Position numbers and translations under genes: made by a program
Notes under the pieces: model-generated
The model's input: only the letters and a program-made list of their open reading frames with translations
What the model was told of the DNA's origin: nothing
The model's database searches: none
NCBI RefSeq assembly: GCF_014204795.1
Contig: NZ_JACHMB010000001.1
Location: forward strand, 558,001-622,000
DNA: 64,000 bases
Direction of reading: 5' to 3'
DNA from: Nonomuraea jabiensis
GTDB taxonomy: Bacteria; Actinomycetota; Actinomycetes; Streptosporangiales; Streptosporangiaceae
Shown here: positions 1 through 64,000 of the stretch, in pieces
Numbering within the stretch: position 1 is the stretch's first letter
Layout: every line of letters starts with the position of its first letter

Positions 1-930
1 CCGCTGCTCCAGTTCCTCGCACAGCCTCCCGGCGGAGTACGCCCGCAGGTAGAGGTCGTTGTCGGCGGGAAGCAAGCCTCGTTCCTCGGCGAAGAGCAGG
101 AAGACCACTCGCATCATGACGGTGACCGCGCCCCGGTAGACGTCGTGCGGCGTGACGTCCCTCCCCAGACCCGGGCCGCCCCGATCGCGATCGGCGGCGT
201 CGGCCCGGCCGATGGCGGCGACGAGAAGTTCGACCGCCTGGCGGACCTGGGAACCGAGCCGCTCGGTGATGACTTCCTGGTTGTCCTTGCTGGCCGCGAG
301 CAGCGCAGGAAGCGTCTCGTCGTCGGTGACGCCGAGGAAACGCTCGCGGCTCAGCAGCGAGACGAAGGCGCGGACCACGACCAGCTCGGCCGCCTCGTTC
401 CAGGCCATGGCGTCGAAGACCGCGGTAGTGGTCACGCTCTGCCGGGGCGCCCAGACCAGCGCCCAGCGCCGTCCGTCCGTCGCCAGGCCGAGCGGCACGT
501 CGTGTACCCGGCACAGATGCGCCACGCGGTCGGCGGGGGTGGCCGCCCATTCCGAGCCGGGGATCCGCTTGACCGGGTCGCCCTCGCAGACCAGCCCGAG
601 CAGCCGTCCGTTCATGGTGAAGTCCGGCACGAGGGTGGTGTCGTGCTCGGGCACGGCCACCTCGTACTTGCCGAGGTCCTCGGTCCGCAGCGCGTCGCCC
701 CAGCTGAGCAGGTCGCGCAGAACGTAGTCGATCCAGGCGGCCCGGTCGCCGGAGCTCTGCCAGGCGCTGTGTCGAGAACGCAGCCGTTCGCGGTCCTGCT
801 TGGTGAGCGCGTCCAGCGAGGGCCAGGTCTTCCGCAGCACCGGCAGGCTCAGGAAGGGACCGGAGACGTCGACCAGGCCAAGCCAGTCGAGGTGCTCCCG
901 GTTGGGGTCTCGGGGCTTGCTGAACTTCAT
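1..930 (-). CDS. Large DNA methyltransferase-like protein (3' end outside window), DISARM DrmMI-like
   Basis: The reading frame starts at ATG 930-928 (MKFSKPRDPNREHLDWLGL) and stays open to the left edge, giving about 310 visible residues. The start overlaps the stop of the upstream helicase gene as ATGA, so the two are translationally coupled. The visible part resembles the N-terminal region of large Eco57I/PglX-type restriction-modification proteins: a stretch with DFTMNGRLLGLVCEGDP, then LGLATDGRRWALVWAPR, then a helical part with VVFLLFAEERGLLPA. The methyltransferase motifs (a GxG motif and NPPY) would lie further 3' and are not in the window, so the methylase call is inferred from this N-terminal style and from the SNF2 partner. 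A restriction-type protein of similar layout is the main alternative. Confidence 0.6.
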   Translation of the reverse strand, partial: MKFSKPRDPNREHLDWLGLVDVSGPFLSLPVLRKTWPSLDALTKQDRERLRSRHSAWQSSGDRAAWIDYVLRDLLSWGDALRTEDLGKYEVAVPEHDTTLVPDFTMNGRLLGLVCEGDPVKRIPGSEWAATPADRVAHLCRVHDVPLGLATDGRRWALVWAPRQSVTTTAVFDAMAWNEAAELVVVRAFVSLLSRERFLGVTDDETLPALLAASKDNQEVITERLGSQVRQAVELLVAAIGRADAADRDRGGPGLGRDVTPHDVYRGAVTVMMRVVFLLFAEERGLLPADNDLYLRAYSAGRLCEELEQR

Positions 931-3900
931 CGGGTAGCTGCCTCACGCTCGGGGACGACAAAGATCAACGCGACGGGGAAGGTGTGGGGGCGGGGGTCGG
1001 CGTAGCGGGCGGCGATCACTTCGAGCTCGCGGTCTCGTTCAACGGCGAGCTGCGCCAGGCGGTCCTGCCACGACTGCCTGTCCCGGCGGTACTGGGCCAG
1101 CTCGCGGGCGTCCTTGGTGATCTCGCTCAAGCTGATCAGCGCGTCGTCCTCATCCTCGGCGAGCTTGCCGCGCAGCGTCGCCTCGAACTCGCTCAAATTG
1201 GAGGTGATCGTGTTCTGCTCGGACTCCTGGCGCCGGGCGAGAACACCGGCCAGGGACTTCTCCCGGTCGGCCGAACGCGAGTAGACGGCGTCGAGCAGGC
1301 CCTCGCGGGCGCGGGGCCATGCCTCGGCCAGCCGGGAGCGCAGGTGGGCCGGAGCGGGGACCCCTTCGGCGAGCGCGTGGTCGAGGATCTCTCGCGTCTG
1401 GGTCAGCGAGGCGGCGCGGGCGAACCAGGGGTGGCGCTCGCGCAGCCATCCGCCGCTGTAGAGGATCTCCTCGTGCAGCAGGATGCCGTCGCCGCCGGCC
1501 ACGACGAAGCGCGAGTAGGCGCCGATGAAGACGCCTTCGAGGGCGGGGTGATCGCTGACGACCGCCGTCACGCGGTTCAGGTCTATCTCCGGGTTGGAGA
1601 CCGCGGCCCGCAGCAGACCGGTGGACATGGCCACCAGCGGATGGTTGAGGTGGGCAAGCACCACGTCGTCACGGACTCGGCCATCGGGATCACGGGTGGT
1701 GGCGGAGTCGAAGGTGATGGGCCTGCGCCGGGGCACGACGCCCTTGGCCAGGTCCTCGTCGGAGAGCTTCTCCAGCAGGCCGACGCTGCCTCGTTCCCAG
1801 GATCCGGTGAGAATCGGGACCTCCCAGAAGCCCTCCGCGAGATGCCGTTCGTCCGCGTGCGGCCGCAGCGGCTGCTGGCGGGTCAGCTGAAGAGCTGTGT
1901 CCACGACCCGCTTGACGTTGGCCGGTGTGATGCGCAGCTCGTCGATGGTGCGGTCGAGGTTGGCACGCAGCTTGCGCACCTGCTCGGGCAGGTCATGCTC
2001 GATAGGAACTTCGTCCGGGGGCGCGTCCTCCTCGACATGGTCGATCGAGACGTTCTCGCCGAGCAACCGGCGCTGCAGCCGCTCAGAGATGACCGCGTTC
2101 ACCGGGCCGAGGTCCTGGGTCTGCTGGGCGACCTTGCGTGCCACGCGGGACAGGAACTCAAGGTCGGCTTCATAGGTATCGGTCGCGCCACCCTTGACCA
2201 CGCCGACGAAGTGGCGGATCTCGGGGGTCTTGCTCTGGCCATACCGGTCGATGCGGCCGATTCGCTGTTCGAGCTTGTTGGGGTTGAACGGGATGTCGTA
2301 GTTCACCAGGCGGTGACAGTAGTTCTGCAGGTCGATGCCCTCGCCTGCGGCGTCGGTCGCGAGCAGGATGCGTACCGGATGCTCTTCGGGGGCCTTCTGG
2401 AAGGCGCGCCGGATCTGCTCGCGCTCCCCTGCCGGCTTCTGCCCGTGCATGGTCTGCACGGCGTCGCCGCTCAGGCCTTCTTGGGCCAGCAGCAACTGCA
2501 GCCAGTCCAGAGTGTCCTTGTACTCGGTGAAGACCACGACGCGTTCTGAAGACCAGTTGCAGCCATCCGGCATGCAGACCGCCTTCAGGTATGTGATCAG
2601 CTCGGCGGCCTTCGCGTCCGGCAGGGTCGCGTACTGGCCGGCCCACGTGCGCATGCGGCGCAGCAGCTCGACCTCCTCAGGGGTGGCCCCGCCCTGCAGA
2701 GGATACGCGCGGGTCACCGCGTCATCCTCAGCCTCGGCAAGTTCCTCGTCGCCGAGGCCGGCGACGTCCTCGTCGTAGTCTTCCATCCACTCCGGCATGT
2801 CGTCGCTGTCGGCCAGCGTCTCAACCCGACTCTGGACGGACTCCAGGTAGACGTCGATGGTACGCGCGAACGCGTCAGGGCTTGAGAACAGCCGCTTCTT
2901 CAGAAGGAGGGTAACCAGGTCTGCCGCCCTTCGCCCGCGCCGTTGCCGCAGCCGCGCCCTGCGGAGCTTGGCGAACTCCTTGAGTAGTTCGTGGGCCTCG
3001 CGCTCGTCCTCGGGATACAGGACGGGGATCTCCTTGGCGACCCGCTTCGGGAACTTCTCCCTGCCGTTCTCGCGGATTTGGCTCTTCAGCCGCCGGACGA
3101 CGGTCTCGTCCAGGGCGCTCCGTTTCGGCTTGACCCCCCGAGCGAACCTCTGATCGTCGAGGGTCTCCAGCAGCGCCGTGAAGGACGCCTCGTAGCCGTT
3201 GTGCGGAGTCGCTGAGAGGAAGAGGCGGTGCGTGAAGTGTGGTGCCAGCCAGCGAATCAGCTTGGTCTGCTGTGAGTCGACCGCGTAAGCCTGCTTGGGG
3301 GCGGCGGGGGCCACGTGATGCGCCTCGTCGAGGATCAGCAGGTCGAAGGTGCGCGGATAGGACGGGCCATCGGCCGGCAGCAACTCGGCCAGCAGCCGCT
3401 GCGCCTTCTGCCCGCGCAGCCAGGGCAGGCTGACGATGCTGAGCGGGTAGATCTCGAAGGGGTTGGCGGCGCTGCCGTACGAGCGGCGGACCTTGGCGCA
3501 CCGATCGGTGTCGATGATCGTGAAGTCGAGGCCGAACTTCTCGGCCATCTCCTCCTGCCATTTGATGGTCAGGCCGGCTGGGCAGACGATCATGATGCGC
3601 CGCCCGCGATGGCGCAGCAGCAGCTCCTCGGCGACGAGCCCGGCCTCGATGGTCTTGCCCAGGCCGACGTCGTCGGCGAGCAGCAGGTTGACCCTGGGGG
3701 CGTCGACGGCGCGGGCCACCGGCTCCAGCTGGTAGTCCTCGATGGCGACCCCCGAGCGGAACGGCGCTTGCAGCGTCTTGACGTCAGCGCTCGTCACGGC
3801 CGACCAACGGATGGCGTCGAGGAAGGCGGCCAGTCGCCCAGGCGAGTCGAACCCTGCGGCCGTCACCTCGGGAAGTGCCCCGCTGGGCAGCACCTTGCCA

Positions 3901-4076
3901 CCGGGCTCGACCTCCCAGACGACGGTGAGCGTGTCGCCGTAGCGCCCGTCCTCGACGCTCTGCAGCGTCACCAGAGTGCTGCCCGGTCCGGGTTCCACCT
4001 CGCCGACCACCCAACGCTGGCCTCGAACCGACACAAGCCGGCCTATCTCCGGCCGCTCTACGGCAGTGCTCGTCAC
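927..4076 (-). CDS. drmD: RapA/SNF2-type DEAH helicase, DISARM DrmD-like
   Basis: Superfamily 2 ATPase of about 1049 residues, predicted to translocate on DNA. Motif I is DDVGLGKTIEAGL near residue 137, the Walker B box is LLILDEAHHV near 250, and motif III is FLSATPHNG near 289. The second RecA lobe carries VVFTEYKDTLDWL, LLATDAAGEGIDLQ near 577 and QRIGRIDRYGQ near 607. A long C-terminal region follows. The frame is open to a GTG at 4199, but GTG 4076 is preferred because a GAGGAG sits 6 bases upstream and a palindromic operator-like site lies in the longer version. In class 1 DISARM phage-defence loci, drmD is followed by the adenine methylase drmMI, which matches the coupled downstream gene. 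The remaining drm genes, if present, would be left of the window. A RapA-like helicase of another defence system is the alternative. Confidence 0.72.
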   Translation of the reverse strand: MTSTAVERPEIGRLVSVRGQRWVVGEVEPGPGSTLVTLQSVEDGRYGDTLTVVWEVEPGGKVLPSGALPEVTAAGFDSPGRLAAFLDAIRWSAVTSADVKTLQAPFRSGVAIEDYQLEPVARAVDAPRVNLLLADDVGLGKTIEAGLVAEELLLRHRGRRIMIVCPAGLTIKWQEEMAEKFGLDFTIIDTDRCAKVRRSYGSAANPFEIYPLSIVSLPWLRGQKAQRLLAELLPADGPSYPRTFDLLILDEAHHVAPAAPKQAYAVDSQQTKLIRWLAPHFTHRLFLSATPHNGYEASFTALLETLDDQRFARGVKPKRSALDETVVRRLKSQIRENGREKFPKRVAKEIPVLYPEDEREAHELLKEFAKLRRARLRQRRGRRAADLVTLLLKKRLFSSPDAFARTIDVYLESVQSRVETLADSDDMPEWMEDYDEDVAGLGDEELAEAEDDAVTRAYPLQGGATPEEVELLRRMRTWAGQYATLPDAKAAELITYLKAVCMPDGCNWSSERVVVFTEYKDTLDWLQLLLAQEGLSGDAVQTMHGQKPAGEREQIRRAFQKAPEEHPVRILLATDAAGEGIDLQNYCHRLVNYDIPFNPNKLEQRIGRIDRYGQSKTPEIRHFVGVVKGGATDTYEADLEFLSRVARKVAQQTQDLGPVNAVISERLQRRLLGENVSIDHVEEDAPPDEVPIEHDLPEQVRKLRANLDRTIDELRITPANVKRVVDTALQLTRQQPLRPHADERHLAEGFWEVPILTGSWERGSVGLLEKLSDEDLAKGVVPRRRPITFDSATTRDPDGRVRDDVVLAHLNHPLVAMSTGLLRAAVSNPEIDLNRVTAVVSDHPALEGVFIGAYSRFVVAGGDGILLHEEILYSGGWLRERHPWFARAASLTQTREILDHALAEGVPAPAHLRSRLAEAWPRAREGLLDAVYSRSADREKSLAGVLARRQESEQNTITSNLSEFEATLRGKLAEDEDDALISLSEITKDARELAQYRRDRQSWQDRLAQLAVERDRELEVIAARYADPRPHTFPVALIFVVPEREAATR

Positions 4077-4182
4077 CGTCAGCTCCTCGTCCCAGGGGGC
4101 TATCAGTTTGGCAGAACAGGGGTTGGTACGTGTGCGGAATCTTACGACCGACATTCGCTTACTGTCCAGATCACGAAATAAG

Positions 4183-4201
4183 TTGTGCGCTGAGTTCACA
4201 A
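4183..4201. promoter_or_regulatory. Imperfect 19-bp palindrome in divergent promoter region (candidate operator)
   Basis: TTGTG (4183-4187) and CACAA (4197-4201) form perfect inverted arms 9 bases apart, and four of the inner positions also match symmetrically. The site lies in the 169-bp gap between the divergent helicase (start 4076) and the secreted-protein gene (start 4246). A TATGAT at 4202-4207 could be a -10 box for the plus-strand gene. Binding by a shared regulator is inference. Confidence 0.4.
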
Positions 4202-4245
4202 TATGATTCTCTAGTGGACACCTTCACCCCCTGAGGAGACCATCG

Positions 4246-4848
4246 ATGCTTCTCCGTTCGCTGGCCGTCCTGGCTCTGACCCTCGCCACCCTGCTGGTTC
4301 CGGCGACCGCGCACGCCGACACGAGCTATACGGGCGTAGGCGACCAGGTGCTCCGCATCCGCCTCACCAAGAGCCCAGGTCTGCTGGCACTCACGCACAC
4401 GGGCGAGTCCAACTTCATCGTCACGACCGTCAACTCGTCCGGGAAGCAGGAACAGCTCCTGGTCAACGAGATCGGCCCGTACAAGGGCACTGTGCTCTAC
4501 AACGGCGACGGCACCACCAAGAGCATCGCCGCCGTGCAGATCAAGGCCGACGGCGCCTGGAGCGCTGTCTTCAAGCCCCCGAGCAAGGCCCGGTGCTGGT
4601 GCACGGCCACCGTGCAGGGCTCGGGCGATCAGGTGCTCAAGCTCTCCCCCACCCGTGGGCTGCGCACGGTGACCGCTGCGCACAGCGGAGAGTCGAACTT
4701 CATCGTCCAGAGCTATACCCGCCCGGGCAGCTGGGGCGACCTTCTGTTCAACGACATCGGCAGCTATCAGGGCAGCGCGGTGCTTCCCGCCGGCACACGT
4801 CTGGTCACCGTTAAAGCCGACGGTCCGTGGACGCTCAAGCGCCGCTGA
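4246..4848 (+). CDS. Secreted protein with two copies of a beta-rich domain
   Basis: This is a 200-residue protein with a clear Sec signal peptide (MLLRSLAVLALTLATLLVP, then cleavage after AHA). The mature part is two tandem copies of one domain of about 85 residues. Each copy has GDQVL, a GESNFIV box, LL.N.IG.Y.G and a closing KADG.W (residues about 30-115 and 121-200). Copy one ends near a Cys-Trp-Cys that may form the linker disulfide. A GAGGAG lies 8 bases before the ATG. Family not recognised; the repeat looks like a small extracellular beta-sandwich. Only 13 bases, with an AGGAG, separate its stop from the vWA gene. It is therefore the first gene of a plus-strand run, although a secreted product next to cytoplasmic helicases is unusual. 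Confidence 0.8.
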   Translation: MLLRSLAVLALTLATLLVPATAHADTSYTGVGDQVLRIRLTKSPGLLALTHTGESNFIVTTVNSSGKQEQLLVNEIGPYKGTVLYNGDGTTKSIAAVQIKADGAWSAVFKPPSKARCWCTATVQGSGDQVLKLSPTRGLRTVTAAHSGESNFIVQSYTRPGSWGDLLFNDIGSYQGSAVLPAGTRLVTVKADGPWTLKRR

Positions 4849-4861
4849 CAGGAGAACGTTC

Positions 4862-6130
4862 ATGCACATCACCGCTCATCTCGACCTGACCGTCGTCCCC
4901 TTCGACCAGGACGACGAGGTCACCCTCATGCTGGAGATCGCCGCTCCCCCGCCCGCCATCGGCGATCGGCCGCCCGCGACCGTACAGGTCGTCCTCGATC
5001 GCAGCGGTTCGATGGGCGGCGCCCGGCTGGCCGGCGCCCAGCGTGCGCTGCTCGGCCTGGTGGACCGTCTCGACCCTGCCGACAACTTCGGCCTGGTCAG
5101 CTTCAGTAATTCCGCACGGGTCGAGTTGCCGGCCGGACCCTTGGCCCACAAGGCTGCGGCCAAGCGGACGATCGAGGCCCTCCGTCCGATGGGCTCCACC
5201 GATCTGTCCAGTGGTCTGCTTCGCGGGATTCAGGAAGCTCGTCGCGTTGCCGACGAGCGCAGCGCCACGCTGCTGCTCATCTCCGACGGTCACGCCAACG
5301 AGGGCATCGTCAATCACGAACTTCTGGCGGACATCGCACGTGATGCTCATCAGCACGGCGTCACCACTACCGCGCTCGGCTACGGCCTGGATTACGACGA
5401 ACGGCTCATAGCAGCTATAGCGGACGGCGGCGCCGGAAGCTCCCTGCACGCCACAGAGGCCGACACCGCTGTTCAGCTCATCGCGTCAGAGGTCGGCGTC
5501 CTGCTGTCCAAGGTCGTCCAGGCAGCCTCTCTCACGATCACGCCGCGCACCGCCGTCTCCGGTCTCCGGCTGTACGGCGATCTGCCCTGCACACAGCGCG
5601 CCGACGGTGCGGTGGTCACGGAGCTGGGCGACTTCTACGGCGGAGAGACACGCAAGCTTCTCATCCGGATGCCCGTGGCCGGGATGGCCGTTCTCGGCCT
5701 GGCCACCGTCGCCGAACTCGAGTTCACGTACGTGGAGAGCCGGACGCTGACCACGTACACCGTCACGGTGCCCGTGTCGGTCAACGTGGTTCCCGGAGAC
5801 CAAGCCGCCGGGCGCATTCCCAACCCCGTCGTCCGCGCTGAACAACTCTTCCACGATGCGCAGGAGGCGAAGCGCCGCGCGTCAGACGCCCTGCTCCGTG
5901 GTGACGTGAACGCGGCCGAGGCGATCCTCAACGCCGCCGGCGACGCCCTGGAGCGGAGCCTGGCCTGGGCACCGAATGCCGACGAGTTCTTGGCCGAGAT
6001 GGAGAAGCTGCGCAGGCACGCACTCGAGGCACGGCATGACGCGGCTCGCATCTCCAAGCAAGTTCGCTCCGAATGGCACATGCGCACCCGCAAGCGGGGC
6101 CGCTCCTACGACGACAGGGAAGGCGGCTGA
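4862..6130 (+). CDS. von Willebrand factor A (vWA) domain protein
   Basis: A 422-residue protein with an intact metal-ion adhesion site. DRSGSMGG (near residue 46) is the DxSxS motif, MGSTDLSSGL supplies the Thr, and LISDGHAN supplies the Asp. The vWA fold covers roughly residues 38-215. A beta-rich segment follows (about 220-310), then a charged helical tail rich in Arg and Lys (about 325-422). There is no signal peptide or membrane segment, so it should be cytoplasmic. It starts 13 bases after the secreted-protein gene. vWA proteins often act as scaffolds for AAA+ ATPases or in conflict systems such as the TerY group. Here the neighbours are helicase and Hsp70-like genes, so a scaffolding role in that assembly is likely but inferred. 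Confidence 0.85.
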   Translation: MHITAHLDLTVVPFDQDDEVTLMLEIAAPPPAIGDRPPATVQVVLDRSGSMGGARLAGAQRALLGLVDRLDPADNFGLVSFSNSARVELPAGPLAHKAAAKRTIEALRPMGSTDLSSGLLRGIQEARRVADERSATLLLISDGHANEGIVNHELLADIARDAHQHGVTTTALGYGLDYDERLIAAIADGGAGSSLHATEADTAVQLIASEVGVLLSKVVQAASLTITPRTAVSGLRLYGDLPCTQRADGAVVTELGDFYGGETRKLLIRMPVAGMAVLGLATVAELEFTYVESRTLTTYTVTVPVSVNVVPGDQAAGRIPNPVVRAEQLFHDAQEAKRRASDALLRGDVNAAEAILNAAGDALERSLAWAPNADEFLAEMEKLRRHALEARHDAARISKQVRSEWHMRTRKRGRSYDDREGG

Positions 6131-6230
6131 GATGTGCACGGCGGCGGCTTCCGGCTGGACCGCGAAGAGTCCCGAGGCGCTGCCGTGCCATGGATCGCTC
6201 TTCCCACTCGGTCTCAAAGCAGAGGATTGC

Positions 6231-6259
6231 TTGTGAATATCATCAACAACTGCTTTAAT
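6231..6259 (+). promoter_or_regulatory. Candidate sigma-70-like promoter for the helicase/Hsp70 operon
   Basis: TTGTGA (6231-6236) and TTTAAT (6254-6259) are separated by exactly 17 bases. They lie in the 244-bp gap between the vWA gene and the 1103-residue gene, in DNA that is locally AT-richer than its surroundings. The rest of the gap shows no convincing gene; a 34-codon frame opening just after the vWA stop has no features. Transcription from about 6266 would give a leader of about 110 bases. Confidence 0.45.
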
Positions 6260-6374
6260 TCTGCCCCATGCCCTTCCAACCCGGCCATCAAGGCAAAACG
6301 TTGGAGCATGCGGTACGTCGACATCGCGGGCTACTCGCGCCGCTCGGCTGCTGAATGACAGGCGGTGCGCTTCC

Positions 6375-9300
6375 ATGTCCCCCCAAAGCCACATGTCAGA
6401 AATATCGGCTACGGAGTCGGCCGAGCTTCTCGACCGACGCGAATCCGAATGGCGCTCCCTGCTCCCGACCGTCTCCCTGCTCACAGAGGTCGAGGTCGAC
6501 CAGGACTCCCTCGATTCCACCGGCAAGGCGCTCGGGGCCCTGTATCAGCTGAAGGTGACGAAAGGGAAGTATCTCTCCCTCTTCGACCGATGGCCGGCCT
6601 GCGTCGCCGTGACCCTCACGGGGGTGGCGGTTCATCACTATCGGCAAGGCACTTTCTGGCCTTATCTGAGGACGACGCTGAGTTACCGTTCGTTCACCAT
6701 TCCGCAGGACTCGAATGCATGGGGAGCCGCATATCTCGACGCGTTGAAAAGGTTCCGCCTCCCCCTGTTTCCCGAGCGGGAGCAGAAGTATGTGGGACCG
6801 ATTCTCATGCATGCGGGCATACCGACCTTCTGCCTGGACGACTTCTTCGCGCTGCTCCTCCGTCGGCACGCGCAGGATCCCGCGATCGACGCCGACGCAC
6901 TGCTCGCGTGGGCGACCGCGCGCGAGACGCGCCTGTACTCCCTGGACGTGCCCGCGCGCAGGTTCATCAGAAACGGCACCGACTTCGCCGTGGACGTGAT
7001 CGACCGTTGCCTTGATCTGCTGGACCGCATGAGGTCACCCGAACCCGACCTCGGCGGTCTCGGGCTGCCCGTACGCTTCATCGAGCGAGCCCAGGAGCTG
7101 ATCGAGCAGGGCCGGCTGGACCTCGGACGGGGCACGGCGACGCCCGCCCGGCTCACGCAGGTCGAGCGCCCCCGGCTGGCGCTGGACCCGTTTGGGCAGG
7201 GCGTTCAGATCGTGCTGCCTCCCGTTGGGGAGGCTCCTGACGGCACCGCGCGCTGGAACGTGACAGTCGACGGCGTACCGAATCTCGTCAAGAGCCGGCC
7301 CTTGTGGGTCGGCGCGGCGGAGGGAGCGCCGACCACGACCTTCCCCCTGACCAGGCCTGCCCGTGTCGCGCAGATCTCCCTCCAGGGGACGGAGCACGAG
7401 ACGGAGATCGGCATCGTCGATTCCGGCGACCCATTGCTGATCTTCACTGAGAGCGGCCGTCAGCTCCAGTCTCACCTCGGCGTCCCTCCGGACGCCGTCT
7501 GGGTCCTCCACCCCCGTGACAGGGAGGTGGTCGCCGACGTCCCGCCCCGCGTCATCGTCGAGAGCCCTCTGCCCGTGGGCTGGGACGGGTGGCGGCTCGT
7601 CCAGGTGCTGCTGGAGGGCGCGACGTGGGTCGCGCTTAGCGGCGAAGGCGTCAGACACAGGCCGATCCGTGGGCACAGCAAGCCGCGAGTGATCACCGGC
7701 GATCCGATTCCCGGTGTCACCACGCCGTACGGCTCACCGGTCTACTGCAAGCCTCCCGCCATATGGCTGCCCGCGGAGACGCCGACAACCTGGCTCATCG
7801 ACGTCCGGTCGGCCACGGGCGAGGAGAAATTCCTCACCCGCCGGTTCACGGTCGGAGAGCCCACGGAGATTTCCGAGGAGCTGTGGGCGGGCCTGCCGCG
7901 GCCGCTCCTTGGAGCGTTCGAAGTCACGGTGCGCGGCCCGATCGGCCGCAACGCCCGCAGGACCGTCTCCATCGCCGAGGGGTTGGCTCTGCGCTGCACC
8001 CCGCCGGTGCGGCTGTTCAACGGAGACGGGCTGGTCCCGGGAGAGGCGTCGCTGTCCTGCGGACCTGGTATGACCGTCGACCGCCCCTCCCTCTCTTACT
8101 CCCCTGTGGAGCGGGAACGGGTCGTCACTTGTACGACCTCAGGTGGGACAGAACCGCTCATCGTCGCCCCGCCCTCCATGCGGGTCCTCGTGGAGGAGGC
8201 GAGCAGCAGCCCCCGGTGGAACGCCGGCCCTGTGCGGCTGCACACGGAGGGCTTCGGCGACGCCGACGCGCTCCTGATCGAGGTGCCGGGCATCGACGCG
8301 TTCCCGCCGCTCCAAGTGCAAGCGGGGCGGCGGGTCATCCAGGAGATCGCGCCGTCCGGACGGGGCCGCTACAACTTGCGCCGCGCCCAGGACACCGTGC
8401 AGGAGCACCGGAGCGTCGATCTGGTCCTCCCGCTCGCCGGCGTCCCCGTGCTGGTCGGCAGCGTGCGGCCTGCCCGGCTCGCCACCGGCGTCACCGCGGC
8501 CGGCAAGTCGCTGCTTCTCGACGAGTGCGTGTGGGTGGAGAACCTGACCGCGGGCCTCTACCTGTGCACTGCCCCCTGGCGAGAGCCGGAGATCATCCCT
8601 GTGGAGAAGGACGGCTCTATCCCGCTCCCCGACGACCTGGTGAACGCCGGGCGCATGCACGTACGGCTGACAGTCGAAGATCCCTGGGTCTCGTCCGAGT
8701 GGCCGCGATGGCCCCACCCGCGGGAGATGCTGGTCTGCGAGGCTCCCGGGCACTATGAGGGAGGCGATGCGGAGGACCGGCAGTTGTCCGGCTACCTGGC
8801 GGGGACGGACGCGTTCCCGGCGAAGGTGAGCCGCCTGGACCGGCTGTGGACGATCGTCGACCTGGCCAACCGCATCGACCATTCCACCGCGGACCGCTGG
8901 ATCGAGGATTCCGCGGCCTTGCTGCGAAACCATCCCGAGGCGATCCGTTCCGTCCCGGATGCCGGCCTGCCCCCTGATCGCGCGGTGGTCGCCCTGATCA
9001 CGACCGGGCTGGCAGCCTCGAAGATGGATCACTGCGTGGCGTCCGACATCGCGCTGTGGCGCAAGGCTCCCGTGGCGGCCGCCCTGCTGACAGGGTCCCT
9101 GCTCGCCGACGCCGCAGAGGACTCCGACCTGCTGGCCGAGGTGCGTGCGGAGTGCGGCGAGTCAGCGCTCGCGATCCTCAGGGGAGAGGACGACCCCTAT
9201 GCCCCAGCCGGCCTCTTCGACATGGGCGCGGAGCTGATGGCCCGTCAGGATCCGGAGATGCTCGAGAGCCTCTGGAGCGCCGCGCAGGTCGTCCCCTCGG

Positions 9301-9686
9301 CCCTGCTTGATGAGGACACCCGCGTGACGGCCGCGCGCCTGCTGTTCGACCAGCGCAACTGTCGCGACGGCCGCAAGCTCGCCGATCAGGCCGAGCGGGT
9401 CGTGCGCGAAGGGCTGGTGCTGCGCGACAACGGGTTCTGGGCTGTGGGCAAGTATGTGGCCGCCCGCTGCCATCCGAAGCGGCTGCACGGGTGGGTGTCG
9501 CTGCCCGCGATGTCGATCGCGCTCGCGCTCATCGCCCGCATGGCCGCGCATGGGCACGCGGACTGCCGGATCCTGGAGGAACGCTTCCGCTTCCTCTGGC
9601 GGATGCTGGCCAAGATCGCGCCGGTGCTGACGACCATCGACCTGGTCCGCGCGGAACTCATCGTGGCTGCCCGGCCCGCCCGCTGA
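6375..9686 (+). CDS. Large protein of unknown family, first gene of the helicase/Hsp70 operon
   Basis: This is a 1103-residue cytoplasmic protein that I do not recognise. Three parts can be seen. The N-terminal helical region (about 1-245) contains WPACVAVTLTGVAVHHY and the striking block YVGPILMHAGIPTFCLDDFF, probably family hallmarks. A long beta-rich middle (about 250-790) has repeated Ig-like strands such as WNVTVDG, GAFEVTVRGP and RMHVRLTVEDPW. The C-terminal region (about 795-1103) is helical. No nucleotide-binding or nuclease motif is evident. A second ATG lies 18 bases in and could be the real start. The helicase gene follows after 34 bases. By position it is probably a structural or recognition subunit working with the helicase, but that is inference. 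Confidence 0.8.
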   Translation: MSPQSHMSEISATESAELLDRRESEWRSLLPTVSLLTEVEVDQDSLDSTGKALGALYQLKVTKGKYLSLFDRWPACVAVTLTGVAVHHYRQGTFWPYLRTTLSYRSFTIPQDSNAWGAAYLDALKRFRLPLFPEREQKYVGPILMHAGIPTFCLDDFFALLLRRHAQDPAIDADALLAWATARETRLYSLDVPARRFIRNGTDFAVDVIDRCLDLLDRMRSPEPDLGGLGLPVRFIERAQELIEQGRLDLGRGTATPARLTQVERPRLALDPFGQGVQIVLPPVGEAPDGTARWNVTVDGVPNLVKSRPLWVGAAEGAPTTTFPLTRPARVAQISLQGTEHETEIGIVDSGDPLLIFTESGRQLQSHLGVPPDAVWVLHPRDREVVADVPPRVIVESPLPVGWDGWRLVQVLLEGATWVALSGEGVRHRPIRGHSKPRVITGDPIPGVTTPYGSPVYCKPPAIWLPAETPTTWLIDVRSATGEEKFLTRRFTVGEPTEISEELWAGLPRPLLGAFEVTVRGPIGRNARRTVSIAEGLALRCTPPVRLFNGDGLVPGEASLSCGPGMTVDRPSLSYSPVERERVVTCTTSGGTEPLIVAPPSMRVLVEEASSSPRWNAGPVRLHTEGFGDADALLIEVPGIDAFPPLQVQAGRRVIQEIAPSGRGRYNLRRAQDTVQEHRSVDLVLPLAGVPVLVGSVRPARLATGVTAAGKSLLLDECVWVENLTAGLYLCTAPWREPEIIPVEKDGSIPLPDDLVNAGRMHVRLTVEDPWVSSEWPRWPHPREMLVCEAPGHYEGGDAEDRQLSGYLAGTDAFPAKVSRLDRLWTIVDLANRIDHSTADRWIEDSAALLRNHPEAIRSVPDAGLPPDRAVVALITTGLAASKMDHCVASDIALWRKAPVAAALLTGSLLADAAEDSDLLAEVRAECGESALAILRGEDDPYAPAGLFDMGAELMARQDPEMLESLWSAAQVVPSALLDEDTRVTAARLLFDQRNCRDGRKLADQAERVVREGLVLRDNGFWAVGKYVAARCHPKRLHGWVSLPAMSIALALIARMAAHGHADCRILEERFRFLWRMLAKIAPVLTTIDLVRAELIVAARPAR

Positions 9687-9720
9687 AACTTCCTGATCTC
9701 CCCGTACATCGGAGCTGACC

Positions 9721-12700
9721 GTGGATCCGCTGAAGACAAGCGCCCTCATCACGAACACGTACCGGCGTTACCTGCGCTCGATCCTCCCCGTACGCGATAC
9801 GAAGATCGCGCAGGCGCTGGCGGCCGAGATCACGAGCAGTCCGATGCTGACGAAGGGACCACTGCTGGAGGCGACCCCGCCGTACCAGCCGGGGACCACG
9901 CTCCGGCAGCTCATCGACGAGAACGTGCTCTCGCCCGCGTTCGAGAAGCTCGGCGCGCCGGCCCTACCGCTGGACCGGCCTCTCTATCTCCACCAGGAAC
10001 AGGCGATCCGCAAGGCCACGAACGGCAGGAACCTGGTGGTGGCCACGGGCACCGGTTCCGGCAAGACGGAATCCTTCCTTCTGCCCATCCTGAACGCGCT
10101 GGTCACCGAACGAGAGAAGGGGGAGCTCACCCCCGGGGTCCGGGCGCTTCTCCTCTACCCGATGAACGCCCTCGCCAACGACCAGCTCAAGCGTTTGCGC
10201 CTGCTGCTGGCCCAGACGCCGTTCATCACCTTCGGCCGGTACACCGGTGACACGAAGGAGCGCAGACACGAAGGACTCGCACAATTCGAGGAGCTCAACC
10301 ATGGCCACAGGCGACTGCCCAACGAGCTGCTGAGCCGGGAGGAAATGCGTGCCACACCGCCACACCTCCTCCTCACCAACTACGCGATGCTGGAGTACCT
10401 GCTCCTCCGGCCGGCAGACATGGAGCTGTTCGAAGGTGAGCACGGCGGGCGCTGGAGATTCATTGCCCTGGACGAAGCCCATGTCTACGACGGCGCCAAA
10501 GCCGAGGAACTCGGCATGCTGCTGCGCCGCTTGCACGACCGGGTGGCACCGCGGCAGCGGCTGCAGTGCATCGCCACCAGCGCCACGGTCGGTGACGAGC
10601 CGCAGGCAGTAATGGACTTCGCGACCAAGCTGTTCAACGTGCCCTTCGAATGGGCTGACGACGACGCGAGTCGCAGGGATCTCGTCAGCGCCACCCGCGT
10701 CAGCATGCCGTCGGGGCCGTTCTGGGGACCGCTGTCGGCGCAGGACTACAAGGAGCTCGCTCGGAGCAACGATCCAGCGGACGACCTTTTCTGGCGGGCG
10801 GGCGAGCAGTACGCCAACGTCGCCGAAGGTCTCGCGCACGAGCACGCGATGGCGCGGTTCCGTGGCACTCTGGCCGCCGGGCCCCGGTCCTTCGACGACC
10901 TGGCCCAGCTCATCTTCGGCGGTCAGGATGACCCAGCCGGTGGGCTCGCCGCCCTGGTCGAGGTGGGCAGCCGGATCCACGGCGCGACCGGTGCCCCCGT
11001 CCTATCAGCGCGTTACCACCTGTTCGCCCGGGCAACCGAGGGCGCCTACACGTGTCTCACCTCCAGCGGACCACACGTATCCCTGAACCGGCATGAGTCT
11101 TGCCCGCAGTGCGCCGGCGCCATGTTCGAGATGGCCGGGTGCAAGCGCTGCGGTGCGGTCCACCTGATCGGCGCGATAGCGCTCTCATCTGGCGGCCAGT
11201 TCTTCACCCCGCGTGTTGGTAACGACGGCGTTCGTACGTGGCTGCTGCTCGATGACGCTCCGGAAGTGACCGACGAGGACGAGGCCACTCTGGAGGAGGC
11301 CGCCACCACCGAGAGCCAGGTGGCTCACCTCTGCCCCCGTTGCGGCGCGCTGCACGCCCAGCCACAGCTCTCCTGCGGCAAGAACGGCTGTGCGGAGACT
11401 GCCCTGCGACCGGTGCGCAAGCTCAAGACCAAGGCCGCCTCTCCCAGCGGCTGTCTCGTCTGCGGCGGGCGGGGCTCTGAGATGATCAGGCAGTTCGAGA
11501 GCGGCAACGACGCCGCCACGGCCGTCCTGGCTACCGCGCTTTACCAGCAGATCCCACCGGCGCCGGACGTCGAGATCGCCGACCATCCGGGTGAGGGCCG
11601 CAAGCTACTCACCTTCAACGACAACCGACAGGCGGCGGCCTTCTTTGCCCCCTATCTTGAGGCCAGTTACGGCGAGGTGCAGCATCGGCGCCTCATCCTC
11701 CAGGGCCTGTACCGGGCGACCGAGGAACACCAGGCCGTCAGCCTCAAAACCCTGATCTTCCACGTGAGCCAGGCAGCGGAGCAGGCTGGCGTCTTCCCTG
11801 CCAAGGACGACGCACCGAGTCGCCAGCGCGAAGTTTCCCTCTGGGTGATGCGTGAGCTGCTCGCTCTCGACGAACGCAAGTCCCTGGAAGGCCTCGGTCT
11901 CATCCGTGTCGGGCTCGACCGTGACCCCGGGTGGAGGCTGCCGCAGCCGCTCCTTTCGCTTGGCCTGTCCGAGGCTGAGTGCTGGGACCTGCTGGAAGAG
12001 CTCATCCGTTCGGTACGCAACCAGGGCGTGCTCACCATGCCGACGGACGTGGACGCCAGGGACGAGGCGTTCAAGCCGCGGACGGGGCCGATCTACGTAC
12101 GCAAGGACGGGGCGGAGGCCAAGCTCAAGGTGCTGAGCTGGCTGCCCACCCGGGGACGCAACCGACGGCTCGACTATTTGACGCGCCTGCTCGCGGTCCT
12201 GGGCTGCAACGCCGATCCGAAGGGCGTGCTCGAGGGCTGCTGGAAGTTCCTGACGAGCCAGAAGAACGGCTGGCTGCCCAGCGACAATCCCCGTCGGGTC
12301 GGGGTGATCCATCAGGTGGACCACAGCCGGATCCGCGTCTCCCCGGCCGATGTGGTCTACCGGTGTGAGCTCTGCCGCCGTTTCACCGGCGTCAGCGTAC
12401 GTGGCGTATGCCCGATGATGGGCTGCGAAGGTCGCCTGATCGAGGCCAAGGCCGATCCTGACGAGCACTACACGGTCCTCTACCAGTCGATGACGCCCAT
12501 CCCGCTCACCGCGCGGGAGCATACCGCCCAGTGGACGGGCGAGGAGGCAGCCAATATCCAGCAGCGCTTCCTGCGCGGCGAAGTGAATGTGCTGTCGTGC
12601 TCGACGACGTTCGAACTGGGCGTGGACGTCGGCGAACTGCAGACGGTGATGCTGCGCAACATGCCGCCCACGACGGCCAACTACATCCAGCGTGCCGGGC

Positions 12701-14331
12701 GCGCGGGCCGGCGTGCCGACTCCGCGGCACTGGTGCTGACCTATGCCCAGCGGCGTTCTCATGATTTGTCGCGCTATCAACAGCCTGAGTCCATGATCGC
12801 AGGTCAGGTCCGCGCGCCGTACGTGCCGCTCGGCAACGAGCGCATCGATCGTCGACACGCCCACTCCGTGGCTCTGGGAGCGTTCTTCCGGTACGCGAAG
12901 TCCACGAGCGGCGCGGTCTGGCGGACTGCCGGCGAGTTCTTCCGCCCCAATGGCGGTTCGGACGCGGCCTGCGAGCGCGTGCTCGACTTCCTCAGCCCCG
13001 TACCCGCCGGGATCACCGAGACGCTGCGCCAGGTCCTGCCCGCCGAGGTGCACTCCGAGATCGGGGTGGAGTCCGGAAGCTGGGTGATCGATCTTTGCGA
13101 ACACCTGGAAAAGGTGCGACAGGAGCTGGACCAGGACATCGCCATCTTCGAACAGAAAATCCAGGAGGCGGTCGCGTCCAAGCGGTACGGCCTGGCAGAT
13201 CGCTATCAGCGCACCATCAACACCCTCACGACTCGCAATCTCATCGGGTTTCTGGCGAACCGGAACGTGCTTCCGAAGTACGGCTTCCCCGTCGACACGG
13301 TCGAACTGCGCACGCTTCACTGCGACAACCCCGTGGGCTCGAAGCTGGAGCTCGCTCGTGACCTGTCCAGCGCCATCTACGAGTACGCCCCAGGCTCGGA
13401 GGTCGTGGCGGGCGGAGTGCTGTGGCGTTCGGCCGGCGTCTACCGCCTGCCGGGGCGCGAACTCATCAGCAAGCGCTACTACGTGTGCCGGAACTGCCAG
13501 CATTTCCGCCACGTCGAAGACGACCCGGATCCGATCTGCCCGGCATGCAAGACGCCCTCCGACTCGCCGGTACGGCAGTACTGCATTCCCGAATTCGGCT
13601 TCGTTGCCGAACCGAGGACGAGCAAGCCGTCCACCTCGCCGCCGAGGACGTCCTGGAACGGCGCCACCCTCGTCGTCAAGCTCGCCGACGACCCTGCTCT
13701 CTTCCGCTGGCGCACCGCGAACGGCATGGTCGTCCAGTGCCGTTCGGGAGCGAGGGGGGAAATGATCGCCCTGTCCGAAGGGCCGATCGGATCGGGCTAC
13801 GTGATCTGCGAGTGGTGCGGCTGGGCGAGCGCGCACCTGGGCCGCCTGCCGAAGAGCCACACCAGCCCGCTGCGGCAAGGCGAGTGCACCGGCCCCCTAC
13901 AGTGGCGCACACTCGCGCACACGTACGAGACAGACATCCTGGAGATCCGCTTCGAGGGGCTGAGCCGGCCGCGAGAGGGCTGGCTGTCCACCCTGTACGC
14001 CCTGCTCGAGGGCGCGGCCCACGGCCTGGAAATCAGCCGGGACGACATCGACGGCACGATCCACGCGGGAGCGGACGGCCACACGAGCCTGGTCATTTAC
14101 GACAACGTGCCGGGCGGCGCTGGATCGGTGCTGCGGATCGCCCAACGGCTGGACACCGTGGCGGAGACCGCGCTGCAACGGATGTCAACCTGTGAGTGCG
14201 GTGAGGAGACATCTTGTTATGGCTGTCTTCGCAACCGGCGCAACGAGCGCAACCATGAGCTTCTGTCCCGTGGAGCCGCACTTGACGTGCTGCGCATCCT
14301 GAGCGGGGACGGACTCCTCCGGGCGGAGTAG
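9721..14331 (+). CDS. DEAH helicase with DUF1998 C-terminus and multiple zinc knuckles
   Basis: A 1536-residue superfamily 2 helicase of the YprA/DUF1998 type. Motif I is ATGTGSGKTES (near residue 108), Ia is LLLYPMNALANDQL, the Walker B box is FIALDEAHVYDGAKAEE (near 250) and motif III is IATSATVGDE (near 286). The second RecA lobe has STTFELGVDVGEL (near 960) and QRAGRAGRR (near 990). DUF1998 features close the protein: VIYDNVPGGAGSV and a cysteine cluster CECGEETSCYGC (near 1450-1500). Between the lobes are several Cys pairs, for example CPQC with CKRC and CPRC, and later CRNC with CPAC and CEWC. The GTG start has GGAG 6 bases upstream. Helicases of this class drive Druantia, DISARM and Dpd-like defence systems. 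The partners here are different. Confidence 0.9.
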   Translation: MDPLKTSALITNTYRRYLRSILPVRDTKIAQALAAEITSSPMLTKGPLLEATPPYQPGTTLRQLIDENVLSPAFEKLGAPALPLDRPLYLHQEQAIRKATNGRNLVVATGTGSGKTESFLLPILNALVTEREKGELTPGVRALLLYPMNALANDQLKRLRLLLAQTPFITFGRYTGDTKERRHEGLAQFEELNHGHRRLPNELLSREEMRATPPHLLLTNYAMLEYLLLRPADMELFEGEHGGRWRFIALDEAHVYDGAKAEELGMLLRRLHDRVAPRQRLQCIATSATVGDEPQAVMDFATKLFNVPFEWADDDASRRDLVSATRVSMPSGPFWGPLSAQDYKELARSNDPADDLFWRAGEQYANVAEGLAHEHAMARFRGTLAAGPRSFDDLAQLIFGGQDDPAGGLAALVEVGSRIHGATGAPVLSARYHLFARATEGAYTCLTSSGPHVSLNRHESCPQCAGAMFEMAGCKRCGAVHLIGAIALSSGGQFFTPRVGNDGVRTWLLLDDAPEVTDEDEATLEEAATTESQVAHLCPRCGALHAQPQLSCGKNGCAETALRPVRKLKTKAASPSGCLVCGGRGSEMIRQFESGNDAATAVLATALYQQIPPAPDVEIADHPGEGRKLLTFNDNRQAAAFFAPYLEASYGEVQHRRLILQGLYRATEEHQAVSLKTLIFHVSQAAEQAGVFPAKDDAPSRQREVSLWVMRELLALDERKSLEGLGLIRVGLDRDPGWRLPQPLLSLGLSEAECWDLLEELIRSVRNQGVLTMPTDVDARDEAFKPRTGPIYVRKDGAEAKLKVLSWLPTRGRNRRLDYLTRLLAVLGCNADPKGVLEGCWKFLTSQKNGWLPSDNPRRVGVIHQVDHSRIRVSPADVVYRCELCRRFTGVSVRGVCPMMGCEGRLIEAKADPDEHYTVLYQSMTPIPLTAREHTAQWTGEEAANIQQRFLRGEVNVLSCSTTFELGVDVGELQTVMLRNMPPTTANYIQRAGRAGRRADSAALVLTYAQRRSHDLSRYQQPESMIAGQVRAPYVPLGNERIDRRHAHSVALGAFFRYAKSTSGAVWRTAGEFFRPNGGSDAACERVLDFLSPVPAGITETLRQVLPAEVHSEIGVESGSWVIDLCEHLEKVRQELDQDIAIFEQKIQEAVASKRYGLADRYQRTINTLTTRNLIGFLANRNVLPKYGFPVDTVELRTLHCDNPVGSKLELARDLSSAIYEYAPGSEVVAGGVLWRSAGVYRLPGRELISKRYYVCRNCQHFRHVEDDPDPICPACKTPSDSPVRQYCIPEFGFVAEPRTSKPSTSPPRTSWNGATLVVKLADDPALFRWRTANGMVVQCRSGARGEMIALSEGPIGSGYVICEWCGWASAHLGRLPKSHTSPLRQGECTGPLQWRTLAHTYETDILEIRFEGLSRPREGWLSTLYALLEGAAHGLEISRDDIDGTIHAGADGHTSLVIYDNVPGGAGSVLRIAQRLDTVAETALQRMSTCECGEETSCYGCLRNRRNERNHELLSRGAALDVLRILSGDGLLRAE

Positions 14332-14372
14332 ATCGATAACATGCACTGGACGAACTCTTCACATTGGCGCAG

Positions 14373-16028
14373 ATGAACAGCTCAATACCTGATGGCGTCA
14401 CACGCGCGGAGGCGGTGGCCGCGTGGCGCCAGAACCGCGCGCGACGCAAGGCGGCCAGGTCTCCCGACGGGAGGATCGCCGATCAGTCCGCTATGGCCTG
14501 GGCAGACCTGGGATTGCACGGCCGGGACACTATCGAGAACCTCAAGCGGGGACTTCGTGACCTGCTCGAGCGTTCCCCGGGCGCCCCGGAGCAGGATCGC
14601 TTGACCGTCGAAGAGGCGATCCTGTCCGCGCCGGGACCCGATCTTCCCCATGCGGTGCGAGGTCTCCTGAGCGCCATGACGCCCCTCCGGCTCGTCGAGG
14701 CTCTGAACAACCTCGTGCAGGCGGGGATGCCGTGGCTCAGCATTCAAGGTGAACGGCACGCCCAGCTGCTGGCCATGGACCTGCCGGGCATGGGCGCCAT
14801 GAAGCGGCTGTCCGATGAGTTCCTCGACGGCGGGCCCGGATGGCGTTGCTATCTCGCCGCGTTAGGACACCCCGCCCGAGTCGCAGCCGATGAGATCGGG
14901 CAGGTCGTCCCGCGAGTCCCTCTGACTGTCGTCGACGACCTCATTGATCTTGGGCTGATCGGTGCGGAAGATCAACCGTGGCGGCTGATGGGCGACCCCG
15001 GCGAGGGTGTCTACGTACGAGCCCGGCTGGCGCCGGAAACCATCACGCGCGCAGACGCGGGGCAGCTCCAGTGGAGCGAGATGGAACGCCGGCACGCCTT
15101 TCTGGACGGGGCGGACCTCGACGGCGACGACGTATACGGCATGCTTGCCGGGCTGTGGCGAGGAGAGGTCGACGTACGGCTTCGCGGTCAGTTGCCTGTG
15201 GAACAGCAGACGCTGCTCGATCAGATGCAGCACGGTGCCCAAGTAGGACGATGGCCACAGGAGCTGATCAACGACCACGCCCTGTGGGGCGCCCTCGCCG
15301 CTCTGTGGACGCCGAGCGAGGCAATTGAGGCCAAGCTGAGCGAGTTCCATACCTGGCGTGGGCTGTACGTCTGCTACCTGCACATCCTCGTGGGCAATTT
15401 CAAGAAGGCCAGCGCCCAGATCGAGAAGCTCCTGGAAGCCGCCGCCACGAAGGATCAGCACGGCGGATGGCTGCTCGACCAATGCTCCTTCGCCGAGGTC
15501 CACAACATGGGCGCGTACCTGGCCCAGCGAAACAACGAGCTCGAGCTGGCCATCAAGCTGCTCTCCGACAAGGACGTGGTGAGCGACGAGACCGCTGCCC
15601 AGAACCTGGCCCTCATTCGAAAGCGGCGCGAGACGCTCGTCAACGATCGCGAAGACTGGCAGAATCCCTACCTCGCGCTCGGACTCGCACACGGCGATCC
15701 CGACTGGAAGGAGCAATACCGTGCCTTGCTTCGGATCGTCCGGGGAAACACCGAACGGGAAGCCGCCATCAACCGGGCCGAGCGTCGGCTGAGGCGGGCC
15801 ACCAGCGAGACCCAGTTCTTCGTGGTACCGCTGAGCGAGGACATCTTCCTCCCCCCGTCCGACGGCCGCTCCTCCGCTCTTCTACCGCCCGTGGAACCGC
15901 TCCTTCGGCGCACGCCGGCGAGCATGAGTGCGGACTTCCTGACGCTGCGCGAGCGGGCCGCAGAAGAGCTACTCGCCGAATTCCACGTATCTCCTTCAAC
16001 AGAAAAGATCACCGATGCCGAGCAGTGA
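14373..16028 (+). CDS. Helical protein with a degenerate J-domain-like segment
   Basis: A 551-residue protein; the frame opens at TTG 14364 but ATG 14373 is preferred. The first 330 residues are mainly helical with no family I recognise. Residues about 325-415 look like paired helices in TPR style (LHILVGNFKKASAQIEKLL and NELELAIKLLSDKD). At about 430-475 is NPYLALGL...DWKEQYRALLRIVRGN...AAINRAERRL. This has the spacing of a DnaJ J-domain, with a Y..LG opening, a YR.L helix and an N.A...L end. The HPD tripeptide that activates Hsp70 is absent at its usual place. The gene overlaps the next by 14 bases, in an operon ending with an Hsp70. I infer an Hsp70 co-factor of J-protein ancestry; confirming this needs a profile search. 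Confidence 0.7.
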   Translation: MNSSIPDGVTRAEAVAAWRQNRARRKAARSPDGRIADQSAMAWADLGLHGRDTIENLKRGLRDLLERSPGAPEQDRLTVEEAILSAPGPDLPHAVRGLLSAMTPLRLVEALNNLVQAGMPWLSIQGERHAQLLAMDLPGMGAMKRLSDEFLDGGPGWRCYLAALGHPARVAADEIGQVVPRVPLTVVDDLIDLGLIGAEDQPWRLMGDPGEGVYVRARLAPETITRADAGQLQWSEMERRHAFLDGADLDGDDVYGMLAGLWRGEVDVRLRGQLPVEQQTLLDQMQHGAQVGRWPQELINDHALWGALAALWTPSEAIEAKLSEFHTWRGLYVCYLHILVGNFKKASAQIEKLLEAAATKDQHGGWLLDQCSFAEVHNMGAYLAQRNNELELAIKLLSDKDVVSDETAAQNLALIRKRRETLVNDREDWQNPYLALGLAHGDPDWKEQYRALLRIVRGNTEREAAINRAERRLRRATSETQFFVVPLSEDIFLPPSDGRSSALLPPVEPLLRRTPASMSADFLTLRERAAEELLAEFHVSPSTEKITDAEQ

Positions 16029-16788
16029 GAAGGGGCCCCGGAGCAAGAGTCGCGGTGGCAACAGCCAGCCGCCCGGTTTCAAGAAGTCACACCCGGCGCC
16101 CGCTGGGCAACGTCCCGCGCCTCAGGTGACGGCCAGTGATCTGCAAGCCGCCCTCGACGCCCGGTTCAACCAGCTCTCGTCGGACTTGGAGAAGACCGTC
16201 AAGAAGCACGTCCGGCAGGCGCTGAAAGCCGAGATCCGCCAGGAGGTCGAGCTCGAGATTCGGGCGGAGATCGCTGCCAAGGTTCACCGGGAGATGGCGG
16301 TACGCCTCGCCGATCTGGTCCGCGAACACCAGCATCTGGACCCAGCCACGATCCTGCAGGACTTCGTTCGGCAGGCCACCGAGCTGCTTTCCAGCTCGAG
16401 CCAGCCTGCTGCGGACACTCTTACACAGCAGGAGCTCGTGGAGGCGCTGCGGCAGGCCGTGTTGGACGCCTTCCGCGCCCGCCGGCTCCACCTGGCCCAC
16501 TTGGCCGAACTCGACTCCCATCTGCGTGAGGCCACCGACTTGGAGGGCATCAGGCTGCTCGTCGATGAATGGATCGCGGTGACCGGGCTCAAGCGCGTCA
16601 CCGCTCCGACGGAGAACCCAGAGTGCTTCACCACGGTGAATCCGTCGGCCGACGGCCCCTACCTGGCTGTCGTACGACCCGCGTATGTCGATATGGCCAC
16701 CCGCAAGACCATACGAAGCGGTCAACTGCGCCACACTGACGACCCGGCTAGCGCGATCCACGACGACTCCCCCGTTGGAGGGCACTGA
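16015..16788 (+). CDS. Coiled-coil protein with GrpE-like layout
   Basis: A 257-residue protein with a Lys/Arg/Pro/Gly-rich disordered start (about 1-45), a long charged helix of coiled-coil type (about 45-115, containing KKHVRQALKAEIRQEVELEI), a helical middle part, and a short beta-rich end (about 200-245) with PYLAVVRPAYVDMATRKTI. Long helix followed by small beta domain is the plan of the nucleotide-exchange factor GrpE. The end strand also resembles GrpE's hydrophobic beta hairpin loosely. The gene starts 14 bases inside its upstream neighbour and stops 2 bases before the Hsp70 start, so the products should be made in fixed ratio. A GrpE-like role for the adjacent Hsp70 is inference. An unrelated coiled-coil adaptor is the alternative. 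Confidence 0.7.
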   Translation: MPSSEKGPRSKSRGGNSQPPGFKKSHPAPAGQRPAPQVTASDLQAALDARFNQLSSDLEKTVKKHVRQALKAEIRQEVELEIRAEIAAKVHREMAVRLADLVREHQHLDPATILQDFVRQATELLSSSSQPAADTLTQQELVEALRQAVLDAFRARRLHLAHLAELDSHLREATDLEGIRLLVDEWIAVTGLKRVTAPTENPECFTTVNPSADGPYLAVVRPAYVDMATRKTIRSGQLRHTDDPASAIHDDSPVGGH

Positions 16789-16790
16789 AG

Positions 16791-18773
16791 ATGGCAACGG
16801 GCATCGACTTCGGCACGACGAACTCCGTAGTCGCGCAGTGGAACGGAGACGAGGCCGAGGTTCTCCCCCTCGACGCGGACAACATCGACTCCGACTGGCT
16901 CTATGAGGAGTTCCAGGGCATCTTCCCCACCATCGTGGGTGAGAGCTCCACCCGGCTCGGCGCACTCTTCGGCTGGGAGGCGAAGCTCCGTTCCAACCGG
17001 GTCTTCGAGGCGTGCAAGCGCATGCTCCGCAACGACGAGAGCATCCGGCTCCGCGACGCCTCCGTCCCCGCGAGCGTGGCCGCGGCCGGGGTCTTCCGCG
17101 CCATGCGTGAACGCGCGGAAGGCAACCTTCTGCGACCCTTCGACAGCGCGGTGATCACGGTTCCCGCCAACGCACGCGGGGCCGCGCGCTACCGTACGCG
17201 GGCGGCGGCGCGGGCGGCGGGCATCCAAGTCAAGGCACTGCTGAACGAGCCCACCGCCGCGGCGCTCTCCTACATGCACGACATGCAGGAGGAGGGCCGC
17301 ATCATGGTCTTCGACTGGGGCGGCGGGACCATCGACGTGACGATCCTCGAACACATCGATGGACACTTTGAGGAACTCGCATCCAAGGGCATCACCCAAC
17401 TGGGTGGCATCGAGTTGGACAAGCGACTTCGCAAACTGCTCCTCCGTAAGCTTCCAAGCCATCCCGTCCTGTCGGAGCTGGAGAGCCGGGAGCTCGACCT
17501 CATCGTCGAACGAACCAAGATCCGTTTGTCGAAGGAGCCGACGGCGGTCGCCCGTATCCCTGGCAGCGGCAAGCTAGTACAGGTGGCCCGTGACGAGTTC
17601 GAGCGGGAGATCGCCGATCTCGTGGAACAGGCGCTCCAACCAGCCCGGCAATGTCTCAACGAAGTCGGCATGCACCCCGACGAGATCGACGGCGTCCTTA
17701 TGATCGGAGGAACCAGCCAGCTTCCCTGCGTACGGGACGCCGTTGAGAGACTCATAGACGACGAGGTCGTGCCGGACGTCATTTGTCATCCCATGACAGC
17801 CGTCGCTCGGGGAGCGGCGATCGCCGCGGCCATCCTCGACGAAAAGGTCAACAGCTATCTGCGAGTGTCGTCGATGTTCGCCCTGGGCACCAGCACCACT
17901 GACCAACGCAGTGGCAAAAAGGTCTTCAGCGCGATCATCGATCAGCACACACCGCTTCCCGCCATCGAGGAGAAGAGGTACACCCCGATCGATGATGGAC
18001 GGTCCCAGCTCACCGTTCCCGTGTGGGAGGCGGATCCTGCCAAGTCGCTAGACGACCCCGAGAACTTCCAGCTGACCAAGCTCGAACTCAAGTATCCAAG
18101 GCCCCTGCGCCGGGAAGAGGCCATCTTCAATCTCCGCTACACCTACACGGTGGACGGCCTGCTTCACGTCAAGGCAACCCTCGACAAGACCGGCGAGGTT
18201 CTTCTGGATCAGGAGATCCGGGATTTCACCAGCGGTGATACTCTACCGATCAGCGAAATTCAGCGTCGAATGAGTGCGTTGGACCGACTCACTCCATCAG
18301 GGACCTCCCTGCCCCGAACGACGTCCACCTCAGCAAAGTCCTTTGTTGTAGACGGTTCGAATCTCGCCTGGTACGGGCGAGATGCCAGAAAGGGCGATAT
18401 TCCCAGCCTCAGCCTGCTACTCAGCGGCATCCAGGCGCTCCACAATAAATTCCCCGAAGCGGGAGTAACCGTCTTCGTTGACGCAACCCTGCGACACAAG
18501 CTGTCCCCAGCGGAACAAGTGATGCTCGACGACGCCATTCGGCAAGAGATCATCTTGCCGACCCCTGCCGGAACGCATGGAAAAGCCGACAGATTGGTGA
18601 CGATGTTCGCCGATGAGACGGGCAGCATCATTGTAACCAACGACAGCTACAAGGAGCTTCAAGCCGAGTTCCCATTCCTCCTAGACGATGGACGTTTTCT
18701 CGGAGCTACGCCCGCCGGTGGCCATTGGCTATTCTCTCCGCGAACGCCGGTCCGACATCGACCTAACTCCTGA
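16791..18773 (+). CDS. Hsp70-family ATPase fused to a Zc3h12a-type NYN ribonuclease domain
   Basis: A 660-residue two-part protein. The Hsp70 nucleotide-binding domain covers about 1-355, with phosphate-1 loop GIDFGTTNSVVAQW, phosphate-2 loop FDWGGGTIDVTIL and adenosine motif LMIGGTSQLPCVRDAV. A shortened substrate-binding beta domain follows (about 360-490, with YTYTVDGLLHVKATLD), and there is no helical lid. Residues about 516-650 form a different domain. They show FVVDGSNLAW, TVFVDATLRHKL, GKADRLVTMFAD and GSIIVTNDSYKEL, which match the order and acidic residues of Zc3h12a/Regnase-like NYN ribonucleases. The predicted outcome is an RNA-cutting effector under chaperone-type ATP control, with the J-like and GrpE-like neighbours as regulators. 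Spacing of 2 bases ties it to the upstream gene. Base composition drops in GC over the NYN segment. Confidence 0.85.
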   Translation: MATGIDFGTTNSVVAQWNGDEAEVLPLDADNIDSDWLYEEFQGIFPTIVGESSTRLGALFGWEAKLRSNRVFEACKRMLRNDESIRLRDASVPASVAAAGVFRAMRERAEGNLLRPFDSAVITVPANARGAARYRTRAAARAAGIQVKALLNEPTAAALSYMHDMQEEGRIMVFDWGGGTIDVTILEHIDGHFEELASKGITQLGGIELDKRLRKLLLRKLPSHPVLSELESRELDLIVERTKIRLSKEPTAVARIPGSGKLVQVARDEFEREIADLVEQALQPARQCLNEVGMHPDEIDGVLMIGGTSQLPCVRDAVERLIDDEVVPDVICHPMTAVARGAAIAAAILDEKVNSYLRVSSMFALGTSTTDQRSGKKVFSAIIDQHTPLPAIEEKRYTPIDDGRSQLTVPVWEADPAKSLDDPENFQLTKLELKYPRPLRREEAIFNLRYTYTVDGLLHVKATLDKTGEVLLDQEIRDFTSGDTLPISEIQRRMSALDRLTPSGTSLPRTTSTSAKSFVVDGSNLAWYGRDARKGDIPSLSLLLSGIQALHNKFPEAGVTVFVDATLRHKLSPAEQVMLDDAIRQEIILPTPAGTHGKADRLVTMFADETGSIIVTNDSYKELQAEFPFLLDDGRFLGATPAGGHWLFSPRTPVRHRPNS

Positions 18774-18774
18774 T

Positions 18775-18820
18775 TAGGCGCAGCGCGGTTCACGCCCAAC
18801 CAGACTGTGTCGCGCTGCCT
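18775..18820. terminator. Hairpin between convergent Hsp70-NYN and nucleosidase genes
   Basis: AGGCGCAGCGCG (18775-18786) pairs with CGCGCTGCCT (18811-18820), a 7-bp core plus outer AGG/CCT, around a loop of about 24 bases. It sits between the two converging stop codons, as expected for a bidirectional terminator. There is no T-run, which is common in actinomycetes. Confidence 0.4.
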
Positions 18821-18829
18821 CTTCGACAG

Positions 18830-19494
18830 TCAAGCCGACCTTAATGGCGGCTGGTCCAGCCCGCCGTTGAGCAGCACGTCCCGGACGAACTCGGCCGCGT
18901 TACGCGACGCGCTTTCGTGCCAGTCGTCGTTCTTGCCCATCCCCCAGTCGCAAACGGACTTCACAACGATCCAGTCCACCTTCTTCTTGGCAGCCGCGGC
19001 GTAGACGCCGACCGCCTCCATCTCGCCGCCGATCGCGTCCGGATGCGCATCGATGAGCTCTTGTCGTGCCGTCGGCGAGTTGAGCAGCACACTTCCAGAG
19101 AGCATCGGGCCGAAGTGGACCTTCGGGGTGCCCTTCGTCAACCTGGCGGTCTGGCAGCGGTCGAGCAGCGTCACCGACGGGGCGACCCGCTCACCCCTGC
19201 TGATTTCGACAGCCGTCCCCGGCGTGGGCTCGACGATCTTCTTGTGATCGATGCCTCGGAGCTGAGTGCACACCAGGATGTCACCGAGCTGTTGCTCACC
19301 TTCACGCAGGCCATAGCAGATCCCGGTGAGCAAGAGGTAGTCGGGGCGGAGCCGGTCGATCAGCGACTTCGCGGTAAGTTGGGCGCCTCCCGGATCCACG
19401 GCTGCCGTCCGCGTCTGCGCCAACAGGACACGGGCACGCCTTACCAGGCCGAGATCGAAGGTGGTGTGGTGCTCCAGGTGGCGACGCTGTGGCC
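18830..19494 (-). pseudogene. Nucleoside phosphorylase/MTA-SAH nucleosidase-like domain, 5' end frame-broken
   Basis: The frame reads a PNP/UDP-phosphorylase fold: RVLLAQTR, then LIDRLRPDYLLLTGICYGLR, HFGPMLSGSVLLNSPTAR, the catalytic-type IGGEMEAVGVYAAAA and VVKSVCDWGMG near the C-terminus. Such enzymes split nucleosides such as methylthioadenosine, and related ones serve as effectors in conflict systems. The homologous-looking part begins at about 19490, where the frame has no ATG or GTG and continues upstream into non-coding-like residues. The preceding coding frame (19495-19932) stops exactly there in another register. A single frameshift would join the two. Otherwise translation could start at GTG 19399, but that would remove the first strand of the fold. 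I call it a pseudogene or a sequencing frameshift. Confidence 0.6.
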
Positions 19495-19932
19495 CTACCC
19501 CCGCATGGAAACTTGCCGTCCCCGCACGTCTGTTCGTGGCCCCGTGGCCTGGAACGTGACCCCGTCGCTGTTCGCGCCAGCCAACTCCCGCAAGGCGTCT
19601 CGCATGGCATGGGTCGTCGCTCCGTCCAGGAGGCACAGCAGCGGTTCGTTGACCTCGACCGTCCACAGGCGCACCCTCAGGTCCTCGACGGCGCCCATCA
19701 TCTGGGCACGTACCAGCCCTTGCAGCCGCTCGGTGACCTCGCCGAGTAGGTCGTGCGCCAGAGCGGGGTCGGTGCAGTGGCACAGCGACATCGACCAGTG
19801 CTGGAACCTCAGCTCCTCGCCGACCGACCGCAGAACCGGGCCGCCCCGCCACGCTCTACCGCCGCGGCCCCGTCCGTCTCCTGCATCCGCCGCTGCTCCG
19901 CGAGGGGCGCACGGCCCGTACACAAACGACAC
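19495..19932 (-). CDS. Unrecognised N-terminal partner domain of the broken nucleosidase
   Basis: This frame of about 145 residues starts at GTG 19932 with a GGAGG a few bases upstream. The first 40 residues are Gly/Arg-rich. The rest looks like a conserved alpha/beta domain: LRFQHWSMSLCHCTD, EVTERLQGLVRAQMMGAV, RVRLWTVEVNEPLLCLLDG and MRDALRELAGANSDGV. It ends at TAG 19497-19495, exactly where the nucleosidase-like frame picks up in a different register. The original gene may therefore have been one two-domain protein, or two overlapping genes whose junction is damaged. I do not recognise the family. Confidence 0.45.
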   Translation of the reverse strand: MSFVYGPCAPRGAAADAGDGRGRGGRAWRGGPVLRSVGEELRFQHWSMSLCHCTDPALAHDLLGEVTERLQGLVRAQMMGAVEDLRVRLWTVEVNEPLLCLLDGATTHAMRDALRELAGANSDGVTFQATGPRTDVRGRQVSMRG

Positions 19933-20237
19933 CTGGCCCCTCCGCCAAGAAGTCCGACTAACAAAATGATCTAGGAGAAGGGGCCGCCGTGGATCGTACC
20001 GGAGAGTTATGGGTGCGGATCGAACCTGCATCCCCCGAAAAACTCGCCCACCAGCCCAAACCGCGTCCCGCTCTAGGCGCACCATCCGCGGCCTGCCCAT
20101 GCCATAGCCACTCCCACGTTGTACGCAAGGCTGGCGCTTCTGGGTTCGAGCGATATCCACTTGGTCGGACTCGTCCAAGATGTGCCGTCCATGGTTACCA
20201 TTCAAGCGTCCAGTCGTCTTTCCCGGGTCAGGCCGTC
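19933..20237. other. Intergenic region between divergent genes
   Basis: About 305 bases between the minus-strand gene starting at 19932 and the plus-strand cassette starting at 20238. Two short stretches resemble tRNA T-loops (GATCGAACC near 20017 and GGTTCGAGC near 20143), but neither extends into a foldable tRNA. I see no clear promoter. Confidence 0.4.
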
Positions 20238-20471
20238 ATGCCGACGAAAGATGAGGTAGAGACCGCTCGCCGACAGATCGAGCGTCTTTCCGATCAGTGC
20301 GAGGCGGATTTACGCGAGCTCATCCGCCTCGCCGAGGGTGGCGCGCTGAAAGGGCCGGAGGGCGACAAACTCTCCGCCGATATCCGCCAGTGGGAGCGCG
20401 ACACCAAGAACTACTTCCGGGCGGCCCTGGACACGCTCCACAACCTCCCCGCGTCCGAGGTGTCTCCATGA
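20238..20471 (+). CDS. Small helical protein, first gene of a three-gene cassette
   Basis: A 77-residue protein predicted to be two charged helices joined by a Gly-rich turn (RLAEGGALKGPEGDKL) with a single Trp in RQWERD. The size and hairpin shape recall small WXG100/ESX-type proteins, but the WxG motif itself is missing. The stop overlaps the next start as ATGA, so it is coupled to the large helical protein. That pairing (small hairpin protein plus large helical partner) is why I consider a type VII secretion-like or scaffold role. This is inference from layout only. Confidence 0.7.
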   Translation: MPTKDEVETARRQIERLSDQCEADLRELIRLAEGGALKGPEGDKLSADIRQWERDTKNYFRAALDTLHNLPASEVSP

Positions 20472-22498
20472 GCCCTCGCGTGGGTATCAACCCTGAACTC
20501 ATGACCAAGGTCATAGCCATGCTCAAGCGCACGGGCCCCGAGTTCCGGGAATCCAGCCGCCAGGTCGAAAGCGCGCTCGGCCGTCTCGGCGTCGAGTTCT
20601 GGACCTCGCCCGCGCTACGCAGGGTCGCCGACCAGATGAGCGCGAAGCCACCGGACCTTCAAGGTCGCCTGGACCTGATTCTCGCCACCCCTGATGCGGA
20701 GCTCAGCCGTGACGGCATCATCTGGGCGGACGGCGCGGACTGGCAGTCCAGCACCACGGAAGGCGCCGCCGCCGCCCGGGCGGTGGCGGCGAAAGTCCGT
20801 GCGCAGGCCAAATCCGGGGCCTTCGACGCCCAGACGATCGCCGAACTCGAGAAACACAAGAACGACCCTCTCTTCGCGGCTGCATTCGCCAAGGAGATCC
20901 CGCCTGATGAGCTCAAGCGAGTGATCTCCCGAATGTTCAGAACAGACCTTCCTCCCGCCGGCCGCCCGGATGACAAGGACCTGGACACAGAGAAAAAGGT
21001 CGCCGGGCTGTTCAGCACCATCCTGGGCACCGCCTCCCGGGCCCGGAAGCTGCCCGACAAATACGCCGATGAACTGCTCAAGGACCTGGACGACCCGCAG
21101 AGCGCCTTCGCCATCGGCAAGCTCCTCGGCAAAGGGAAATTCGACCACGCGTTCATGCTCGATGTGGTGAAGCGGGTCTACGACTTCGACGTGGCTCACC
21201 CGCAGGCACGGGCAAGAGAGCCGGAGTCGCCGCTGCCCGGCCAGGACAAGATTCGGCCCGCCCCCGACGTGAGCCCCATGAGCACGGTGCTGAGCGCTCT
21301 GATCCATCATCCGAAGGTGGCCCAGGATTTCTTCACCGACCCCAAGCGGAGGCCGCTGGCCTACCTGATGCGCGAGCGGCGGTGGGGACCGGAGAGCGAC
21401 AACCTGCTCGGCGCTGCCCTGTACGAGGCGTCAACGAAGTTCCGGGACCACGGCATGCCCCGGGAGCAGTCGAGCGGATACAAGGCCGCGCTCATCGCCT
21501 CATGGGCGAGCCATTACTGGGCCGAGGAGAAGGTGCAGCAGAACCTGCCGAACACCCGGATCTGGGCCGCTTCCATCCACGCCAACTACATCAGCGACGT
21601 TCACCGGGCCAACCAGGCGCCGCCGAGAAAGGATATTGGCGCAGACACCGCCTACGATCCGGACAAGTCCCTTACCGGCGTACAGCCTTATGGCGCCGTC
21701 TTCAACAAGGATGAACTCAAGAGTGTCGAGACGTGGGCTTTCAACGACAACGACGCGTTCGCAACCGTCGCGGCGGCTCATGGGCAGTACTCGGTGAAGG
21801 TGCTGGACGAGACGGCGGCCGCGCTGGCCGCAGAGGTGAAAGCTGAGTTCGCGACATGGCACAAAGCACATCCGGAGGCGACCAAGAAGCAGATCAACGA
21901 CAAGCGGCAAGAAATCCTCGAGGAAAAGATGGGCACCGGTGGCGGAGCCTTCCAGTTCCGGGGCGTGGTGAACGACCTTAGCGAGACCACATATGCCCTC
22001 ACGGATGCCGCGAACATCGCCAAAATAGAGGAAGCCAGGAAGAACGACGAGAGGTACGCGGTGTACAAGAACATGGTCACGAAGATCATCGACCTGGCGC
22101 CCGGACCACCTGGCAAGTTCGTCGGACTGCTGGTCGACCAGGCGAAGGATCACATCTATGGAGCATTCACGTCCGATCAAGAGGGCAAGGCAAAAAAGGC
22201 GGCCGCGAATGCGCTGGATGACGCCAAGGTAATGTTCGAAGATGCCACTGCGGCCGCCATGATGCGACACGGCCTCTTCGGTGACGGATCAGCACCGGCG
22301 CCCACTCATCCATACGCTTCTAAGCAGAGACCAAAAGCCCCTGAGAACGACTTCCTTGTGAACGGGGAGATCATGTCAAAGGACAAGATGAGTGAATCTC
22401 AAAAGAATGCCTACGATGAGTGGCTCCATCGAACCCCTGCTACGGATCGCGTCTTCTTCGGGGTAGATAGTGCCATAACCCGTGACACTTGGTCATGA
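20468..22498 (+). CDS. Large helical protein of unknown function (DUF6571-like style)
   Basis: A 676-residue protein starting at ATG 20468 inside the stop of the small upstream gene. It is almost entirely helical and hydrophilic, with no signal peptide or membrane span. Recognisable stretches include RKLPDKYADELLKDLDDPQ, FFTDPKRRPLAYLMRERRW and ALIASWASHYWAEEKV. The layout (N-terminal two-helix unit, repeated helical blocks, a disordered C-terminal part with THPYASKQRPKAPEN) resembles large actinobacterial proteins found near ESX-type small proteins. No toxin motif is visible at the end. A DUF3558-like lipoprotein gene follows 12 bases later, so the three probably act at the cell envelope. 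Family assignment is tentative. Confidence 0.75.
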   Translation: MSPRVGINPELMTKVIAMLKRTGPEFRESSRQVESALGRLGVEFWTSPALRRVADQMSAKPPDLQGRLDLILATPDAELSRDGIIWADGADWQSSTTEGAAAARAVAAKVRAQAKSGAFDAQTIAELEKHKNDPLFAAAFAKEIPPDELKRVISRMFRTDLPPAGRPDDKDLDTEKKVAGLFSTILGTASRARKLPDKYADELLKDLDDPQSAFAIGKLLGKGKFDHAFMLDVVKRVYDFDVAHPQARAREPESPLPGQDKIRPAPDVSPMSTVLSALIHHPKVAQDFFTDPKRRPLAYLMRERRWGPESDNLLGAALYEASTKFRDHGMPREQSSGYKAALIASWASHYWAEEKVQQNLPNTRIWAASIHANYISDVHRANQAPPRKDIGADTAYDPDKSLTGVQPYGAVFNKDELKSVETWAFNDNDAFATVAAAHGQYSVKVLDETAAALAAEVKAEFATWHKAHPEATKKQINDKRQEILEEKMGTGGGAFQFRGVVNDLSETTYALTDAANIAKIEEARKNDERYAVYKNMVTKIIDLAPGPPGKFVGLLVDQAKDHIYGAFTSDQEGKAKKAAANALDDAKVMFEDATAAAMMRHGLFGDGSAPAPTHPYASKQRPKAPENDFLVNGEIMSKDKMSESQKNAYDEWLHRTPATDRVFFGVDSAITRDTWS

Positions 22499-22510
22499 CA
22501 GAGGCATATC

Positions 22511-23095
22511 ATGAGCAAAGCCCGCTTCGCAATGCGAAGCCTGTCACCTCCCACGGCGCTCCTTCTTGCGGTGGCCCTGCTGACTGCCTGCTCGACCCCT
22601 TCTTCACCGTCCCCATCATCCACTCCTGACACGCAACCGCTTGGCGACGTCACGGCCGCACCCAAAGAATGCGGCTTGCTCTCGAGGCAGTCCGTCGAAC
22701 GTGCCACCGGCCTCAGCAACTTCACCGTCGAGAAATACATGTCCGACGATGGCAAGCTCCTCCAGTCCTGCTACATCTACGCCAAACCACGTACCGGAAA
22801 CGCATATCGACTCAAAATCAGAATTGACGACCCGTCTCAACTCCCCCTGAGCCGCTTAGAGGGATCCAGAGCCTCCAGAAACGGGGTCGACTTGCCCACC
22901 GACGCCGGGCCCGGATTCACCTTTATCCTCATGGAGTCCGGGGAGAAATACGGGACCGACGGCTGGGCGTGGGCGCAGGATGGCAGCCGTATGCTAAGCG
23001 TGTCGCTCTCCAACACCCCATCCAATAGGGACGCCCAAAAAGATGTCATAGAATTTATTCGCCAGCTCAGACCCATAGTTCTCGACGAGGACTGA
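22511..23095 (+). CDS. Lipoprotein, DUF3558-like
   Basis: A 194-residue protein with a lipoprotein signal peptide (LLLAVALLTAC lipobox), a Ser/Pro-rich linker (about 32-52) and a globular part opening with CGLLSRQSVERATGL. Such an opening, plus the later paired Cys (SCYIYAK), is typical of DUF3558-type lipoproteins of actinomycetes. It should be anchored on the outer face of the membrane. The gene follows the large helical protein by 12 bases with an AGAGG as ribosome site, so it belongs to the same operon. Within the cassette it might be a surface partner or protective factor. Base composition is a little AT-richer than the chromosome, in keeping with acquired DNA. Confidence 0.75.
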   Translation: MSKARFAMRSLSPPTALLLAVALLTACSTPSSPSPSSTPDTQPLGDVTAAPKECGLLSRQSVERATGLSNFTVEKYMSDDGKLLQSCYIYAKPRTGNAYRLKIRIDDPSQLPLSRLEGSRASRNGVDLPTDAGPGFTFILMESGEKYGTDGWAWAQDGSRMLSVSLSNTPSNRDAQKDVIEFIRQLRPIVLDED

Positions 23096-23345
23096 GCATC
23101 GACACGGGCGCCTGACCGACCCAAGTGATCGACTCACACGTATATAGTCAATCGAAGACCGAGACCGCCCACTGCCCGATCAGTCGCGGCGACGACCAGT
23201 TCGGCCACTTCCGCCAGAGGTATCCACCCGCACCTCATGGCAACCATGCGCATAGACCGGCCGATCAAGCGGCGGCATCGATTTCTGTCAGTCTTGCCGT
23301 GACCGAGAAAGGAGTCGACAGACCGAGTCGCTCAGGTAGACCAAG

Positions 23346-23375
23346 CGTGGCGTCCCGTGGTAGGCAAACGCCACG
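23346..23375. repeat. Inverted repeat next to the integrase gene
   Basis: CGTGGCGT (23346-23353) and ACGCCACG (23368-23375) are perfect 8-bp arms 14 bases apart in the 346-bp gap 3' of the integrase. The gap otherwise holds no gene. Attachment-site arm or recombination-factor binding is possible, but I cannot identify the core because the partner site is not visible. Confidence 0.35.
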
Positions 23376-23401
23376 ATCAGACGCAAGTCGGGGAGTGAAA
23401 C

Positions 23402-23422
23402 GGCCCCGGCGAGGCCGGGACC
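23402..23422. terminator. GC hairpin after the integrase gene
   Basis: GGCCCCGGC (23402-23410) and GCCGGGACC (23414-23422) form a 9-bp stem with one mismatch and a GAG loop, 20 bases beyond the integrase stop. A likely terminator for the integrase transcript. Confidence 0.45.
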
Positions 23423-23441
23423 GGAAGTAGATACATGCAGG

Positions 23442-24806
23442 CTATTCGTTCAGAGCCTCGTTGATCTTGCCATTGATGTGCTCCTGCTGGCCGTCCACGC
23501 ATTTCGCGTAAACCCGCAGCAGGACATCCACGCTATGGCCGGCGCGCTTGGCGACTTCGACGGCCGGGACGCCCGCGTTCAACCAAAGGGAAACTGCCGC
23601 GTGCCGCAGATCGTACGGTCGAGCAGCCAAGGAAGAGGCGAACCGCGCGGGGGTGAGCGCGAGTTTGCGAGCTTCCTGCCAAACGTAGGAATGCGCCGAA
23701 CTGGAGTAGGTGCCACCGGTGCCCGTGTGGAAAACTCTGCCGTCCGCGGCGGTACCGTACTCGGTGATGTGCTCGCGAAGCATGGCGACCAGAACGGGCG
23801 GGATGGGGATCTCTCGTGTTTCCTTGTCCGCACGGTGCTTCAGGTTGCGCGACTCGTGGGTCTCGCCGGAGTTGGTCCAGCGCTTCGTTCCCTGGGGCCG
23901 CGCCTTTTCCAGGACGATCAGGCCCCAGCCCGCGTCCGGCAACGTGCAGTTGGCCAGCCGCAGGTCCGCCGCTTCCTCCGGCCGAAGCGCGGCGTAGTAG
24001 ACGCATGCGAACAGGGTCTTGAGCCGAGGGCCGCGCTTGCGGCCTACCTTGGGCACTGCGTCGAGGAGTTGCCGTGCTTGGGCGGGGTTGACCACCGTGC
24101 GGGGATCAACGAGTGCTACGGGCTTGGGTACCCTCCTTTTGATCTTGTCCAGCGGGTTGCTGTTGAACAGTCGCTCCTCGACTGCGTGCTCCAGCAGATG
24201 ATGCAGGATGGCGCGCTTGCGCCGTACCGTGTTGGCTGCCGCCGGTGTACCGGAGAAGGTGATCGATATGGCGTCGAGGGCCTTGCGAAGGACCTGTGCT
24301 TCTTCCAAGGCCGTCAGCGGTAGAGAGGCCCTCTCCAACCAGCTCATAGTCACGGCTTGTGCCGTTGTCAGGTCGGCCCGCCGCTTCTCCGGGAGCAGCG
24401 CGTGGATCCGGAGAACCTCCCTGAGTTCCGCAGCGGTGGGACGTTGCGGTGCGTCGGTGACCAACTCGGGGACGAGGGACAGCAGTGCGTACGCGTCTGT
24501 CTCGCGGGTTCGAGGAGCTGTCGAGTTCCAGCGCCGAAGAAGGTACGCCTGAGCGAACTGCAGGAGGGACGGCCCGGAGGGTTGCCGTGCGCGCTTCGAC
24601 ACCGGGAGACCGGTGGCGAGGTCGAACTCCTCCCCCACCTTGGTCGCCTGCCGCAAGTCGGATATGAAGGCGTTGGCCAGGCCCTTGGTCCGGAAGCTTT
24701 TCGACCTCTCCTTGCCGGCCACTCGCCAGCGAGCGATGTAGGTGGGTGCACTTCTATTGGAGCGCTGCTGGACGTAGCCCAGTTTCACGTCGTACGTGGT
24801 GCTCAT
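23442..24806 (-). CDS. Tyrosine recombinase (integrase) of a mobile element
   Basis: A 454-residue phage/AICE-type integrase. It has an N-terminal arm-binding part (about 1-60, with YIARWRVAGKERSKSF), a SAM-like core-binding domain (about 80-215), and a catalytic domain from about 235. The active-site residues are visible: Arg in YYAALRPEEAADL, the box YDLRHAAVSLWLNAGV (the first His of HxxR replaced by Tyr, as in some family members), GHS and the nucleophile Tyr in LLRVYAK. The start ATG overlaps the stop of the excisionase gene (ATGA), the usual arrangement of int downstream of xis in actinomycete integrative elements. Its att site is not identified, and no intact replication or transfer genes accompany it, so the element is probably decayed. 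Confidence 0.93.
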   Translation of the reverse strand: MSTTYDVKLGYVQQRSNRSAPTYIARWRVAGKERSKSFRTKGLANAFISDLRQATKVGEEFDLATGLPVSKRARQPSGPSLLQFAQAYLLRRWNSTAPRTRETDAYALLSLVPELVTDAPQRPTAAELREVLRIHALLPEKRRADLTTAQAVTMSWLERASLPLTALEEAQVLRKALDAISITFSGTPAAANTVRRKRAILHHLLEHAVEERLFNSNPLDKIKRRVPKPVALVDPRTVVNPAQARQLLDAVPKVGRKRGPRLKTLFACVYYAALRPEEAADLRLANCTLPDAGWGLIVLEKARPQGTKRWTNSGETHESRNLKHRADKETREIPIPPVLVAMLREHITEYGTAADGRVFHTGTGGTYSSSAHSYVWQEARKLALTPARFASSLAARPYDLRHAAVSLWLNAGVPAVEVAKRAGHSVDVLLRVYAKCVDGQQEHINGKINEALNE

Positions 24807-24994
24807 CTCGGCTCCCGTCGTGAGTCGAGCCAGGCCATGAGATCGCTCCGCCAGACGCGGAGTTCGAGGTTGGGCAGTTGGACGCAGACCGGTGCGCGGC
24901 CAAGCTGACGCCAGCGGTAGAAGGTGCGGCGGGACACGCCGCCCAGCTCTTTGAGGACCTGAGGAACGGTCAGCAACTCGTCATGCCTGGTCAT
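24803..24994 (-). CDS. Excisionase/helix-turn-helix protein (Xis-like)
   Basis: A 63-residue DNA-binding protein, MTRHDELLTVPQVLKELG followed by VSRRTFYRWRQLGRAPVC, typical of MerR-like HTH_17 excisionases. The frame extends upstream without conserved features, so ATG 24994 is chosen as the start. The stop overlaps the integrase start by ATGA. It probably bends attachment-site DNA to direct excision, and may also regulate int. Confidence 0.8.
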   Translation of the reverse strand: MTRHDELLTVPQVLKELGGVSRRTFYRWRQLGRAPVCVQLPNLELRVWRSDLMAWLDSRREPR

Positions 24995-25604
24995 TGACCA
25001 ACTCCGTGTTTCGATCGCAGAAACCGGTGCGACCGCTGTCCGCGGGGCCGGATAGCGTACGGCCACGTCGGATCTTGCGGTGGACGCCTTGTGCGCTGTC
25101 CGGCTCATGGGTGGTGTTGTCGTGGCGCAGGAGCCCGCTTGGGGTGCGATTGGGGTGGTTCACACTGCCACGTAGGTGAATGCGTCGACGGGGCCTGCCG
25201 GTTCTGCGGATGTGGCTGGCCCGGCAGTCGTCAGTCCGGCCGTTGAGCCGGTCGGTCGTCTCCATGGCGGCGCGGGAATGGGCAAGGTTCTCCAAGGTAC
25301 GCGTCTTTCCTCTCCAGTGATCTACTCTGGCCTCGACTCGTCGGGTGTCCTGACGGACGTATGGCACGGTGATCACCGCGTGGTAGTGATCGCCGGACGG
25401 CTGAGGCACGGGCTATGGACCCTCACCTCTGGCCGCGTCGTCAAGTCCAGCGATTTGGTGCGCTCACGTGTCACGGCAGCTCAGCGCTGGTCCAACCGTC
25501 GGGCGGATAAGCGGCGAGGAGTGGGACATCGGCGGCTTGCGGAGGATCAGCAGATCTTCGCGCGCGGTGGCATGGATCGGCAGTCCACGCGCCCAACCCA
25601 TACA
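24995..25604. other. Accessory region without a recognisable gene
   Basis: About 600 bases upstream of xis. Frames are open on both strands, but their translations show no family features. One inverted repeat stands out: GATCAC (25370-25375) facing GTGATC at about 25385-25390. The region is likely leftover element DNA or a regulatory zone for xis-int. Confidence 0.4.
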
Positions 25605-25779
25605 TGCTTCGACCAGTTCGAAGAACTGGAGCTGGGAGATGACATCCTGCGCCGGGCGGCCAAATATTTAGCCGGCGAGACCAACTGGTCAGCGCTTCCA
25701 GTTCGTCGTCGACCACGCGGGCGCCTTCGGCGTCAAGCGGCAGGCGCACATGCGCAGAGCGCCGCCTCAACGTGAATGA
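25605..25779 (+). pseudogene. IS3-family transposase remnant (OrfA end and OrfB start)
   Basis: One frame reads FEELELGDDILRRAAKYLAG followed by ETNWSA, which matches the end of IS3-type OrfA (ERDILRRAAKYFA). A second frame begins in the overlap and reads RFQFVVDHAGAFGVKRQ up to TGA 25777-25779, matching the start of OrfB (FQFVDDHRxxFGVKR). This is the place where IS3 elements normally shift frame. The rest of OrfA and the whole integrase core of OrfB are absent. Confidence 0.7.
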
Positions 25780-25986
25780 ACGCCCCCGCCAGGATCGGTT
25801 GACCTGAGCCACGGCAACTCTCCCCAGCCCGGAGCGGCTCGCAATGACGCTGGATCGATGGCCTTGTGAAGCACCGCCCAAATGTTGATCAAGCCATGTC
25901 GCCAGGGATGCTGGGCTGCGGGACCCAGACACGCAGGAGGTTCACAGTGGCTCCGTTCTGATCTCCTCACCCGGAACGGATAGCCC

Positions 25987-26346
25987 ATGATCCGTCGCAT
26001 CGCCCTGTCAGCCGCCGCTCTCGCCGTCCTGCTGGCTCCCTCACCGGCCAAGGCCCAGACCTCGGACGGCTGGCATGATGACGCCGGCTGGGGATCGGTC
26101 AGCGTCTCGGCCGACCGCCATCGCATCACCGTCTGTGACCTAAGCAACGACGGCCGTGCCGTCCGGGTCGAATACGCCACCTCCTACCTGCAGACATGGA
26201 CCATCGTCGACTCCAACGGCGCTCGCTGGGGCTGCAAAACCGACTCCACCTTCTTCAGCCGCATCACCGCCTTCAAGCTCTATGAAGGTCGTAGGTACGG
26301 CTCCTGCCGCCCCTCCACCTGGATCTCACGATCCGGCCTTGGGTAA
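25987..26346 (+). CDS. Small secreted protein of unknown function
   Basis: A 119-residue protein with a Sec signal peptide (MIRRIALSAAALAVLLAPSP, cleavage after AKA). The mature part is beta-rich with SVSVSADRHRITVCDLSND and YATSYLQTWTIVD, three Cys residues and a hydrophilic end. The pattern of a short exported beta domain recalls small secreted proteins common in actinomycetes, such as those that respond to the environment or block antimicrobial enzymes. I do not recognise a family. It stands alone; the 207 bases upstream are non-coding apart from the end of an IS3 remnant. Confidence 0.65.
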   Translation: MIRRIALSAAALAVLLAPSPAKAQTSDGWHDDAGWGSVSVSADRHRITVCDLSNDGRAVRVEYATSYLQTWTIVDSNGARWGCKTDSTFFSRITAFKLYEGRRYGSCRPSTWISRSGLG

Positions 26347-26386
26347 GCCGGGCCAGTCTGCAATCTTGCGCGAGCGGCCGGGCAGT

Positions 26387-26722
26387 CTATGCGCTCCTTC
26401 TTCGGCGTCGTCCTGCCACGATCTGCGCGGCCGTCAGCCCGCACATGTGTTCCACATACCACCGGCGACTGTTTGCGGCTTTCCGACCATCCCACTCCTT
26501 GAGGTCCTGATTTGAGATATTGAGAGGAGCCGCCACTTTGATCGGCCGGTAGGTGGCACGCCAGATCTGCGGGTCACGCTCATAGGTGGGGTTCCAGTAC
26601 GTGTAGTCGCCGCCAATGACTGCCTCGGGATCGAGATCGATGTGGAGGCAACCGCGATCGAACAGGTACACCTTGATCACGTCCCGGCCGCACTCGCGGC
26701 AGTACGCTCGTCGGGCGCTCAT
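26387..26722 (-). CDS. Small protein with a Cys-x-x-Cys zinc motif
   Basis: A 111-residue protein beginning MSARRAYCRECGRDVIKVYL with a CxEC pair near the start, a central aromatic stretch (DYTYWNPTYERDPQIWRATY) and a basic C-terminus (GRRRRRSA). A second Cys lies at about residue 93 (EHMCGLTA), so a zinc site is possible. Small proteins of this type are carried by actinomycete plasmids and integrative elements, which fits the surrounding accessory region, but no function can be stated. Confidence 0.6.
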   Translation of the reverse strand: MSARRAYCRECGRDVIKVYLFDRGCLHIDLDPEAVIGGDYTYWNPTYERDPQIWRATYRPIKVAAPLNISNQDLKEWDGRKAANSRRWYVEHMCGLTAAQIVAGRRRRRSA

Positions 26723-27085
26723 GTCGCGTTACCAGCGTGTGCGGGGTGCGCTCCCAACAGATGAAAGACCGACCGCATCATGGAGGAGTGCGGCGGCGGC
26801 ACTTGCGGGCATGTGGGCCATATCACTGCCGCACCTGCCACGGGTCCGGGGCCGAAGGGGGCACATCTCCGGTTCGAGAGTTCGTTGTGCCCTAGATCGC
26901 CACGCCCAGCTTGCGCTGCGCATTGCACGGCACAAGTGGCGTGCCCGGGTTGAGGTCGCCCATGTCCGGCACCGCAGCCGCGTCCCCCACATCGTTGATC
27001 GATACGTACACCAGGACGGTGCCGTTGACTTACGGGGCCCCCTCCGAGCCTGTAGGTGTGCGGGCTATTGATCCTCTTGCCGTGC
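26723..27085 (-). pseudogene. Broken minus-strand gene fragment
   Basis: Between the zinc-motif gene and the HATPase gene the minus strand holds decayed coding sequence. One frame reads TVWQTSLTGVSAGTSLMVNE (near 27120). Another reads GTVLVYVSINDVGDAAAVP and PLVPCNAQRKLGVAI, ending at TAG 26894-26892. The second frame is preceded by an in-frame TAA near 27030 and has no start, so a frameshift must separate the halves. The remaining bases from 26723 to 26891 show nothing I can support. Family unknown. Confidence 0.4.
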
Positions 27086-27703
27086 TCATTGACCATGAGC
27101 GATGTCCCTGCCGACACACCTGTGAGGCTGGTCTGCCAGACCGTGAAGGGCCTGGCAACCTGCAGTCCCCCACCCGCCGTCGGCGATACCTGCCGCTGGG
27201 AGCTGGGAAGGCTCAACGGGACCATCGACTCTCGCGTGGCCTGTCGCAGACGCATCTTCCCCCAGGACAGCCCAAACATTGCGGCGTCCGGCATCGCAGG
27301 TGTAGGTGCCCCAGGCAGTGGCGTACTCCGCCACGATGCCCAGGCCGCGACCTGTCTCCGAGGCGAAGGCCGGCGGATGCGGCTGCGGCAAGGGGGACAT
27401 GTCCAGGGTGCCGGGATCGATGACCTCCAGCAGGAGGAAGGGGCGGCCGCGGCTGACGCGTACCACCACCGATTCACGACCCAGGCCGTGTGCCGGGTGG
27501 ATGACGGCGTTGGTGAGCAGTTCGCTGGCCACCTGGAGGAGCGAAGGGAGCAACGGATCGTCCTTGCCAATCCACTGGGTGAGGACATGTCGCCCGTGGC
27601 GAGGTGCCCTCGCGTTACGAGGCAGGGTGATCTGCGAAATCAGCATCATCGCTGTCGGCGGGCGAGATTCCTGCACCGGCACGGGTGCGGTTTCCGTTGG
27701 CAT
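27086..27703 (-). CDS. HATPase_c domain protein (anti-sigma/RsbW-like ATP-binding)
   Basis: About 205 residues from the chosen ATG 27703 (an ATG at about 27646, giving MMLISQITL, is an alternative). It carries the GHKL ATPase boxes SLLQVASELLTNAVIHP (N-box), LLLEVIDPG (D-box) and ETGRGLGIVAEYATAWG (G-box). This is the small free-standing ATPase type common in actinomycetes, often encoded beside DUF5753 XRE regulators, exactly as here, where the XRE gene is divergent. The last 60 residues are poorly structured and probably run into decayed sequence, so the true C-terminus may be non-native. Confidence 0.75.
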   Translation of the reverse strand: MPTETAPVPVQESRPPTAMMLISQITLPRNARAPRHGRHVLTQWIGKDDPLLPSLLQVASELLTNAVIHPAHGLGRESVVVRVSRGRPFLLLEVIDPGTLDMSPLPQPHPPAFASETGRGLGIVAEYATAWGTYTCDAGRRNVWAVLGEDASATGHARVDGPVEPSQLPAAGIADGGWGTAGCQALHGLADQPHRCVGRDIAHGQ

Positions 27704-27851
27704 GGATATCACCGACCATCTGGAGGGCTTGGCCCCGAGGTCCACAAGATCGACTCTTCTTGTGAACCCAAGTTCGCCTAGTTCGTTGAAGACACTCCCC
27801 AGACTGGCCCCCGCCAGTTACTTTGAGTAGTCAACAGGCGACACAGTTGCT

Positions 27852-27878
27852 ACACACATCGGGTTCACGGATGTGTGT
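27852..27878. promoter_or_regulatory. Perfect inverted repeat upstream of the XRE gene (candidate operator)
   Basis: ACACACATC (27852-27860) and GATGTGTGT (27870-27878) are 9-bp arms separated by 9 bases, between the divergent HATPase and XRE genes. An autoregulatory site for the XRE protein is likely by position. Confidence 0.5.
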
Positions 27879-27907
27879 GTACTTGTGAACATGAGGGTGA
27901 TGCGTCC

Positions 27908-28684
27908 ATGGCCGCAAGCGAGCTCGACCCAGGAGCCAGTCCTCTCGCTCTCTTCGGGGCCGAACTGAGGAGGCTGCGGGACGAAAGAGGCGTAACGCAA
28001 GAAGAGATCGCGGACTACGCCCATGTCAGCAAGAGCCTGGTCAGCCAGATCGAGAACGCCAAGCGCACACCGCAGCGCGACTTCACCGAGCAGGTAGAGA
28101 GCCTTCTCGGCCTCAAGGGAGACCTGCTCCGCCTCTTGCCCCTCGTAATCAAGTCAGGACCGACCTGGTTCCGTCAGTGGCCAAAGATCGAGGCCGATGC
28201 TCATACCCTGCGCACGTGGCAACCCCTCGTGGTTCCCGGACTGCTTCAGACGCGCAACTATGCTCGCGCGATCCTGAGCGGGCAGCCAGGCATCAGCAAC
28301 GAACGCGTCGACGAAGAAGCTGAGGCACGCCTCGCCAGGCAGGTGGTGTTCGACCGTCCCGAGCCACCCATGTACGCGGCGGTCATCGACGAAGGAGTCC
28401 TCCTGCGCCCCATCGGAGGAGCCGAGGTGATGCGACAGCAGCTCGACCACCTCCTCAAACTGCTGGCTCACCCCTGCATCACCCTGCAGATCGTTCCGAT
28501 GGGTGGCCCGAGCCGACGCCCAAGGTCGCTGTGGCGATCCGGGCGATCTACCGAGGCAAGCGGCAGGTGCCGTTACCGGTCCGAGTGCGTGATGAACTGG
28601 GCGAAGTCTTCGCCGATGAGACGTTCGCAGGCGCCTTCGGCAAGGAGGGCCGGCCGGGCTGGTCGCCGGGACGCCTGGCGTTGA
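27908..28684 (+). pseudogene. XRE regulator (HTH plus truncated DUF5753) cut by transposase sequence
   Basis: From ATG 27908 the protein has an HTH_31/XRE domain (ELRRLRDERGVTQEEIADYA, then VSKSLVSQIENAK, about residues 20-60) and most of a DUF5753 domain (WQPLVVPGLLQTRNYARAIL, ending LLAHPCITLQIVPMGG at about residue 200). At about 28506 the homology stops. The next 180 bases, still in frame, are transposase DNA read in the wrong register. The usual DUF5753 end (the FEDAP/VAYLE region) is missing. Such regulators normally pair with a small DUF397 protein and an HATPase; the HATPase is divergent here and no DUF397 gene is seen. Probably non-functional. Confidence 0.75.
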
Positions 28685-28735
28685 TCACAGTGTTGCAGCG
28701 GGTGGGCCGGCACGACGGCGGCCAGCACTGCGAGC
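28507..28735 (+). pseudogene. IS1182-family transposase N-terminal remnant
   Basis: The frame reads PTPKVAVAIRAIYRGKRQVP, then RVRDELGEVFADETFAGAFG and GWSPGRLALITVLQRV. It matches the opening of IS1182-type transposases (D.E.F...F...GRPG..P.RLALVTVLQ). It then loses homology after about 28710. It has no own start and no catalytic part. Its left end abuts the truncated XRE gene exactly. Confidence 0.7.
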
Positions 28736-28821
28736 AAGGGGCCGGTCGGGGGTTAGGACGAAGCGGTGAACCCGGCGTTGGCCGCCCTCTCCAGGGCTGC
28801 GGAAACGTCTGACAGACGGCT

Positions 28822-29502
28822 CTAGAACTCCGCGCCAAGGTACTTGACCACCGCTGCCACACGCCGGTGCACGTCCGGCGCGTTCTCCAGGCCAAGCTTG
28901 TGGAAAATCGTGTTCACGTTCTTCTCGACCGCGGACACCGACAGGTGAAGCGACTGCGCGATGCCAGCGTTCGACCTGCCGAGGGCCATCTCCCCGAGCA
29001 CCTCCCGCTCCCGCGGAGTCAGCCCCCCGGCGGCCGGACGGGTGCGCCTGACCCGGCGCCGCACCAGCGCGTCGACCACCTGCGGCTCGACGACCGAACC
29101 GCCCGCGGTGACCGCGCCGATCGCGCCGAGCAGGTCGTCGAGGTTGCCGATCCGGTCCTTCAGCAGGTACGCGAGCCCCTCACTGCCGTGCCTGAACAGC
29201 TCGAAGGCGAACAGCGCGTCCCGGTACTGCGACAGCACCACCACTCCGGTCCCGGGGTGCTCGGCGCGTACGCGATGGGCCGCGTCGATGCCTTCGAACC
29301 CCTCGCGGAAGGACGCTCCCGGCATGCGGATGTCGGTCACGATCACGTCGGGCTCGAACCGGCGCACGGCGTCGAGGAGCTCGTCGGCGTTGATGGTCGC
29401 CGCGACGACCCTGACCTTGCCGGAGGTCTCGAGCAACTGCCGAAGGCCCTCCCTGACCAGGTAGTGGTCGTCGGCGAGCACCGCCCGCACCTGGTCAGCC
29501 AT
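28822..29502 (-). CDS. NarL/LuxR-family response regulator
   Basis: A 226-residue two-component regulator. Receiver domain (1-120): ADDH acidic pair, phosphoacceptor Asp in DVIVTDIRMPG, Thr/Ser replaced in VVVLSQY, and Lys in YLLKDRIG. LuxR-type HTH (about 155-215): LTPREREVLGEMALGRSNAG and LHLSVSAVEKNVNTIFHKLG. The start overlaps the histidine kinase stop by 8 bases, so the pair is co-translated. Phosphorylation by the kinase should switch DNA binding. Targets are not evident; the divergent beta-lactamase-like gene beyond the kinase is a candidate. Confidence 0.95.
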   Translation of the reverse strand: MADQVRAVLADDHYLVREGLRQLLETSGKVRVVAATINADELLDAVRRFEPDVIVTDIRMPGASFREGFEGIDAAHRVRAEHPGTGVVVLSQYRDALFAFELFRHGSEGLAYLLKDRIGNLDDLLGAIGAVTAGGSVVEPQVVDALVRRRVRRTRPAAGGLTPREREVLGEMALGRSNAGIAQSLHLSVSAVEKNVNTIFHKLGLENAPDVHRRVAAVVKYLGAEF

Positions 29503-31438
29503 CGACCGGTATCCAGGCGTTCACCCTGGTGCCCTCCCCCGGAGCGCTGATCGTCTCAAGATTCCCGCCGAGCGCGCTGAGCCGGTCGGCCAGAGGTCCG
29601 AGCCCGCGACGCGTCGCGGCCGCCGGGTCAAAGCCCTTGCCGTCGTCGGCCACCTCCAGGAGCAGGTCCCCGTCGCGCAGTCCGAGCCGTATTTCGATCC
29701 GGGAGGCGGCGGCGTGCTTGAGGGCGTTGGCGAGCGCCTCGCCGACCGTGAAGTATGCCGCCCCTTCCACGTCGTCGCAGAAGCGCCGCCCGCGCAGCTC
29801 GTCGTCGACGGTGAGCCCGACGTCGACTGGCAGGCGGTCGCAGCGTTCCTCCACCGCCTCGACCAGGCCGCCCTGGGTGAGAACCGTCGGGTGGATGCCC
29901 GCGGCCAGCTCTCTCAGGTCTTCGAGCGTGGCCCGCGCCTGCGCGCGCAGTTGCGCCAGGGTCTCGGCGCGAGGGGCGGTCCGGGCCAGTTCGAGCCCCG
30001 CGATGAGGGCCACAAGCTGTTGTTGTACGCCGTCGTGGATGTTGCGTTCGATCCGCCGGCGTTCGGTCTCCTGGGCGTGGACCAGGCGTGCGGCCAGACG
30101 GGTGGCGCGCAGGGCCAGGCCCGCCTGGGCCGCCAGGGCGGTGAGCAGCGTGTGGTCCCGGTCGGTGAGCCTGCCCTCGATCTTGGGGCCGCACGACAGC
30201 CGTCCCACCACCCGACCTTCGCTCGTGATCGCGACGGTTCGCTCCGGTGGGCTCGTGACGGCGCCCGCGTTCGCCTCCGTGCCGTCCTCCAGGCGTACGG
30301 CGATCCACTGGGTGCCGAGGGCGGAGCGGGCGACGTGCGCGAGGTGCCGCAACTGGCTGCCCGGCTCCGACATGGCGTCCAGCGCCGCACTCATCTGGAC
30401 CAGGACATGTGCCGCCGTGGGGCGTACGCCGAACACCAGCCGGTCGGCGAGCGCTTCCAGCCGCGCCCGTACCGGCTGAAAGACAAGCGTGACCAGGACG
30501 GTCAGGACGACCGTGATCGCGACCGGCAGCCGCTCCCCGGCGACGACGCCGAGCCCGGTCGCGACGCCGGCGTAGACCAGCGCGATCGCGGACCACAGCA
30601 GGCCGTAGGCCAGCGACCCGCGGATCACCAGCCGGATGTCGAGCAGGTTGTACCGCACGACGGCCACGCCGATGGCCGCGGGTACCGCCCCGAGAACGGA
30701 CAGCACGACGAGCCCGCTGAGATCCGGCGCGACGAGCCGGTGATCGATGCCGAGCGCGAGCAGGAACCCGGTCCCGTTCAGGAGGAAACCCGCCGTCATC
30801 CATCGCAACTGCCGCCTTTCGGACGGCGCGGCGCCCCGCCAGCGCGTGATGAGCGCGCCGAGCGCACCCGCCGCGGCTACCGGCATCAGCAGCGACCCCA
30901 CTGTGGCCGCCGCCGCAGCCAGCGACCCCGCGACGCCGGGTAACGCGAGCGGGTTGGCCACAGGCACGTCCTCATCCACGAGGCCGGGCGCGAACAGGAC
31001 GCCGAACGTGTGCAGCGCGATGCACGCGGTGCCTGCCCAGGCGAGCGGCCGCCACCGCGGCGAAGGCAGTCGGCCATCAGGGAAGAGCAGCGGGACGAAG
31101 ATCCATACGAGCCCGTAGTGCACGCCGAACAGCGCCGCCGCCGCGACGCCGGGGCCAGGCACGTCCTGCCCCGTCCGTACGTGATGCAGGAGAGCACCCA
31201 CACCCAGGCCGCCGAGGCCGAAGCACAGGGCGGCGCCGAGCAGCAGCCAGCCGTAAGGGTTGGTGGGCCGCCGGACGGCGATCAGCCGGCCAAGGACGGG
31301 CAGGGGCAACCCGATCGCCACGAAGAACCACTGGGACAGAGGCACCGGGAACCCGGTCTCGAGCATGGCGCCCACGAGTGTGCCCAGCCCGGCCGTGACT
31401 GCCATCGCGCCGGCCAGCAGCCGCACACGGGAGGTCAC
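29495..31438 (-). CDS. NarL-type sensor histidine kinase
   Basis: About 647 residues from GTG 31438 (GTG 31441 or a further upstream start cannot be excluded, as no strong ribosome site is seen). The N-terminal half has about eight hydrophobic segments (for example LLLGAALCFGLGGLGVGALL). A GAF-like linker follows (about 370-470). The HisKA_3 dimerisation helix holds the phosphoacceptor His in ERRRIERNIHDGVQQQLVAL, and the HATPase has GEALANALKHAAASRIEI and VADDGKGFDP. It should autophosphorylate and pass phosphate to the coupled regulator. The signal is unknown. Confidence 0.92.
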   Translation of the reverse strand: MTSRVRLLAGAMAVTAGLGTLVGAMLETGFPVPLSQWFFVAIGLPLPVLGRLIAVRRPTNPYGWLLLGAALCFGLGGLGVGALLHHVRTGQDVPGPGVAAAALFGVHYGLVWIFVPLLFPDGRLPSPRWRPLAWAGTACIALHTFGVLFAPGLVDEDVPVANPLALPGVAGSLAAAAATVGSLLMPVAAAGALGALITRWRGAAPSERRQLRWMTAGFLLNGTGFLLALGIDHRLVAPDLSGLVVLSVLGAVPAAIGVAVVRYNLLDIRLVIRGSLAYGLLWSAIALVYAGVATGLGVVAGERLPVAITVVLTVLVTLVFQPVRARLEALADRLVFGVRPTAAHVLVQMSAALDAMSEPGSQLRHLAHVARSALGTQWIAVRLEDGTEANAGAVTSPPERTVAITSEGRVVGRLSCGPKIEGRLTDRDHTLLTALAAQAGLALRATRLAARLVHAQETERRRIERNIHDGVQQQLVALIAGLELARTAPRAETLAQLRAQARATLEDLRELAAGIHPTVLTQGGLVEAVEERCDRLPVDVGLTVDDELRGRRFCDDVEGAAYFTVGEALANALKHAAASRIEIRLGLRDGDLLLEVADDGKGFDPAAATRRGLGPLADRLSALGGNLETISAPGEGTRVNAWIPVDG

Positions 31439-31741
31439 CACGGGAACATCACGCGAAGGGGCGAAGGGGCGAAGGGGGCATCGCCATCGATGACCGCCTC
31501 CTCGGACCTGCGAACACGACTCGCAGGCCAGCGTAGCGCTGTCAGGAGCGCAGCTCGTCCGCCCGTCGGCGCCGCCGATCGAATGCCCGTCACGACGTCG
31601 CAGCATGCCAGCTCCGCGGGCGGGGTTTCCTGTGGTTAACCGCACACTTTCTCCGGCTGGCCGCACTCATCTCACGCGGTGGCCGGCACCCTTCGGCGCC
31701 GAGGCTCGCCTGGCTAGCTTCGTCGGCTGGAGGTGGACCTC
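31439..31741. other. Divergent intergenic region
   Basis: About 300 bases between the kinase gene (minus) and the beta-lactamase-like gene (plus). No gene with features is seen. It must hold the promoters of both transcripts, but I find no clear -35/-10 pair. Confidence 0.4.
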
Positions 31742-33274
31742 GTGACAACCACGATTGATCAACACGCAGCGCACGGCCGGCGTCGCCGCAGGCGACGCGC
31801 CCTGATCGTACTCGCCGCCGTCGCGGCGGCGGCGCCGCTAGCGGGTCTGCTCGCGCCGCGCGGCCTGCGACTCGGCCCCGAGAGCACGGGCGACGCCGCG
31901 CTGGCGCGGGTCGTACGGGAGGCGGCCTGGCCGTCGGCGGGACACCACGCGCTCGCCGTCGCCCTCATCGACAAAGGCGTCGTACGGACCGCCGGCGTGG
32001 GGACGACCGACGCGCCCGGCGGCAGGCCGGTGGACGACCGGACGCCGTTTGAGTTCGGCTCGGTCACCAAGACGATGACCGCGATGATCTTCGCCGACAT
32101 GGTGAAGAAGGGGGAGCTCACGCCGCGGACTACGGTCGGCGAAATCTTCCCCGGCCGATCGTTCCGCGATCCCAGCGTCGCGAATACTTCGCTGGAGGAG
32201 CTGGCCGGTCATCGCTCGGGCATCCCCAGCGTCCCGGCCTCGGTCACCAGCGCCGCCGTCCTCGGCAGCCTGGTCGGCGGCAACCCGTACGGCGGGTGGA
32301 GCGCGCGCGACGTCGTGGACGACGCCGCCGCATCGGTGGCGACCGGCCGTGGCGAGATCGCCTACTCCAACCTCGGCTTCGCGCTGCTCGGACAGGCCCT
32401 GGCCGCCAAGGCGGGCGACACCTACGACGGCCTGCTCCGGCGGCGCCTTCTCGAACCCTTGGGCATGCGCGACACCGTCCTCGTCAGCGACCCGCACTCC
32501 CTGCCGCGCGGCCACGCCACCGGCCATCTCACCTCGGGCCACGACGCCCTGCCCTGGGCCAGCGACGGGTACGCCCCGACCGGTGCGGGCGGCTGGAGCA
32601 CCAGCGCCGACCTGGCCCGCTTCGTCGCGGCCGTGCTCGACGGCACCGCCCCCGGCACGGACGCCACCCGCCCTCGCTGGCACCTCGCCGAGCACGACAG
32701 CGTCGGGTACGGCTGGCGCACCACGAACGGCGTGACCTGGCACGACGGCCACACCGCGGGTTTCTCCAGCTACGTGGGGCTCGACCGCACGTCGGGACGC
32801 GGCGTGGTCGTCCTCGGCGACACCTCCGCGGCCGTCGACTACATCGGGCTCCGCCTGCTCGGCAAGGACAGGCCGTCCGAGCGGGACCTGCTGACCGGCG
32901 AGCTCCCCGTTCTGGCGTCGACCCTCCTGTGTCTCGTCGCAGCGGCCCGCACGCTGGAGATCGCCGCTCGGCGCCCGGGCCGCCGCCTGCTCCCCGTCCC
33001 GGACCGGCTGAAGATCGTCTCGATGGCGTGGCGTGCCATCGTGCTGCTGGCGGCCTCCTGGACGTTCGGCACCTGGAACATTCTCTGGCCGCCGTTGTGG
33101 CCGGCTGTGGCGGCCCTCGTTGCCGCCGGCGTCGCCGTCGCCGGCCCCCGCTGGGTCCGGCTGCCGGTCGCCCGCGGCCCACGTCCCCGCCTGCGCTGGG
33201 CCACCACCATGGCCTCTGTACTGCTGTGGGCGGCGGTCGCGGCGGTCGTCGTCATTGCATGGGCCGCCCGTTGA
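31742..33274 (+). CDS. Serine beta-lactamase-family protein with C-terminal membrane segments
   Basis: A 510-residue protein. GTG 31742 is chosen because GGAGG ends 8 bases before it. After an Arg-rich start a single hydrophobic anchor (about 20-40) leads to a class C beta-lactamase/DD-peptidase-like domain. Its features are GSVTKTMTAM (SxxK nucleophile), IAYSNLGF (YxN) and WHDGHTAGFSS (HxG in place of KTG). From about residue 385 come four hydrophobic helices (LASTLLCLVAAARTL, IVLLAASWTFGTW, AAVAALVAAGVAVAG, ASVLLWAAVAAVVVI). The enzyme domain should face outside. It may act on cell-wall peptides or esters rather than drugs. It is divergent from the two-component pair, which may control it. 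Confidence 0.88.
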   Translation: MTTTIDQHAAHGRRRRRRRALIVLAAVAAAAPLAGLLAPRGLRLGPESTGDAALARVVREAAWPSAGHHALAVALIDKGVVRTAGVGTTDAPGGRPVDDRTPFEFGSVTKTMTAMIFADMVKKGELTPRTTVGEIFPGRSFRDPSVANTSLEELAGHRSGIPSVPASVTSAAVLGSLVGGNPYGGWSARDVVDDAAASVATGRGEIAYSNLGFALLGQALAAKAGDTYDGLLRRRLLEPLGMRDTVLVSDPHSLPRGHATGHLTSGHDALPWASDGYAPTGAGGWSTSADLARFVAAVLDGTAPGTDATRPRWHLAEHDSVGYGWRTTNGVTWHDGHTAGFSSYVGLDRTSGRGVVVLGDTSAAVDYIGLRLLGKDRPSERDLLTGELPVLASTLLCLVAAARTLEIAARRPGRRLLPVPDRLKIVSMAWRAIVLLAASWTFGTWNILWPPLWPAVAALVAAGVAVAGPRWVRLPVARGPRPRLRWATTMASVLLWAAVAAVVVIAWAAR

Positions 33275-33408
33275 AGCGTTCCAGAGAACTTGACCGGCTC
33301 AGCGAGGCCGATGCGACCGCGGGCGTACTCGGGGCCATGCGAAAGTCGCACGTGAGGCTGGACGTTCGGCCGAAGCGGGCGCTCCGGGGCGATCGAGAGC
33401 ATGGCGGC

Positions 33409-34530
33409 ATGAAGGTAAAGATCACTCATGCTGTCACCGCGGGCCTGCTCACCCTCCTCGCCGCCGCGCCCGCCCAGGCGGCTGTGGTAACGAGGGCCGA
33501 GCCCGTTCGGAGCGTGGCGCTGCCCGCGCCGACCGGATCCCAGGCGGTGGGGACGGTCAGCCTGCACCTGGTCGACCGGAGCCGCCCTGACCCCTGGATG
33601 CCCACGGAGAAGGCCAGGGAGCTCATGGTCTCGCTGTGGTATCCCGCCGAGAAGGCCGCCGGCCGGCCCGCGCCCTACATGACGGACGAAGAGGCCACGG
33701 CCATGCTCAAGGGACAGAAGGTCACGGGCGTCCCGAGCAAGACGGTCAGCGGTATCAGGACCCACGCCGTGACCGGGGCCCAGCCCGCCGGCCGCGACGG
33801 CACGCTGCCCCTGGTGGTGCTCTCCCCCGGGTTCACCATGCCGCGCTCGTCGCTGACCGGCCTCGCGGAGGAGCTGGCCAGCCGAGGGTACGTGGTCGTC
33901 GGCATCGACCACGTGCACGAGTCGTACGGCACCACGCTCCCCGGCGGCCGGCTGGCCTCCTGCGCCGCGTGCCCGGAGCAGGAGGCCGACGCCTGGGCCT
34001 TCGGCGACAAAGCGGTCAAGGGACGGCAGGCGGACGTGTCGTTCGTGCTCGACCGCCTGCTCGGACGCCATCCCGTCTGGAAGGGCGCCAGACTCGTCGA
34101 CCGCTCCCGCATCGGCATGGCCGGGCACTCGCTGGGCGGATCGAGTGCGTCGTGGACCATGGTCAAGGACTCGCGCGTACGCGCCGGGGTCGACATGGAC
34201 GGCACCTTCTTCGTGCCCGTCCCCGACAAGGGCCTGCGGCGACCGTTCATGCTGATGGGGGCGGGCCAGGTGCACGAGCCGGGCGGCAAGGACTTCACCT
34301 GGGGCCGCGACTGGGCGCGCATGACGGGCTGGAAACGCTGGCTCACGATCCAGGGCGGCGACCACGCATCCTTCACCGACTACACGCTGCTGACCAAGCA
34401 TTCGGCGAGGGATCTGCAGGTCTCCCGGGCGTACGTGGTCGCCTTCATGGACCGGCACCTGCGCGGTCGCGACCAGCGCCTCCTGGACGGCACCTCCGAC
34501 GCGTTCCCCGAGGTCAAGTTCTGGCAGTGA
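33409..34530 (+). CDS. Secreted alpha/beta hydrolase (PAF-acetylhydrolase/PET-hydrolase-like)
   Basis: A 373-residue exported enzyme. The signal peptide is VKITHAVTAGLLTLLAAAPA, cleaved after AQA. The nucleophile elbow is GMAGHSLGGSSA. The oxyanion region is LVVLSPGFTMPRSSL, the acidic residue probably lies in AGVDMDGTFF, and the His in IQGGDHASFTDY. The fold and spacing match platelet-activating-factor acetylhydrolase isoform II and related dienelactone-type esterases. A pair of Cys (LASCAACPEQ) may form a disulfide. The substrate is likely a lipid or polyester. ATG 33409 is chosen for the signal peptide. The gene is 134 bases after the beta-lactamase-like gene and may share its transcript. 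Confidence 0.9.
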   Translation: MKVKITHAVTAGLLTLLAAAPAQAAVVTRAEPVRSVALPAPTGSQAVGTVSLHLVDRSRPDPWMPTEKARELMVSLWYPAEKAAGRPAPYMTDEEATAMLKGQKVTGVPSKTVSGIRTHAVTGAQPAGRDGTLPLVVLSPGFTMPRSSLTGLAEELASRGYVVVGIDHVHESYGTTLPGGRLASCAACPEQEADAWAFGDKAVKGRQADVSFVLDRLLGRHPVWKGARLVDRSRIGMAGHSLGGSSASWTMVKDSRVRAGVDMDGTFFVPVPDKGLRRPFMLMGAGQVHEPGGKDFTWGRDWARMTGWKRWLTIQGGDHASFTDYTLLTKHSARDLQVSRAYVVAFMDRHLRGRDQRLLDGTSDAFPEVKFWQ

Positions 34531-34658
34531 CCCGCCAGCGCCGACAATCATGACGGACAGCCAAACTGACTCATCACGTGGGACGCCAGGGCCAGGTGCG
34601 GCCTTGACATGACGCACCGGGCGCCCTACCTGCACCAGGGCTGGAATGACGCTGCACC

Positions 34659-34935
34659 AACATCACACAGCTGCACCGCGAAATCACCGCGCAGGGTTTC
34701 CGCGGCAGCTACACCACCGTCTACCCCTACCTGGTCGCCTTCAAAGGCAAGACGGCACCGCCCGCCGTCCAGACCCCGCCGAAGGTCCGCCACATCACCA
34801 GTTGGATCCGCCGCCGCCCCGAAAAGCTTGATGCCGGCGAGCAGGTCAGGCTCAATGAGGTGCGTGCGGCTTGCCCAGATCTGCACGCGCTGCGCGGCCA
34901 CATCGAACCGTCGGAATGGCTCAACCACCTTGATA
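34659..34935 (+). pseudogene. ISL3-family transposase remnant
   Basis: About 92 codons without stop read NITQLHREITAQGFRGSYTT, VYPYLVAFKG, VRHITSWIRRRPEKLDAGEQ and ACPDLHALRGHIEP. They match the DNA-binding middle of ISL3 transposases (R.L..EI.A.GY.GS...V, then P..W..R.P..L). There is no start, no DDE catalytic part and no terminal repeats. The DNA from 34936 to 35227 holds no recognisable gene. Confidence 0.7.
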
Positions 34936-35227
34936 GCCCGGCAAGCAGCACCCGCGCCGCTTTGCGTCCCGCCGTGAGGTGGACTGCCGGTCTGACCGAT
35001 GCCACGCCGGGACGGGGAGCCGACGGACAAGCGGGTGGCGTTCTCGGGCTGTTTCGCGCGAGACCTCGTACGACAGCTCCACGGTGCAGGCAGCGGTGCT
35101 GGGACGGCATCCCCCATGTGCCGTCCCCGCGCTGGACCGCCCCGGCCACCGGCCAGAGAACCAACATAGTGACGTTCTGGATCTGGCCGGTCGTCCTCCT
35201 GCTGGTCACGTGGGAGGCCACCGCTCT

Positions 35228-36064
35228 TCAGGAGAACTCTGCCGTACGGTGGCGGCTGTACTCGCGCCGGAACTTCGCGGGTGATGTGCCACAGGCAGAA
35301 GTGAACACGCTGTAGAACCGGCTGACTGAACCGAAGCCGACTGTGGACGCGATGTCATTGATCGGTAAGTCGGTGATGATCAGCAGTCGGCGGGCCTCCG
35401 CAAGGCGGTGCTTGGTGAGGTATTCGACCATGGTTGTGCGGACCACCTTGCGGAACTGGGCCATCGCGTAATTGGGGTGCAGGTGCGCGGCGCCGGCGAT
35501 GTCGGCGCTCGTCAATGGCTCGCGGAAGTGTTCGGCGATGTGCCGCACCATGGCGATGACGTGCTGTAGCGCCGGTTCGCCTCCGGCGTACCGGGGCACT
35601 GGTTCGCCCATGCTCGTCAGAGCGAGCCGGCGGACCCTGGCTTCGATCTCCAGCAGTGCGATCCGATGGCGTTCGCGCTGGTCGGTGGCCAGGTCGTCGG
35701 CCCACTGGGCAAAGGTCACGGGATCGGTAGGCAAGATGGCCGACGGTGCGGAGACCAGGGGTGCACCGGATAGAAGGCGCCTGACGAGCGTGGCGGGCAG
35801 TCGCCAGCCCAGGAAGGTCGTGAACGGCACGTGGAGCCAGTGGACGGACGTCGCCGAGTTCGCCACCAGCTGGTGCGGTACCGCGGCCCAGAACACTGCC
35901 AGGCTTCCAGGGCCGATCTCGACGGGCGTGCCACCGAACAGGTAGAGCATGGTGCCGCCCTCGATCACCAGATTGATCTCCAGGTCGTCGTGCTGGTGGG
36001 GGGAGCCCATGACCACCGGTCGGCCACCCCATCCGGTGAGACTCGGCGGTTCAAGGCTGGACAT
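35228..36064 (-). CDS. AraC-family transcriptional regulator
   Basis: A 278-residue regulator from ATG 36064. A cupin sensor (about 10-110) has SPHQHDDLEINLVIEGG, LYLFGGTPVEIGPGSLAVFW and HQLVANSATSVHWLHVPF. Two HTHs follow (about 170-270): LTSADIAGAAHLHPNYAMAQ and PINDIASTVGFGSVSRFYSV, ending GTSPAKFRREY. This resembles MelR-like sugar regulators. It is divergent from the oxidoreductase gene (171-bp gap), so it probably controls that gene with a sugar or polyol as signal. The effector is unknown. Confidence 0.92.
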   Translation of the reverse strand: MSSLEPPSLTGWGGRPVVMGSPHQHDDLEINLVIEGGTMLYLFGGTPVEIGPGSLAVFWAAVPHQLVANSATSVHWLHVPFTTFLGWRLPATLVRRLLSGAPLVSAPSAILPTDPVTFAQWADDLATDQRERHRIALLEIEARVRRLALTSMGEPVPRYAGGEPALQHVIAMVRHIAEHFREPLTSADIAGAAHLHPNYAMAQFRKVVRTTMVEYLTKHRLAEARRLLIITDLPINDIASTVGFGSVSRFYSVFTSACGTSPAKFRREYSRHRTAEFS

Positions 36065-36065
36065 G

Positions 36066-36113
36066 AGAATCCAAGAAATTTTCACTCTCTTAGATGAAGC
36101 GTTCGTGGATTCT
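36066..36113. promoter_or_regulatory. Inverted-repeat arms between AraC regulator and oxidoreductase
   Basis: AGAATCCA (36066-36073) is matched by TGGATTCT (36106-36113), centre-to-centre about 40 bases, within an AT-rich part of the divergent gap. Spaced arms like these suit two AraC-type half-sites. Confidence 0.45.
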
Positions 36114-36235
36114 AGGCTTCTATCGTCGTGACAGTCCACGCGGGCCGCCTGCAGCCACTGCTGACACCTCACCGACCGCGGGTCCGCGGGGCAGGAAACA
36201 TGACCATTGCTCTGACGGCATGACAAGGAACTTTC

Positions 36236-37435
36236 ATGACCTTCTCTTTAGGCATCGTCGGCGCCGGGCAGTTCGCTGGCCAGTTCGCCAAGCTATGGCG
36301 GCTCCACCCGGGCGTCGGCGACATCTGGGCCACCGACCTGGTCCCGGACCGGGCCGCCCGACTGGTCGCCGACTACGACCTTGCCGGGACCATGCCGTCC
36401 TTCGAGGCCTTGCTCAACTCAGACGTCGACGCGGTCGCCATCTTCACCCAGCGCTGGACCCATGGGCCGCTGACCGTCCAGGCGCTACGGGCCGGTAAGC
36501 ACGTGTATGCAGCAGTGCCCATGGCTGTGGCCGAGGAGGAGATCGAAGCCATCATCATGGCCGTCCAAGAGACTGGGCTGATCTACATGATGGGCGAGAC
36601 CAGCCACTACAACCCGGCGACCGTGTACGCCCGCAATCAGATCGCCGCCAGCAGCTTCGGACGGCTGTTCTACGCAGAAGGCGACTACGTGCACGACATG
36701 GACCTCGGCTTCTACGACGCCTACCGGTACAGCGGCGGCGACAACTGGAAGGCGACGGCCAGCTACCCGCCGCTGCTCTATCCCACCCATGCGATCGGCG
36801 GCGTGCTCGGCGCCTGGCAGACGCACGCGATCAGCGTGTCGGCGATCGGAGTCGTCGACGATCGCGGGGACGGAGTGTTCGACAAGTCGGTCAGCCAGTT
36901 CGGCAACGACTTCTCCAACGCCACCGCGCTGTTCGAAGTCGAGGGCGGAGGATGCTTTCGGACGAACGAGTTCCGGCGAGTCGGCTACCCCTCACACATC
37001 CGCGAGTCGCGGTTCCGGTTCTTCGGCACTGAGGGGAGTCTGGAGCAGCTGGCCACAGTGAGCCTGTGGCAGGACAAGAGCGGTGTCACCGACGTCACCG
37101 ACTACCTTCAACCCAAACCGACCCTGCCCCCTGATGACCCCTCGCTCCAGCACGTTTCCCCCGCCCTCAGAGACGCCTTCACCTCGGGCTCAGCGCCGGT
37201 GCACGACCGCTCCCGGCTGCCTGAAGAGTTCACCCACGTCTCCAACGGCCACGAGGGCAGTCACCACTTCCTCGCTGACGACTTCGTACAGGGGGTCGCC
37301 ACCGGCACCCTGCCCCCGGTCAATGCCTGGGTCGCTGCACGCTACACCTTGCCCGGCATCGTCGCGCACCAGTCCGCCCTCAAAGGTGGCGAGCGGCTGG
37401 CAATTCCGGACTTCGGAAACGCCCCCCGGGCGTGA
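36236..37435 (+). CDS. Gfo/Idh/MocA-family oxidoreductase
   Basis: A 399-residue NAD(P)-dependent dehydrogenase. The Rossmann fold opens with LGIVGAGQFAGQFAKLW. The conserved KP of the family (EKP) is seen as AVPMAVAEEE near residue 99, so the usual catalytic-region Lys is replaced. The C-terminal beta-sheet domain contains FYAEGDYVHDMDLGFYD and YPTHAIGGVLGAWQ, where the His may serve as the general acid/base. Such enzymes oxidise or epimerise sugars and inositols. ATG 36236 follows soon after an AAGGA. Divergent AraC regulator upstream; a strong hairpin 8 bases beyond the stop ends the transcript. Confidence 0.92.
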   Translation: MTFSLGIVGAGQFAGQFAKLWRLHPGVGDIWATDLVPDRAARLVADYDLAGTMPSFEALLNSDVDAVAIFTQRWTHGPLTVQALRAGKHVYAAVPMAVAEEEIEAIIMAVQETGLIYMMGETSHYNPATVYARNQIAASSFGRLFYAEGDYVHDMDLGFYDAYRYSGGDNWKATASYPPLLYPTHAIGGVLGAWQTHAISVSAIGVVDDRGDGVFDKSVSQFGNDFSNATALFEVEGGGCFRTNEFRRVGYPSHIRESRFRFFGTEGSLEQLATVSLWQDKSGVTDVTDYLQPKPTLPPDDPSLQHVSPALRDAFTSGSAPVHDRSRLPEEFTHVSNGHEGSHHFLADDFVQGVATGTLPPVNAWVAARYTLPGIVAHQSALKGGERLAIPDFGNAPRA

Positions 37436-37443
37436 AAGACAGA

Positions 37444-37475
37444 GGTCCAAGGTGCCTCAAGGGGCACCTTGGACC
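37444..37475 (+). terminator. Strong hairpin terminator after the oxidoreductase gene
   Basis: GGTCCAAGGTGCC (37444-37456) and GGCACCTTGGACC (37463-37475) form a perfect 13-bp stem with a 6-base loop, starting 9 bases after the stop. There is no U-tract, typical of actinomycete terminators. Confidence 0.85.
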
Positions 37476-37591
37476 GGCCTTCGAGGAGGCCGAGTTCCGA
37501 AATTAGCGGTAGTGACCTGCGGCTTCTTTGCCTGTCAGCGATCCGTAATGGCCCGGAACTCCTACAGCTCCGGCCAGCGGCCACTCAGTTA

Positions 37592-37740
37592 TCAGTGGGT
37601 ATGGCGGCGCGGTGCCAGAACCTCGGTTACCTTGGCGATGGCTTCGGCGCCGGGTTTGACGTAGCGCATGGCGGTGCGGGTCGCGCTGGCGACCCGGCTG
37701 CTCAGCGTCGCGGACGCGCGCGCGGTGGAGACCTACACCT
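37592..37740 (-). pseudogene. Possible C-terminal tail of a tyrosine recombinase
   Basis: The minus strand reads SATRTAMRYVKPGAEAIAKV followed by TEVLAPRRHTH and a stop at 37594-37592. The pattern T.MRYVKP resembles the nucleophile-Tyr end of integrases. Only about 25 codons look coherent and nothing upstream matches, so this is a remnant at best, and it is antisense to part of a plus-strand frame. Confidence 0.3.
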
Positions 37741-38033
37741 CACCCGTGCCGCTCTTCGCCTCTGGCACGGAGGCGGCCGAGCATGGCCTGGCCGACCTCG
37801 ATGCGCCGAGCCTCGAGGCTGTCCGGGCGATCGCCAAGGTCGACCGTAGGCGGGCGGGGCTGACCGGGCGGGGCGAGGCGATCGGAAACGCCCCGACTTC
37901 CGAGGCTTTCCGGGCGATCGCCGAGCTCAATCGTAGGCTGGCCGCATTCGTGCAGACCGAGGCGGCGGGCGGCACGCCGCCCGCGGGCGAGCCCGGTATC
38001 CCGCCCAGCGAGCAGGGCCCAGCCGTATCTTGA
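37668..38033 (+). CDS. Hypothetical protein with an internal 20-residue duplication
   Basis: A 121-residue frame with Ala/Arg-rich helical sequence. Two segments look duplicated: APSLEAVRAIAKVDRRRAGL and APTSEAFRAIAELNRRLAAF (about residues 46-65 and 75-94). The C-terminus is Gly/Pro-rich. Its stop overlaps a TTG start of the next frame. The start is uncertain, because the first 25 codons overlap a minus-strand frame that resembles an integrase tail, and the 5' part may have been lost. Function unknown. Confidence 0.4.
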   Translation: MAVRVALATRLLSVADARAVETYTSPVPLFASGTEAAEHGLADLDAPSLEAVRAIAKVDRRRAGLTGRGEAIGNAPTSEAFRAIAELNRRLAAFVQTEAAGGTPPAGEPGIPPSEQGPAVS

Positions 38034-38796
38034 CCGCCGACGGAACCGAGCTGCGCACGACGCCGCCCCCGCACGAGACCGCGGCACGGCGTAATCCCGA
38101 CGATTTCGACGTCGCCGCCTGGCAGCGGCATGCCGGCGACCTGCTGGACACCTGGCTGCGAGAGGAGTTCACCTGGGCGAGCCGGCCGCTCGCCCTGTTC
38201 CTCACCGAAGTGAATGCCGTGTTCGACGATGGCCACCGGCTCGCCCTCTGGCAGACCGCCGAGCCATCCACTGCCTTCCGGACCCTGGCGTTACGCTCAG
38301 CACCGATGCTCGACGACGCCGAGTACGACATGTTCCATCCCGTCTGGGTGGAGCTGATGGAGGCGCCGTGGCTGCTGGAAGGACGCCTGCTGCACACCCG
38401 CACACCCGCTTCGAGATCGACCAGCATGCTTCGCCCACAACGGCGTCAATCTGCTGATCGCGGTTCCGGATCGGCGCACGCCGGACGTGGCGCCGCGGCT
38501 CGACCCGGACACGTCTCGTACACGACCGATCAAGGCATCCTCGCCGTCCCGCTGTGGCCGTTCCGGGCACTGTCTGCGATGCGCGCAGGAGCCGACGCGG
38601 CCACCGCCCTGCTACTCCTGGCCGGCACCGCAGTGGCAGATTTTGCGGTGCACGAGGCGCGCTGGAGACCTACCAAGGTGTCCCGGGCCGCCCTGTCTGG
38701 GATCCACACGACAGCCCGCACGAGCTGACCATCGAGGTGCGCTGGCAGAACACTGACATCGTCACGCAGGGCTGGTCCGTGATGAAGCGGATGTGA
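38030..38796 (+). pseudogene. Hypothetical gene with several frameshifts
   Basis: Coherent coding sequence switches frame. The first frame from TTG 38030 reads DDFDVAAWQRHAGDLLDTWL and EYDMFHPVWVELMEAPWLLE, then is lost near 38400. The plus-one frame then reads FAHNGVNLLIAVPDRRTPD. The first frame returns with DQGILAVPLWPFRALSAMRA and AVADFAVHEARW. A third frame ends it with SPHELTIEVRWQNTDIVTQG to TGA 38796. About three shifts are needed to read one protein of roughly 250 residues. Family unknown. Confidence 0.5.
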
Positions 38797-39052
38797 GAGC
38801 CGCGAGCGATGTCCCCGCCACGTTCTCCGCGACACGATGGCGATTGCGAGCGGTTCTGTACCCAGGAGGGGTGGGACGCATGGGGCGGATAGAGCAGGCG
38901 GCACGCTTGCCGCAGGAGTCGGAGGGTGGCGAATGGATCATGGTGTGTGCGGGGGTGGTGCGCGCGAGCACGCACGGAGCACGCAAGCGCTAGACGAAAA
39001 TTCTAGAACGCATCCGATCCCGCGTAACCGCAGGTCAGAACATGATCAAAGC

Positions 39053-39125
39053 GCGCCCTGCAGGATTCGAACCTGCGACCGTCGGATTAGAAGTCCGGTG
39101 CTCTATCCAGCTGAGCTAAGGGCGC
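39053..39125 (-). tRNA. tRNA-Arg, anticodon TCT
   Basis: Read on the minus strand, the 73 bases fold into a full cloverleaf. The acceptor is GCGCCCT/AGGGCGC, the D-arm is in GCTCAGCTGGATAGAGC, the anticodon stem-loop is CCGGACTTCTAATCCGA with anticodon TCT, and the T-arm is GCAGGTTCGAATCCTGC. CCA is not encoded. It decodes AGA, a rare codon in high-GC actinomycetes. Its 3' end faces the degenerate stretch at 37.5-39.0 kb. Confidence 0.97.
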
Positions 39126-39861
39126 TCCCGCCTTATTGTGCATGATCCGGCGACATGTCACGCACACGTTTTCCTCGTGTCAGGCTGTCAGGCCGATCAC
39201 ACCCCACATGAACAGCGTTCCCAAGGCCTTAGGCGGCAGGGTCGAACCGGTGGCCCGGCAGGGTGTGTGAGCCTCTGGGAGGATATCGGAGGCGGCCAGA
39301 TGGGGGAGGAAACCGGCGAAAAGACCGAGGTAGGCGCTCCGGGTACGGTCCGAGACGGTGATGGGGGCGTCAGGGGGCGGCGGTGCGTCCAGGAGTTGGA
39401 AGGTAGGGGTGCGGCAGCGGGCGTGTCGTAGAGGGGGTGACTGTCCGTGAAGTTGTGAGCGGTTGACTCCCGTTGTTGCGGCCATCGTCGGGGAGGTGTC
39501 CGTCTGGTAGGCGGGCTTGGGAGGCTCAGGACGATTGGAGTGTTGGGGGGACGTCTACGTCGGCGTGGGGTGGCCGTGCGGGTGGGTGGAGTGGTGGGGC
39601 TCGTGGGCGTCGAGGTGTGACCATCTGACAGCCGGTGATGTGGGTGGGAACGCCGGGGGCGGCGATCAGCATCGGCGGGGTAGGCCGAACGCCTCCGCCA
39701 GGGTTTTTGGGGTCGGAGATCGAAGGGCGCCTTGCTGGGCGTCGCTTCAGCGGGGGTGCTGCACCCCGCGCCACAACGCCCTCACCGGGCGCTTGGTGTG
39801 GGAGGGGAGGTGGGGAAAAGGTTGGGCGGGGGTGGGGTGGAAGGGTTTAAGCTCTCTTGGC
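39126..39861. other. Long G-rich intergenic region
   Basis: About 735 bases between the tRNA gene and the phosphotransferase gene. Several open frames exist, but none shows family features. From about 39490 to 39850 the plus strand is strikingly G-rich (many GGG and GGGG runs, for example near 39545, 39580-39600 and 39805-39840) and C-poor. That is unlike ordinary coding DNA here and suggests G-quadruplex-forming or transcription-linked sequence. Confidence 0.5.
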
Positions 39862-40644
39862 ATGGTCGCGACGCTCCTGCATGAGATTCCGTTGCAGGGC
39901 GGGGACGTGACTGACGGGGTGGTGCGGGTCGGTGACACCGTGCGTAGACCGGCCAGTACGTCGACGCCCGCCGTGCACGCCCTGCTCCGGCACCTCGAGG
40001 CCCGTGGGTTCGCAGGGGCGCCGCGGGTGGTGGGGATGGATGGGCTCGGGCGGGAGATCCTGACGTATCTGCCGGGGACGACCGGGTTGCGGCTGGAGAG
40101 CGTGAGTGATGAGGCGCTGGCCGGGCTTGCGGTGCTGCTTCGGGAATTTCATGACGCGACGGTCGGGTTTCCGCTGTCACCGGAGGGGTGGGAAGGCGGG
40201 TCGAATGATGACAAAGCGCCAGAAATCATCGGACACTGTGATTTAACGCCAGAAAACGTGATATTTCGCGGAGGCGGGCCCCACGCGCTGATCGACTTCG
40301 ATCTTGCCCGGCCCACCACGCGACTCTTCGACATCGTCACCACGCTGCGCCACTGGGCCCCCATCGCCGACCCCGTGGACCGGTCCCCGTTGCTGCGCAA
40401 CCTCGACGTGGGCGAGCGGCTGAGGCTGTTCTGCGACGCGTACGGCGTGCCGCCCCGCGACCGCCGCCGCCTCCTCGAACTGGCCAGGCTCCGCTTCCAC
40501 CGCTCCTACGACGTCATGCGCACCCGCGCCTCGGCGGGCGGCAACTGGGCGAAGATGTGGGCGGGCGGCGCCGGCGAGCGCATCCGCCGTGCGGCCGCCT
40601 GGCTGGACGCGCACGAGGACGAGCTCCATGCCCGCCTGGTGTGA
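39862..40644 (+). CDS. Aminoglycoside phosphotransferase-family kinase
   Basis: A 260-residue kinase-like protein from ATG 39862. The catalytic loop is IIGHCDLTPENVIFRG (HxDxxxxN) and the metal-binding loop is ALIDFDLARP. The N-terminal lobe has VVRVGDTVRRPA, and REILTYLPGTTG is the hinge region. Proteins of this kind phosphorylate small molecules; most chromosomal members are not resistance enzymes. The gene overlaps cobD by 17 bases, so it may be co-expressed with that cobalamin gene. The substrate is unknown. Confidence 0.9.
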   Translation: MVATLLHEIPLQGGDVTDGVVRVGDTVRRPASTSTPAVHALLRHLEARGFAGAPRVVGMDGLGREILTYLPGTTGLRLESVSDEALAGLAVLLREFHDATVGFPLSPEGWEGGSNDDKAPEIIGHCDLTPENVIFRGGGPHALIDFDLARPTTRLFDIVTTLRHWAPIADPVDRSPLLRNLDVGERLRLFCDAYGVPPRDRRRLLELARLRFHRSYDVMRTRASAGGNWAKMWAGGAGERIRRAAAWLDAHEDELHARLV

Positions 40645-41629
40645 CCCGCTCGGGCTTGCCCTCGGCGTGGCCCTCGACCGGCTGATCGCCGACCCGCAGA
40701 GCGCCGCCCACCCGGTCGCCGTCTTCGGGCGGGTCGCCGCGAAGGTGGAGAAGTCCCTGTACGCGGACAAGAAGGCGCACGGGGTGGCACATGTCGCCAT
40801 CTGTGTCGGCGGCGCGACCGCGCTCGGCGTCTTGGCCCAGCGGGTCCCCCGCGCGCGTACGGTCGTCACGGCCGTCGCCACCTGGGCCGTGCTCGGCGGC
40901 ACCACGCTGGCCCGCGAGGGCGAGTACATGGCGGACGCCCTCGAAGGTCACCATCTTGAAGGTGACGATCTCGAAGGTGACGATCTCGAAGGTGACGGCC
41001 GCAAAGGTGACGGCCGCAAAGGTGACGGTCTCGAACGAGCCAGGGCTCGGCTGCCCCATCTCTGCGGCCGCGACCCCTCACACCTGGAGGCCAAGGAGCT
41101 CGCCAGGGCCACCGTCGAGTCGCTGGCCGAGAACACCTCCGACGCCGTCGTGGCCCCGCTCTTCTGGGGCGCCGTGGCGGGGGTGCCGGGGCTGCTGGCG
41201 TACCGGGCGATCAACACGCTGGACGCCATGGTCGGCCACCGCTCCCCCCGCTACGAACGGTTCGGCTGGGCGGCGGCCAGGCTCGACGACGTGGCGAACT
41301 ACGTACCGGCGAGGCTGACGGGGCTGCTCACGGTGCTGACCGGGCCGGACCCCGGCCGCGCGCTGGCGGTGCTCAGGCGGGACGGCCACCGGCACCCCAG
41401 CCCGAACGCCGGCAGGTGCGAGGCCGCCTTCGCCGGGGCGCTCGGCGTCACCCTGGGCGGCACGAACGTCTACCAGGGCAGGACCGAGCACCGCCCGACC
41501 ATGGGCGACGGGCCCGAGCCCGACGTCAAGGACATCCGCCGTGCGGTACGCCTTACGCGCGCCGTCAGCCTGGCCGCCGCCGGGGCGGCCGTGCTGACGG
41601 CGTGGGCCCTGCGAAATCGCCGCAAATAG
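40628..41629 (+). CDS. cobD: Adenosylcobinamide-phosphate synthase CobD/CbiB
   Basis: A 333-residue membrane protein of cobalamin biosynthesis that joins aminopropanol (or its phosphate) to adenosylcobyric acid. Hallmarks are LDRLIADPQSAAHPVAVFGR near the start, ATVESLAENTSDAVVAPLFW in the middle and SPNAGRCEAAFAGALGV near the end. Hydrophobic helices include VAICVGGATALGVLA and AVSLAAAGAAVLTAWAL. An insert of six 5-residue repeats (about residues 105-134) sits just before the loop ARARLPHLCGRDP, where homologues have only a short linker. The start lies 17 bases inside the phosphotransferase gene. No other cob genes are nearby. Confidence 0.95.
   Translation: MPAWCDPLGLALGVALDRLIADPQSAAHPVAVFGRVAAKVEKSLYADKKAHGVAHVAICVGGATALGVLAQRVPRARTVVTAVATWAVLGGTTLAREGEYMADALEGHHLEGDDLEGDDLEGDGRKGDGRKGDGLERARARLPHLCGRDPSHLEAKELARATVESLAENTSDAVVAPLFWGAVAGVPGLLAYRAINTLDAMVGHRSPRYERFGWAAARLDDVANYVPARLTGLLTVLTGPDPGRALAVLRRDGHRHPSPNAGRCEAAFAGALGVTLGGTNVYQGRTEHRPTMGDGPEPDVKDIRRAVRLTRAVSLAAAGAAVLTAWALRNRRK
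40940..41029 (+). repeat. Six 15-bp tandem repeats inside cobD
   Basis: Six consecutive units of the type CTCGAAGGTGACGAT, with variants beginning CTT or CGCAAA, encode LEGDD/RKGDG pentapeptides. All copies keep the frame. Copies 2-4 and 5-6 are nearly identical, so expansion looks recent. Confidence 0.95.
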
Positions 41630-41653
41630 GCCATGGGGAGGATTGCGGACGGG

Positions 41654-41667
41654 CGCGCAATTGCGCG
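41654..41667. repeat. 14-bp palindrome between convergent genes
   Basis: CGCGCAATTGCGCG is a perfect palindrome in the 60-bp gap between the ends of cobD and the small membrane protein gene. It could serve as a bidirectional terminator or a protein site. Confidence 0.3.
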
Positions 41668-41689
41668 GTAATCAGCTATTGATTGCTTT

Positions 41690-41923
41690 TCACATGACGC
41701 GGTTGAGGTTGAGCACCAGCCAGACCACGAATATCGCGAGCAGCGTGATGCCGATCATCGACTTCGCGGCGTTGTTCGCGACGACCTTCCTGGCTGTGAC
41801 CTGCTTGGCGCTCTGCTTCCACACCTGACGCATGATGATCATCGTCTGGAAGCGCCGGCCGAGGGCGAACACGGCGAGGGCGATGATGATGAACAGAATG
41901 ACGCGACCGTCTGCAGGTTCCAC
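41690..41923 (-). CDS. Small two-helix membrane protein
   Basis: A 77-residue protein from GTG 41923, with GGGGGA a few bases upstream. Two hydrophobic segments (VILFIIIALAVFALG and MIGITLLAIFVVWLVLNL) flank a basic, charged loop (RRFQTMIIMRQVWKQSAKQV). Likely an integral membrane protein with both ends on the same side. The family is not recognised, though short proteins of this type are common beside xthA in actinomycetes. It lies 91 bases downstream of the exonuclease III gene on the same strand. Confidence 0.7.
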   Translation of the reverse strand: MEPADGRVILFIIIALAVFALGRRFQTMIIMRQVWKQSAKQVTARKVVANNAAKSMIGITLLAIFVVWLVLNLNRVM

Positions 41924-42014
41924 GGAGATCCCCCCTGTGGGCCGTGATGCCGATCAATCCCCCGAGACATTTGAGGAATCAGAATACTCGGACGGACGCC
42001 GTTTGTAATTTGAA

Positions 42015-42794
42015 TTATGGTCCGAGATCCACAACGATTGGGGCATGGTCGGAAGGGCCCTTGCCCTTGCGGGCCTCGCGGTCGACGTACGCCGACCGCA
42101 CCCGCCCGGCGACGTCCGCGCTCGCGTAGACCAGGTCGATGCGCATCCCCTTGTTCTGGTGGAACATCCCGGCCCGGTAATCCCAGTACGTGAACGGGTG
42201 CGGCCCCTTCATCGGCGTCGGCACCACGTCGCGCAGCCCGAGCTCCCGCAGGTCGGCGAGGGCCCGGCGTTCGGCCGGGGTGACGTGGGTGGCGCCGACG
42301 AACAGCGCGGGGTCCCATACGTCGGCGTCCGTGGGGGCAACGTTGTAGTCGCCGCACGCGACCAGCGGCATGGCCGTCTCGGCCGCCAGCGCGTCCCGGA
42401 GCGCCGCGAACCAGGCGAGTTTGTACGCGTAGTGCGGGGAGTCCACGGTGCGGCCGTTCGGCGCGTACAGGGACCAGACGCGCAGTCCCCCGCAGGTGGC
42501 GGCCATGGCGCGGGCCTCCGGGGCCACGGCTTCGACGCCGGTCGGCTCACCGGGGAAGCCGAGGGTCACGTCGTCGAGGCCGACCCTGGACAGGAGGGCC
42601 ACGCCGTTCCACCGGCCGTCGCCGTGGGCCGCGGCGGCGTACCCCAGCTCTCCTACCTCCGCCGCGGGGAACGCCTGGGCGGAGCATTTGGTCTCCTGGA
42701 GGCAGAGGACGTCCGGTTTCGCCTCGGCGAGCCATTCGAGCAGGCGGGGCAGCCGGGCCTTGACGGAGTTCACGTTCCACGTGGCTAGGCGCAT
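42015..42794 (-). CDS. xthA: Exodeoxyribonuclease III
   Basis: A 259-residue EEP-fold nuclease for base-excision repair (AP endonuclease and 3'-5' exonuclease). Signature motifs are ATWNVNSVKARLPRLLEWL at the N-terminus, VLCLQETKC with the metal-binding Glu, WSLYAPNGR, ACGDYNVAPTD with catalytic Asp/Asn, GMRIDLVYAS and the closing PSDHAPIVVDLGP with the Asp-His pair. The length is normal. Cytoplasmic, magnesium dependent. Start ATG 42794. Confidence 0.96.
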   Translation of the reverse strand: MRLATWNVNSVKARLPRLLEWLAEAKPDVLCLQETKCSAQAFPAAEVGELGYAAAAHGDGRWNGVALLSRVGLDDVTLGFPGEPTGVEAVAPEARAMAATCGGLRVWSLYAPNGRTVDSPHYAYKLAWFAALRDALAAETAMPLVACGDYNVAPTDADVWDPALFVGATHVTPAERRALADLRELGLRDVVPTPMKGPHPFTYWDYRAGMFHQNKGMRIDLVYASADVAGRVRSAYVDREARKGKGPSDHAPIVVDLGP

Positions 42795-42825
42795 CTCTCC
42801 AGCCTGCCATCATTTTTAAGATCCA

Positions 42826-42919
42826 TTTTTTACGCTTGCGGCGGGCCGTCCACGCCCGCACGTGGTGCTCTCCCTTCAGTTTTTACGCTTACGGCGGGCA
42901 ACCCACCCCCCGCACGTGG
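42826..42919. repeat. Two direct copies of a ~40-bp element
   Basis: Unit 1 (42826-42865) and unit 2 (42880-42919) share TTTTTACGCTT.CGGCGGGC at one end and CGCACGTGG at the other, with about 7 differing bases between. They lie in the 417-bp gap between xthA and the metalloprotease gene. The rest of that gap is GC-rich with no convincing frame. The AT-rich run TTTTTACGC could be a promoter part. Confidence 0.7.
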
Positions 42920-43211
42920 CCGGGCTCTGTCCAGGGAGACGGTCACGAGGTGTGCGGGGCCGGGCGCCGTTACGCCGCCTTCTGGGCCGCCGGATGGGAA
43001 AACCCCTGACCGTCGGACGAAATCCCGGAAGACCCGGGACCAGGGGGCGGCGGGTGCGTGGATCCGAGCCTGAAGCTATGCATTCCTTTGGGCTTTCGAC
43101 CGGGCGGTTCGCGGTACGAGTGCATCAGCGTCCGACCGGCCGGATGGCGGTCTGCCCTTCTTCCGCGATCCGGCCGGGCGGCCTCTCTCGCTTCACTTCT
43201 GGGGAGAAATC

Positions 43212-44315
43212 ATGATGGACGAGTCAGAGTTTTCCGAACCGCTCACGCGAGACCTGTGCGGCACCATGCCCGTGCACCGCCGGCTGCTCAACGAGAGCAT
43301 GTCCTACCGCGCGCGGCGGGCGTCCATCGAGAACCAGGCCACGCAGTACAGGCTCGGCACCCGCCTGGTCAGCCGCGTCGGCGTGGTCAGCATCCCCGTC
43401 GTCGTGCACGTCGTCCACAACCCGGCCCGCCCCGAGCAGAACATCGGCGCCGACCAGATCCACAGCCAGATCGAGATCCTCAACCAGGACTTCCGGGCCG
43501 CCAACCCCGACGTGACGAAGGTGCCGCCCGTCTGGAAGTCGCTGGTGGCGGACACGATGATCGAGTTCCATCTCGCGACCCGCGGCCCGAACGGCGAGCC
43601 GACGGACGGGATCGTCCGCGTGGAGACCCAGCGGATGGGCTTCACCCACGACGACCTGGTGAAGTCGAGCGCCACCGGCGGCGCGGCCCCGTGGCCCAGC
43701 GACCAGTACCTCAACATCTGGGTGTGCCAGCTGACGGGCGGGCTGCTCGGCTACGCGCAGTTCCCCGGCGGGCCGCCGGACACGGACGGCGTCGTCATCC
43801 GCCACTCCGCCTTCGGCAGCACGGGCACCGCGGCGCCGCCGTTCCACCTGGGCCGGACCACGACGCACGAGGTCGGCCACTGGCTGAACCTCTTCCACAT
43901 CTGGGGGGACGACGGCGAGGGGTGCAGCGGTGACGACAAGGTGGCCGACACCCCGAACCAAGCGGGCAACAACACCGGAATACCGATATTTCCCCATATC
44001 TCGTGCAACAACGGCCCCAACGGCGACATGTTCGTGAACTACATGGACTACACCGACGACGCCGGCATGATGATGTTCACCAGCGGCCAGTCGACGCGGA
44101 TGAACGCCTGCCTGGAGGGCCCGCGGGCGTCCTTCCTGGTCCCGCAGCTGGCCGCACGGGCCGAGGAGCGCATCCCCGCGGGCGTCGCCGCCCCCGGTGG
44201 CACGCGGCTCACCGGCAACGGTTCGCAGCGCGACCTGGAGCAGCTGCTCCAGGAGGTGCTGAAGGACACCCGCGCGGCGCTGAACGTGGTGGCCGGGAAC
44301 CGCCAGGTCCGATGA
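43212..44315 (+). CDS. M43 (pappalysin-type) zinc metalloprotease
   Basis: A 367-residue peptidase. The active-site helix is [16 protein letters not shown] (HExxHxxxxxH) near residue 222 and the Met-turn is [12 protein letters not shown]. Other family marks are [25 protein letters not shown] and LNIWVCQL. It resembles pappalysin/cytophagalysin-like proteases that are normally secreted. However, no signal peptide is seen at [20 protein letters not shown], so either export is non-classical or it acts inside the cell. A C-terminal helical extension (about 320-367) follows. GGGGAGA lies before the start. The stop overlaps the next gene as ATGA. Confidence 0.93.
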
Positions 44316-44644
44316 GCGTCGTCGTGATGAACGAGGAAGCGCCGGACGTCGTCGGAGCCTGGGCGCACTCCTACGAGGAGGACACCGACGCGGTGGCGGT
44401 GTACCGGCCGGACGATTTCGCGTTCCGGCCGTCGCGGCGGCCCCGGCGCGGGATGGAGTTCCACTCCGACGGCACCTTCGTCGAGTGGCTTCCCGGGCCG
44501 GACGACCGGCCCAGGAAGATCGTCGGCCGCTGGGAGCGCCAGGGAGCCGACCGGATCCGGATCACCTTTCCCGGCGGTCCGGGGCAGCCGTTCGTCCTGA
44601 CCGTCGTGTCCCGCGAGAACGACCAGCTGGCCTTCGCGAAATGA
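44312..44644 (+). CDS. Small beta-rich protein coupled to the metalloprotease
   Basis: A 110-residue protein with alternating beta strands and a GAW-type opening ([12 protein letters not shown]), then [38 protein letters not shown] and [15 protein letters not shown]. The paired GxW elements suggest a lipocalin-like beta barrel. Its ATG lies inside the stop of the M43 protease, so the two are made together. Small barrel proteins next to metalloproteases are sometimes their inhibitors; that role is inference. There is no signal peptide, like the protease itself. Confidence 0.7.
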
Positions 44645-44695
44645 GCCATGGAGGGCACCGGTGAACGTGGCCGCCACGGTGAAAAGCCAGGGACC

Positions 44696-45028
44696 ATGCC
44701 ACACCGCGTCAAGGTCGAGGGCGACCGGTTCCACGGCCGCGTGCCCGAGGGCGCCGAGTACGTCGGGCGCGAGTTCCCCGGTCACCGGCGCAGCCCGTTC
44801 GCCAACCCGCACAGCCTGTCGGAGACAGGCTGTCGGGTCTGCGGCGGCCGGGTCCACCGGCGCTCCCAGGTGATCGAGCTCTACCTGGCCCATCTCCGCG
44901 AGCACCCCGAGCTCGTCGAGCGGGCCCGCCGCGAGCTGCGCGGCAAGGAGCTGGCCTGCTGGTGCGACCCCGATCAGGAGTGCCACGCGGACGCGCTGCC
45001 GGCCGTCGTGGCCGGCGCGGAGCCGTAG
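44696..45028 (+). CDS. DUF4326 protein
   Basis: A 110-residue protein from ATG 44696. It shows the family pattern: a Gly-rich opening EYVGREFPGHRRSPFANPH, then RSQVIELYLAHLREHPELVE and the hallmark LRGKELACWCDPDQECHADA. DUF4326 members have conserved CWC and CHAD-type motifs and unknown function; a small-molecule or nucleotide-binding role has been suggested by fold. An inserted Cys-x-x-Cys (GCRVCGGR) is visible near residue 45. Its stop lies one base from the convergent stop of the papain-fold gene. Confidence 0.85.
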   Translation: MPHRVKVEGDRFHGRVPEGAEYVGREFPGHRRSPFANPHSLSETGCRVCGGRVHRRSQVIELYLAHLREHPELVERARRELRGKELACWCDPDQECHADALPAVVAGAEP

Positions 45029-45029
45029 C

Positions 45030-45650
45030 TCACGACCGTTCGACGCCTACGGTGATCTCGTTGCCGAGCCTCCGCCCCATCAGCAGCTCCAGGTCGTCGC
45101 CGCTCCAGAACTTCCCCGGGTCGTACCAGTTGGGCCGGCGACCGCCGGGCAGCAGCCCCATCTCCTCGTACGTGACCGCCACCACCTCGGCGCAGTACGC
45201 GCTCTCCAGCGTCTCCTCCCGGCGGCGCCGTCGCGGCAGCCGTCCCCTGGCCCAGCGGGCGGCCAGGCGGGCGGTGGAGGGGAACGGGGTGCCGTCGAGC
45301 CGGGCCACCGTGCGCAGGGCCGCGTCCTCCATCTCGGGGGTCGCCTCCGGCTCGAGCTGGCGCAGCCAGGGCCGCTGACCGTAGCGGCCGACCCACGTGG
45401 TCACCGCGTCGCGCAGGTCGTGCAGCTGCACCCCGCGCTGGTGCGTGCCCGACCACAGGTCGAGCAGCGACTTGCCCAGCTCGGCGTGCCACATCATCGG
45501 CGGCAGGTCCTCCACCACGATCGCCATGCCCACGTGGTTGACCGGGCTGTTGGTCATCGTCTGGATGGCACGGTCGGGCACCGAGCGCCCGCGGAAAATC
45601 CACAGATCGCCGGTCCTCGTCACCCTTACGGCCTCGTCGAGAGTCAGCAC
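45030..45650 (-). CDS. YiiX/NlpC-P60-type permuted papain-fold protein
   Basis: A 206-residue protein. It opens with RTGDLWIFRGRSVPDRAIQT and has the catalytic-type His in SPVNHVGMAIVVED and Cys in SAYCAEVVAVTYEEM. That order (His before Cys) marks the circularly permuted papain-like amidases such as YiiX. An Arg-rich stretch (RGRLPRRRRREE) sits before the Cys. It may cut peptide or lipid amide bonds. There is no clear signal peptide. Adjacent but divergent to the small membrane protein. Confidence 0.8.
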   Translation of the reverse strand: MLTLDEAVRVTRTGDLWIFRGRSVPDRAIQTMTNSPVNHVGMAIVVEDLPPMMWHAELGKSLLDLWSGTHQRGVQLHDLRDAVTTWVGRYGQRPWLRQLEPEATPEMEDAALRTVARLDGTPFPSTARLAARWARGRLPRRRRREETLESAYCAEVVAVTYEEMGLLPGGRRPNWYDPGKFWSGDDLELLMGRRLGNEITVGVERS

Positions 45651-45667
45651 ACCGTTAGCCTAGGCAC

Positions 45668-45829
45668 ATGCGCTGGTGGAAGATGCTCGGTCTGGCGGGA
45701 ATCATGGGCGTCGCGGCCACGGGAGTGGTGATCGCGCGTGCCGAGCGCCGCCGCCGGGCCTACACGCCCGAGGAGATCAAGGCCCGGCTGCGCGAAAGGG
45801 TCGTCGAGGGAGCGCCGCCTCACGAGTGA
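45668..45829 (+). CDS. Small single-span membrane protein (53 residues)
   Basis: ATG 45668 opens 53 codons: a short start with two Trp, one hydrophobic span (MLGLAGIMGVAATGVVIA), then a strongly basic segment (RAERRRRAYTPEEIKARLRE). The divergent papain-fold gene starts 17 bases away. The last seven codons lie inside a palindromic repeat that recurs just downstream, so the stop codon is supplied by the repeat. Confidence 0.6.
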   Translation: MRWWKMLGLAGIMGVAATGVVIARAERRRRAYTPEEIKARLRERVVEGAPPHE

Positions 45830-45942
45830 GGCCATGAACTCGAGGGAGCGCCGCGGCGGCATCGAGGGCGACCGAGACCGCCTCACGAAGTGAGGCCATG
45901 AACACGAGGGAGCGCCGCCTCACGAGTGAGGCTGCGAACACA
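45807..45942. repeat. Three palindromic GAGGGAGCGCCGC repeats
   Basis: Three units begin GAGGGAGCGCCGC (at about 45807, 45843 and 45905) and end with GTGAGGC near a GAAC. Each contains a hairpin GCCTCAC...GTGAGGC (45817-45832, 45880-45896, 45917-45932). The middle unit carries an extra GC-rich insert of about 28 bases. They lie between the small membrane gene and the convergent lipoprotein gene and resemble REP-type mobile palindromes. Confidence 0.85.
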
Positions 45943-45946
45943 GCAA

Positions 45947-47506
45947 TCAGGCCGAAGGGCGGAGGTCGTAGACGAAGACCACGTCCGGGTAGGCCGGGTT
46001 GTCGTTGTAGCCCTGCACGGCGCCCTGGTAGGCCCGCTGGTAGTTGACCACCCACGGGATCGCCGCGGCCGCCCGCTGGTCGAGCACCCGCTTCGTGGCC
46101 TGCTCGTACGCCCGCTGCGCCGCCGTCCTGTCGGTCACGGTCAGCTCCGGCACGGTGTCGAGCAGTTCGTCCAGGCCCGGGTCGCGCAGGTAGGTGAGGT
46201 TGAACACGGGCGGGTTCGCGCTGTGGAAGACGTTGCCGAAGTAGGAGTAGCCGTCGGCGTAGTCGGGCCACCAGTACATGACGAAGATGTCCTGGCCGCG
46301 CTTCTTGCCCTGCTCCCACTGGGCGGTCCAGGGCATCGCCCGGGCGTCGATCGTCACGTTGAGCGGCTTGAGGGCGGCGGTGAGCTTCGTGGCGAGCAGG
46401 TGCCAGTCGGTGTCGCCCTCCCCGTACGTCAGCCGCAGCCGGAGCGGCCGCCCGCCGGGGCCGTACCCCGCCCTGTTCAGCAGCAGCGCCGCGCCCTCCA
46501 GGTCCTGCCGGGGCCTGCGGCCCGGCACGTACCCCATGAGCCCTTCGGGGATGATGCCGCTGGCCGGTGAGACCGCGCCCTTCAGGTCCTCGATCAGGTC
46601 CTGGTAGTCGATGGCCTTCTGCACCGCGCGGCGCACGCGGATGTCCTTCATGGGGCCGTTCGCGGTGTTGAACAGCAGCATCGCCGTCTGGAACGACGCC
46701 CGCTCGGAGGTGCGCACGCCGGGCGCGCTCGAGGCGGCGGCGAACAGGCGCGGGTTCAGCCGCGCCACGAAGCTCACCTCGCCGCGCTGCAGCAGCCGCC
46801 ACGCCCTGTCGGGATCGGGCACGACGCGGAACTTCACCGTGTTGTAGTGCGGCCGGCCCCACCCTCCCCAGTACTTGTCGTACGCGCTGAGCGTGAGCTC
46901 CTCCTCCTTGCCCTTCTGCCATTTCGTCACCGTGTACGGCCCCGAGCCCGCGTCCCTGCCCGACGCGAAGAACTTCCCGAGGTCGGGCGCGGCCTGCGTG
47001 TCGTAGATGTAGGCCGCGTACGTGGAGGAGGCCACCAGGTCCAGCGGGACGGGGTACTTCAGCGCGAACGTCACCGTCGTGGGGCCGTCGACCCTGATGG
47101 ACGAGACGGCGTCCCAGATGTAGGAGGCGCCCGCCTTGGCGCTCATGGTGCGCTCGATCGACGACTTGACCGCCGCGGCGTCCAGGGGCCGGCCGGTGTG
47201 GAAGGTCACCCCGGGGCGGAGGTTGAACGTCCAGGTACGGCCGTCGGGCGACGAGCGCCACGACGTGGCCAGCCTGGGGCTGGACTTCTTGGTGACCGGG
47301 TTCCAGAAGGTGAGCGTCTCGTAGATGTTCTGGAAGGCGACGATCTCGTTGGAGTAGGACTTGGAGGGGTCCCACTCGGTGACGATGTCCAGGTTCTCGA
47401 CATAGACGAACGGGGACTGCCCGGACGGCGCCTGCGGGGGCTCCGGAGGCGGGGAGCAGGCCGCGAGGAGTACGAGCGCGGCGGCCGCTGCGAGACGACG
47501 GCGCAA
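45947..47506 (-). CDS. Peptide-type ABC transporter solute-binding lipoprotein (orphan)
   Basis: A 519-residue SBP_bac_5 family lipoprotein. TTG 47506 is chosen because GAAGGAG lies 5 bases upstream and it leads directly to RRRLAAAAALVLLAACSPP (lipobox LAAC). Family marks include YSNEIVAFQNIYETLTFW, TWTFNLRPGVTFHTGRPLDA and YTVTKWQKGKEEELTLSAYD. It is closely similar in sequence to the binding protein of the transporter operon at 51.8-59.7 kb, and has no permease or ATPase genes of its own next to it. It probably feeds that same transporter. Confidence 0.92.
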   Translation of the reverse strand: MRRRLAAAAALVLLAACSPPPEPPQAPSGQSPFVYVENLDIVTEWDPSKSYSNEIVAFQNIYETLTFWNPVTKKSSPRLATSWRSSPDGRTWTFNLRPGVTFHTGRPLDAAAVKSSIERTMSAKAGASYIWDAVSSIRVDGPTTVTFALKYPVPLDLVASSTYAAYIYDTQAAPDLGKFFASGRDAGSGPYTVTKWQKGKEEELTLSAYDKYWGGWGRPHYNTVKFRVVPDPDRAWRLLQRGEVSFVARLNPRLFAAASSAPGVRTSERASFQTAMLLFNTANGPMKDIRVRRAVQKAIDYQDLIEDLKGAVSPASGIIPEGLMGYVPGRRPRQDLEGAALLLNRAGYGPGGRPLRLRLTYGEGDTDWHLLATKLTAALKPLNVTIDARAMPWTAQWEQGKKRGQDIFVMYWWPDYADGYSYFGNVFHSANPPVFNLTYLRDPGLDELLDTVPELTVTDRTAAQRAYEQATKRVLDQRAAAAIPWVVNYQRAYQGAVQGYNDNPAYPDVVFVYDLRPSA

Positions 47507-47678
47507 CGCATCTCCTTCTGTCGGCGATGTACTCGGGAAACCTACTCCAAGATCGATGGGATCAACGCCCAGGTGTCCAAAAGTCCCGAAAAATTGGGCA
47601 TTTTGATGATCCAATTGCTATTCTCTGGGCTTGTCCCGTCCGGGGTTGCCAGCAGGGGACCAACCGGAGTGAGGTGTC

Positions 47679-49565
47679 ATGGGTCGTAGCCGAACGATCC
47701 GGATGAAGATCATCGGACTACTACTCGTGCCGCTGGCCTCCATGGTGGTCTTGTGGGGGGTCATCACCGCCGTCACCGCCACCGAGAGCTTGGAGCTGCG
47801 TCAATACAAGACACTCTGGACGAACCTCCGTCTTCCCGCGTACAAACTGATCAGCGAGATCCAGCGTGAACGTCTAGTCTCGGCCAGGCTCCTGCGTAAC
47901 TCGGGGGACAAGTCCTCCGTGGCCGCGCAGCGCACCCGCACCGACGCCGCCAGTGACGCGTTCAGGCAGCTCTCCAGCAAATCCAAGGACCGATCGGAAG
48001 AGATCCGCACACAAGTGGACGCGGTGTACACGCAACTCGACAGGCTCGATGCGATCCGAGGCGAGATCGACACGGGTCTGTTCGACCGTCTGCACACCGT
48101 GGAGGCCTACAGCGCGATCAACGACACGCTCTTCGGCCTGCACAAGCGGGTCGCGCTGATCGACGACATCCCGATCTACGAGCAGTCGCGCATCGTCATC
48201 GACCTCGGGTACGCCAAGGAGCTGCTCACCAGGGAACAGGCCGTCGCGTTCGGGCCGACCCAGCCCGCCGAGCGCAGGCTGTTCACCCAGCTCGTCGGCA
48301 ACCGGCGCTTCCTGGTCGACCAGTCGCTCAACGAGCTCGACCCGAGCCTGCGCGACCAGCAGGTGGCTCTGATCACCTCCCCCGCCTACCAGCGGATGCG
48401 GATCATGGAGGACCAGATCATCGCCGGGCAGGCGCCACGGAGCTGGCTCAGCCTCACGGAGGGGCTGTCCAAGTCGTTCCAGGAGACGCTGATGCGGGCC
48501 AGCTCGGTGCTGAACGCGCGGACCGAGCCGATCGCCGACCAGGTGCTGTCCAGGGCGCTCCTGCTGGCGGGGACGGCGCTGGGGCTGGTGGTCGTGTCGA
48601 TCGCGTTCTCGCTGCGCATGGGCAACCGGCTGTCGAAGGAGCTGGGCGCGCTCCGGCTGGCCGCGCTGGAGGTGGCCCAGGAACGGCTCCCCCACGTGGT
48701 CGCCAAGCTCCGCAAGGGCGAGAAGGTCGAGATGCCGGCGCTGTCCGTGGCGAGCACCACGGTCGAGATCGACGACGTGGGCCAGGCGTTCTCCACCGTC
48801 CAGCAGACGGCGGTCGAGGCCGCGGTCGGCCAGGCGCAGCTCAGCGAGGGCGTCGGGCACGTGTTCCGCAACCTGGCCAGGCGCAGCCAGACCCTGCTGC
48901 ACCGCCAGCGCATCCAGCTGCAGGACATGCAGCACCGGGCCACCGACCCGGACGCGCTGGACGACCTGTTCAAGCTCGACCACCTGACCACCCGCATGCG
49001 CCGCCACGCCGAGGGCCTGATCATCCTGTCGGGCGCCACCCCGGGCCGCGGCTGGAGCCGGCCGGTGCCGCTGCTCGACGTGGCCCGCGGCGCGTCGGCC
49101 GAGGTGGAGGACTACCAGCGGGTCACCGTCGAGCCGATGTCCGGCCAGCGCCTGGCCGGACCCGTGGTCGGCGACGTGATCCACCTGATCGCCGAGCTCA
49201 TCGAGAACGCCACCGTCTACTCGCCGAAGCACACTCCGGTCATCGTGCGCGGCGAGGTGGCGGCCCGCGGCTTCGTCTTCGAGGTCGAGGACCGCGGGCT
49301 CGGGATGAGCGCAGAGGAGCTGGCCGAACTCAACGAGCGGCTGGCCAGCCCACCGGAGTTCGACCTGGCCGACAGCGACCGGCTCGGCCTTTTCGTCGTC
49401 TCCCGCCTGGCCGCCAGGCACGACATCCGCGTGACGTTACGCGGTTCACCATATGGAGGGACCACCGCGATCGTGTTGATCCCGGAAGAGCACGTGGCCG
49501 AGCCCGAACCGGAGGCCCACGTGAAGGAACCCGCTCGACCCATGCGGGTGGTGCGCAGTGAGTGA
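47679..49565 (+). CDS. Nitrate/nitrite-sensor-type histidine kinase-like protein (CvnA-like)
   Basis: A 628-residue membrane sensor. It has an N-terminal helix (MKIIGLLLVPLASMVVLWGV) and an extracytoplasmic NIT-like helical domain (about 45-290, with LISEIQRERLVSARLLRNSG). A second membrane helix (LLLAGTALGLVVVSIAFSL) is followed by a HAMP-like linker. The dimerisation-like region (VGHVFRNLARRSQTLLHRQR, where the phosphoacceptor His is not in a canonical box) precedes an HATPase with LIAELIENATVYSPKHTPV, VEDRGLGMSAEEL and DRLGLFVVSRLAARHDI. This is the conservon CvnA type. The stop overlaps the DUF742 gene by 8 bases. Confidence 0.92.
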   Translation: MGRSRTIRMKIIGLLLVPLASMVVLWGVITAVTATESLELRQYKTLWTNLRLPAYKLISEIQRERLVSARLLRNSGDKSSVAAQRTRTDAASDAFRQLSSKSKDRSEEIRTQVDAVYTQLDRLDAIRGEIDTGLFDRLHTVEAYSAINDTLFGLHKRVALIDDIPIYEQSRIVIDLGYAKELLTREQAVAFGPTQPAERRLFTQLVGNRRFLVDQSLNELDPSLRDQQVALITSPAYQRMRIMEDQIIAGQAPRSWLSLTEGLSKSFQETLMRASSVLNARTEPIADQVLSRALLLAGTALGLVVVSIAFSLRMGNRLSKELGALRLAALEVAQERLPHVVAKLRKGEKVEMPALSVASTTVEIDDVGQAFSTVQQTAVEAAVGQAQLSEGVGHVFRNLARRSQTLLHRQRIQLQDMQHRATDPDALDDLFKLDHLTTRMRRHAEGLIILSGATPGRGWSRPVPLLDVARGASAEVEDYQRVTVEPMSGQRLAGPVVGDVIHLIAELIENATVYSPKHTPVIVRGEVAARGFVFEVEDRGLGMSAEELAELNERLASPPEFDLADSDRLGLFVVSRLAARHDIRVTLRGSPYGGTTAIVLIPEEHVAEPEPEAHVKEPARPMRVVRSE

Positions 49566-49914
49566 CGAACGCTGGCTGGACGAGGACGCCGGTCCTATCG
49601 TCCCGGCCTACCTGCTGACGAGGGGCCGTACGGTCCCCGCGAGCGAGGCCATCGACCTCATCGCGGTGATCATCACGGCCGGCGGCCTGGCGCCCCCGAT
49701 GGGCCTGGGCCCCGAACATCTGATCATCATGCAGAAGTGCACCAAACCGACCCGGCTCGTGGACGTCGCGGCCGAGCTCAACCTGCCCATCGGCGTGGTG
49801 CGGGTGCTGGTCGGTGACCTGCACGCGCAGCAGCTCGTGCAGGTCGAGCACCCGCCCCCCGCACCCGACGCGAAGGTGCTGCTCGAGGTGATCAGCGGCC
49901 TGAAGGCGCTGTGA
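49558..49914 (+). CDS. DUF742 protein (CvnC-like)
   Basis: A 118-residue protein with the DUF742 pattern: IVPAYLLTRGRTVP, LGPEHLIIMQKCTKPTRLVD, VAAELNLPIGVVRVLVGDLH and a C-terminal VLLEVISGLKAL. In conservons such proteins accompany the CvnA sensor, a Roadblock protein (CvnB) and a small GTPase (CvnD), and help regulate development. Here neither CvnB nor CvnD is present. The winged-helix-like core may bind DNA. Its 3' end overlaps the convergent MFS gene by 23 bases. Confidence 0.9.
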   Translation: MSDERWLDEDAGPIVPAYLLTRGRTVPASEAIDLIAVIITAGGLAPPMGLGPEHLIIMQKCTKPTRLVDVAAELNLPIGVVRVLVGDLHAQQLVQVEHPPPAPDAKVLLEVISGLKAL

Positions 49915-51301
49915 CCATCGTGCGGTTGAGCCGCCCGTACACGGCCGCGAAGAGCGCGGCCGTGGCCCCGGCCAGGGCTGCCGTCCCGAAGACCCACTGG
50001 TAGCCGCCCACGCCCGGCTGGGCGGCCAGGATGGCGGCGATGGCCGCGCCTGCCGTGCTGCCGCCCACGATGCGTACGAGCGCGTTCACGCCTGCCGCGA
50101 GGGCCGTCTTGCCCGGGTCCACGTGCTCCACGGCCATGGTGCCCAGCGCCGCGTAGCCGACGCCGAGGCCGATGCCCATCAGCGAGGTCGCCACGTACAG
50201 GTGGGCCGGGCTGCTGTGCGCGACCACCAGCCACAGCCCCGCCAGCCCCGTGATCGCCGAGCCCGCCGCCACCATGGACGAGGCCCGGAAGCGGCGCATG
50301 ATGCGGCCCGCGAACAGCGAGATGACCAGCATGAAGATCGTGCTCGGCAGCAGGAAGAAGCCCACCTGGAGGGTGGAGGCGCCGAAGCCGTAACCGGTCA
50401 CCGCCGGCACCTGGGCGAAGCTGGACGTGCCCGTCATGAGGGTGAAGAACGAGAACCCGAGCAGCATCGAGGCCACCGTGGCGCCGACCGTGCCCCGGTG
50501 GACCAGCATCGCCATCTCCACCAGCGGCTCGGCCACCCGGCGCTCGACCACGACCCAGACCGCCGCCAGCGCCGCCGCGGCGGCGAACAGGCCGAGCACG
50601 CCCGGCGAGGTCCAGCCCCACGAGCCGCCCTCGCTGATGCCCAGCAGGAGCGCCACCAGCCAGGCGGTCATCAGCGCCGCGCCGGCCAGGTCGGGACGGC
50701 CCTTGGGGCCCGCCGGGGCGCTGTCCTTCACGAGCAAAGCCACGATCACGACGGCCACCAGCGAGATGCCGGCCGTGATCCAGAAGACCAGGTGGAAGTC
50801 ACCGGACGCGAGCCCGGCCAGGATCATCCCGCCGCCGCTCCCGAACCCCATCGTCGCGCTGATCACCCCTATGCCGGTCGCCAGTTGCTCCCTGGGCAGC
50901 ACGTCGCGCGCCACCCCGATCGACAACGGCACCAGCGCGGCCACGGCTCCCTGGAGCACCCTCGCCACCATCAACCAGGTCAGCGAGGGCGCCAGCGCGG
51001 CCATGACCGAGCCGGCCACCAGGAGGCCCAGGGCGCCGAGGATCATGGGGCGCCTGCCGTACATGTCGCCGAAGCGGGACAACAGCGGCGTGGCCACCGC
51101 CGCGACCAGGAGGCTCAGCGTGAGCGTCCAGGTCACGGAGGACAGCGGGGCGTGCAGCTCCCGCTGCAGCACGGGAAGCAACGGGACCACGGCGGTGTTC
51201 TGCAGTGCGGCGATGGAGGCCGCGAAAGCCAGCGCGACCACCCCGGGCCACGGGCTCCTGGTGGACGTCGTACGTGCCGCGGACGCGACGACTGTCGCCA
51301 T
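49892..51301 (-). CDS. MFS drug efflux transporter (DHA2, 14-helix type)
   Basis: A 469-residue permease with 13-14 hydrophobic segments. Motif A is seen as SRFGDMYGRRPMILGALGLL between helices 2 and 3, motif C-like GIGVISATMGFGSGGGMILA in helix 5, and a later half with STIFMLVISLFAGRIM. It should export hydrophobic drugs with proton entry. ATG 51301 is divergent from a MarR gene, 76 bases away, the standard arrangement for MarR-controlled efflux pumps. Confidence 0.93.
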   Translation of the reverse strand: MATVVASAARTTSTRSPWPGVVALAFAASIAALQNTAVVPLLPVLQRELHAPLSSVTWTLTLSLLVAAVATPLLSRFGDMYGRRPMILGALGLLVAGSVMAALAPSLTWLMVARVLQGAVAALVPLSIGVARDVLPREQLATGIGVISATMGFGSGGGMILAGLASGDFHLVFWITAGISLVAVVIVALLVKDSAPAGPKGRPDLAGAALMTAWLVALLLGISEGGSWGWTSPGVLGLFAAAAALAAVWVVVERRVAEPLVEMAMLVHRGTVGATVASMLLGFSFFTLMTGTSSFAQVPAVTGYGFGASTLQVGFFLLPSTIFMLVISLFAGRIMRRFRASSMVAAGSAITGLAGLWLVVAHSSPAHLYVATSLMGIGLGVGYAALGTMAVEHVDPGKTALAAGVNALVRIVGGSTAGAAIAAILAAQPGVGGYQWVFGTAALAGATAALFAAVYGRLNRTMVTAPSGR

Positions 51302-51310
51302 GTCGGCTCC

Positions 51311-51368
51311 TTTAGATAACTTGGGTAAGTAACCAGGAAAAGATAATACATACGTAAGTTAGGTAAGC
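51311..51368. promoter_or_regulatory. AT-rich divergent promoter with MarR-type operator elements
   Basis: ACTTGGGTAAGT (51319-51330) is a palindrome with ACTT/AAGT arms, and GTAAGTTAGGTAAG (51354-51367) repeats GTAAG directly. Both lie in the 76-bp AT-rich gap between the MFS and MarR genes, the expected target of the MarR protein. Confidence 0.55.
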
Positions 51369-51377
51369 AAATCGGTT

Positions 51378-51839
51378 ATGGACGAAGATCTCAACAGGAC
51401 GGTGTCGGCGTTCCGCTCAGTGGTGGACGCGCTGAACCGCGCCAAGACGCACGAGCGCCTGACCGAGGCCGCCGGCGTCCGGCTCGACCGGCCCGACGTG
51501 AAGATCCTCGTCCACCTGCTGGACGCGCCGGAGCCGCGCAGGATCGGCGCGATCGCCGAGGCACTGCAGGTGGAGAGCCCTCACGTGACGAGGCACGTCG
51601 CCTCGCTGGAGCAGCGCAAGCTGGTCGAGCGGGTACGCGACCCCGACGACGGCCGGGCCTGGCGCATCGCGCTGACCGAGCAGGGGGTCGAGGTGGCGGG
51701 CAAGTGCCGCCGGGTGACCCTGGAGTTGTTCGAGGGCGCGCTCGCGGACTGGCCGGCGCAGGACCGGGCGGAGCTGTCCAGGCTGATGGACAAGCTCTCG
51801 GGCGACCTCTGCGCCCACCTCAAGAGCCTCGTCAGCTGA
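51378..51839 (+). CDS. MarR-family transcriptional regulator
   Basis: A 153-residue winged-helix regulator. The HTH region has LDAPEPRRIGAIAEALQVES followed by PHVTRHVASLEQRKLVERV (recognition helix), and the wing is RDPDDGRAWRIALTEQG. Dimer helices lie at both ends. It is expected to repress the divergent efflux gene and itself until a ligand binds. Its stop shares the palindrome TCAGCTGA with the convergent ABC gene stop. Confidence 0.93.
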   Translation: MDEDLNRTVSAFRSVVDALNRAKTHERLTEAAGVRLDRPDVKILVHLLDAPEPRRIGAIAEALQVESPHVTRHVASLEQRKLVERVRDPDDGRAWRIALTEQGVEVAGKCRRVTLELFEGALADWPAQDRAELSRLMDKLSGDLCAHLKSLVS

Positions 51840-52704
51840 GCAGCACGTCCTCGGCGCGGTGGCAGGCGACCCGGCGGCCGCCCAGGTCCCTGAGCACGGG
51901 CGGCCGCTCGCACTCCGGCGCGGCCAGCGGGCAGCGCAGCCGGAACGGGCATCCGGTCCGGGCGGGCACGGCCTCCGTCCTGCCCTTGGCCTCGGGCGGG
52001 GCGCCGCCCAGCTTCGGCACGGCGTCGCGCAGGGCCCGCGTGTAGGGGTGGGCCGGCTTCGCGAGCAGGTCGGTCGTCGGCCCGGACTCCACGACGCGGC
52101 CCGCGAAGAGCACGTGCGCGGTGCGGCACAGCCGGCCCACGACGGCGAGGTTGTGGGTGATGAGCAGGCGCTCGGTGTCGAGGGAGGCCAGCAGGTCGAG
52201 GATCCTGGCCTGAACGGTGACGTCGAGGGCGCTGGTGGGCTCGTCCAGGATGAGCAGGCGGGGATCCACCGCCAGGGCTCTGGCGATCACCACGCGCTGG
52301 CGCTGGCCGCCGGAGAGCTGGTGGGGGCGGCGGGTGGCCAGGTCGGGGTCCAGGCCGACCTGTTCGAGGAGGTCCTTGACCCGGCCCCGGGCGCCGCGCG
52401 GCAGGGCCTCGGCGACGGAGGTGCCGATGCGCATCCTGGGGTCGAGGGCCTCGGCCTGGAACACGGGCTGGACGTCTTTGCGGAACTTCCGCATGTCCAC
52501 TTTTTTCAGCGTTTGGTCGCCGTACCAGATATTTCCGGACAGGGGGGTGAGGAGGCCCAGGAACGCGCGCGCCAGGGTCGTCTTGCCCGAGCCGCTCTCC
52601 CCGATCAGCCCGACGCCGCCCTCGGTGATGTCCAGGGTCACCTCGTGCACGACCGGGGTGCGGCCGTAGCCGAGCGTCACCCGCTCGGCCCTGAGCATGG
52701 TCAC
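51832..52704 (-). CDS. Oligopeptide ABC transporter ATP-binding protein (DppF/OppF-like)
   Basis: A 290-residue ATPase. Walker A is GLIGESGSGKTTLARAF, the Q-loop is VQPVFQAEALDP, the signature is HQLSGGQRQRVVIARALA and Walker B is LLILDEPTSALD. The C-terminal extension with RTGCPFRLRCPLAAPECERP is the Cys cluster of peptide-transporter ATPases (iron-sulfur type). GTG 52704 is chosen because GGAGG lies 7 bases before it and it overlaps the preceding stop as GTGA; ATG 52698 is the alternative. Last gene of the operon. Confidence 0.93.
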   Translation of the reverse strand: MTMLRAERVTLGYGRTPVVHEVTLDITEGGVGLIGESGSGKTTLARAFLGLLTPLSGNIWYGDQTLKKVDMRKFRKDVQPVFQAEALDPRMRIGTSVAEALPRGARGRVKDLLEQVGLDPDLATRRPHQLSGGQRQRVVIARALAVDPRLLILDEPTSALDVTVQARILDLLASLDTERLLITHNLAVVGRLCRTAHVLFAGRVVESGPTTDLLAKPAHPYTRALRDAVPKLGGAPPEAKGRTEAVPARTGCPFRLRCPLAAPECERPPVLRDLGGRRVACHRAEDVLLS

Positions 52705-53504
52705 GGCAGCGCCTCCAGCAGCTCGCGCGTGTACGGATGGGACGGCTCGGCCAGCACCCGCGCGGCCGGCCCCGACTCCACCACCGCGCCGTCCTTCATG
52801 ACCAGCACCCGGTCGGCGATCGTCGAGACCAGGGCCAGGTCGTGGGAGACGAGCAGGAGCGCCAGTCCCCGCTCCTCCCGCAGCCTGCGCAGGACGCCGA
52901 CCACCTCGGCCTGCACGGTCACGTCCAGCGCGCTCGTGGGCTCGTCGGCGAGGATCACCTCGGCGCCCAGGGCGATGGCCAGCGCGATGGCGAAGCGCTG
53001 GGCCTGGCCGCCGGAGATCTCGTGGGGGTAGCGGCGCAGGATCTCCCGGTCGAGCATGACCGCCTCCACGGCCTCCCCCATGATCTCCTCCAGCCGTCCC
53101 TTCCCAGGTGCGGGTTGCGGAGGGGTGCCGTCCTTCGGGCCGGGGCGTGGGTGCGCGGGCCTGCCGATGCCGTGGAGCTTGAGGGCGCGGCGCATCAGGA
53201 CGCCCAGGCGGGTGGCCGGGCTGAGGGCCGCCTGCGGCGACTGCATCACGAGTGCCACCCTGGCGCCCCGGATCTCGCGGAGCCTGCGCGGCGACGCCGT
53301 GAGCACGTCGACGCCGCACACCCGTACATGACCTGAAATTTCGGCATCTGGGGTGAGGCCCAGCAGCGACATCAGCGTGGTCGACTTGCCCGAGCCGCTC
53401 TCCCCCACGATCGCGACGCACTCGCCCTCGCGCACGTCCAGCTCCGGCACGTCGGCCACGACGCGCCCGCCGTAGCGCACCCGCAGGTCGCGCACCTCGA
53501 TCAT
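52701..53504 (-). CDS. Oligopeptide ABC transporter ATP-binding protein (DppD/OppD-like)
   Basis: A 267-residue ATPase with Walker A AIVGESGSGKSTTLMSLLG, Q-loop ALVMQSPQAALSP, signature HEISGGQAQRFAIALAIA and Walker B VILADEPTSALD. Between the Q-loop and the signature is a Pro/Gly-rich insert of about 20 residues (GRPAHPRPGPKDGTPPQPAP). It is shorter at the C-terminus than the partner ATPase and lacks the Cys cluster. It is coupled by ATGA to the upstream permease gene. The two ATPases should form a heterodimer. Confidence 0.93.
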   Translation of the reverse strand: MIEVRDLRVRYGGRVVADVPELDVREGECVAIVGESGSGKSTTLMSLLGLTPDAEISGHVRVCGVDVLTASPRRLREIRGARVALVMQSPQAALSPATRLGVLMRRALKLHGIGRPAHPRPGPKDGTPPQPAPGKGRLEEIMGEAVEAVMLDREILRRYPHEISGGQAQRFAIALAIALGAEVILADEPTSALDVTVQAEVVGVLRRLREERGLALLLVSHDLALVSTIADRVLVMKDGAVVESGPAARVLAEPSHPYTRELLEALP

Positions 53505-54355
53505 TTGACCGCCCTTCGCGGGTCGAGCGCGTTGCGCAGCCCCTCACCCAGGACGTTGAACGCGAACGCCGTCACCAGGATCGCCAGGCCGGGGAACGTG
53601 ACCACCCACCAGTTCGTGGTGAAGAGCGTCTGCCCCTGCTGCACCATCAGCCCCCACTCCGCCGTCGGCTCCTGCGCGCCCAGCCCCAGGTACGACAGCG
53701 CCGCCGAGGTCAGGATCACGCCGCCCGCGTCGAGCGAGAGCTGGACCAGGACGGGCGTGAGCGAGTTCGGGAGCACGTGCCTGAGGATGATCAGCGGCGC
53801 GGGCACGCCGAGGCACCGGGCGGCGTCCACGTAGCTGCGGGTGGCGATCGAGGCCGCCACGGAGGCCGCCAGCCGGGTGTACCAGGGCCACCACGTCACG
53901 GCGATGGCCAGGATGACCGTGTTCACGCTGGGCTGGAGCACCACGGCCAGGGCCAGGGAGAGCAGCAGCGCGGGGAAGGCCAGGAAGATGTCCGTGATCC
54001 GCATGATCACGTCCCTGATCCAGCCGCCCGCGTACCCGGCGACCACGCCGAGCGTGACCCCGACCACCGCCGACACGGCCAGCACGGCCACGGCGATGAA
54101 CAGGGAGGTGCGGCCGCCGTACAGGACGCGGGTGAGCACGTCCCGGCCGACCTGGTCGGTCCCGAACCAGTGCGCGGCGCTCGGCGGCTGCAGGTTCTCC
54201 AGCGGCTTGACCTCGTCCACCGGGTACGGCGCGAGCCACGGCGCCAGGACCGCCGCCAGGACGACCAGCACGATGAGCACCGCCCCGAACGCGGCGAACC
54301 GGTCGGGGATCCTGGGCAGGAAGTTGCGCCGCAGCGGCGCCTCGACGCTCGTCAT
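53501..54355 (-). CDS. Oligopeptide ABC transporter permease (DppC-like)
   Basis: A 284-residue membrane protein with six hydrophobic helices. An N-terminal helix (AVLIVLVVLAAVLAPWLAPY) is followed by the short periplasmic stretch GTDQVGRDVLTRVLYGGRTS, a hallmark of DppC. The EAA-type loop is VDAARCLGVPAPLIILRHVL. The start ATG lies in the stop of DppB (ATGA), and its own end is coupled to the ATPase. Confidence 0.94.
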   Translation of the reverse strand: MTSVEAPLRRNFLPRIPDRFAAFGAVLIVLVVLAAVLAPWLAPYPVDEVKPLENLQPPSAAHWFGTDQVGRDVLTRVLYGGRTSLFIAVAVLAVSAVVGVTLGVVAGYAGGWIRDVIMRITDIFLAFPALLLSLALAVVLQPSVNTVILAIAVTWWPWYTRLAASVAASIATRSYVDAARCLGVPAPLIILRHVLPNSLTPVLVQLSLDAGGVILTSAALSYLGLGAQEPTAEWGLMVQQGQTLFTTNWWVVTFPGLAILVTAFAFNVLGEGLRNALDPRRAVK

Positions 54356-55368
54356 CGCGCCCTCGCTCGCGGGTCGACGAAGCCCTGGAGGAGGTCCACG
54401 ACCAGGTTGGCCAGCACGTACACCAGGGCCACCAGGAGCGTGACGCCCGCGATGGCCGGGGTGTCCAGCGACTTGATCGACTCGGCGGCGTAGCGGCCCA
54501 GGCCGGGCCAGTTGAAGACCGCCTCGACGAGGAAGCCGTTGACGATCGCGTACGCGAAGACGAGGGCGATCAGCGACAGGACCGGGTTCAGGGCGGGCCG
54601 GAGGGCGAACCTGGTCAGGATGGACGTCTCGCCGAACCCGAGCGCGCGCTCCAGCTTGGAGTGGTCCTGGCCGGACTCCTCGATGAGCGCCGCCCTGGTC
54701 ATCTGGGCGATCACGCCCGTGGGGTAGGCGGCCACGACCAGCGCGGGCAGCACCAGGTGCTGGAGCGTGCTGGTGAAGATGGGCCAGTTGCCGGTGATGA
54801 GGGCGTCGACGATCGTGATGTTCGTCCAGAGGGTGAGGGGGCTGGTGGTGTCGAGGGAGGAGTCGTACTCGCCCGCGATCGGGAACCAGCCGAGGTTGCT
54901 GGCGAAGACCGTCTGGAGGGCCAGGGCCAGCCAGAAGACGGGTACGGAGACCGCCAGCATGCTGCCGACCCGCACCCCCAGATCCGGACATTTCGCCTTA
55001 TAGCGGGCGGCGAGCACTCCGACCGGAATGCCCACGACGACCGCGATGAGCAGGGCCGTGCCGACCAGCTCCAGCGAGGCCGGGAACGCCACGTAGAGGT
55101 CGTCCAGCACCGGTTGCCGGGTCCGCAGGCTGACGCCCCAGTCGCCGGCGAGCAGGTCGCGCACGTAGTTGAGGAGCTGCACGGGGATCGGGTCGTCGAG
55201 CCCGAACTGCCTGCGCGCCGCCGCGAGCTCCTCGGGCGTGGCCTTCGGCCCGGCGAACGCGACCGCCGGATCCCCCGGCACCAGCCGCATCACGACGAAC
55301 GTGAGCACGACCACGCCGGACACGACCAGGAGGGCCTGGCCGAGCCGGCGGGTCAGGTAGCGCGACAT
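54352..55368 (-). CDS. Oligopeptide ABC transporter permease (DppB-like)
   Basis: A 338-residue membrane protein with six hydrophobic helices. It begins MSRYLTRRLGQALLVVSGVV, and shows VMRLVPGDPAVAFAGP with a following ARRQFGLDDPIPVQLLNYV, typical of DppB. The EAA-type loop is ERALGFGETSILTRFALRPA. It is only 2 bases from the binding protein stop. With DppC it should form the peptide-conducting pore. Confidence 0.94.
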   Translation of the reverse strand: MSRYLTRRLGQALLVVSGVVVLTFVVMRLVPGDPAVAFAGPKATPEELAAARRQFGLDDPIPVQLLNYVRDLLAGDWGVSLRTRQPVLDDLYVAFPASLELVGTALLIAVVVGIPVGVLAARYKAKCPDLGVRVGSMLAVSVPVFWLALALQTVFASNLGWFPIAGEYDSSLDTTSPLTLWTNITIVDALITGNWPIFTSTLQHLVLPALVVAAYPTGVIAQMTRAALIEESGQDHSKLERALGFGETSILTRFALRPALNPVLSLIALVFAYAIVNGFLVEAVFNWPGLGRYAAESIKSLDTPAIAGVTLLVALVYVLANLVVDLLQGFVDPRARAR

Positions 55369-55370
55369 CG

Positions 55371-56996
55371 TCAGCTTGCGCGCTTCTTGAGGTCGTAGAA
55401 GAAGACCACGTTCGGATAGGCGGGGTTGTCCACGTACCCCTCGACGTCGGACGTCAGCGCGCGCTGGTAGGTCTGCACGTACGGCACGGCCACCGCCGCC
55501 CGGTCCTGGATGATCTTCTTCTGCAGGTCCTTGTACGCCTGGTCGGCCTTGAGCTGGTCAGTGGCCGTGAGCTGCGGCAGCGCGTCGATCTCCGCGTCGA
55601 TGGCGGAGTCCTTCAGGTACGACAGGTTGAACTGCGGCTTGTCGGCGCTCTTGAACACGTTGACGAACCAGGAGTAGGCGTCCGGATAGTCCGGGTACCA
55701 GTACATGACGAAGATGTCCTGGCCCTGCTTCTTGCCCAGGTCCCACTGCGCGCTCCAGGTCATCGGCTTGGCCTGCAGCGTCACGTTCATGCTCTTCAGC
55801 GCCGAGCTGAGCAGCGTGACCAGCAGCTTCTGGTCGTCGTCGCCCTGCGCGTAGGTCATGGTGAGCTTGAGCTCGGCGTTGTCCGGGCCGTAGCCGGCCT
55901 CGGCGAGCAGCGCCTGCGCCTTGGCGAGGTCCTGCTTGGGCTCCATGTCGTTGGCGTGGCCGAGCAGCCCCTGCGGCACCAGGCCGTTGGCCTTCTGGCC
56001 GGAGCCCTTCAACGCCGCCACCAGGCCGTCGTAGTCGATCGCGTACTGCAGGGCCTGCCGGACCCTGACGTCCTTCGTCGGCCCGCCCGCCGTGTTGAAC
56101 AGCACCAGCAGGTTCTGGAACGACGGCGAGGCGGAGGTCTGCACGTTCGGGGTCGTCCCGGCCTGCTGGAAGAGCTGCGGGTTCAGCCGCTGGACGAAGT
56201 TGACCTCGCCCTTCTGCAGCAGCTGCCAGGCCGTGGTGATCTCGGGGGTGACGCGGTAGGCGACCTTCCTGTACTGCTCGGGCTTCCAGCCGCCCCAGTA
56301 GCCGTCGTACGCCTTCAGCGTGAGCTCGGTCTCCTTGCCCTTCTGCCAGGAGTCGATCGTGTACGGGCCGGTGCCGGCGTCCGACTTGCCGTCCTTGTCC
56401 ACGGCGTTCACGTCGTAGATGTAGGCCGCGTAGCCGGAGGAGGCCACGAGGTCGAGCGGGGTGGCGTACTTGAGCGTGAACTTCAGCGTGGACGCGTCCA
56501 CCGCGTCGATCGTCTTGACCGCGTCCCAGATGTAGGCGGCGCCGCCCTTCTTCTCGATCGTCCGCTCGATGGCCTTCTTGGCGGCCTCGGCGTCGAGCGG
56601 GGCGCCGGAGTGGAACTTGACGCCCTGCCGCAGCTTGAACGTCCACTCCTTGCCGCCGTCCGCCGAGGTCCACTCGGTGGCCAGGCGCGGCTCGGCCTTC
56701 TTCTCCTGGGAGTTGTACCTGGTCAGGCCCTCGTAGATGTTCTGCATGGCGACGATCTCGTTGGAGTACGAGGTCGCGGGGTCCCAGTCGGTGACCACGT
56801 CGAGGTTCGGCACGTACACGAACGTGCTGTCGTTGGCCTGCGCGGCCGGGGAGGCCGCCGGTTGGCTGCTGCCGCTGCTCTCCGCCGGCTTGGGGGTTCC
56901 GCCGGCCCCGCGCACCTGACCGCCCGCGCACGCGGACGCGGTCAAGGCCAGGACACCGGTGACCCCGGCGACGAGCAGACGCTTGTGCCAGCGCAT
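55371..56996 (-). CDS. Peptide-type ABC transporter solute-binding lipoprotein
   Basis: A 541-residue SBP_bac_5 lipoprotein. From ATG 56996 the signal is RLLVAGVTGVLALTASAC (lipobox ASAC); GTG 57023, which overlaps the upstream stop, is an alternative start. A Ser/Pro/Ala-rich linker (about 30-50) precedes FVYVPNLDVVTDWDPATSYS. Other marks are EWTFKLRQGVKFHSGAPLDA and YTIDSWQKGKETELTLKAYD. It should capture peptide-like ligands outside the cell and hand them to the permease. A paralogue lies at 45.9-47.5 kb. Confidence 0.94.
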   Translation of the reverse strand: MRWHKRLLVAGVTGVLALTASACAGGQVRGAGGTPKPAESSGSSQPAASPAAQANDSTFVYVPNLDVVTDWDPATSYSNEIVAMQNIYEGLTRYNSQEKKAEPRLATEWTSADGGKEWTFKLRQGVKFHSGAPLDAEAAKKAIERTIEKKGGAAYIWDAVKTIDAVDASTLKFTLKYATPLDLVASSGYAAYIYDVNAVDKDGKSDAGTGPYTIDSWQKGKETELTLKAYDGYWGGWKPEQYRKVAYRVTPEITTAWQLLQKGEVNFVQRLNPQLFQQAGTTPNVQTSASPSFQNLLVLFNTAGGPTKDVRVRQALQYAIDYDGLVAALKGSGQKANGLVPQGLLGHANDMEPKQDLAKAQALLAEAGYGPDNAELKLTMTYAQGDDDQKLLVTLLSSALKSMNVTLQAKPMTWSAQWDLGKKQGQDIFVMYWYPDYPDAYSWFVNVFKSADKPQFNLSYLKDSAIDAEIDALPQLTATDQLKADQAYKDLQKKIIQDRAAVAVPYVQTYQRALTSDVEGYVDNPAYPNVVFFYDLKKRAS

Positions 56997-57019
56997 GGAG
57001 GGGGGATCCTTTCGGTATG

Positions 57020-58630
57020 TCACCGGGCGAGTGGTCCGGCGGCTTTGACGTGTACCCGCACGGCGGGCTCGGAGAGGTAGCTCAGCGGCACCTCGAGGAG
57101 GTCCACGATCTCTACGCCGGAGGGATCCGCCCCCGCCGCGACGGCTCGCGCCGCCGCCTCCTCCTTGGCCCTTTCGATCGCTTTTGACCGGCTATCTCCC
57201 GCAGGCAAGATCGTATCCACTCTGCCGCTCGCGAGTGCGATGGCGGCGCCCACGGCGTTGGCCACTTCGGCGTGCTCGGGGCGGACGACCCGGCTCGCGC
57301 CGGGGACGGCGTCGGGCAGCAGGAAGGCCCCGCCACCCACCGCGACCAGGGGTCTGTCCGTTTTGCCGAGGGCCATCCGGTCCACGGCGTCGACGACCAT
57401 CCCGTCCGCGATGGCCACCGCTCTTTGCAGGGTGTCTGCCATTCTTTCCGACATGTCACCCGAGCCGCGCGCCCGGACGGCGGCCTCCAGGCGCTCGCGC
57501 CACCCGGCCGCCTCGCCCGGGGTCCGGCCCGCCGCCACGGCCGCGTCGGTCATCGTCACCGTGGAGCCGCCGAACACGAGCGCCTCCTCCACGATCCGGT
57601 AACCCACCGAATCGGGGCCGATGCCCGGGTTGCGGACGACCGTGCCGCCGCCGAGCGCGATGGCCAGGATGTCGGGCATGCGGAAGTTGGTCAGCACCCC
57701 GCCGATCTCGACCGCCGCCGCCGACTCCCTCGGGAAGCCGCCGACCAGCACGCCGAGATCGGTGGAGGTGCCGCCGACGTCCACCACGATCGCGTCCGCC
57801 ACCCCCGACAGGTACGCGGCGCCGCGCAGCGAGTTCGCCGGACCCGAGCCGATCGTCGAGACCGGCAGCCGGGCGGCGTGCTGCAGCGTCATGAGCGTGC
57901 CGTCGTTCTGCGCCAGGTACGGCTTCGCGCCCAGGCCCCGTTCGGCCAGCGCGGTGACCAGGGCCTCGGTCACGTGGGCGGCGACGCCGTACAGGGCGGC
58001 GTTGAGCACGGTGGCGTTCTCCCGCTCCAGCAGCCCGAGCGAGCCGATCTCGTGGCTCACCGAGACCGGCAGGCCGTACTCGGCCTTGACCAGCTCCTCG
58101 ACGGCGCGCTCGTGATCGCCGCTGGCCGGGCTGAACACGCTGGTGACCGCCACCGCGTCGGCCTCCAGGCCGTCCAGGAAGCGGCGCACGGCGTCGAGCC
58201 CCGGCGGGCCGATCTCGCGGCCGTCCACGTAGTGGCCGCCGGGCACGATGGCCTCCCCCGCCGACACGGCCGCGCGCAGGTCGCCGGGCCAGCCGGACAG
58301 CGGCGGGACGGAGGTGGTGGCGGGCGCGCCGAGCCGCAGCACGGCGACGCGGCCGAGGTTGCGCCGCTCCAGGATGGCGTTGGTCGCGTGCGTGGTGCCG
58401 AGCATGACCCGGCCGATCCGCGCCTGGCCCTCGCCGAGCTCGCCGAGCGCCCTGAGCTTGCTGAGCTCCCTGAGCTCGCTGAGGACCGCGTCCAGGGCGG
58501 CCCGCAGCCCCTCCGTCACGTCGGGCGTGGTCGGCCGCTTGGCCTTGGCGATCACCCGGCCGTCCGCGTCGAGCACCACCGCGTCCGTGTTCGTGCCACC
58601 GACGTCGATCCCCACCCGCAGGTCAGCCAT
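57020..58630 (-). CDS. Hydantoinase A / oxoprolinase-family ATPase (HyuA-type)
   Basis: A 536-residue actin-fold enzyme with the phosphate loop LRVGIDVGGTNTDAVVLD, the stretch RVMLGTTHATNAILERRN and a second phosphate loop ADAIVVDVGGTSTDLGVLVG. Family members use ATP to open hydantoin or 5-oxoproline rings. The usual partner HyuB is absent; the neighbour is a DUF917 protein, a common replacement pairing. It is shorter than oxoprolinases because the C-terminal HyuB-like part is missing. The start is coupled to DUF917 by an 8-base overlap. By operon context the imported substrate is probably a cyclic amide. Confidence 0.92.
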   Translation of the reverse strand: MADLRVGIDVGGTNTDAVVLDADGRVIAKAKRPTTPDVTEGLRAALDAVLSELRELSKLRALGELGEGQARIGRVMLGTTHATNAILERRNLGRVAVLRLGAPATTSVPPLSGWPGDLRAAVSAGEAIVPGGHYVDGREIGPPGLDAVRRFLDGLEADAVAVTSVFSPASGDHERAVEELVKAEYGLPVSVSHEIGSLGLLERENATVLNAALYGVAAHVTEALVTALAERGLGAKPYLAQNDGTLMTLQHAARLPVSTIGSGPANSLRGAAYLSGVADAIVVDVGGTSTDLGVLVGGFPRESAAAVEIGGVLTNFRMPDILAIALGGGTVVRNPGIGPDSVGYRIVEEALVFGGSTVTMTDAAVAAGRTPGEAAGWRERLEAAVRARGSGDMSERMADTLQRAVAIADGMVVDAVDRMALGKTDRPLVAVGGGAFLLPDAVPGASRVVRPEHAEVANAVGAAIALASGRVDTILPAGDSRSKAIERAKEEAAARAVAAGADPSGVEIVDLLEVPLSYLSEPAVRVHVKAAGPLAR

Positions 58631-59693
58631 GCGCCGTCAGCTCCTCGACGGGAACGTAGTCCAGGTCGTAGCCGAACGCCCGCGGCCCGGCCGTCTCCAG
58701 GCCCTTGGGGGTGCGCCAGAGCGGGTCGCACGGCCAGGCGAGCACCGTGACGCGCTGGCCGTACCTGAGCCCCTCGGTCTGGACGGCGGCGGCCGTCTCG
58801 GTGTCCACGACGGTGATGAGGTCGGGCACCATGGCCCGCACCCGGCCGTCCTCCAGAGCGACCAGGTTCTCGTTCTGCAGCTCCAGGGTGAGGCGGCGGC
58901 CCCGGTCGTCACCGGTGCCCTCGATCGTGGCCGTCCCCCTGACGAACCCGCCCGTGGTGCGCCGCTCCACGTCCGTCAGCTTGCCGGTGATCAGCCGGAC
59001 GGCGCCCAGGCTGCCCTGGAGCGCGCCGAGCGGGTCCGCGGCGCCCTCCGTGGCCCTGCCGATCTCGATGGCGCGGGTCACCGTGCCCTCGATGACCGCT
59101 CCCCTGGCCCGTACGGTGGTGAGCACGTAGTCGGCCATCAGCGCGGACGAGCCCGCGGCCACGCAGACCGCCCTGGCCAGCCGTTCCGACCAGAGGCCGT
59201 CGACCGGGCGGATGGTCACCACGTTGCCGACGATGTCAGACATGATCACCAGGTCGGCCGGCAGCCCCGCCACGTACATCGACACCATCTGGACCTCGGG
59301 GAACGCCCGCCCCATGCCGTCGGCGTCGAGCAACGGCAGGCCGAGCCGGGCGGCCCAGGCGACGGGCGCGACCCCGTTGGAGCCGCCGATCTCGGAGGAC
59401 ATGATCGCGCTCGGGGGGCGGCCGAAGAGGCGTTCGATCTCCTCGGCGATGCGCTTGGGCTCGTCCGCGCTGTGGATCATCTCGTGGCTCACGGTCGGAG
59501 CCCCGATGCCGGACAGCGGCACGATCAGCGCGTCGTCGTCCAGCTCGTCCAGGCCGATCAGCGGGACCTCGCCGTGCTCGCGGACGGCGCCGATCGCCGC
59601 CAGCGATCCGGTACGCACGTCACCACCGCCCCCGGTGCCCAGGACGGCGCACCCACGGGCGAGCGCCGGAATGTCGCTCTCGTCAATACTCAT
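58623..59693 (-). CDS. DUF917 protein (S-methyl thiohydantoin desulfurase-like)
   Basis: A 356-residue protein from ATG 59693, first gene of the operon. The N-terminal domain has ARGCAVLGTGGGGDVRTG, then VPLSGIGAPTVSHEM, SSEIGGSNGVAPVAWAARLG and LLDADGMGRAFPEVQMVSMY, classic DUF917 marks. The C-terminal domain has LQNENLVALEDGRVRAMVPD. Some members of this family have been linked to methyl-thiohydantoin breakdown. Genes for DUF917 and hydantoinase A often sit together, as here. The exact reaction is not known from sequence. Confidence 0.92.
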   Translation of the reverse strand: MSIDESDIPALARGCAVLGTGGGGDVRTGSLAAIGAVREHGEVPLIGLDELDDDALIVPLSGIGAPTVSHEMIHSADEPKRIAEEIERLFGRPPSAIMSSEIGGSNGVAPVAWAARLGLPLLDADGMGRAFPEVQMVSMYVAGLPADLVIMSDIVGNVVTIRPVDGLWSERLARAVCVAAGSSALMADYVLTTVRARGAVIEGTVTRAIEIGRATEGAADPLGALQGSLGAVRLITGKLTDVERRTTGGFVRGTATIEGTGDDRGRRLTLELQNENLVALEDGRVRAMVPDLITVVDTETAAAVQTEGLRYGQRVTVLAWPCDPLWRTPKGLETAGPRAFGYDLDYVPVEELTAHG

Positions 59694-59799
59694 ATGGCGA
59701 CACAACCAAGCACACTTCACCTCATTTCGCCAGTCCAGGGCATGTGCTGGCGTCCGCGCCGCCGCCCTTGATACACCTGAGGTCGGAACGGGAGGGCAA

Positions 59800-60234
59800 A
59801 TGCGGATTTCGGTGGCCGCCGACAGCAAGGACGGCGTGGCCGAGCGGGTCGTGTCGGAGCTGCGCAGGCGCGGGCACGAGGTGGTCACCCACGGCGCGCT
59901 CAGCGAGGAGGAGCGCGACGACTGGGCGTGGGCCTCCGAGCTGGCCGCCCGCGACGTGCGCGAGGGGCGCGCCGACCAGGCGGTGGTCTGCTGCTGGACC
60001 GGCACGGGCGCCTCGATCGCGGCGAACAAGGTGCCCGGGATCCGCGCCGCGCTGTGCGTGGACGCCTACACGGCCGACGGGGCCAGGAAGTGGAACGACG
60101 CCAACGTGCTGGCGCTCAGCCTGCGGCTCACGTCCGAGGTGGTGCTCGACGAGATCCTCGACGCCTGGCTGGCGGGACGGCCGAGCGCCGACTCCGCCGA
60201 CGTGGCGAACATCTCCCACCTCGACGAGATCTGA
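59800..60234 (+). CDS. RpiB/LacAB-family sugar-phosphate isomerase-like protein
   Basis: A 144-residue protein from ATG 59800 with GGAGGG upstream. It aligns with ribose-5-phosphate isomerase B: the start MRISVAADSKDGVAERVVSE, the Cys loop VVCCWTGTGASIAANKVPGI and RAALCVDAYTADGARKWNDA followed by NVLALSLRL. The catalytic Cys position is kept. The usual His after the first Asp (DHAG) is Ser here (ADSK), so activity on ribose-5-phosphate may be altered. It is divergent from the DUF917 operon (106-bp gap) and may belong to the same catabolic route. Confidence 0.88.
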   Translation: MRISVAADSKDGVAERVVSELRRRGHEVVTHGALSEEERDDWAWASELAARDVREGRADQAVVCCWTGTGASIAANKVPGIRAALCVDAYTADGARKWNDANVLALSLRLTSEVVLDEILDAWLAGRPSADSADVANISHLDEI

Positions 60235-60243
60235 CTAACCTGT

Positions 60244-60471
60244 ATGGGCATGCCGAACTTACACTGTACGCACTGCGGCGAGGAGGGGCTCGAGGCCGGG
60301 TTCATCCGGGACTCGGACAACCCTCCGGGCTTCGCCAGATGGGTCGAGGGCGCGCTGGAGCGCGGGATCTTCGGCGGCGCCAAGCTGCTGGGCCGGCCGA
60401 GGTGGGAGATCGACGCGTACCGCTGCCGCTACTGCTACCACCTGGAGCTTTTCGCGCCCCGACGCGCCTGA
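60244..60471 (+). CDS. Small zinc-ribbon protein
   Basis: A 75-residue protein with two Cys pairs, LHCTHCGEEG near the start and YRCRYCYHLELF near the end, forming a likely four-Cys zinc site. Between them lies GFARWVEGALERGIFGGAKL. Proteins of this type are widespread in actinomycetes with unknown function, possibly binding nucleic acid or a partner. It begins 9 bases after the isomerase stop, so the two are probably co-transcribed. Confidence 0.75.
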   Translation: MGMPNLHCTHCGEEGLEAGFIRDSDNPPGFARWVEGALERGIFGGAKLLGRPRWEIDAYRCRYCYHLELFAPRRA

Positions 60472-60587
60472 ACGCGACCGGTCGGGGGCCGAGCGGCGGC
60501 GACGTTTTCGCGGGCCGTCACCCGTGAGAGTGACCAGTCCCGGCCGAGAGGCGGAAATCGTCGGCGCCGCCGTTTAGGGTGCTTGCC

Positions 60588-61751
60588 ATGACCGACGTGC
60601 TGCTCCGCGGCGGGCACCCCTGGGGGCGCGGCGCCCCCGCCGACATCCTGGTCCGTGACGGCCGGATCCACCTCGTAGCCCCGGGCGTCGAGGCGCCGGA
60701 CGCCCGGATCGTCGACATCGCCGGGCAACTCGTGCTGCCCGGCCTCGTCGAGGCGCACTGTCACCTCGACAAGACCCTCTACGGCGGCCCGTGGGTGCCC
60801 CACTCGGCCGACGACACGCTGGCCGGGCGCATCGGAAACGACCTCGGCCGCCGCGCGGAGCTGGGCGTGCCGAGCGCCGAGCGGATCGGCGCGCTGCTGG
60901 CGCGCATGAGCGCGGCGGGCACGGCCCACGTCCGCACCCACACCGACATCGACCCCCAGGTGGGGCTGCGGGGCGTGGAGGCCGTGCTCGAAGCGGCCGC
61001 CTCCGCCCCCGTCGACGTTCGCCAGGTGGCCTTCCCCCAGCACGGCGTGCTGATCAACCCCGGCACCGCCGAGCTGCTCGAAGAGGCGCTGAAGAGCGGC
61101 GTGGAGGCGGTCGGCGGCCTCGACCCGGCGGGCATCGACCGCGACCCCGTACGCCACCTCGACCTGATCTTCGGCCTGACCGAGCGCTACGGCGCCCACC
61201 TCGACCTCCATCTGCACGACGGCGGGTCGCTGGGCGGTTGGGAGCTCGAGCTCATCACCGAGCGCACCAGGGCGCTGGGGCTGGGCGGCCGGGTGACGGT
61301 CAGCCACGCGTACGCGCTCGGCCAGCTCGACGACGCCTACCAGGACCGCCTGATCCAGGGGTTCGCCGAGGCGGGCGTCGCCATCGCGACCGCGGCCGTC
61401 TACAGCTTCCCCGTGCCGCCGATCAAGAAGCTGCGGGCCGCGGGCGTCACCGTCGCCTGCGGCCACGACGGCATCCGCGACCTGTGGGGTCCCTACGGCA
61501 GCGGAGACATGCTGGAGCGGGCGATGCACGTCGCCTACCGCAGCACGTTCCGCAGGGACGAGGACATCGAGCTGGCGCTGGAGGCCGCCACCTACGGCGG
61601 CGCCCGCGCGCTCGGGCTGGAGTCCTACGGCCTGTCCCCGGGCGACCGGGCCGACCTGGTCGTCGTGCCGTGCGGGGGCGCGGCGGAGGCGGTGGTCGTT
61701 CACCCTGCGCGCACTCTGGTCATGAAAGACGGCGTCGTCCTGCACAATTGA
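60588..61751 (+). CDS. Cytosine-deaminase-like metal-dependent amidohydrolase
   Basis: A 387-residue TIM-barrel hydrolase from ATG 60588. The metal motif is VEAHCHLDKTL (HxH). Further ligands lie in HLDLHLHDGG and TVSHAYALG, and the catalytic Asp is in VACGHDGIRD. In CodA the loop after the third His reads HCDE with a catalytic Glu; here it is HLHD, so the proton shuttle may be Asp. It belongs to the CodA/atrazine-type subgroup that hydrolyses ring amines or amides. Its position beside the hydantoinase operon supports a role in cyclic amide breakdown. Confidence 0.88.
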   Translation: MTDVLLRGGHPWGRGAPADILVRDGRIHLVAPGVEAPDARIVDIAGQLVLPGLVEAHCHLDKTLYGGPWVPHSADDTLAGRIGNDLGRRAELGVPSAERIGALLARMSAAGTAHVRTHTDIDPQVGLRGVEAVLEAAASAPVDVRQVAFPQHGVLINPGTAELLEEALKSGVEAVGGLDPAGIDRDPVRHLDLIFGLTERYGAHLDLHLHDGGSLGGWELELITERTRALGLGGRVTVSHAYALGQLDDAYQDRLIQGFAEAGVAIATAAVYSFPVPPIKKLRAAGVTVACGHDGIRDLWGPYGSGDMLERAMHVAYRSTFRRDEDIELALEAATYGGARALGLESYGLSPGDRADLVVVPCGGAAEAVVVHPARTLVMKDGVVLHN

Positions 61752-61778
61752 CCGGCGGGACCATCGAAAGGCAGGCAA

Positions 61779-64000
61779 GTGCTCTCTATTCACCAGCGGA
61801 TCGCGGCAGAGCTGGGCGTACGCGACGGCCAGGTGCAGGCGGCCGTCGAGCTGCTCGACGGCGGCGCCACCGTGCCGTTCATCGCGCGATACCGCAAAGA
61901 GGTCACCGGTGCCCTCGACGACGCGCAGCTGCGCACGCTCGAAGAGCGCCTGCGCTACCTGCGCGAGCTGGAGGAGCGCAGGACGGCGATCCTTGAGTCG
62001 ATCGAGTCTCAGGGCAAGCTCGACGACGAGCTGCGCGAGCAGATCATGGCGGCCGAGACCAAGGCCCGGCTCGAGGACATCTATCTGCCGTACAAACCCA
62101 AGCGGCGCACCAAGGCGCAGATCGCCCGCGAGCTCGGCCTGGAGCCGCTGGCCGACCAGCTGCTCGCCGACCCGACGCTCGACCCCGCCGCCACGGCCGA
62201 GGGCTTCGTCACCGAGGGCGTGGCCGACGCGGGCGCGGCGCTGGAGGGGGCCAGGGCGATCCTGATCGAGCGGTTCGCCGAGGACGCCGACCTGATCGGC
62301 GGCCTGCGCGAGCAGCTCTGGAGCCGCGGGCGGCTGGTGTCGAAGGTCCGCGAGGGCAAGGAGGAGGCGGGGGCCAAGTTCTCCGACTACTTCGAGTTCG
62401 GCGAGCCGTTCACGAAGCTGCCCTCGCACCGGATCCTGGCGATGTTCAGGGGCGAGAAGGAGGAGGTGCTGTCGGTCACGCTGGAGCCGGACGACAGCCC
62501 CGACTACGAGATGCGCATCGCGTCCCGCTTCGGCATCTCCGACCAGGGGCGGCCGGCCGACAAGTGGCTGGGCGAGACCGTGCGCTGGGCCTGGCGCACC
62601 CGCATCCTCGTGCACCTCGGCATCGACCTGCGGATGCGGCTGTGGCAGGCGGCCGAGGACGAGGCGGTGCGGGTCTTCGCGGCCAACCTGCGCGACCTGC
62701 TGCTCGCCGCCCCCGCCGGGAGCCGGCCGACCATGGGCCTCGACCCCGGTCTGCGTACGGGGGTCAAGGTCGCCGTGGTCGACGCCACCGGCAAGGTCGT
62801 CGAGACCGCGACCATCTACCCCCACGAGCCCAAGCGGCAGTGGGACCAGTCGCTGGCCGTTCTGGGTGCGCTCGCCCAGCGCCACGGGGTCGAGCTGATC
62901 GCCATCGGCAACGGCACCGCCTCCCGCGAGACCGACAAGCTGGCCGGTGAGCTGGTCAAGCACATGCCGTCGATCACCAAGATCGTCGTCTCGGAGGCCG
63001 GGGCCTCGGTCTACTCCGCCTCGCCGTACGCCTCGCAGGAGCTGCCCGACCTCGACGTGTCCCTGCGCGGCGCGGTCTCCATCGCCCGCCGGCTGCAGGA
63101 CCCGCTGGCCGAGCTGGTCAAGATCGACCCCAAGTCGATCGGCGTCGGCCAGTACCAGCACGACCTGGCCGAGTCCAAGCTCTCCCGCTCGCTCGACGCG
63201 GTGGTCGAAGACTGCGTCAACGCCGTCGGGGTCGACGTCAACACCGCCTCGGCGCCCCTGCTCACGCGCGTGTCCGGCATCGGCTCCACGCTGGCCGAGA
63301 GCATCGTCCGCCACCGCGACTCCAACGGCCCCTTCCGTACGCGCACGGCGCTCAAGGACGTGCCCCGGCTCGGGCCCAAGGCGTTCGAGCAGTGCGCGGG
63401 CTTCCTGCGCATCCGCGGAGGCGACGACCCGCTCGACGTGTCGAGCGTGCACCCGGAGGCCTACCCGGTGGTCCGCCGGATCCTCACCTCGGCCAAGACC
63501 GACCTCAAGTCGCTGATCGGCAACACCGCGGCCCTGCGCTCGATGAAGCCCGAGACCTTCACCGACGAGACGTTCGGCCTGCCGACGGTCACCGACATCC
63601 TGCGCGAGCTGGAGAAGCCGGGCCGCGACCCGCGTCCCGCCTTCAAGACCGCCGTCTTCAAGGAGGGCGTCGAGAAGCTCTCCGACCTGTCCTCGGGCAT
63701 GATCCTGGAGGGCGTGGTCACCAACGTCGCCGCCTTCGGCGCCTTCGTGGACATCGGCGTCCACCAGGACGGCCTGGTCCACGTCTCGGCCATGTCGCGC
63801 ACCTTCGTCAAGGACCCGCGTGACGTGGTCAAGCCCGGCGACATCGTCCGCGTCAAGGTCCTCGACGTCGACATCCCGCGCAAGCGCATCTCCCTGACCC
63901 TGCGCCTGGACGACGAGACCCCCACCCAGTCCTCGGGCGACGGCGGACGCCGCGGCAACAGCCGCAGCGACAGCGGTCGCAGTGACGGCACCCGTGGTGA
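61779..64000 (+). CDS. tex: Tex-family transcription accessory/RNA-binding protein (3' end outside window)
   Basis: The frame from GTG 61779 stays open to the right edge (740 codons visible). The N-terminal Tex domain has [20 protein letters not shown] and [20 protein letters not shown]. The YqgF-like RNase-H-fold domain has [17 protein letters not shown] (near residue 325). Helix-hairpin-helix segments ([19 protein letters not shown]) and an S1 RNA-binding domain ([20 protein letters not shown]) follow. The C-terminal tail is Ser/Gly/Arg-rich. It binds nucleic acid and is linked to transcription and stress responses. It starts 27 bases after the amidohydrolase stop; AAAGG precedes the start. 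Confidence 0.97.

Follow-up and report, generated by a model that had tools for sequence, protein, structure and literature searches.

Five tightly packed genes on one strand of Nonomuraea jabiensis DNA (positions 6375-18773 of a 64,000-nucleotide stretch, hereafter the window) raise the question whether they constitute one defence system or several. A preliminary description had regarded them as a single conflict system in which a helicase is paired with the parts of an Hsp70 machine. The dense packing was confirmed. According to the coordinates, genes A and B are separated by 34 nt and genes B and C by 32 nt, genes C and D overlap by 14 nt, and genes D and E are 2 nt apart (Table 1). A single five-gene system was ruled out, since A-B and C-D-E occur separately. 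The five genes are two modules, a fixed pair A-B and a separate cassette C-D-E.

Table 1. Features of the locus, given as positions in the window
Feature	Position	Strand	Description
Gene A	6375..9686	+	1103 aa, DruH-like partner of helicase (P0004)
Gene B	9721..14331	+	1536 aa, DruE/YprA-family helicase without C-terminal nuclease domain
Gene C	14364..16028	+	554 aa, predicted TPR-like helical protein, C-terminal J-like domain without HPD (P0003)
J-like region of C	15633..15809	+	residues 424-482; RGN (460-462) in place of HPD
Gene D	16015..16788	+	257 aa, predicted GrpE-like coiled-coil protein, beta-wing-like end (P0002)
Gene E	16791..18773	+	660 aa, Hsp70 (ATPase and substrate-binding beta domains) fused to predicted NYN RNase domain (P0001)
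NYN (Regnase-type PIN-like) domain of E	18339..18668	+	residues 517-626; Pfam RNase_Zc3h12a
vWA protein gene, upstream	4862..6130	+	Pfam VWA; not a conserved part
DrmD of neighbouring divergent DISARM operon	927..4199	-	PADLOC DrmD, 1335 bits

The helicase B matched PADLOC DruE3 at 1e-179. Pfam recognized DEAD, Helicase_C and MZB, a DUF1998-type zinc domain (residues 1426-1503), and the protein carries a Walker A motif at 110 and DEAH at 251, in agreement with its initial assignment as a DUF1998 DEAH helicase. After the MZB match 33 residues remain, and Pfam gave no PLD nuclease match; the C-terminal PLD of E. coli-type DruE is missing. Because B matches DruE, the A-B half belongs to a named kind of system, Druantia III-like. 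By the refutation that the preliminary description itself named (genes that do not travel together, or a match to a named system), the single system is refuted as regards A-B against C-D-E, but not for C-D-E itself, which matched no named system that we found.

Gene A showed no Pfam match at 0.1 and no PADLOC or NCBIfam match, and none of 24 members of its family matched any PADLOC model at 0.1, DruH models included. Comparison of the A profile with eight DruH proteins yielded a weak collinear match over 493 columns (score 37.5, E 0.006, probability 6%). The corresponding controls scored 24.4 or less for ten column shuffles, 17.7 for the reversed profile, 17.2 for the E profile and 30.3 for the unrelated C profile. 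In global mode the A profile did not match DruH, and alignment A4 reached a probability of 0.1% against the single E. coli protein YjiT. The PADLOC DruH model PDLC00039 found no match in 198 genomes of the phylum, a search that is uninformative since its controls were silent too. A DruE-like helicase lies directly downstream of A in all 20 fetched relatives outside cassette loci, overlapping A by 4 nt in 14 of these (the gene calls of L080 show B in broken form). All 20 lack C-D-E, and A-B is thus a stable pair independent of the cassette. One of the relatives, L061, whose A protein is 60% identical to that of the window, carries the A-B pair but no cassette. In length and position A agrees with DruH. 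A-B is probably a Druantia III-like DruH-DruE pair of actinomycetes that lacks the helicase nuclease.

Gene E encodes the Hsp70-NYN protein that had been recognized at the outset, its RNase function being predicted. Pfam assigned HSP70 to residues 96-469 (2e-59) and RNase_Zc3h12a/NYN to the C-terminal part (1e-7). DnaK structures align to E no further than residue 494, and the NYN domain, which matched ZC3H12B (E 5e-4) and ZC3H12A (E 3e-3) in the PDB, sits where the chaperone lid normally is. All 39 aligned rows, from 35 distinct loci, keep the ATPase residues K76, E153, D175 and T180. The acidic NYN residues D521, D564 and D600 are present in 37 and D618 in 36 of these rows (the L002 row of alignment A1, a wrong reading, was left out of every count).

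Gene C had no Pfam match at 0.1. Its residues 424-505 were aligned by hhalign to a profile of 29 J-domains (31 were fetched, two were left out) with a probability of 87% and an E-value of 3.7e-6, a profile comparison that bears out the earlier J-like label. Nine of ten other windows of C gave E-values of at least 0.003; the one exception, 400-481, shares residues with the J-like part. Searching PDB sequences with the C profile gave no J match (best E 1.5). The structure match lists for C contained TPR-type repeats and no J-domain, which was not counted against a J-domain. On the basis of predicted fold and profile, C is probably a TPR/J-like protein without HPD.

The HPD motif, called universally conserved among J-proteins (PMC13012618), is missing at the aligned position of C in 35/35 distinct loci (L178-L181 are not included in the HPD and R167 counts or in the tree). 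According to the aligned triplets its Asp is retained in 28 of the 35 proteins, and part of the motif thus survives. In the DnaK-DnaJ pair, D35-R167 and H33-L391 are described as the trigger contacts (PMC13012618). The equivalent of R167 in the E family is Ala in 27, Ser in 5 and Thr in 3 loci, the L391 equivalent is never Leu (35/35), and the D393 equivalent is gapped in all 35. This loss of R167 and of linker residues on the Hsp70 coincides with the loss of HPD in C at every one of the 35 loci. As judged from these alignments, each partner in the usual J-protein trigger has lost residues, and the ATPase residues of the Hsp70 remain intact. With its J-domain altered in this way, C may have ceased to act on Hsp70.

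For gene D, Pfam gave sub-threshold noise only. In two structure comparisons GrpE ranked first with weak scores (Foldseek E 0.09 or worse), and the profile match to GrpE reached 21%. Against PDB sequences the D profile did not match GrpE, the best row being a proteasome-activating ATPase at 0.009. The GrpE-like label, also given in the preliminary description, is thus favoured by the predicted fold and weakened by the E-values, and D is regarded as a predicted GrpE-like protein. The proposal of a remodelled Hsp70 machine with a predicted RNase in a defence setting was upheld.

How far C, D and E belong together was evident from their distribution. C-D-E is present in 39 distinct actinomycete loci. 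In the family, a search with a single C sequence detected C in at least 14 of 341 genomes, a lower bound for that reason. The three genes occur together in that order in 13/13 other family loci (D by tblastn in 13/13), five of which contain all of A-E, arranged A-C-D-E-B in four and divergently in one. C-D-E was also carried by all 25 relatives retrieved with one peptide pattern from named species genomes. Sampling of 394 genomes of the class gave ten matches: three already known, four new C-D-E loci and three divergent ones. The latter (L182-L184, divergent D-E with the J-like gene separate or missing) were excluded from the 39, and L081, L082, L083 and L091 were dropped as the same contigs as L019, L020, L024 and L025.

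The partners of the 39 cassettes are Druantia III-like pairs (6), Druantia IV (4), an SF1 helicase (8), ARMADA-like together with dynamin-like genes (5), dynamin-like genes alone (3), DISARM (2), GmrSD (2), AIPR (2) and a weakly Zac-like gene (1); none was recognized in six loci. For each partner type one or two members were scanned with PADLOC, and the remainder were assigned to those by BLAST. The GajB-like match of the SF1 helicase partner was weak (37-40 bits in the two scanned of the eight), as was the Zac-like one (ZacB 40 bits, ZacA 18). Counting SF1 helicases and Leo-like proteins as partners, 27/39 loci have a partner as the immediately next gene, no more than 400 nt away and in the same orientation. 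In ten loci the cassette lies inside another operon, between A and B (L019, L020, L023, L025), between DrmMI and DrmA (L024), or between an ARMADA-like methyltransferase and dynamin-like GTPases (L093-L097). In the family search, A-bearing genomes made up 7/14 of the cassette genomes versus 45/341 overall (p 7e-4), a co-occurrence test that covered gene A only.

PADLOC returned nothing for C, a Type I specificity match of 12 bits for D and a PDC-M61B match of 18 bits for E; for C, D and E of L179 and L181 it gave none or at most 15 bits. As a background, an unmatched set of 40 other window genes yielded mad3 (2), mad8 (1) and a PNP-type effector (1) at 1e-10. No description of C-D-E was found in the literature searched. 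C and A had no match in plasmids, and none of 36 pattern matches for C in viral contigs was confirmed. An Hsp70-NYN search of phages matched 26 records, and the best 5 of 26 cover the Hsp70 part only. C-D-E is very probably a real, portable, defence-associated unit.

Partners have been swapped repeatedly among C-D-E cassettes. The tree of 35 cassettes requires 14 changes of partner label, five of them for Druantia III alone, and a single clade of five of the six Druantia III cassettes was rejected (p-AU 1e-51). The cassette closest to that of the window, L018, adjoins the weakly Zac-like gene.

The remaining neighbours had been described as an upstream vWA gene and divergent DISARM-like genes. 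The vWA gene is real and ends 244 nt upstream of gene A. Its protein had a tblastn match at 1e-4 in 0/65 related loci, and the gene was rejected as a conserved part. DrmD is full-length, and homologues of DrmMI, DrmA and DrmB, 59-67% identical to the cassette-bearing DISARM of L024, follow just beyond the window edge.

What might the cassette do? We give about an even chance (roughly 0.5) to the overall reading in which C-D-E, as a recurrent portable cassette, likely serves as an ATP-gated RNA-cleaving arm on DNA-targeting defence operons, here on the probably Druantia III-like A-B. The gating mechanism itself is proposed tentatively. While the cell is at rest, the Hsp70 moiety would keep the NYN domain inactive, and the TPR/J-like C, doing without the standard HPD-R167 trigger, may dock the chaperone onto the partner complex or a phage client. 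Binding of a phage protein, or of a partner protein altered by infection, to the Hsp70 substrate site would switch the nucleotide state, free the NYN domain and lead to RNA cleavage, and the GrpE-like D would reset the chaperone cycle. In parallel, DruH may detect proteins of the phage and DruE may act on its replication intermediates, activities that have been reported or proposed for Druantia III elsewhere (PMC13316683, PMC13192584). With the freed NYN domain acting alongside, DNA and RNA would be hit together. The original model, in which the helicase senses DNA and the chaperone cycle releases the RNase, would be compatible with the data.

In the four Druantia IV loci (L029, L179-L181) the Hsp70 (562-588 aa) lacks the NYN domain, and no NYN match was found anywhere in the fetched stretches. 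Thus, RNase gating cannot be the sole use of the machine. This persistence of the triad without NYN favours a dedicated assembly chaperone that folds or remodels very large helicase-containing defence complexes and holds these in an inactive state until infection, with the NYN domain as a secondary add-on, for example trimming the operon's own mRNA. The kept ATPase residues and the size of many partners (DruE-type proteins of about 1540-1850 aa, DrmA, DrmMI, PglX-like) would suit such a role. However, the 20 fetched A-B pairs manage without the triad, the canonical J trigger residues are lost, and conservation of the NYN acids in 36-37 of 39 rows indicates that the RNase is under constraint. 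We consider the assembly chaperone unlikely.

Rather improbable, too, is a self-sufficient Hsp70-NYN abortive-infection system that merely shares defence islands with other systems. It would account for the six loci without recognized partner, for the divergent or distant partners of several others (L027, L028, L089, L104) and for the swapping of partners, and island sharing would also be expected to produce the excess of the cassette in A-bearing genomes. The adjoining same-strand partners in 27 of 39 loci and the ten cassettes lying inside other operons argue against it. A plain duplicate of housekeeping dnaK-grpE-dnaJ that landed in a defence island, suggested by the three machine parts and by the housekeeping set around C1:3481928-3484620 of the same genome, was rejected as very improbable on account of the identity of about 30% between E and the DnaK of this genome and of the lost HPD, R167 and linker residues, and the order J-GrpE-Hsp70, the NYN fusion and the failure of Pfam to recognize C and D also speak against it.

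Returning to the gated RNase, C-D-E may possibly be a novel class of immune module that serves as an accessory: an RNase gated by a chaperone, which attaches to unrelated DNA-targeting systems and uses the Hsp70 cycle as an infection switch. If true, RNA destruction would be added to DNA restriction, including in four branches of YprA-helicase systems, and the Hsp70 nucleotide cycle would serve as this switch freed from the standard J-protein trigger. Since the cassette is found again and again with Druantia III-like, Druantia IV, ARMADA-like and DISARM systems, a single mechanism could equip several of them for RNA attack. Few molecular machines have been studied as thoroughly as Hsp70; throughout the present family, residues are missing from both sides of the trigger, the ATPase is kept, and most members carry a Regnase-type RNase at the lid position. 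The cassette lets one ask directly whether an immune switch can be made from a chaperone cycle; related A-B pairs that carry it and others that lack it offer a clean comparison.

Among known systems, A-B resembles Druantia III as a two-gene unit of a protein of about 1100 aa without Pfam domain and a DruE helicase (DEAD, Helicase_C, DUF1998/MZB). Likened by description, its sizes are near those of M. smegmatis MSMEG_1253/1254 (1132 and 1667 aa; PMC13316683). Unlike in Druantia III, the PADLOC DruH models miss A, and the pair comes with a C-D-E cassette. E. coli DruE (2114 aa, strain M37H) differs from B by its PLD nuclease end; a helicase nuclease domain is also described as lacking in most of a distinct Druantia III-like branch (PMC12458937). 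Druantia IV (DruE, DruF, DruL) is directly followed by C-D-E in its four loci, whereas its definition, in the available part of PMC8565338, names no Hsp70, GrpE or J protein. Cassettes also lie inside or adjoining ARMADA type I and DISARM operons (L093-L097; L024); the terms Hsp70, chaperone, NYN, DnaK and GrpE are absent from the main text of PMC12458937 on these systems as far as available. In contrast to the canonical DnaK-DnaJ-GrpE machine, HPD, R167 and the hydrophobic linker are missing in 35/35 loci. The GAP1-N2 GTPase-centred conflict systems, mainly of actinobacteria and firmicutes, are described as containing HSP70, GrpE and DnaJ (Kaur et al. 2020, PMC7159879), and in these, too, one conflict operon encodes the Hsp70 and GrpE parts along with a J or TPR part. 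Here, however, an RNase is fused to the Hsp70, and the cassette is partnered by helicase and restriction systems. NYN is not mentioned in the available text of Kaur et al. No GTPase or FNIII Pfam match was obtained for genes A-E or the vWA gene, and no GAP1/FNIII protein was recognized; in L093 the Leo-like GTPases are of the dynamin-like kind. In genes A-E, Pfam and PADLOC (for B the best 25 of 55 matches) showed no McrB-type GTPase with coiled coil and no McrC homologue. CoCoNuT type III, whose superoperons also contain Druantia III, is similar through CnuD/CnuCD, an Hsp70-like protein encoded in a defence operon for which a joint attack on RNA and DNA has been proposed (PMC11090510). CnuD is described there as a degenerate, poorly hydrolysing ATPase, whereas E keeps its ATPase residues, and the RNase of the cassette is of the NYN rather than the HEPN type.

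The genes C (TPR/J-like), D (GrpE-like) and E (Hsp70-NYN) form a conserved three-gene cassette which recurs beside exchangeable defence-type partners. In the genome holding the window (C1:558001-622000 of a 13.17 Mb single contig) the cassette follows a Druantia III-like pair, the DruH-like candidate A and the DruE-type helicase B. The C protein shares 97% identity with a Nonomuraea jabiensis protein, which marks the source as a Nonomuraea-like actinomycete. Gene A yielded no family match in Pfam, PADLOC and NCBIfam searches. Gene B carries DEAD, Helicase_C and MZB domains with DruE3 as top PADLOC match (1e-179); since its C-terminus lies 33 residues past MZB, there is no C-terminal nuclease. 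No family match was obtained for C and no meaningful one for D, while Pfam assigned Hsp70 and RNase_Zc3h12a NYN domains to E.

Features of the array, its surroundings and the divergent loci (window positions, or positions within the fetched locus or contig C1 where named)
Feature	Position	Strand	Remark
DISARM operon (DrmD, DrmMI, DrmA, DrmB)	L164 = C1:538500-558400, plus window 1-4199		divergent to array
200-aa protein, signal-peptide-like start	4246-4848	+	directly before vWA gene
vWA gene	4862-6130	+	upstream of A
Genes A-E	6375-18773	all same strand	intergenic gaps 34, 32, -14 and 2 nt
PNP_UDP_1 phosphorylase-superfamily protein	18830-19852	-	adjoins gene E
Phage-type integrase gene	23442-24806	-	downstream of array
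tRNA-Arg gene	39051-39125	-	downstream of array
Divergent GrpE-like and Hsp70 genes	L182 9220-11776		Hsp70 tail ends PYSYLF
Divergent GrpE-like and Hsp70 genes	L183 8919-11469		Hsp70 tail ends PYSYLF
Divergent GrpE-like and Hsp70 genes	L184 2610-5058		Hsp70 tail ends PYSYLF

A single-sequence search detected gene C in at least 14 of the 341 family genomes, and in the other 13 family loci C, D and E were always found together in the same order. A and B accompany the cassette in five of these 13, with the order A-C-D-E-B in L019, L020, L023 and L025 and a divergent arrangement in L027. Gene A occurs in 7/14 cassette genomes versus 45/341 overall (p 7e-4); in one of the seven, G099, A-B lies about 20 kb from the cassette. 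A C-profile scan of named species genomes, based on one peptide pattern, revealed 25 loci, each with C, D and E and each with a record title that names an actinomycete (Streptomyces, Streptosporangium, Microbispora, Actinomadura, Nocardiopsis and one 'Actinobacteria bacterium'). Among 394 sampled class genomes there were ten matches: three known loci, four new C-D-E loci and three divergent loci in which D-E occurs with the J-like gene separate or missing. After removal of four duplicates and the three divergent loci, 39 distinct loci remained (the window, 13, 21 and 4). In two of the divergent loci (L182, L183) the GrpE-like and Hsp70 genes are followed by a small, separate J-like gene and preceded by a gene for a protein of 836-841 aa of unknown family. 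The layout of L182-L184 may represent an older form of this machine.

To assign the partners at the 39 loci, one or two representatives of each type were scanned against family models and the others were compared with them by BLAST. A UvrD/GajB-like SF1 helicase was found at eight loci, Druantia III-like genes at six, Druantia IV at four, and DISARM (in L024 the operon encloses the cassette, in L089 it lies close by), GmrSD (with a Type ISP enzyme downstream) and AIPR at two each. One locus showed a weak ZacB-like match and six had no recognised partner. At five loci ARMADA-like genes precede the cassette and two Leo-like dynamin-family GTPases follow it; at three the Leo-like GTPases stand alone, once with a methyltransferase remnant. 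The ARMADA-like genes, encoding a YprA-like helicase, a BrxHII/DpdE-like helicase and a PglX/DrmMI-like methyltransferase, are all present in 5/5 loci, the first one running off the end of the fetched stretch. Their set and order are the same as in ARMADA type I as described in PMC12458937. The four Druantia IV loci (L029, L179, L180, L181) carry C-D-E after DruF-DruL-DruE, and their Hsp70 lacks NYN; the C gene call of L179 and L180 begins at the final base of the DruE call. With SF1 and Leo-like genes counted, 27/39 loci had a partner as the adjacent same-strand gene, at most 400 nt away. Two Leo-like GTPase genes lie directly after the cassette in eight Streptomyces loci (L093-L097, L099, L101, L102); these GTPases are possibly a membrane-acting arm.

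Partner exchange was followed on a C+E tree of 35 loci, calculated by a quick method with L178-L181 left out and with long branches for L029, L027, L026 and L088. The partner labels required 14 changes, compared with a minimum of nine for ten labels and a shuffled mean of 24.3. Thus, the labels are clustered overall yet changed often. The Druantia III label by itself required five changes, all forced by starred branches, and its clustering was no better than chance (147/500 shuffles as low). The cassette closest to that of the window, L018, lies beside a weakly Zac-like gene. In AU tests of clades named after inspection of the tree, a single clade of five of the six Druantia III cassettes (p-AU 1e-51) and a grouping of the window cassette with L019 alone (p-AU 2e-4) were rejected.

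Among 20 fetched A loci not brought in by C, a DruE-like helicase directly follows A in all 20 (split into pieces in the gene calls of L080), with a 4-nt overlap in 14, and at a threshold of 1e-3 none of C, D and E was matched in the fetched stretches. Consequently, A-B is a fixed pair. Several A relatives (P0098, P0099, P0105 and others) of about 1570-1910 aa carry UvrD-type SF1 helicase domains; in these, A is joined to a different helicase that replaces DruE or accompanies it.

PADLOC DruH models matched none of 24 A proteins, and global alignment of the A profile with DruH found nothing. With eight full-length DruH proteins the A profile aligned collinearly at a score of 37.5 (E 0.006, probability 6%) across 493 columns. 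Among the controls, none of ten column shuffles exceeded 24.4, and the reversed, E and unrelated C profiles scored 17.7, 17.2 and 30.3, the last of these over 87 columns. By sequence, the putative A-DruH link is weak. We regard A as a candidate distant DruH largely because of its equal length and its fixed pairing to DruE. According to PMC13316683, an M. smegmatis pair of 1132 and 1667 aa is phage-protective and DruH interacts with DruE. For E. coli Druantia III, PMC13192584 describes DruH as the likely sensor and DruE as acting on ssDNA-containing intermediates.

To the left of the array lies a DISARM operon with DrmD within the window and DrmMI, DrmA and DrmB homologues just beyond its edge; it shares 59-67% identity with the cassette-containing DISARM operon of L024. 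The PNP_UDP_1 protein, whose call is shortened at the N-terminus, matches PADLOC PDC-M60C and a 'PN-superfamily' effector, and is possibly a further defence effector. The 200-aa protein had no match in 65 related loci. PADLOC matches at 1e-10 among the 40 other window genes (18.8-64 kb) included two to mad3 and one to mad8. With a phage-type integrase gene and a tRNA-Arg gene downstream, the array is possibly part of a mobile island or close to one.

We propose that the Hsp70 cycle would gate the RNase arm, that C would dock without a canonical trigger and that D would reset the cycle. A pure RNase role is disfavoured because the four Druantia IV loci retain the triad without NYN. A precedent for chaperones in phage sensing is bNACHT25, which requires DnaJ (PMC12169576). 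The main texts of the open full-text literature yielded no description of the Hsp70-NYN cassette; the nearest published idea found there is the HSP70-GrpE-DnaJ theme of the GAP1-N2 systems (PMC7159879).
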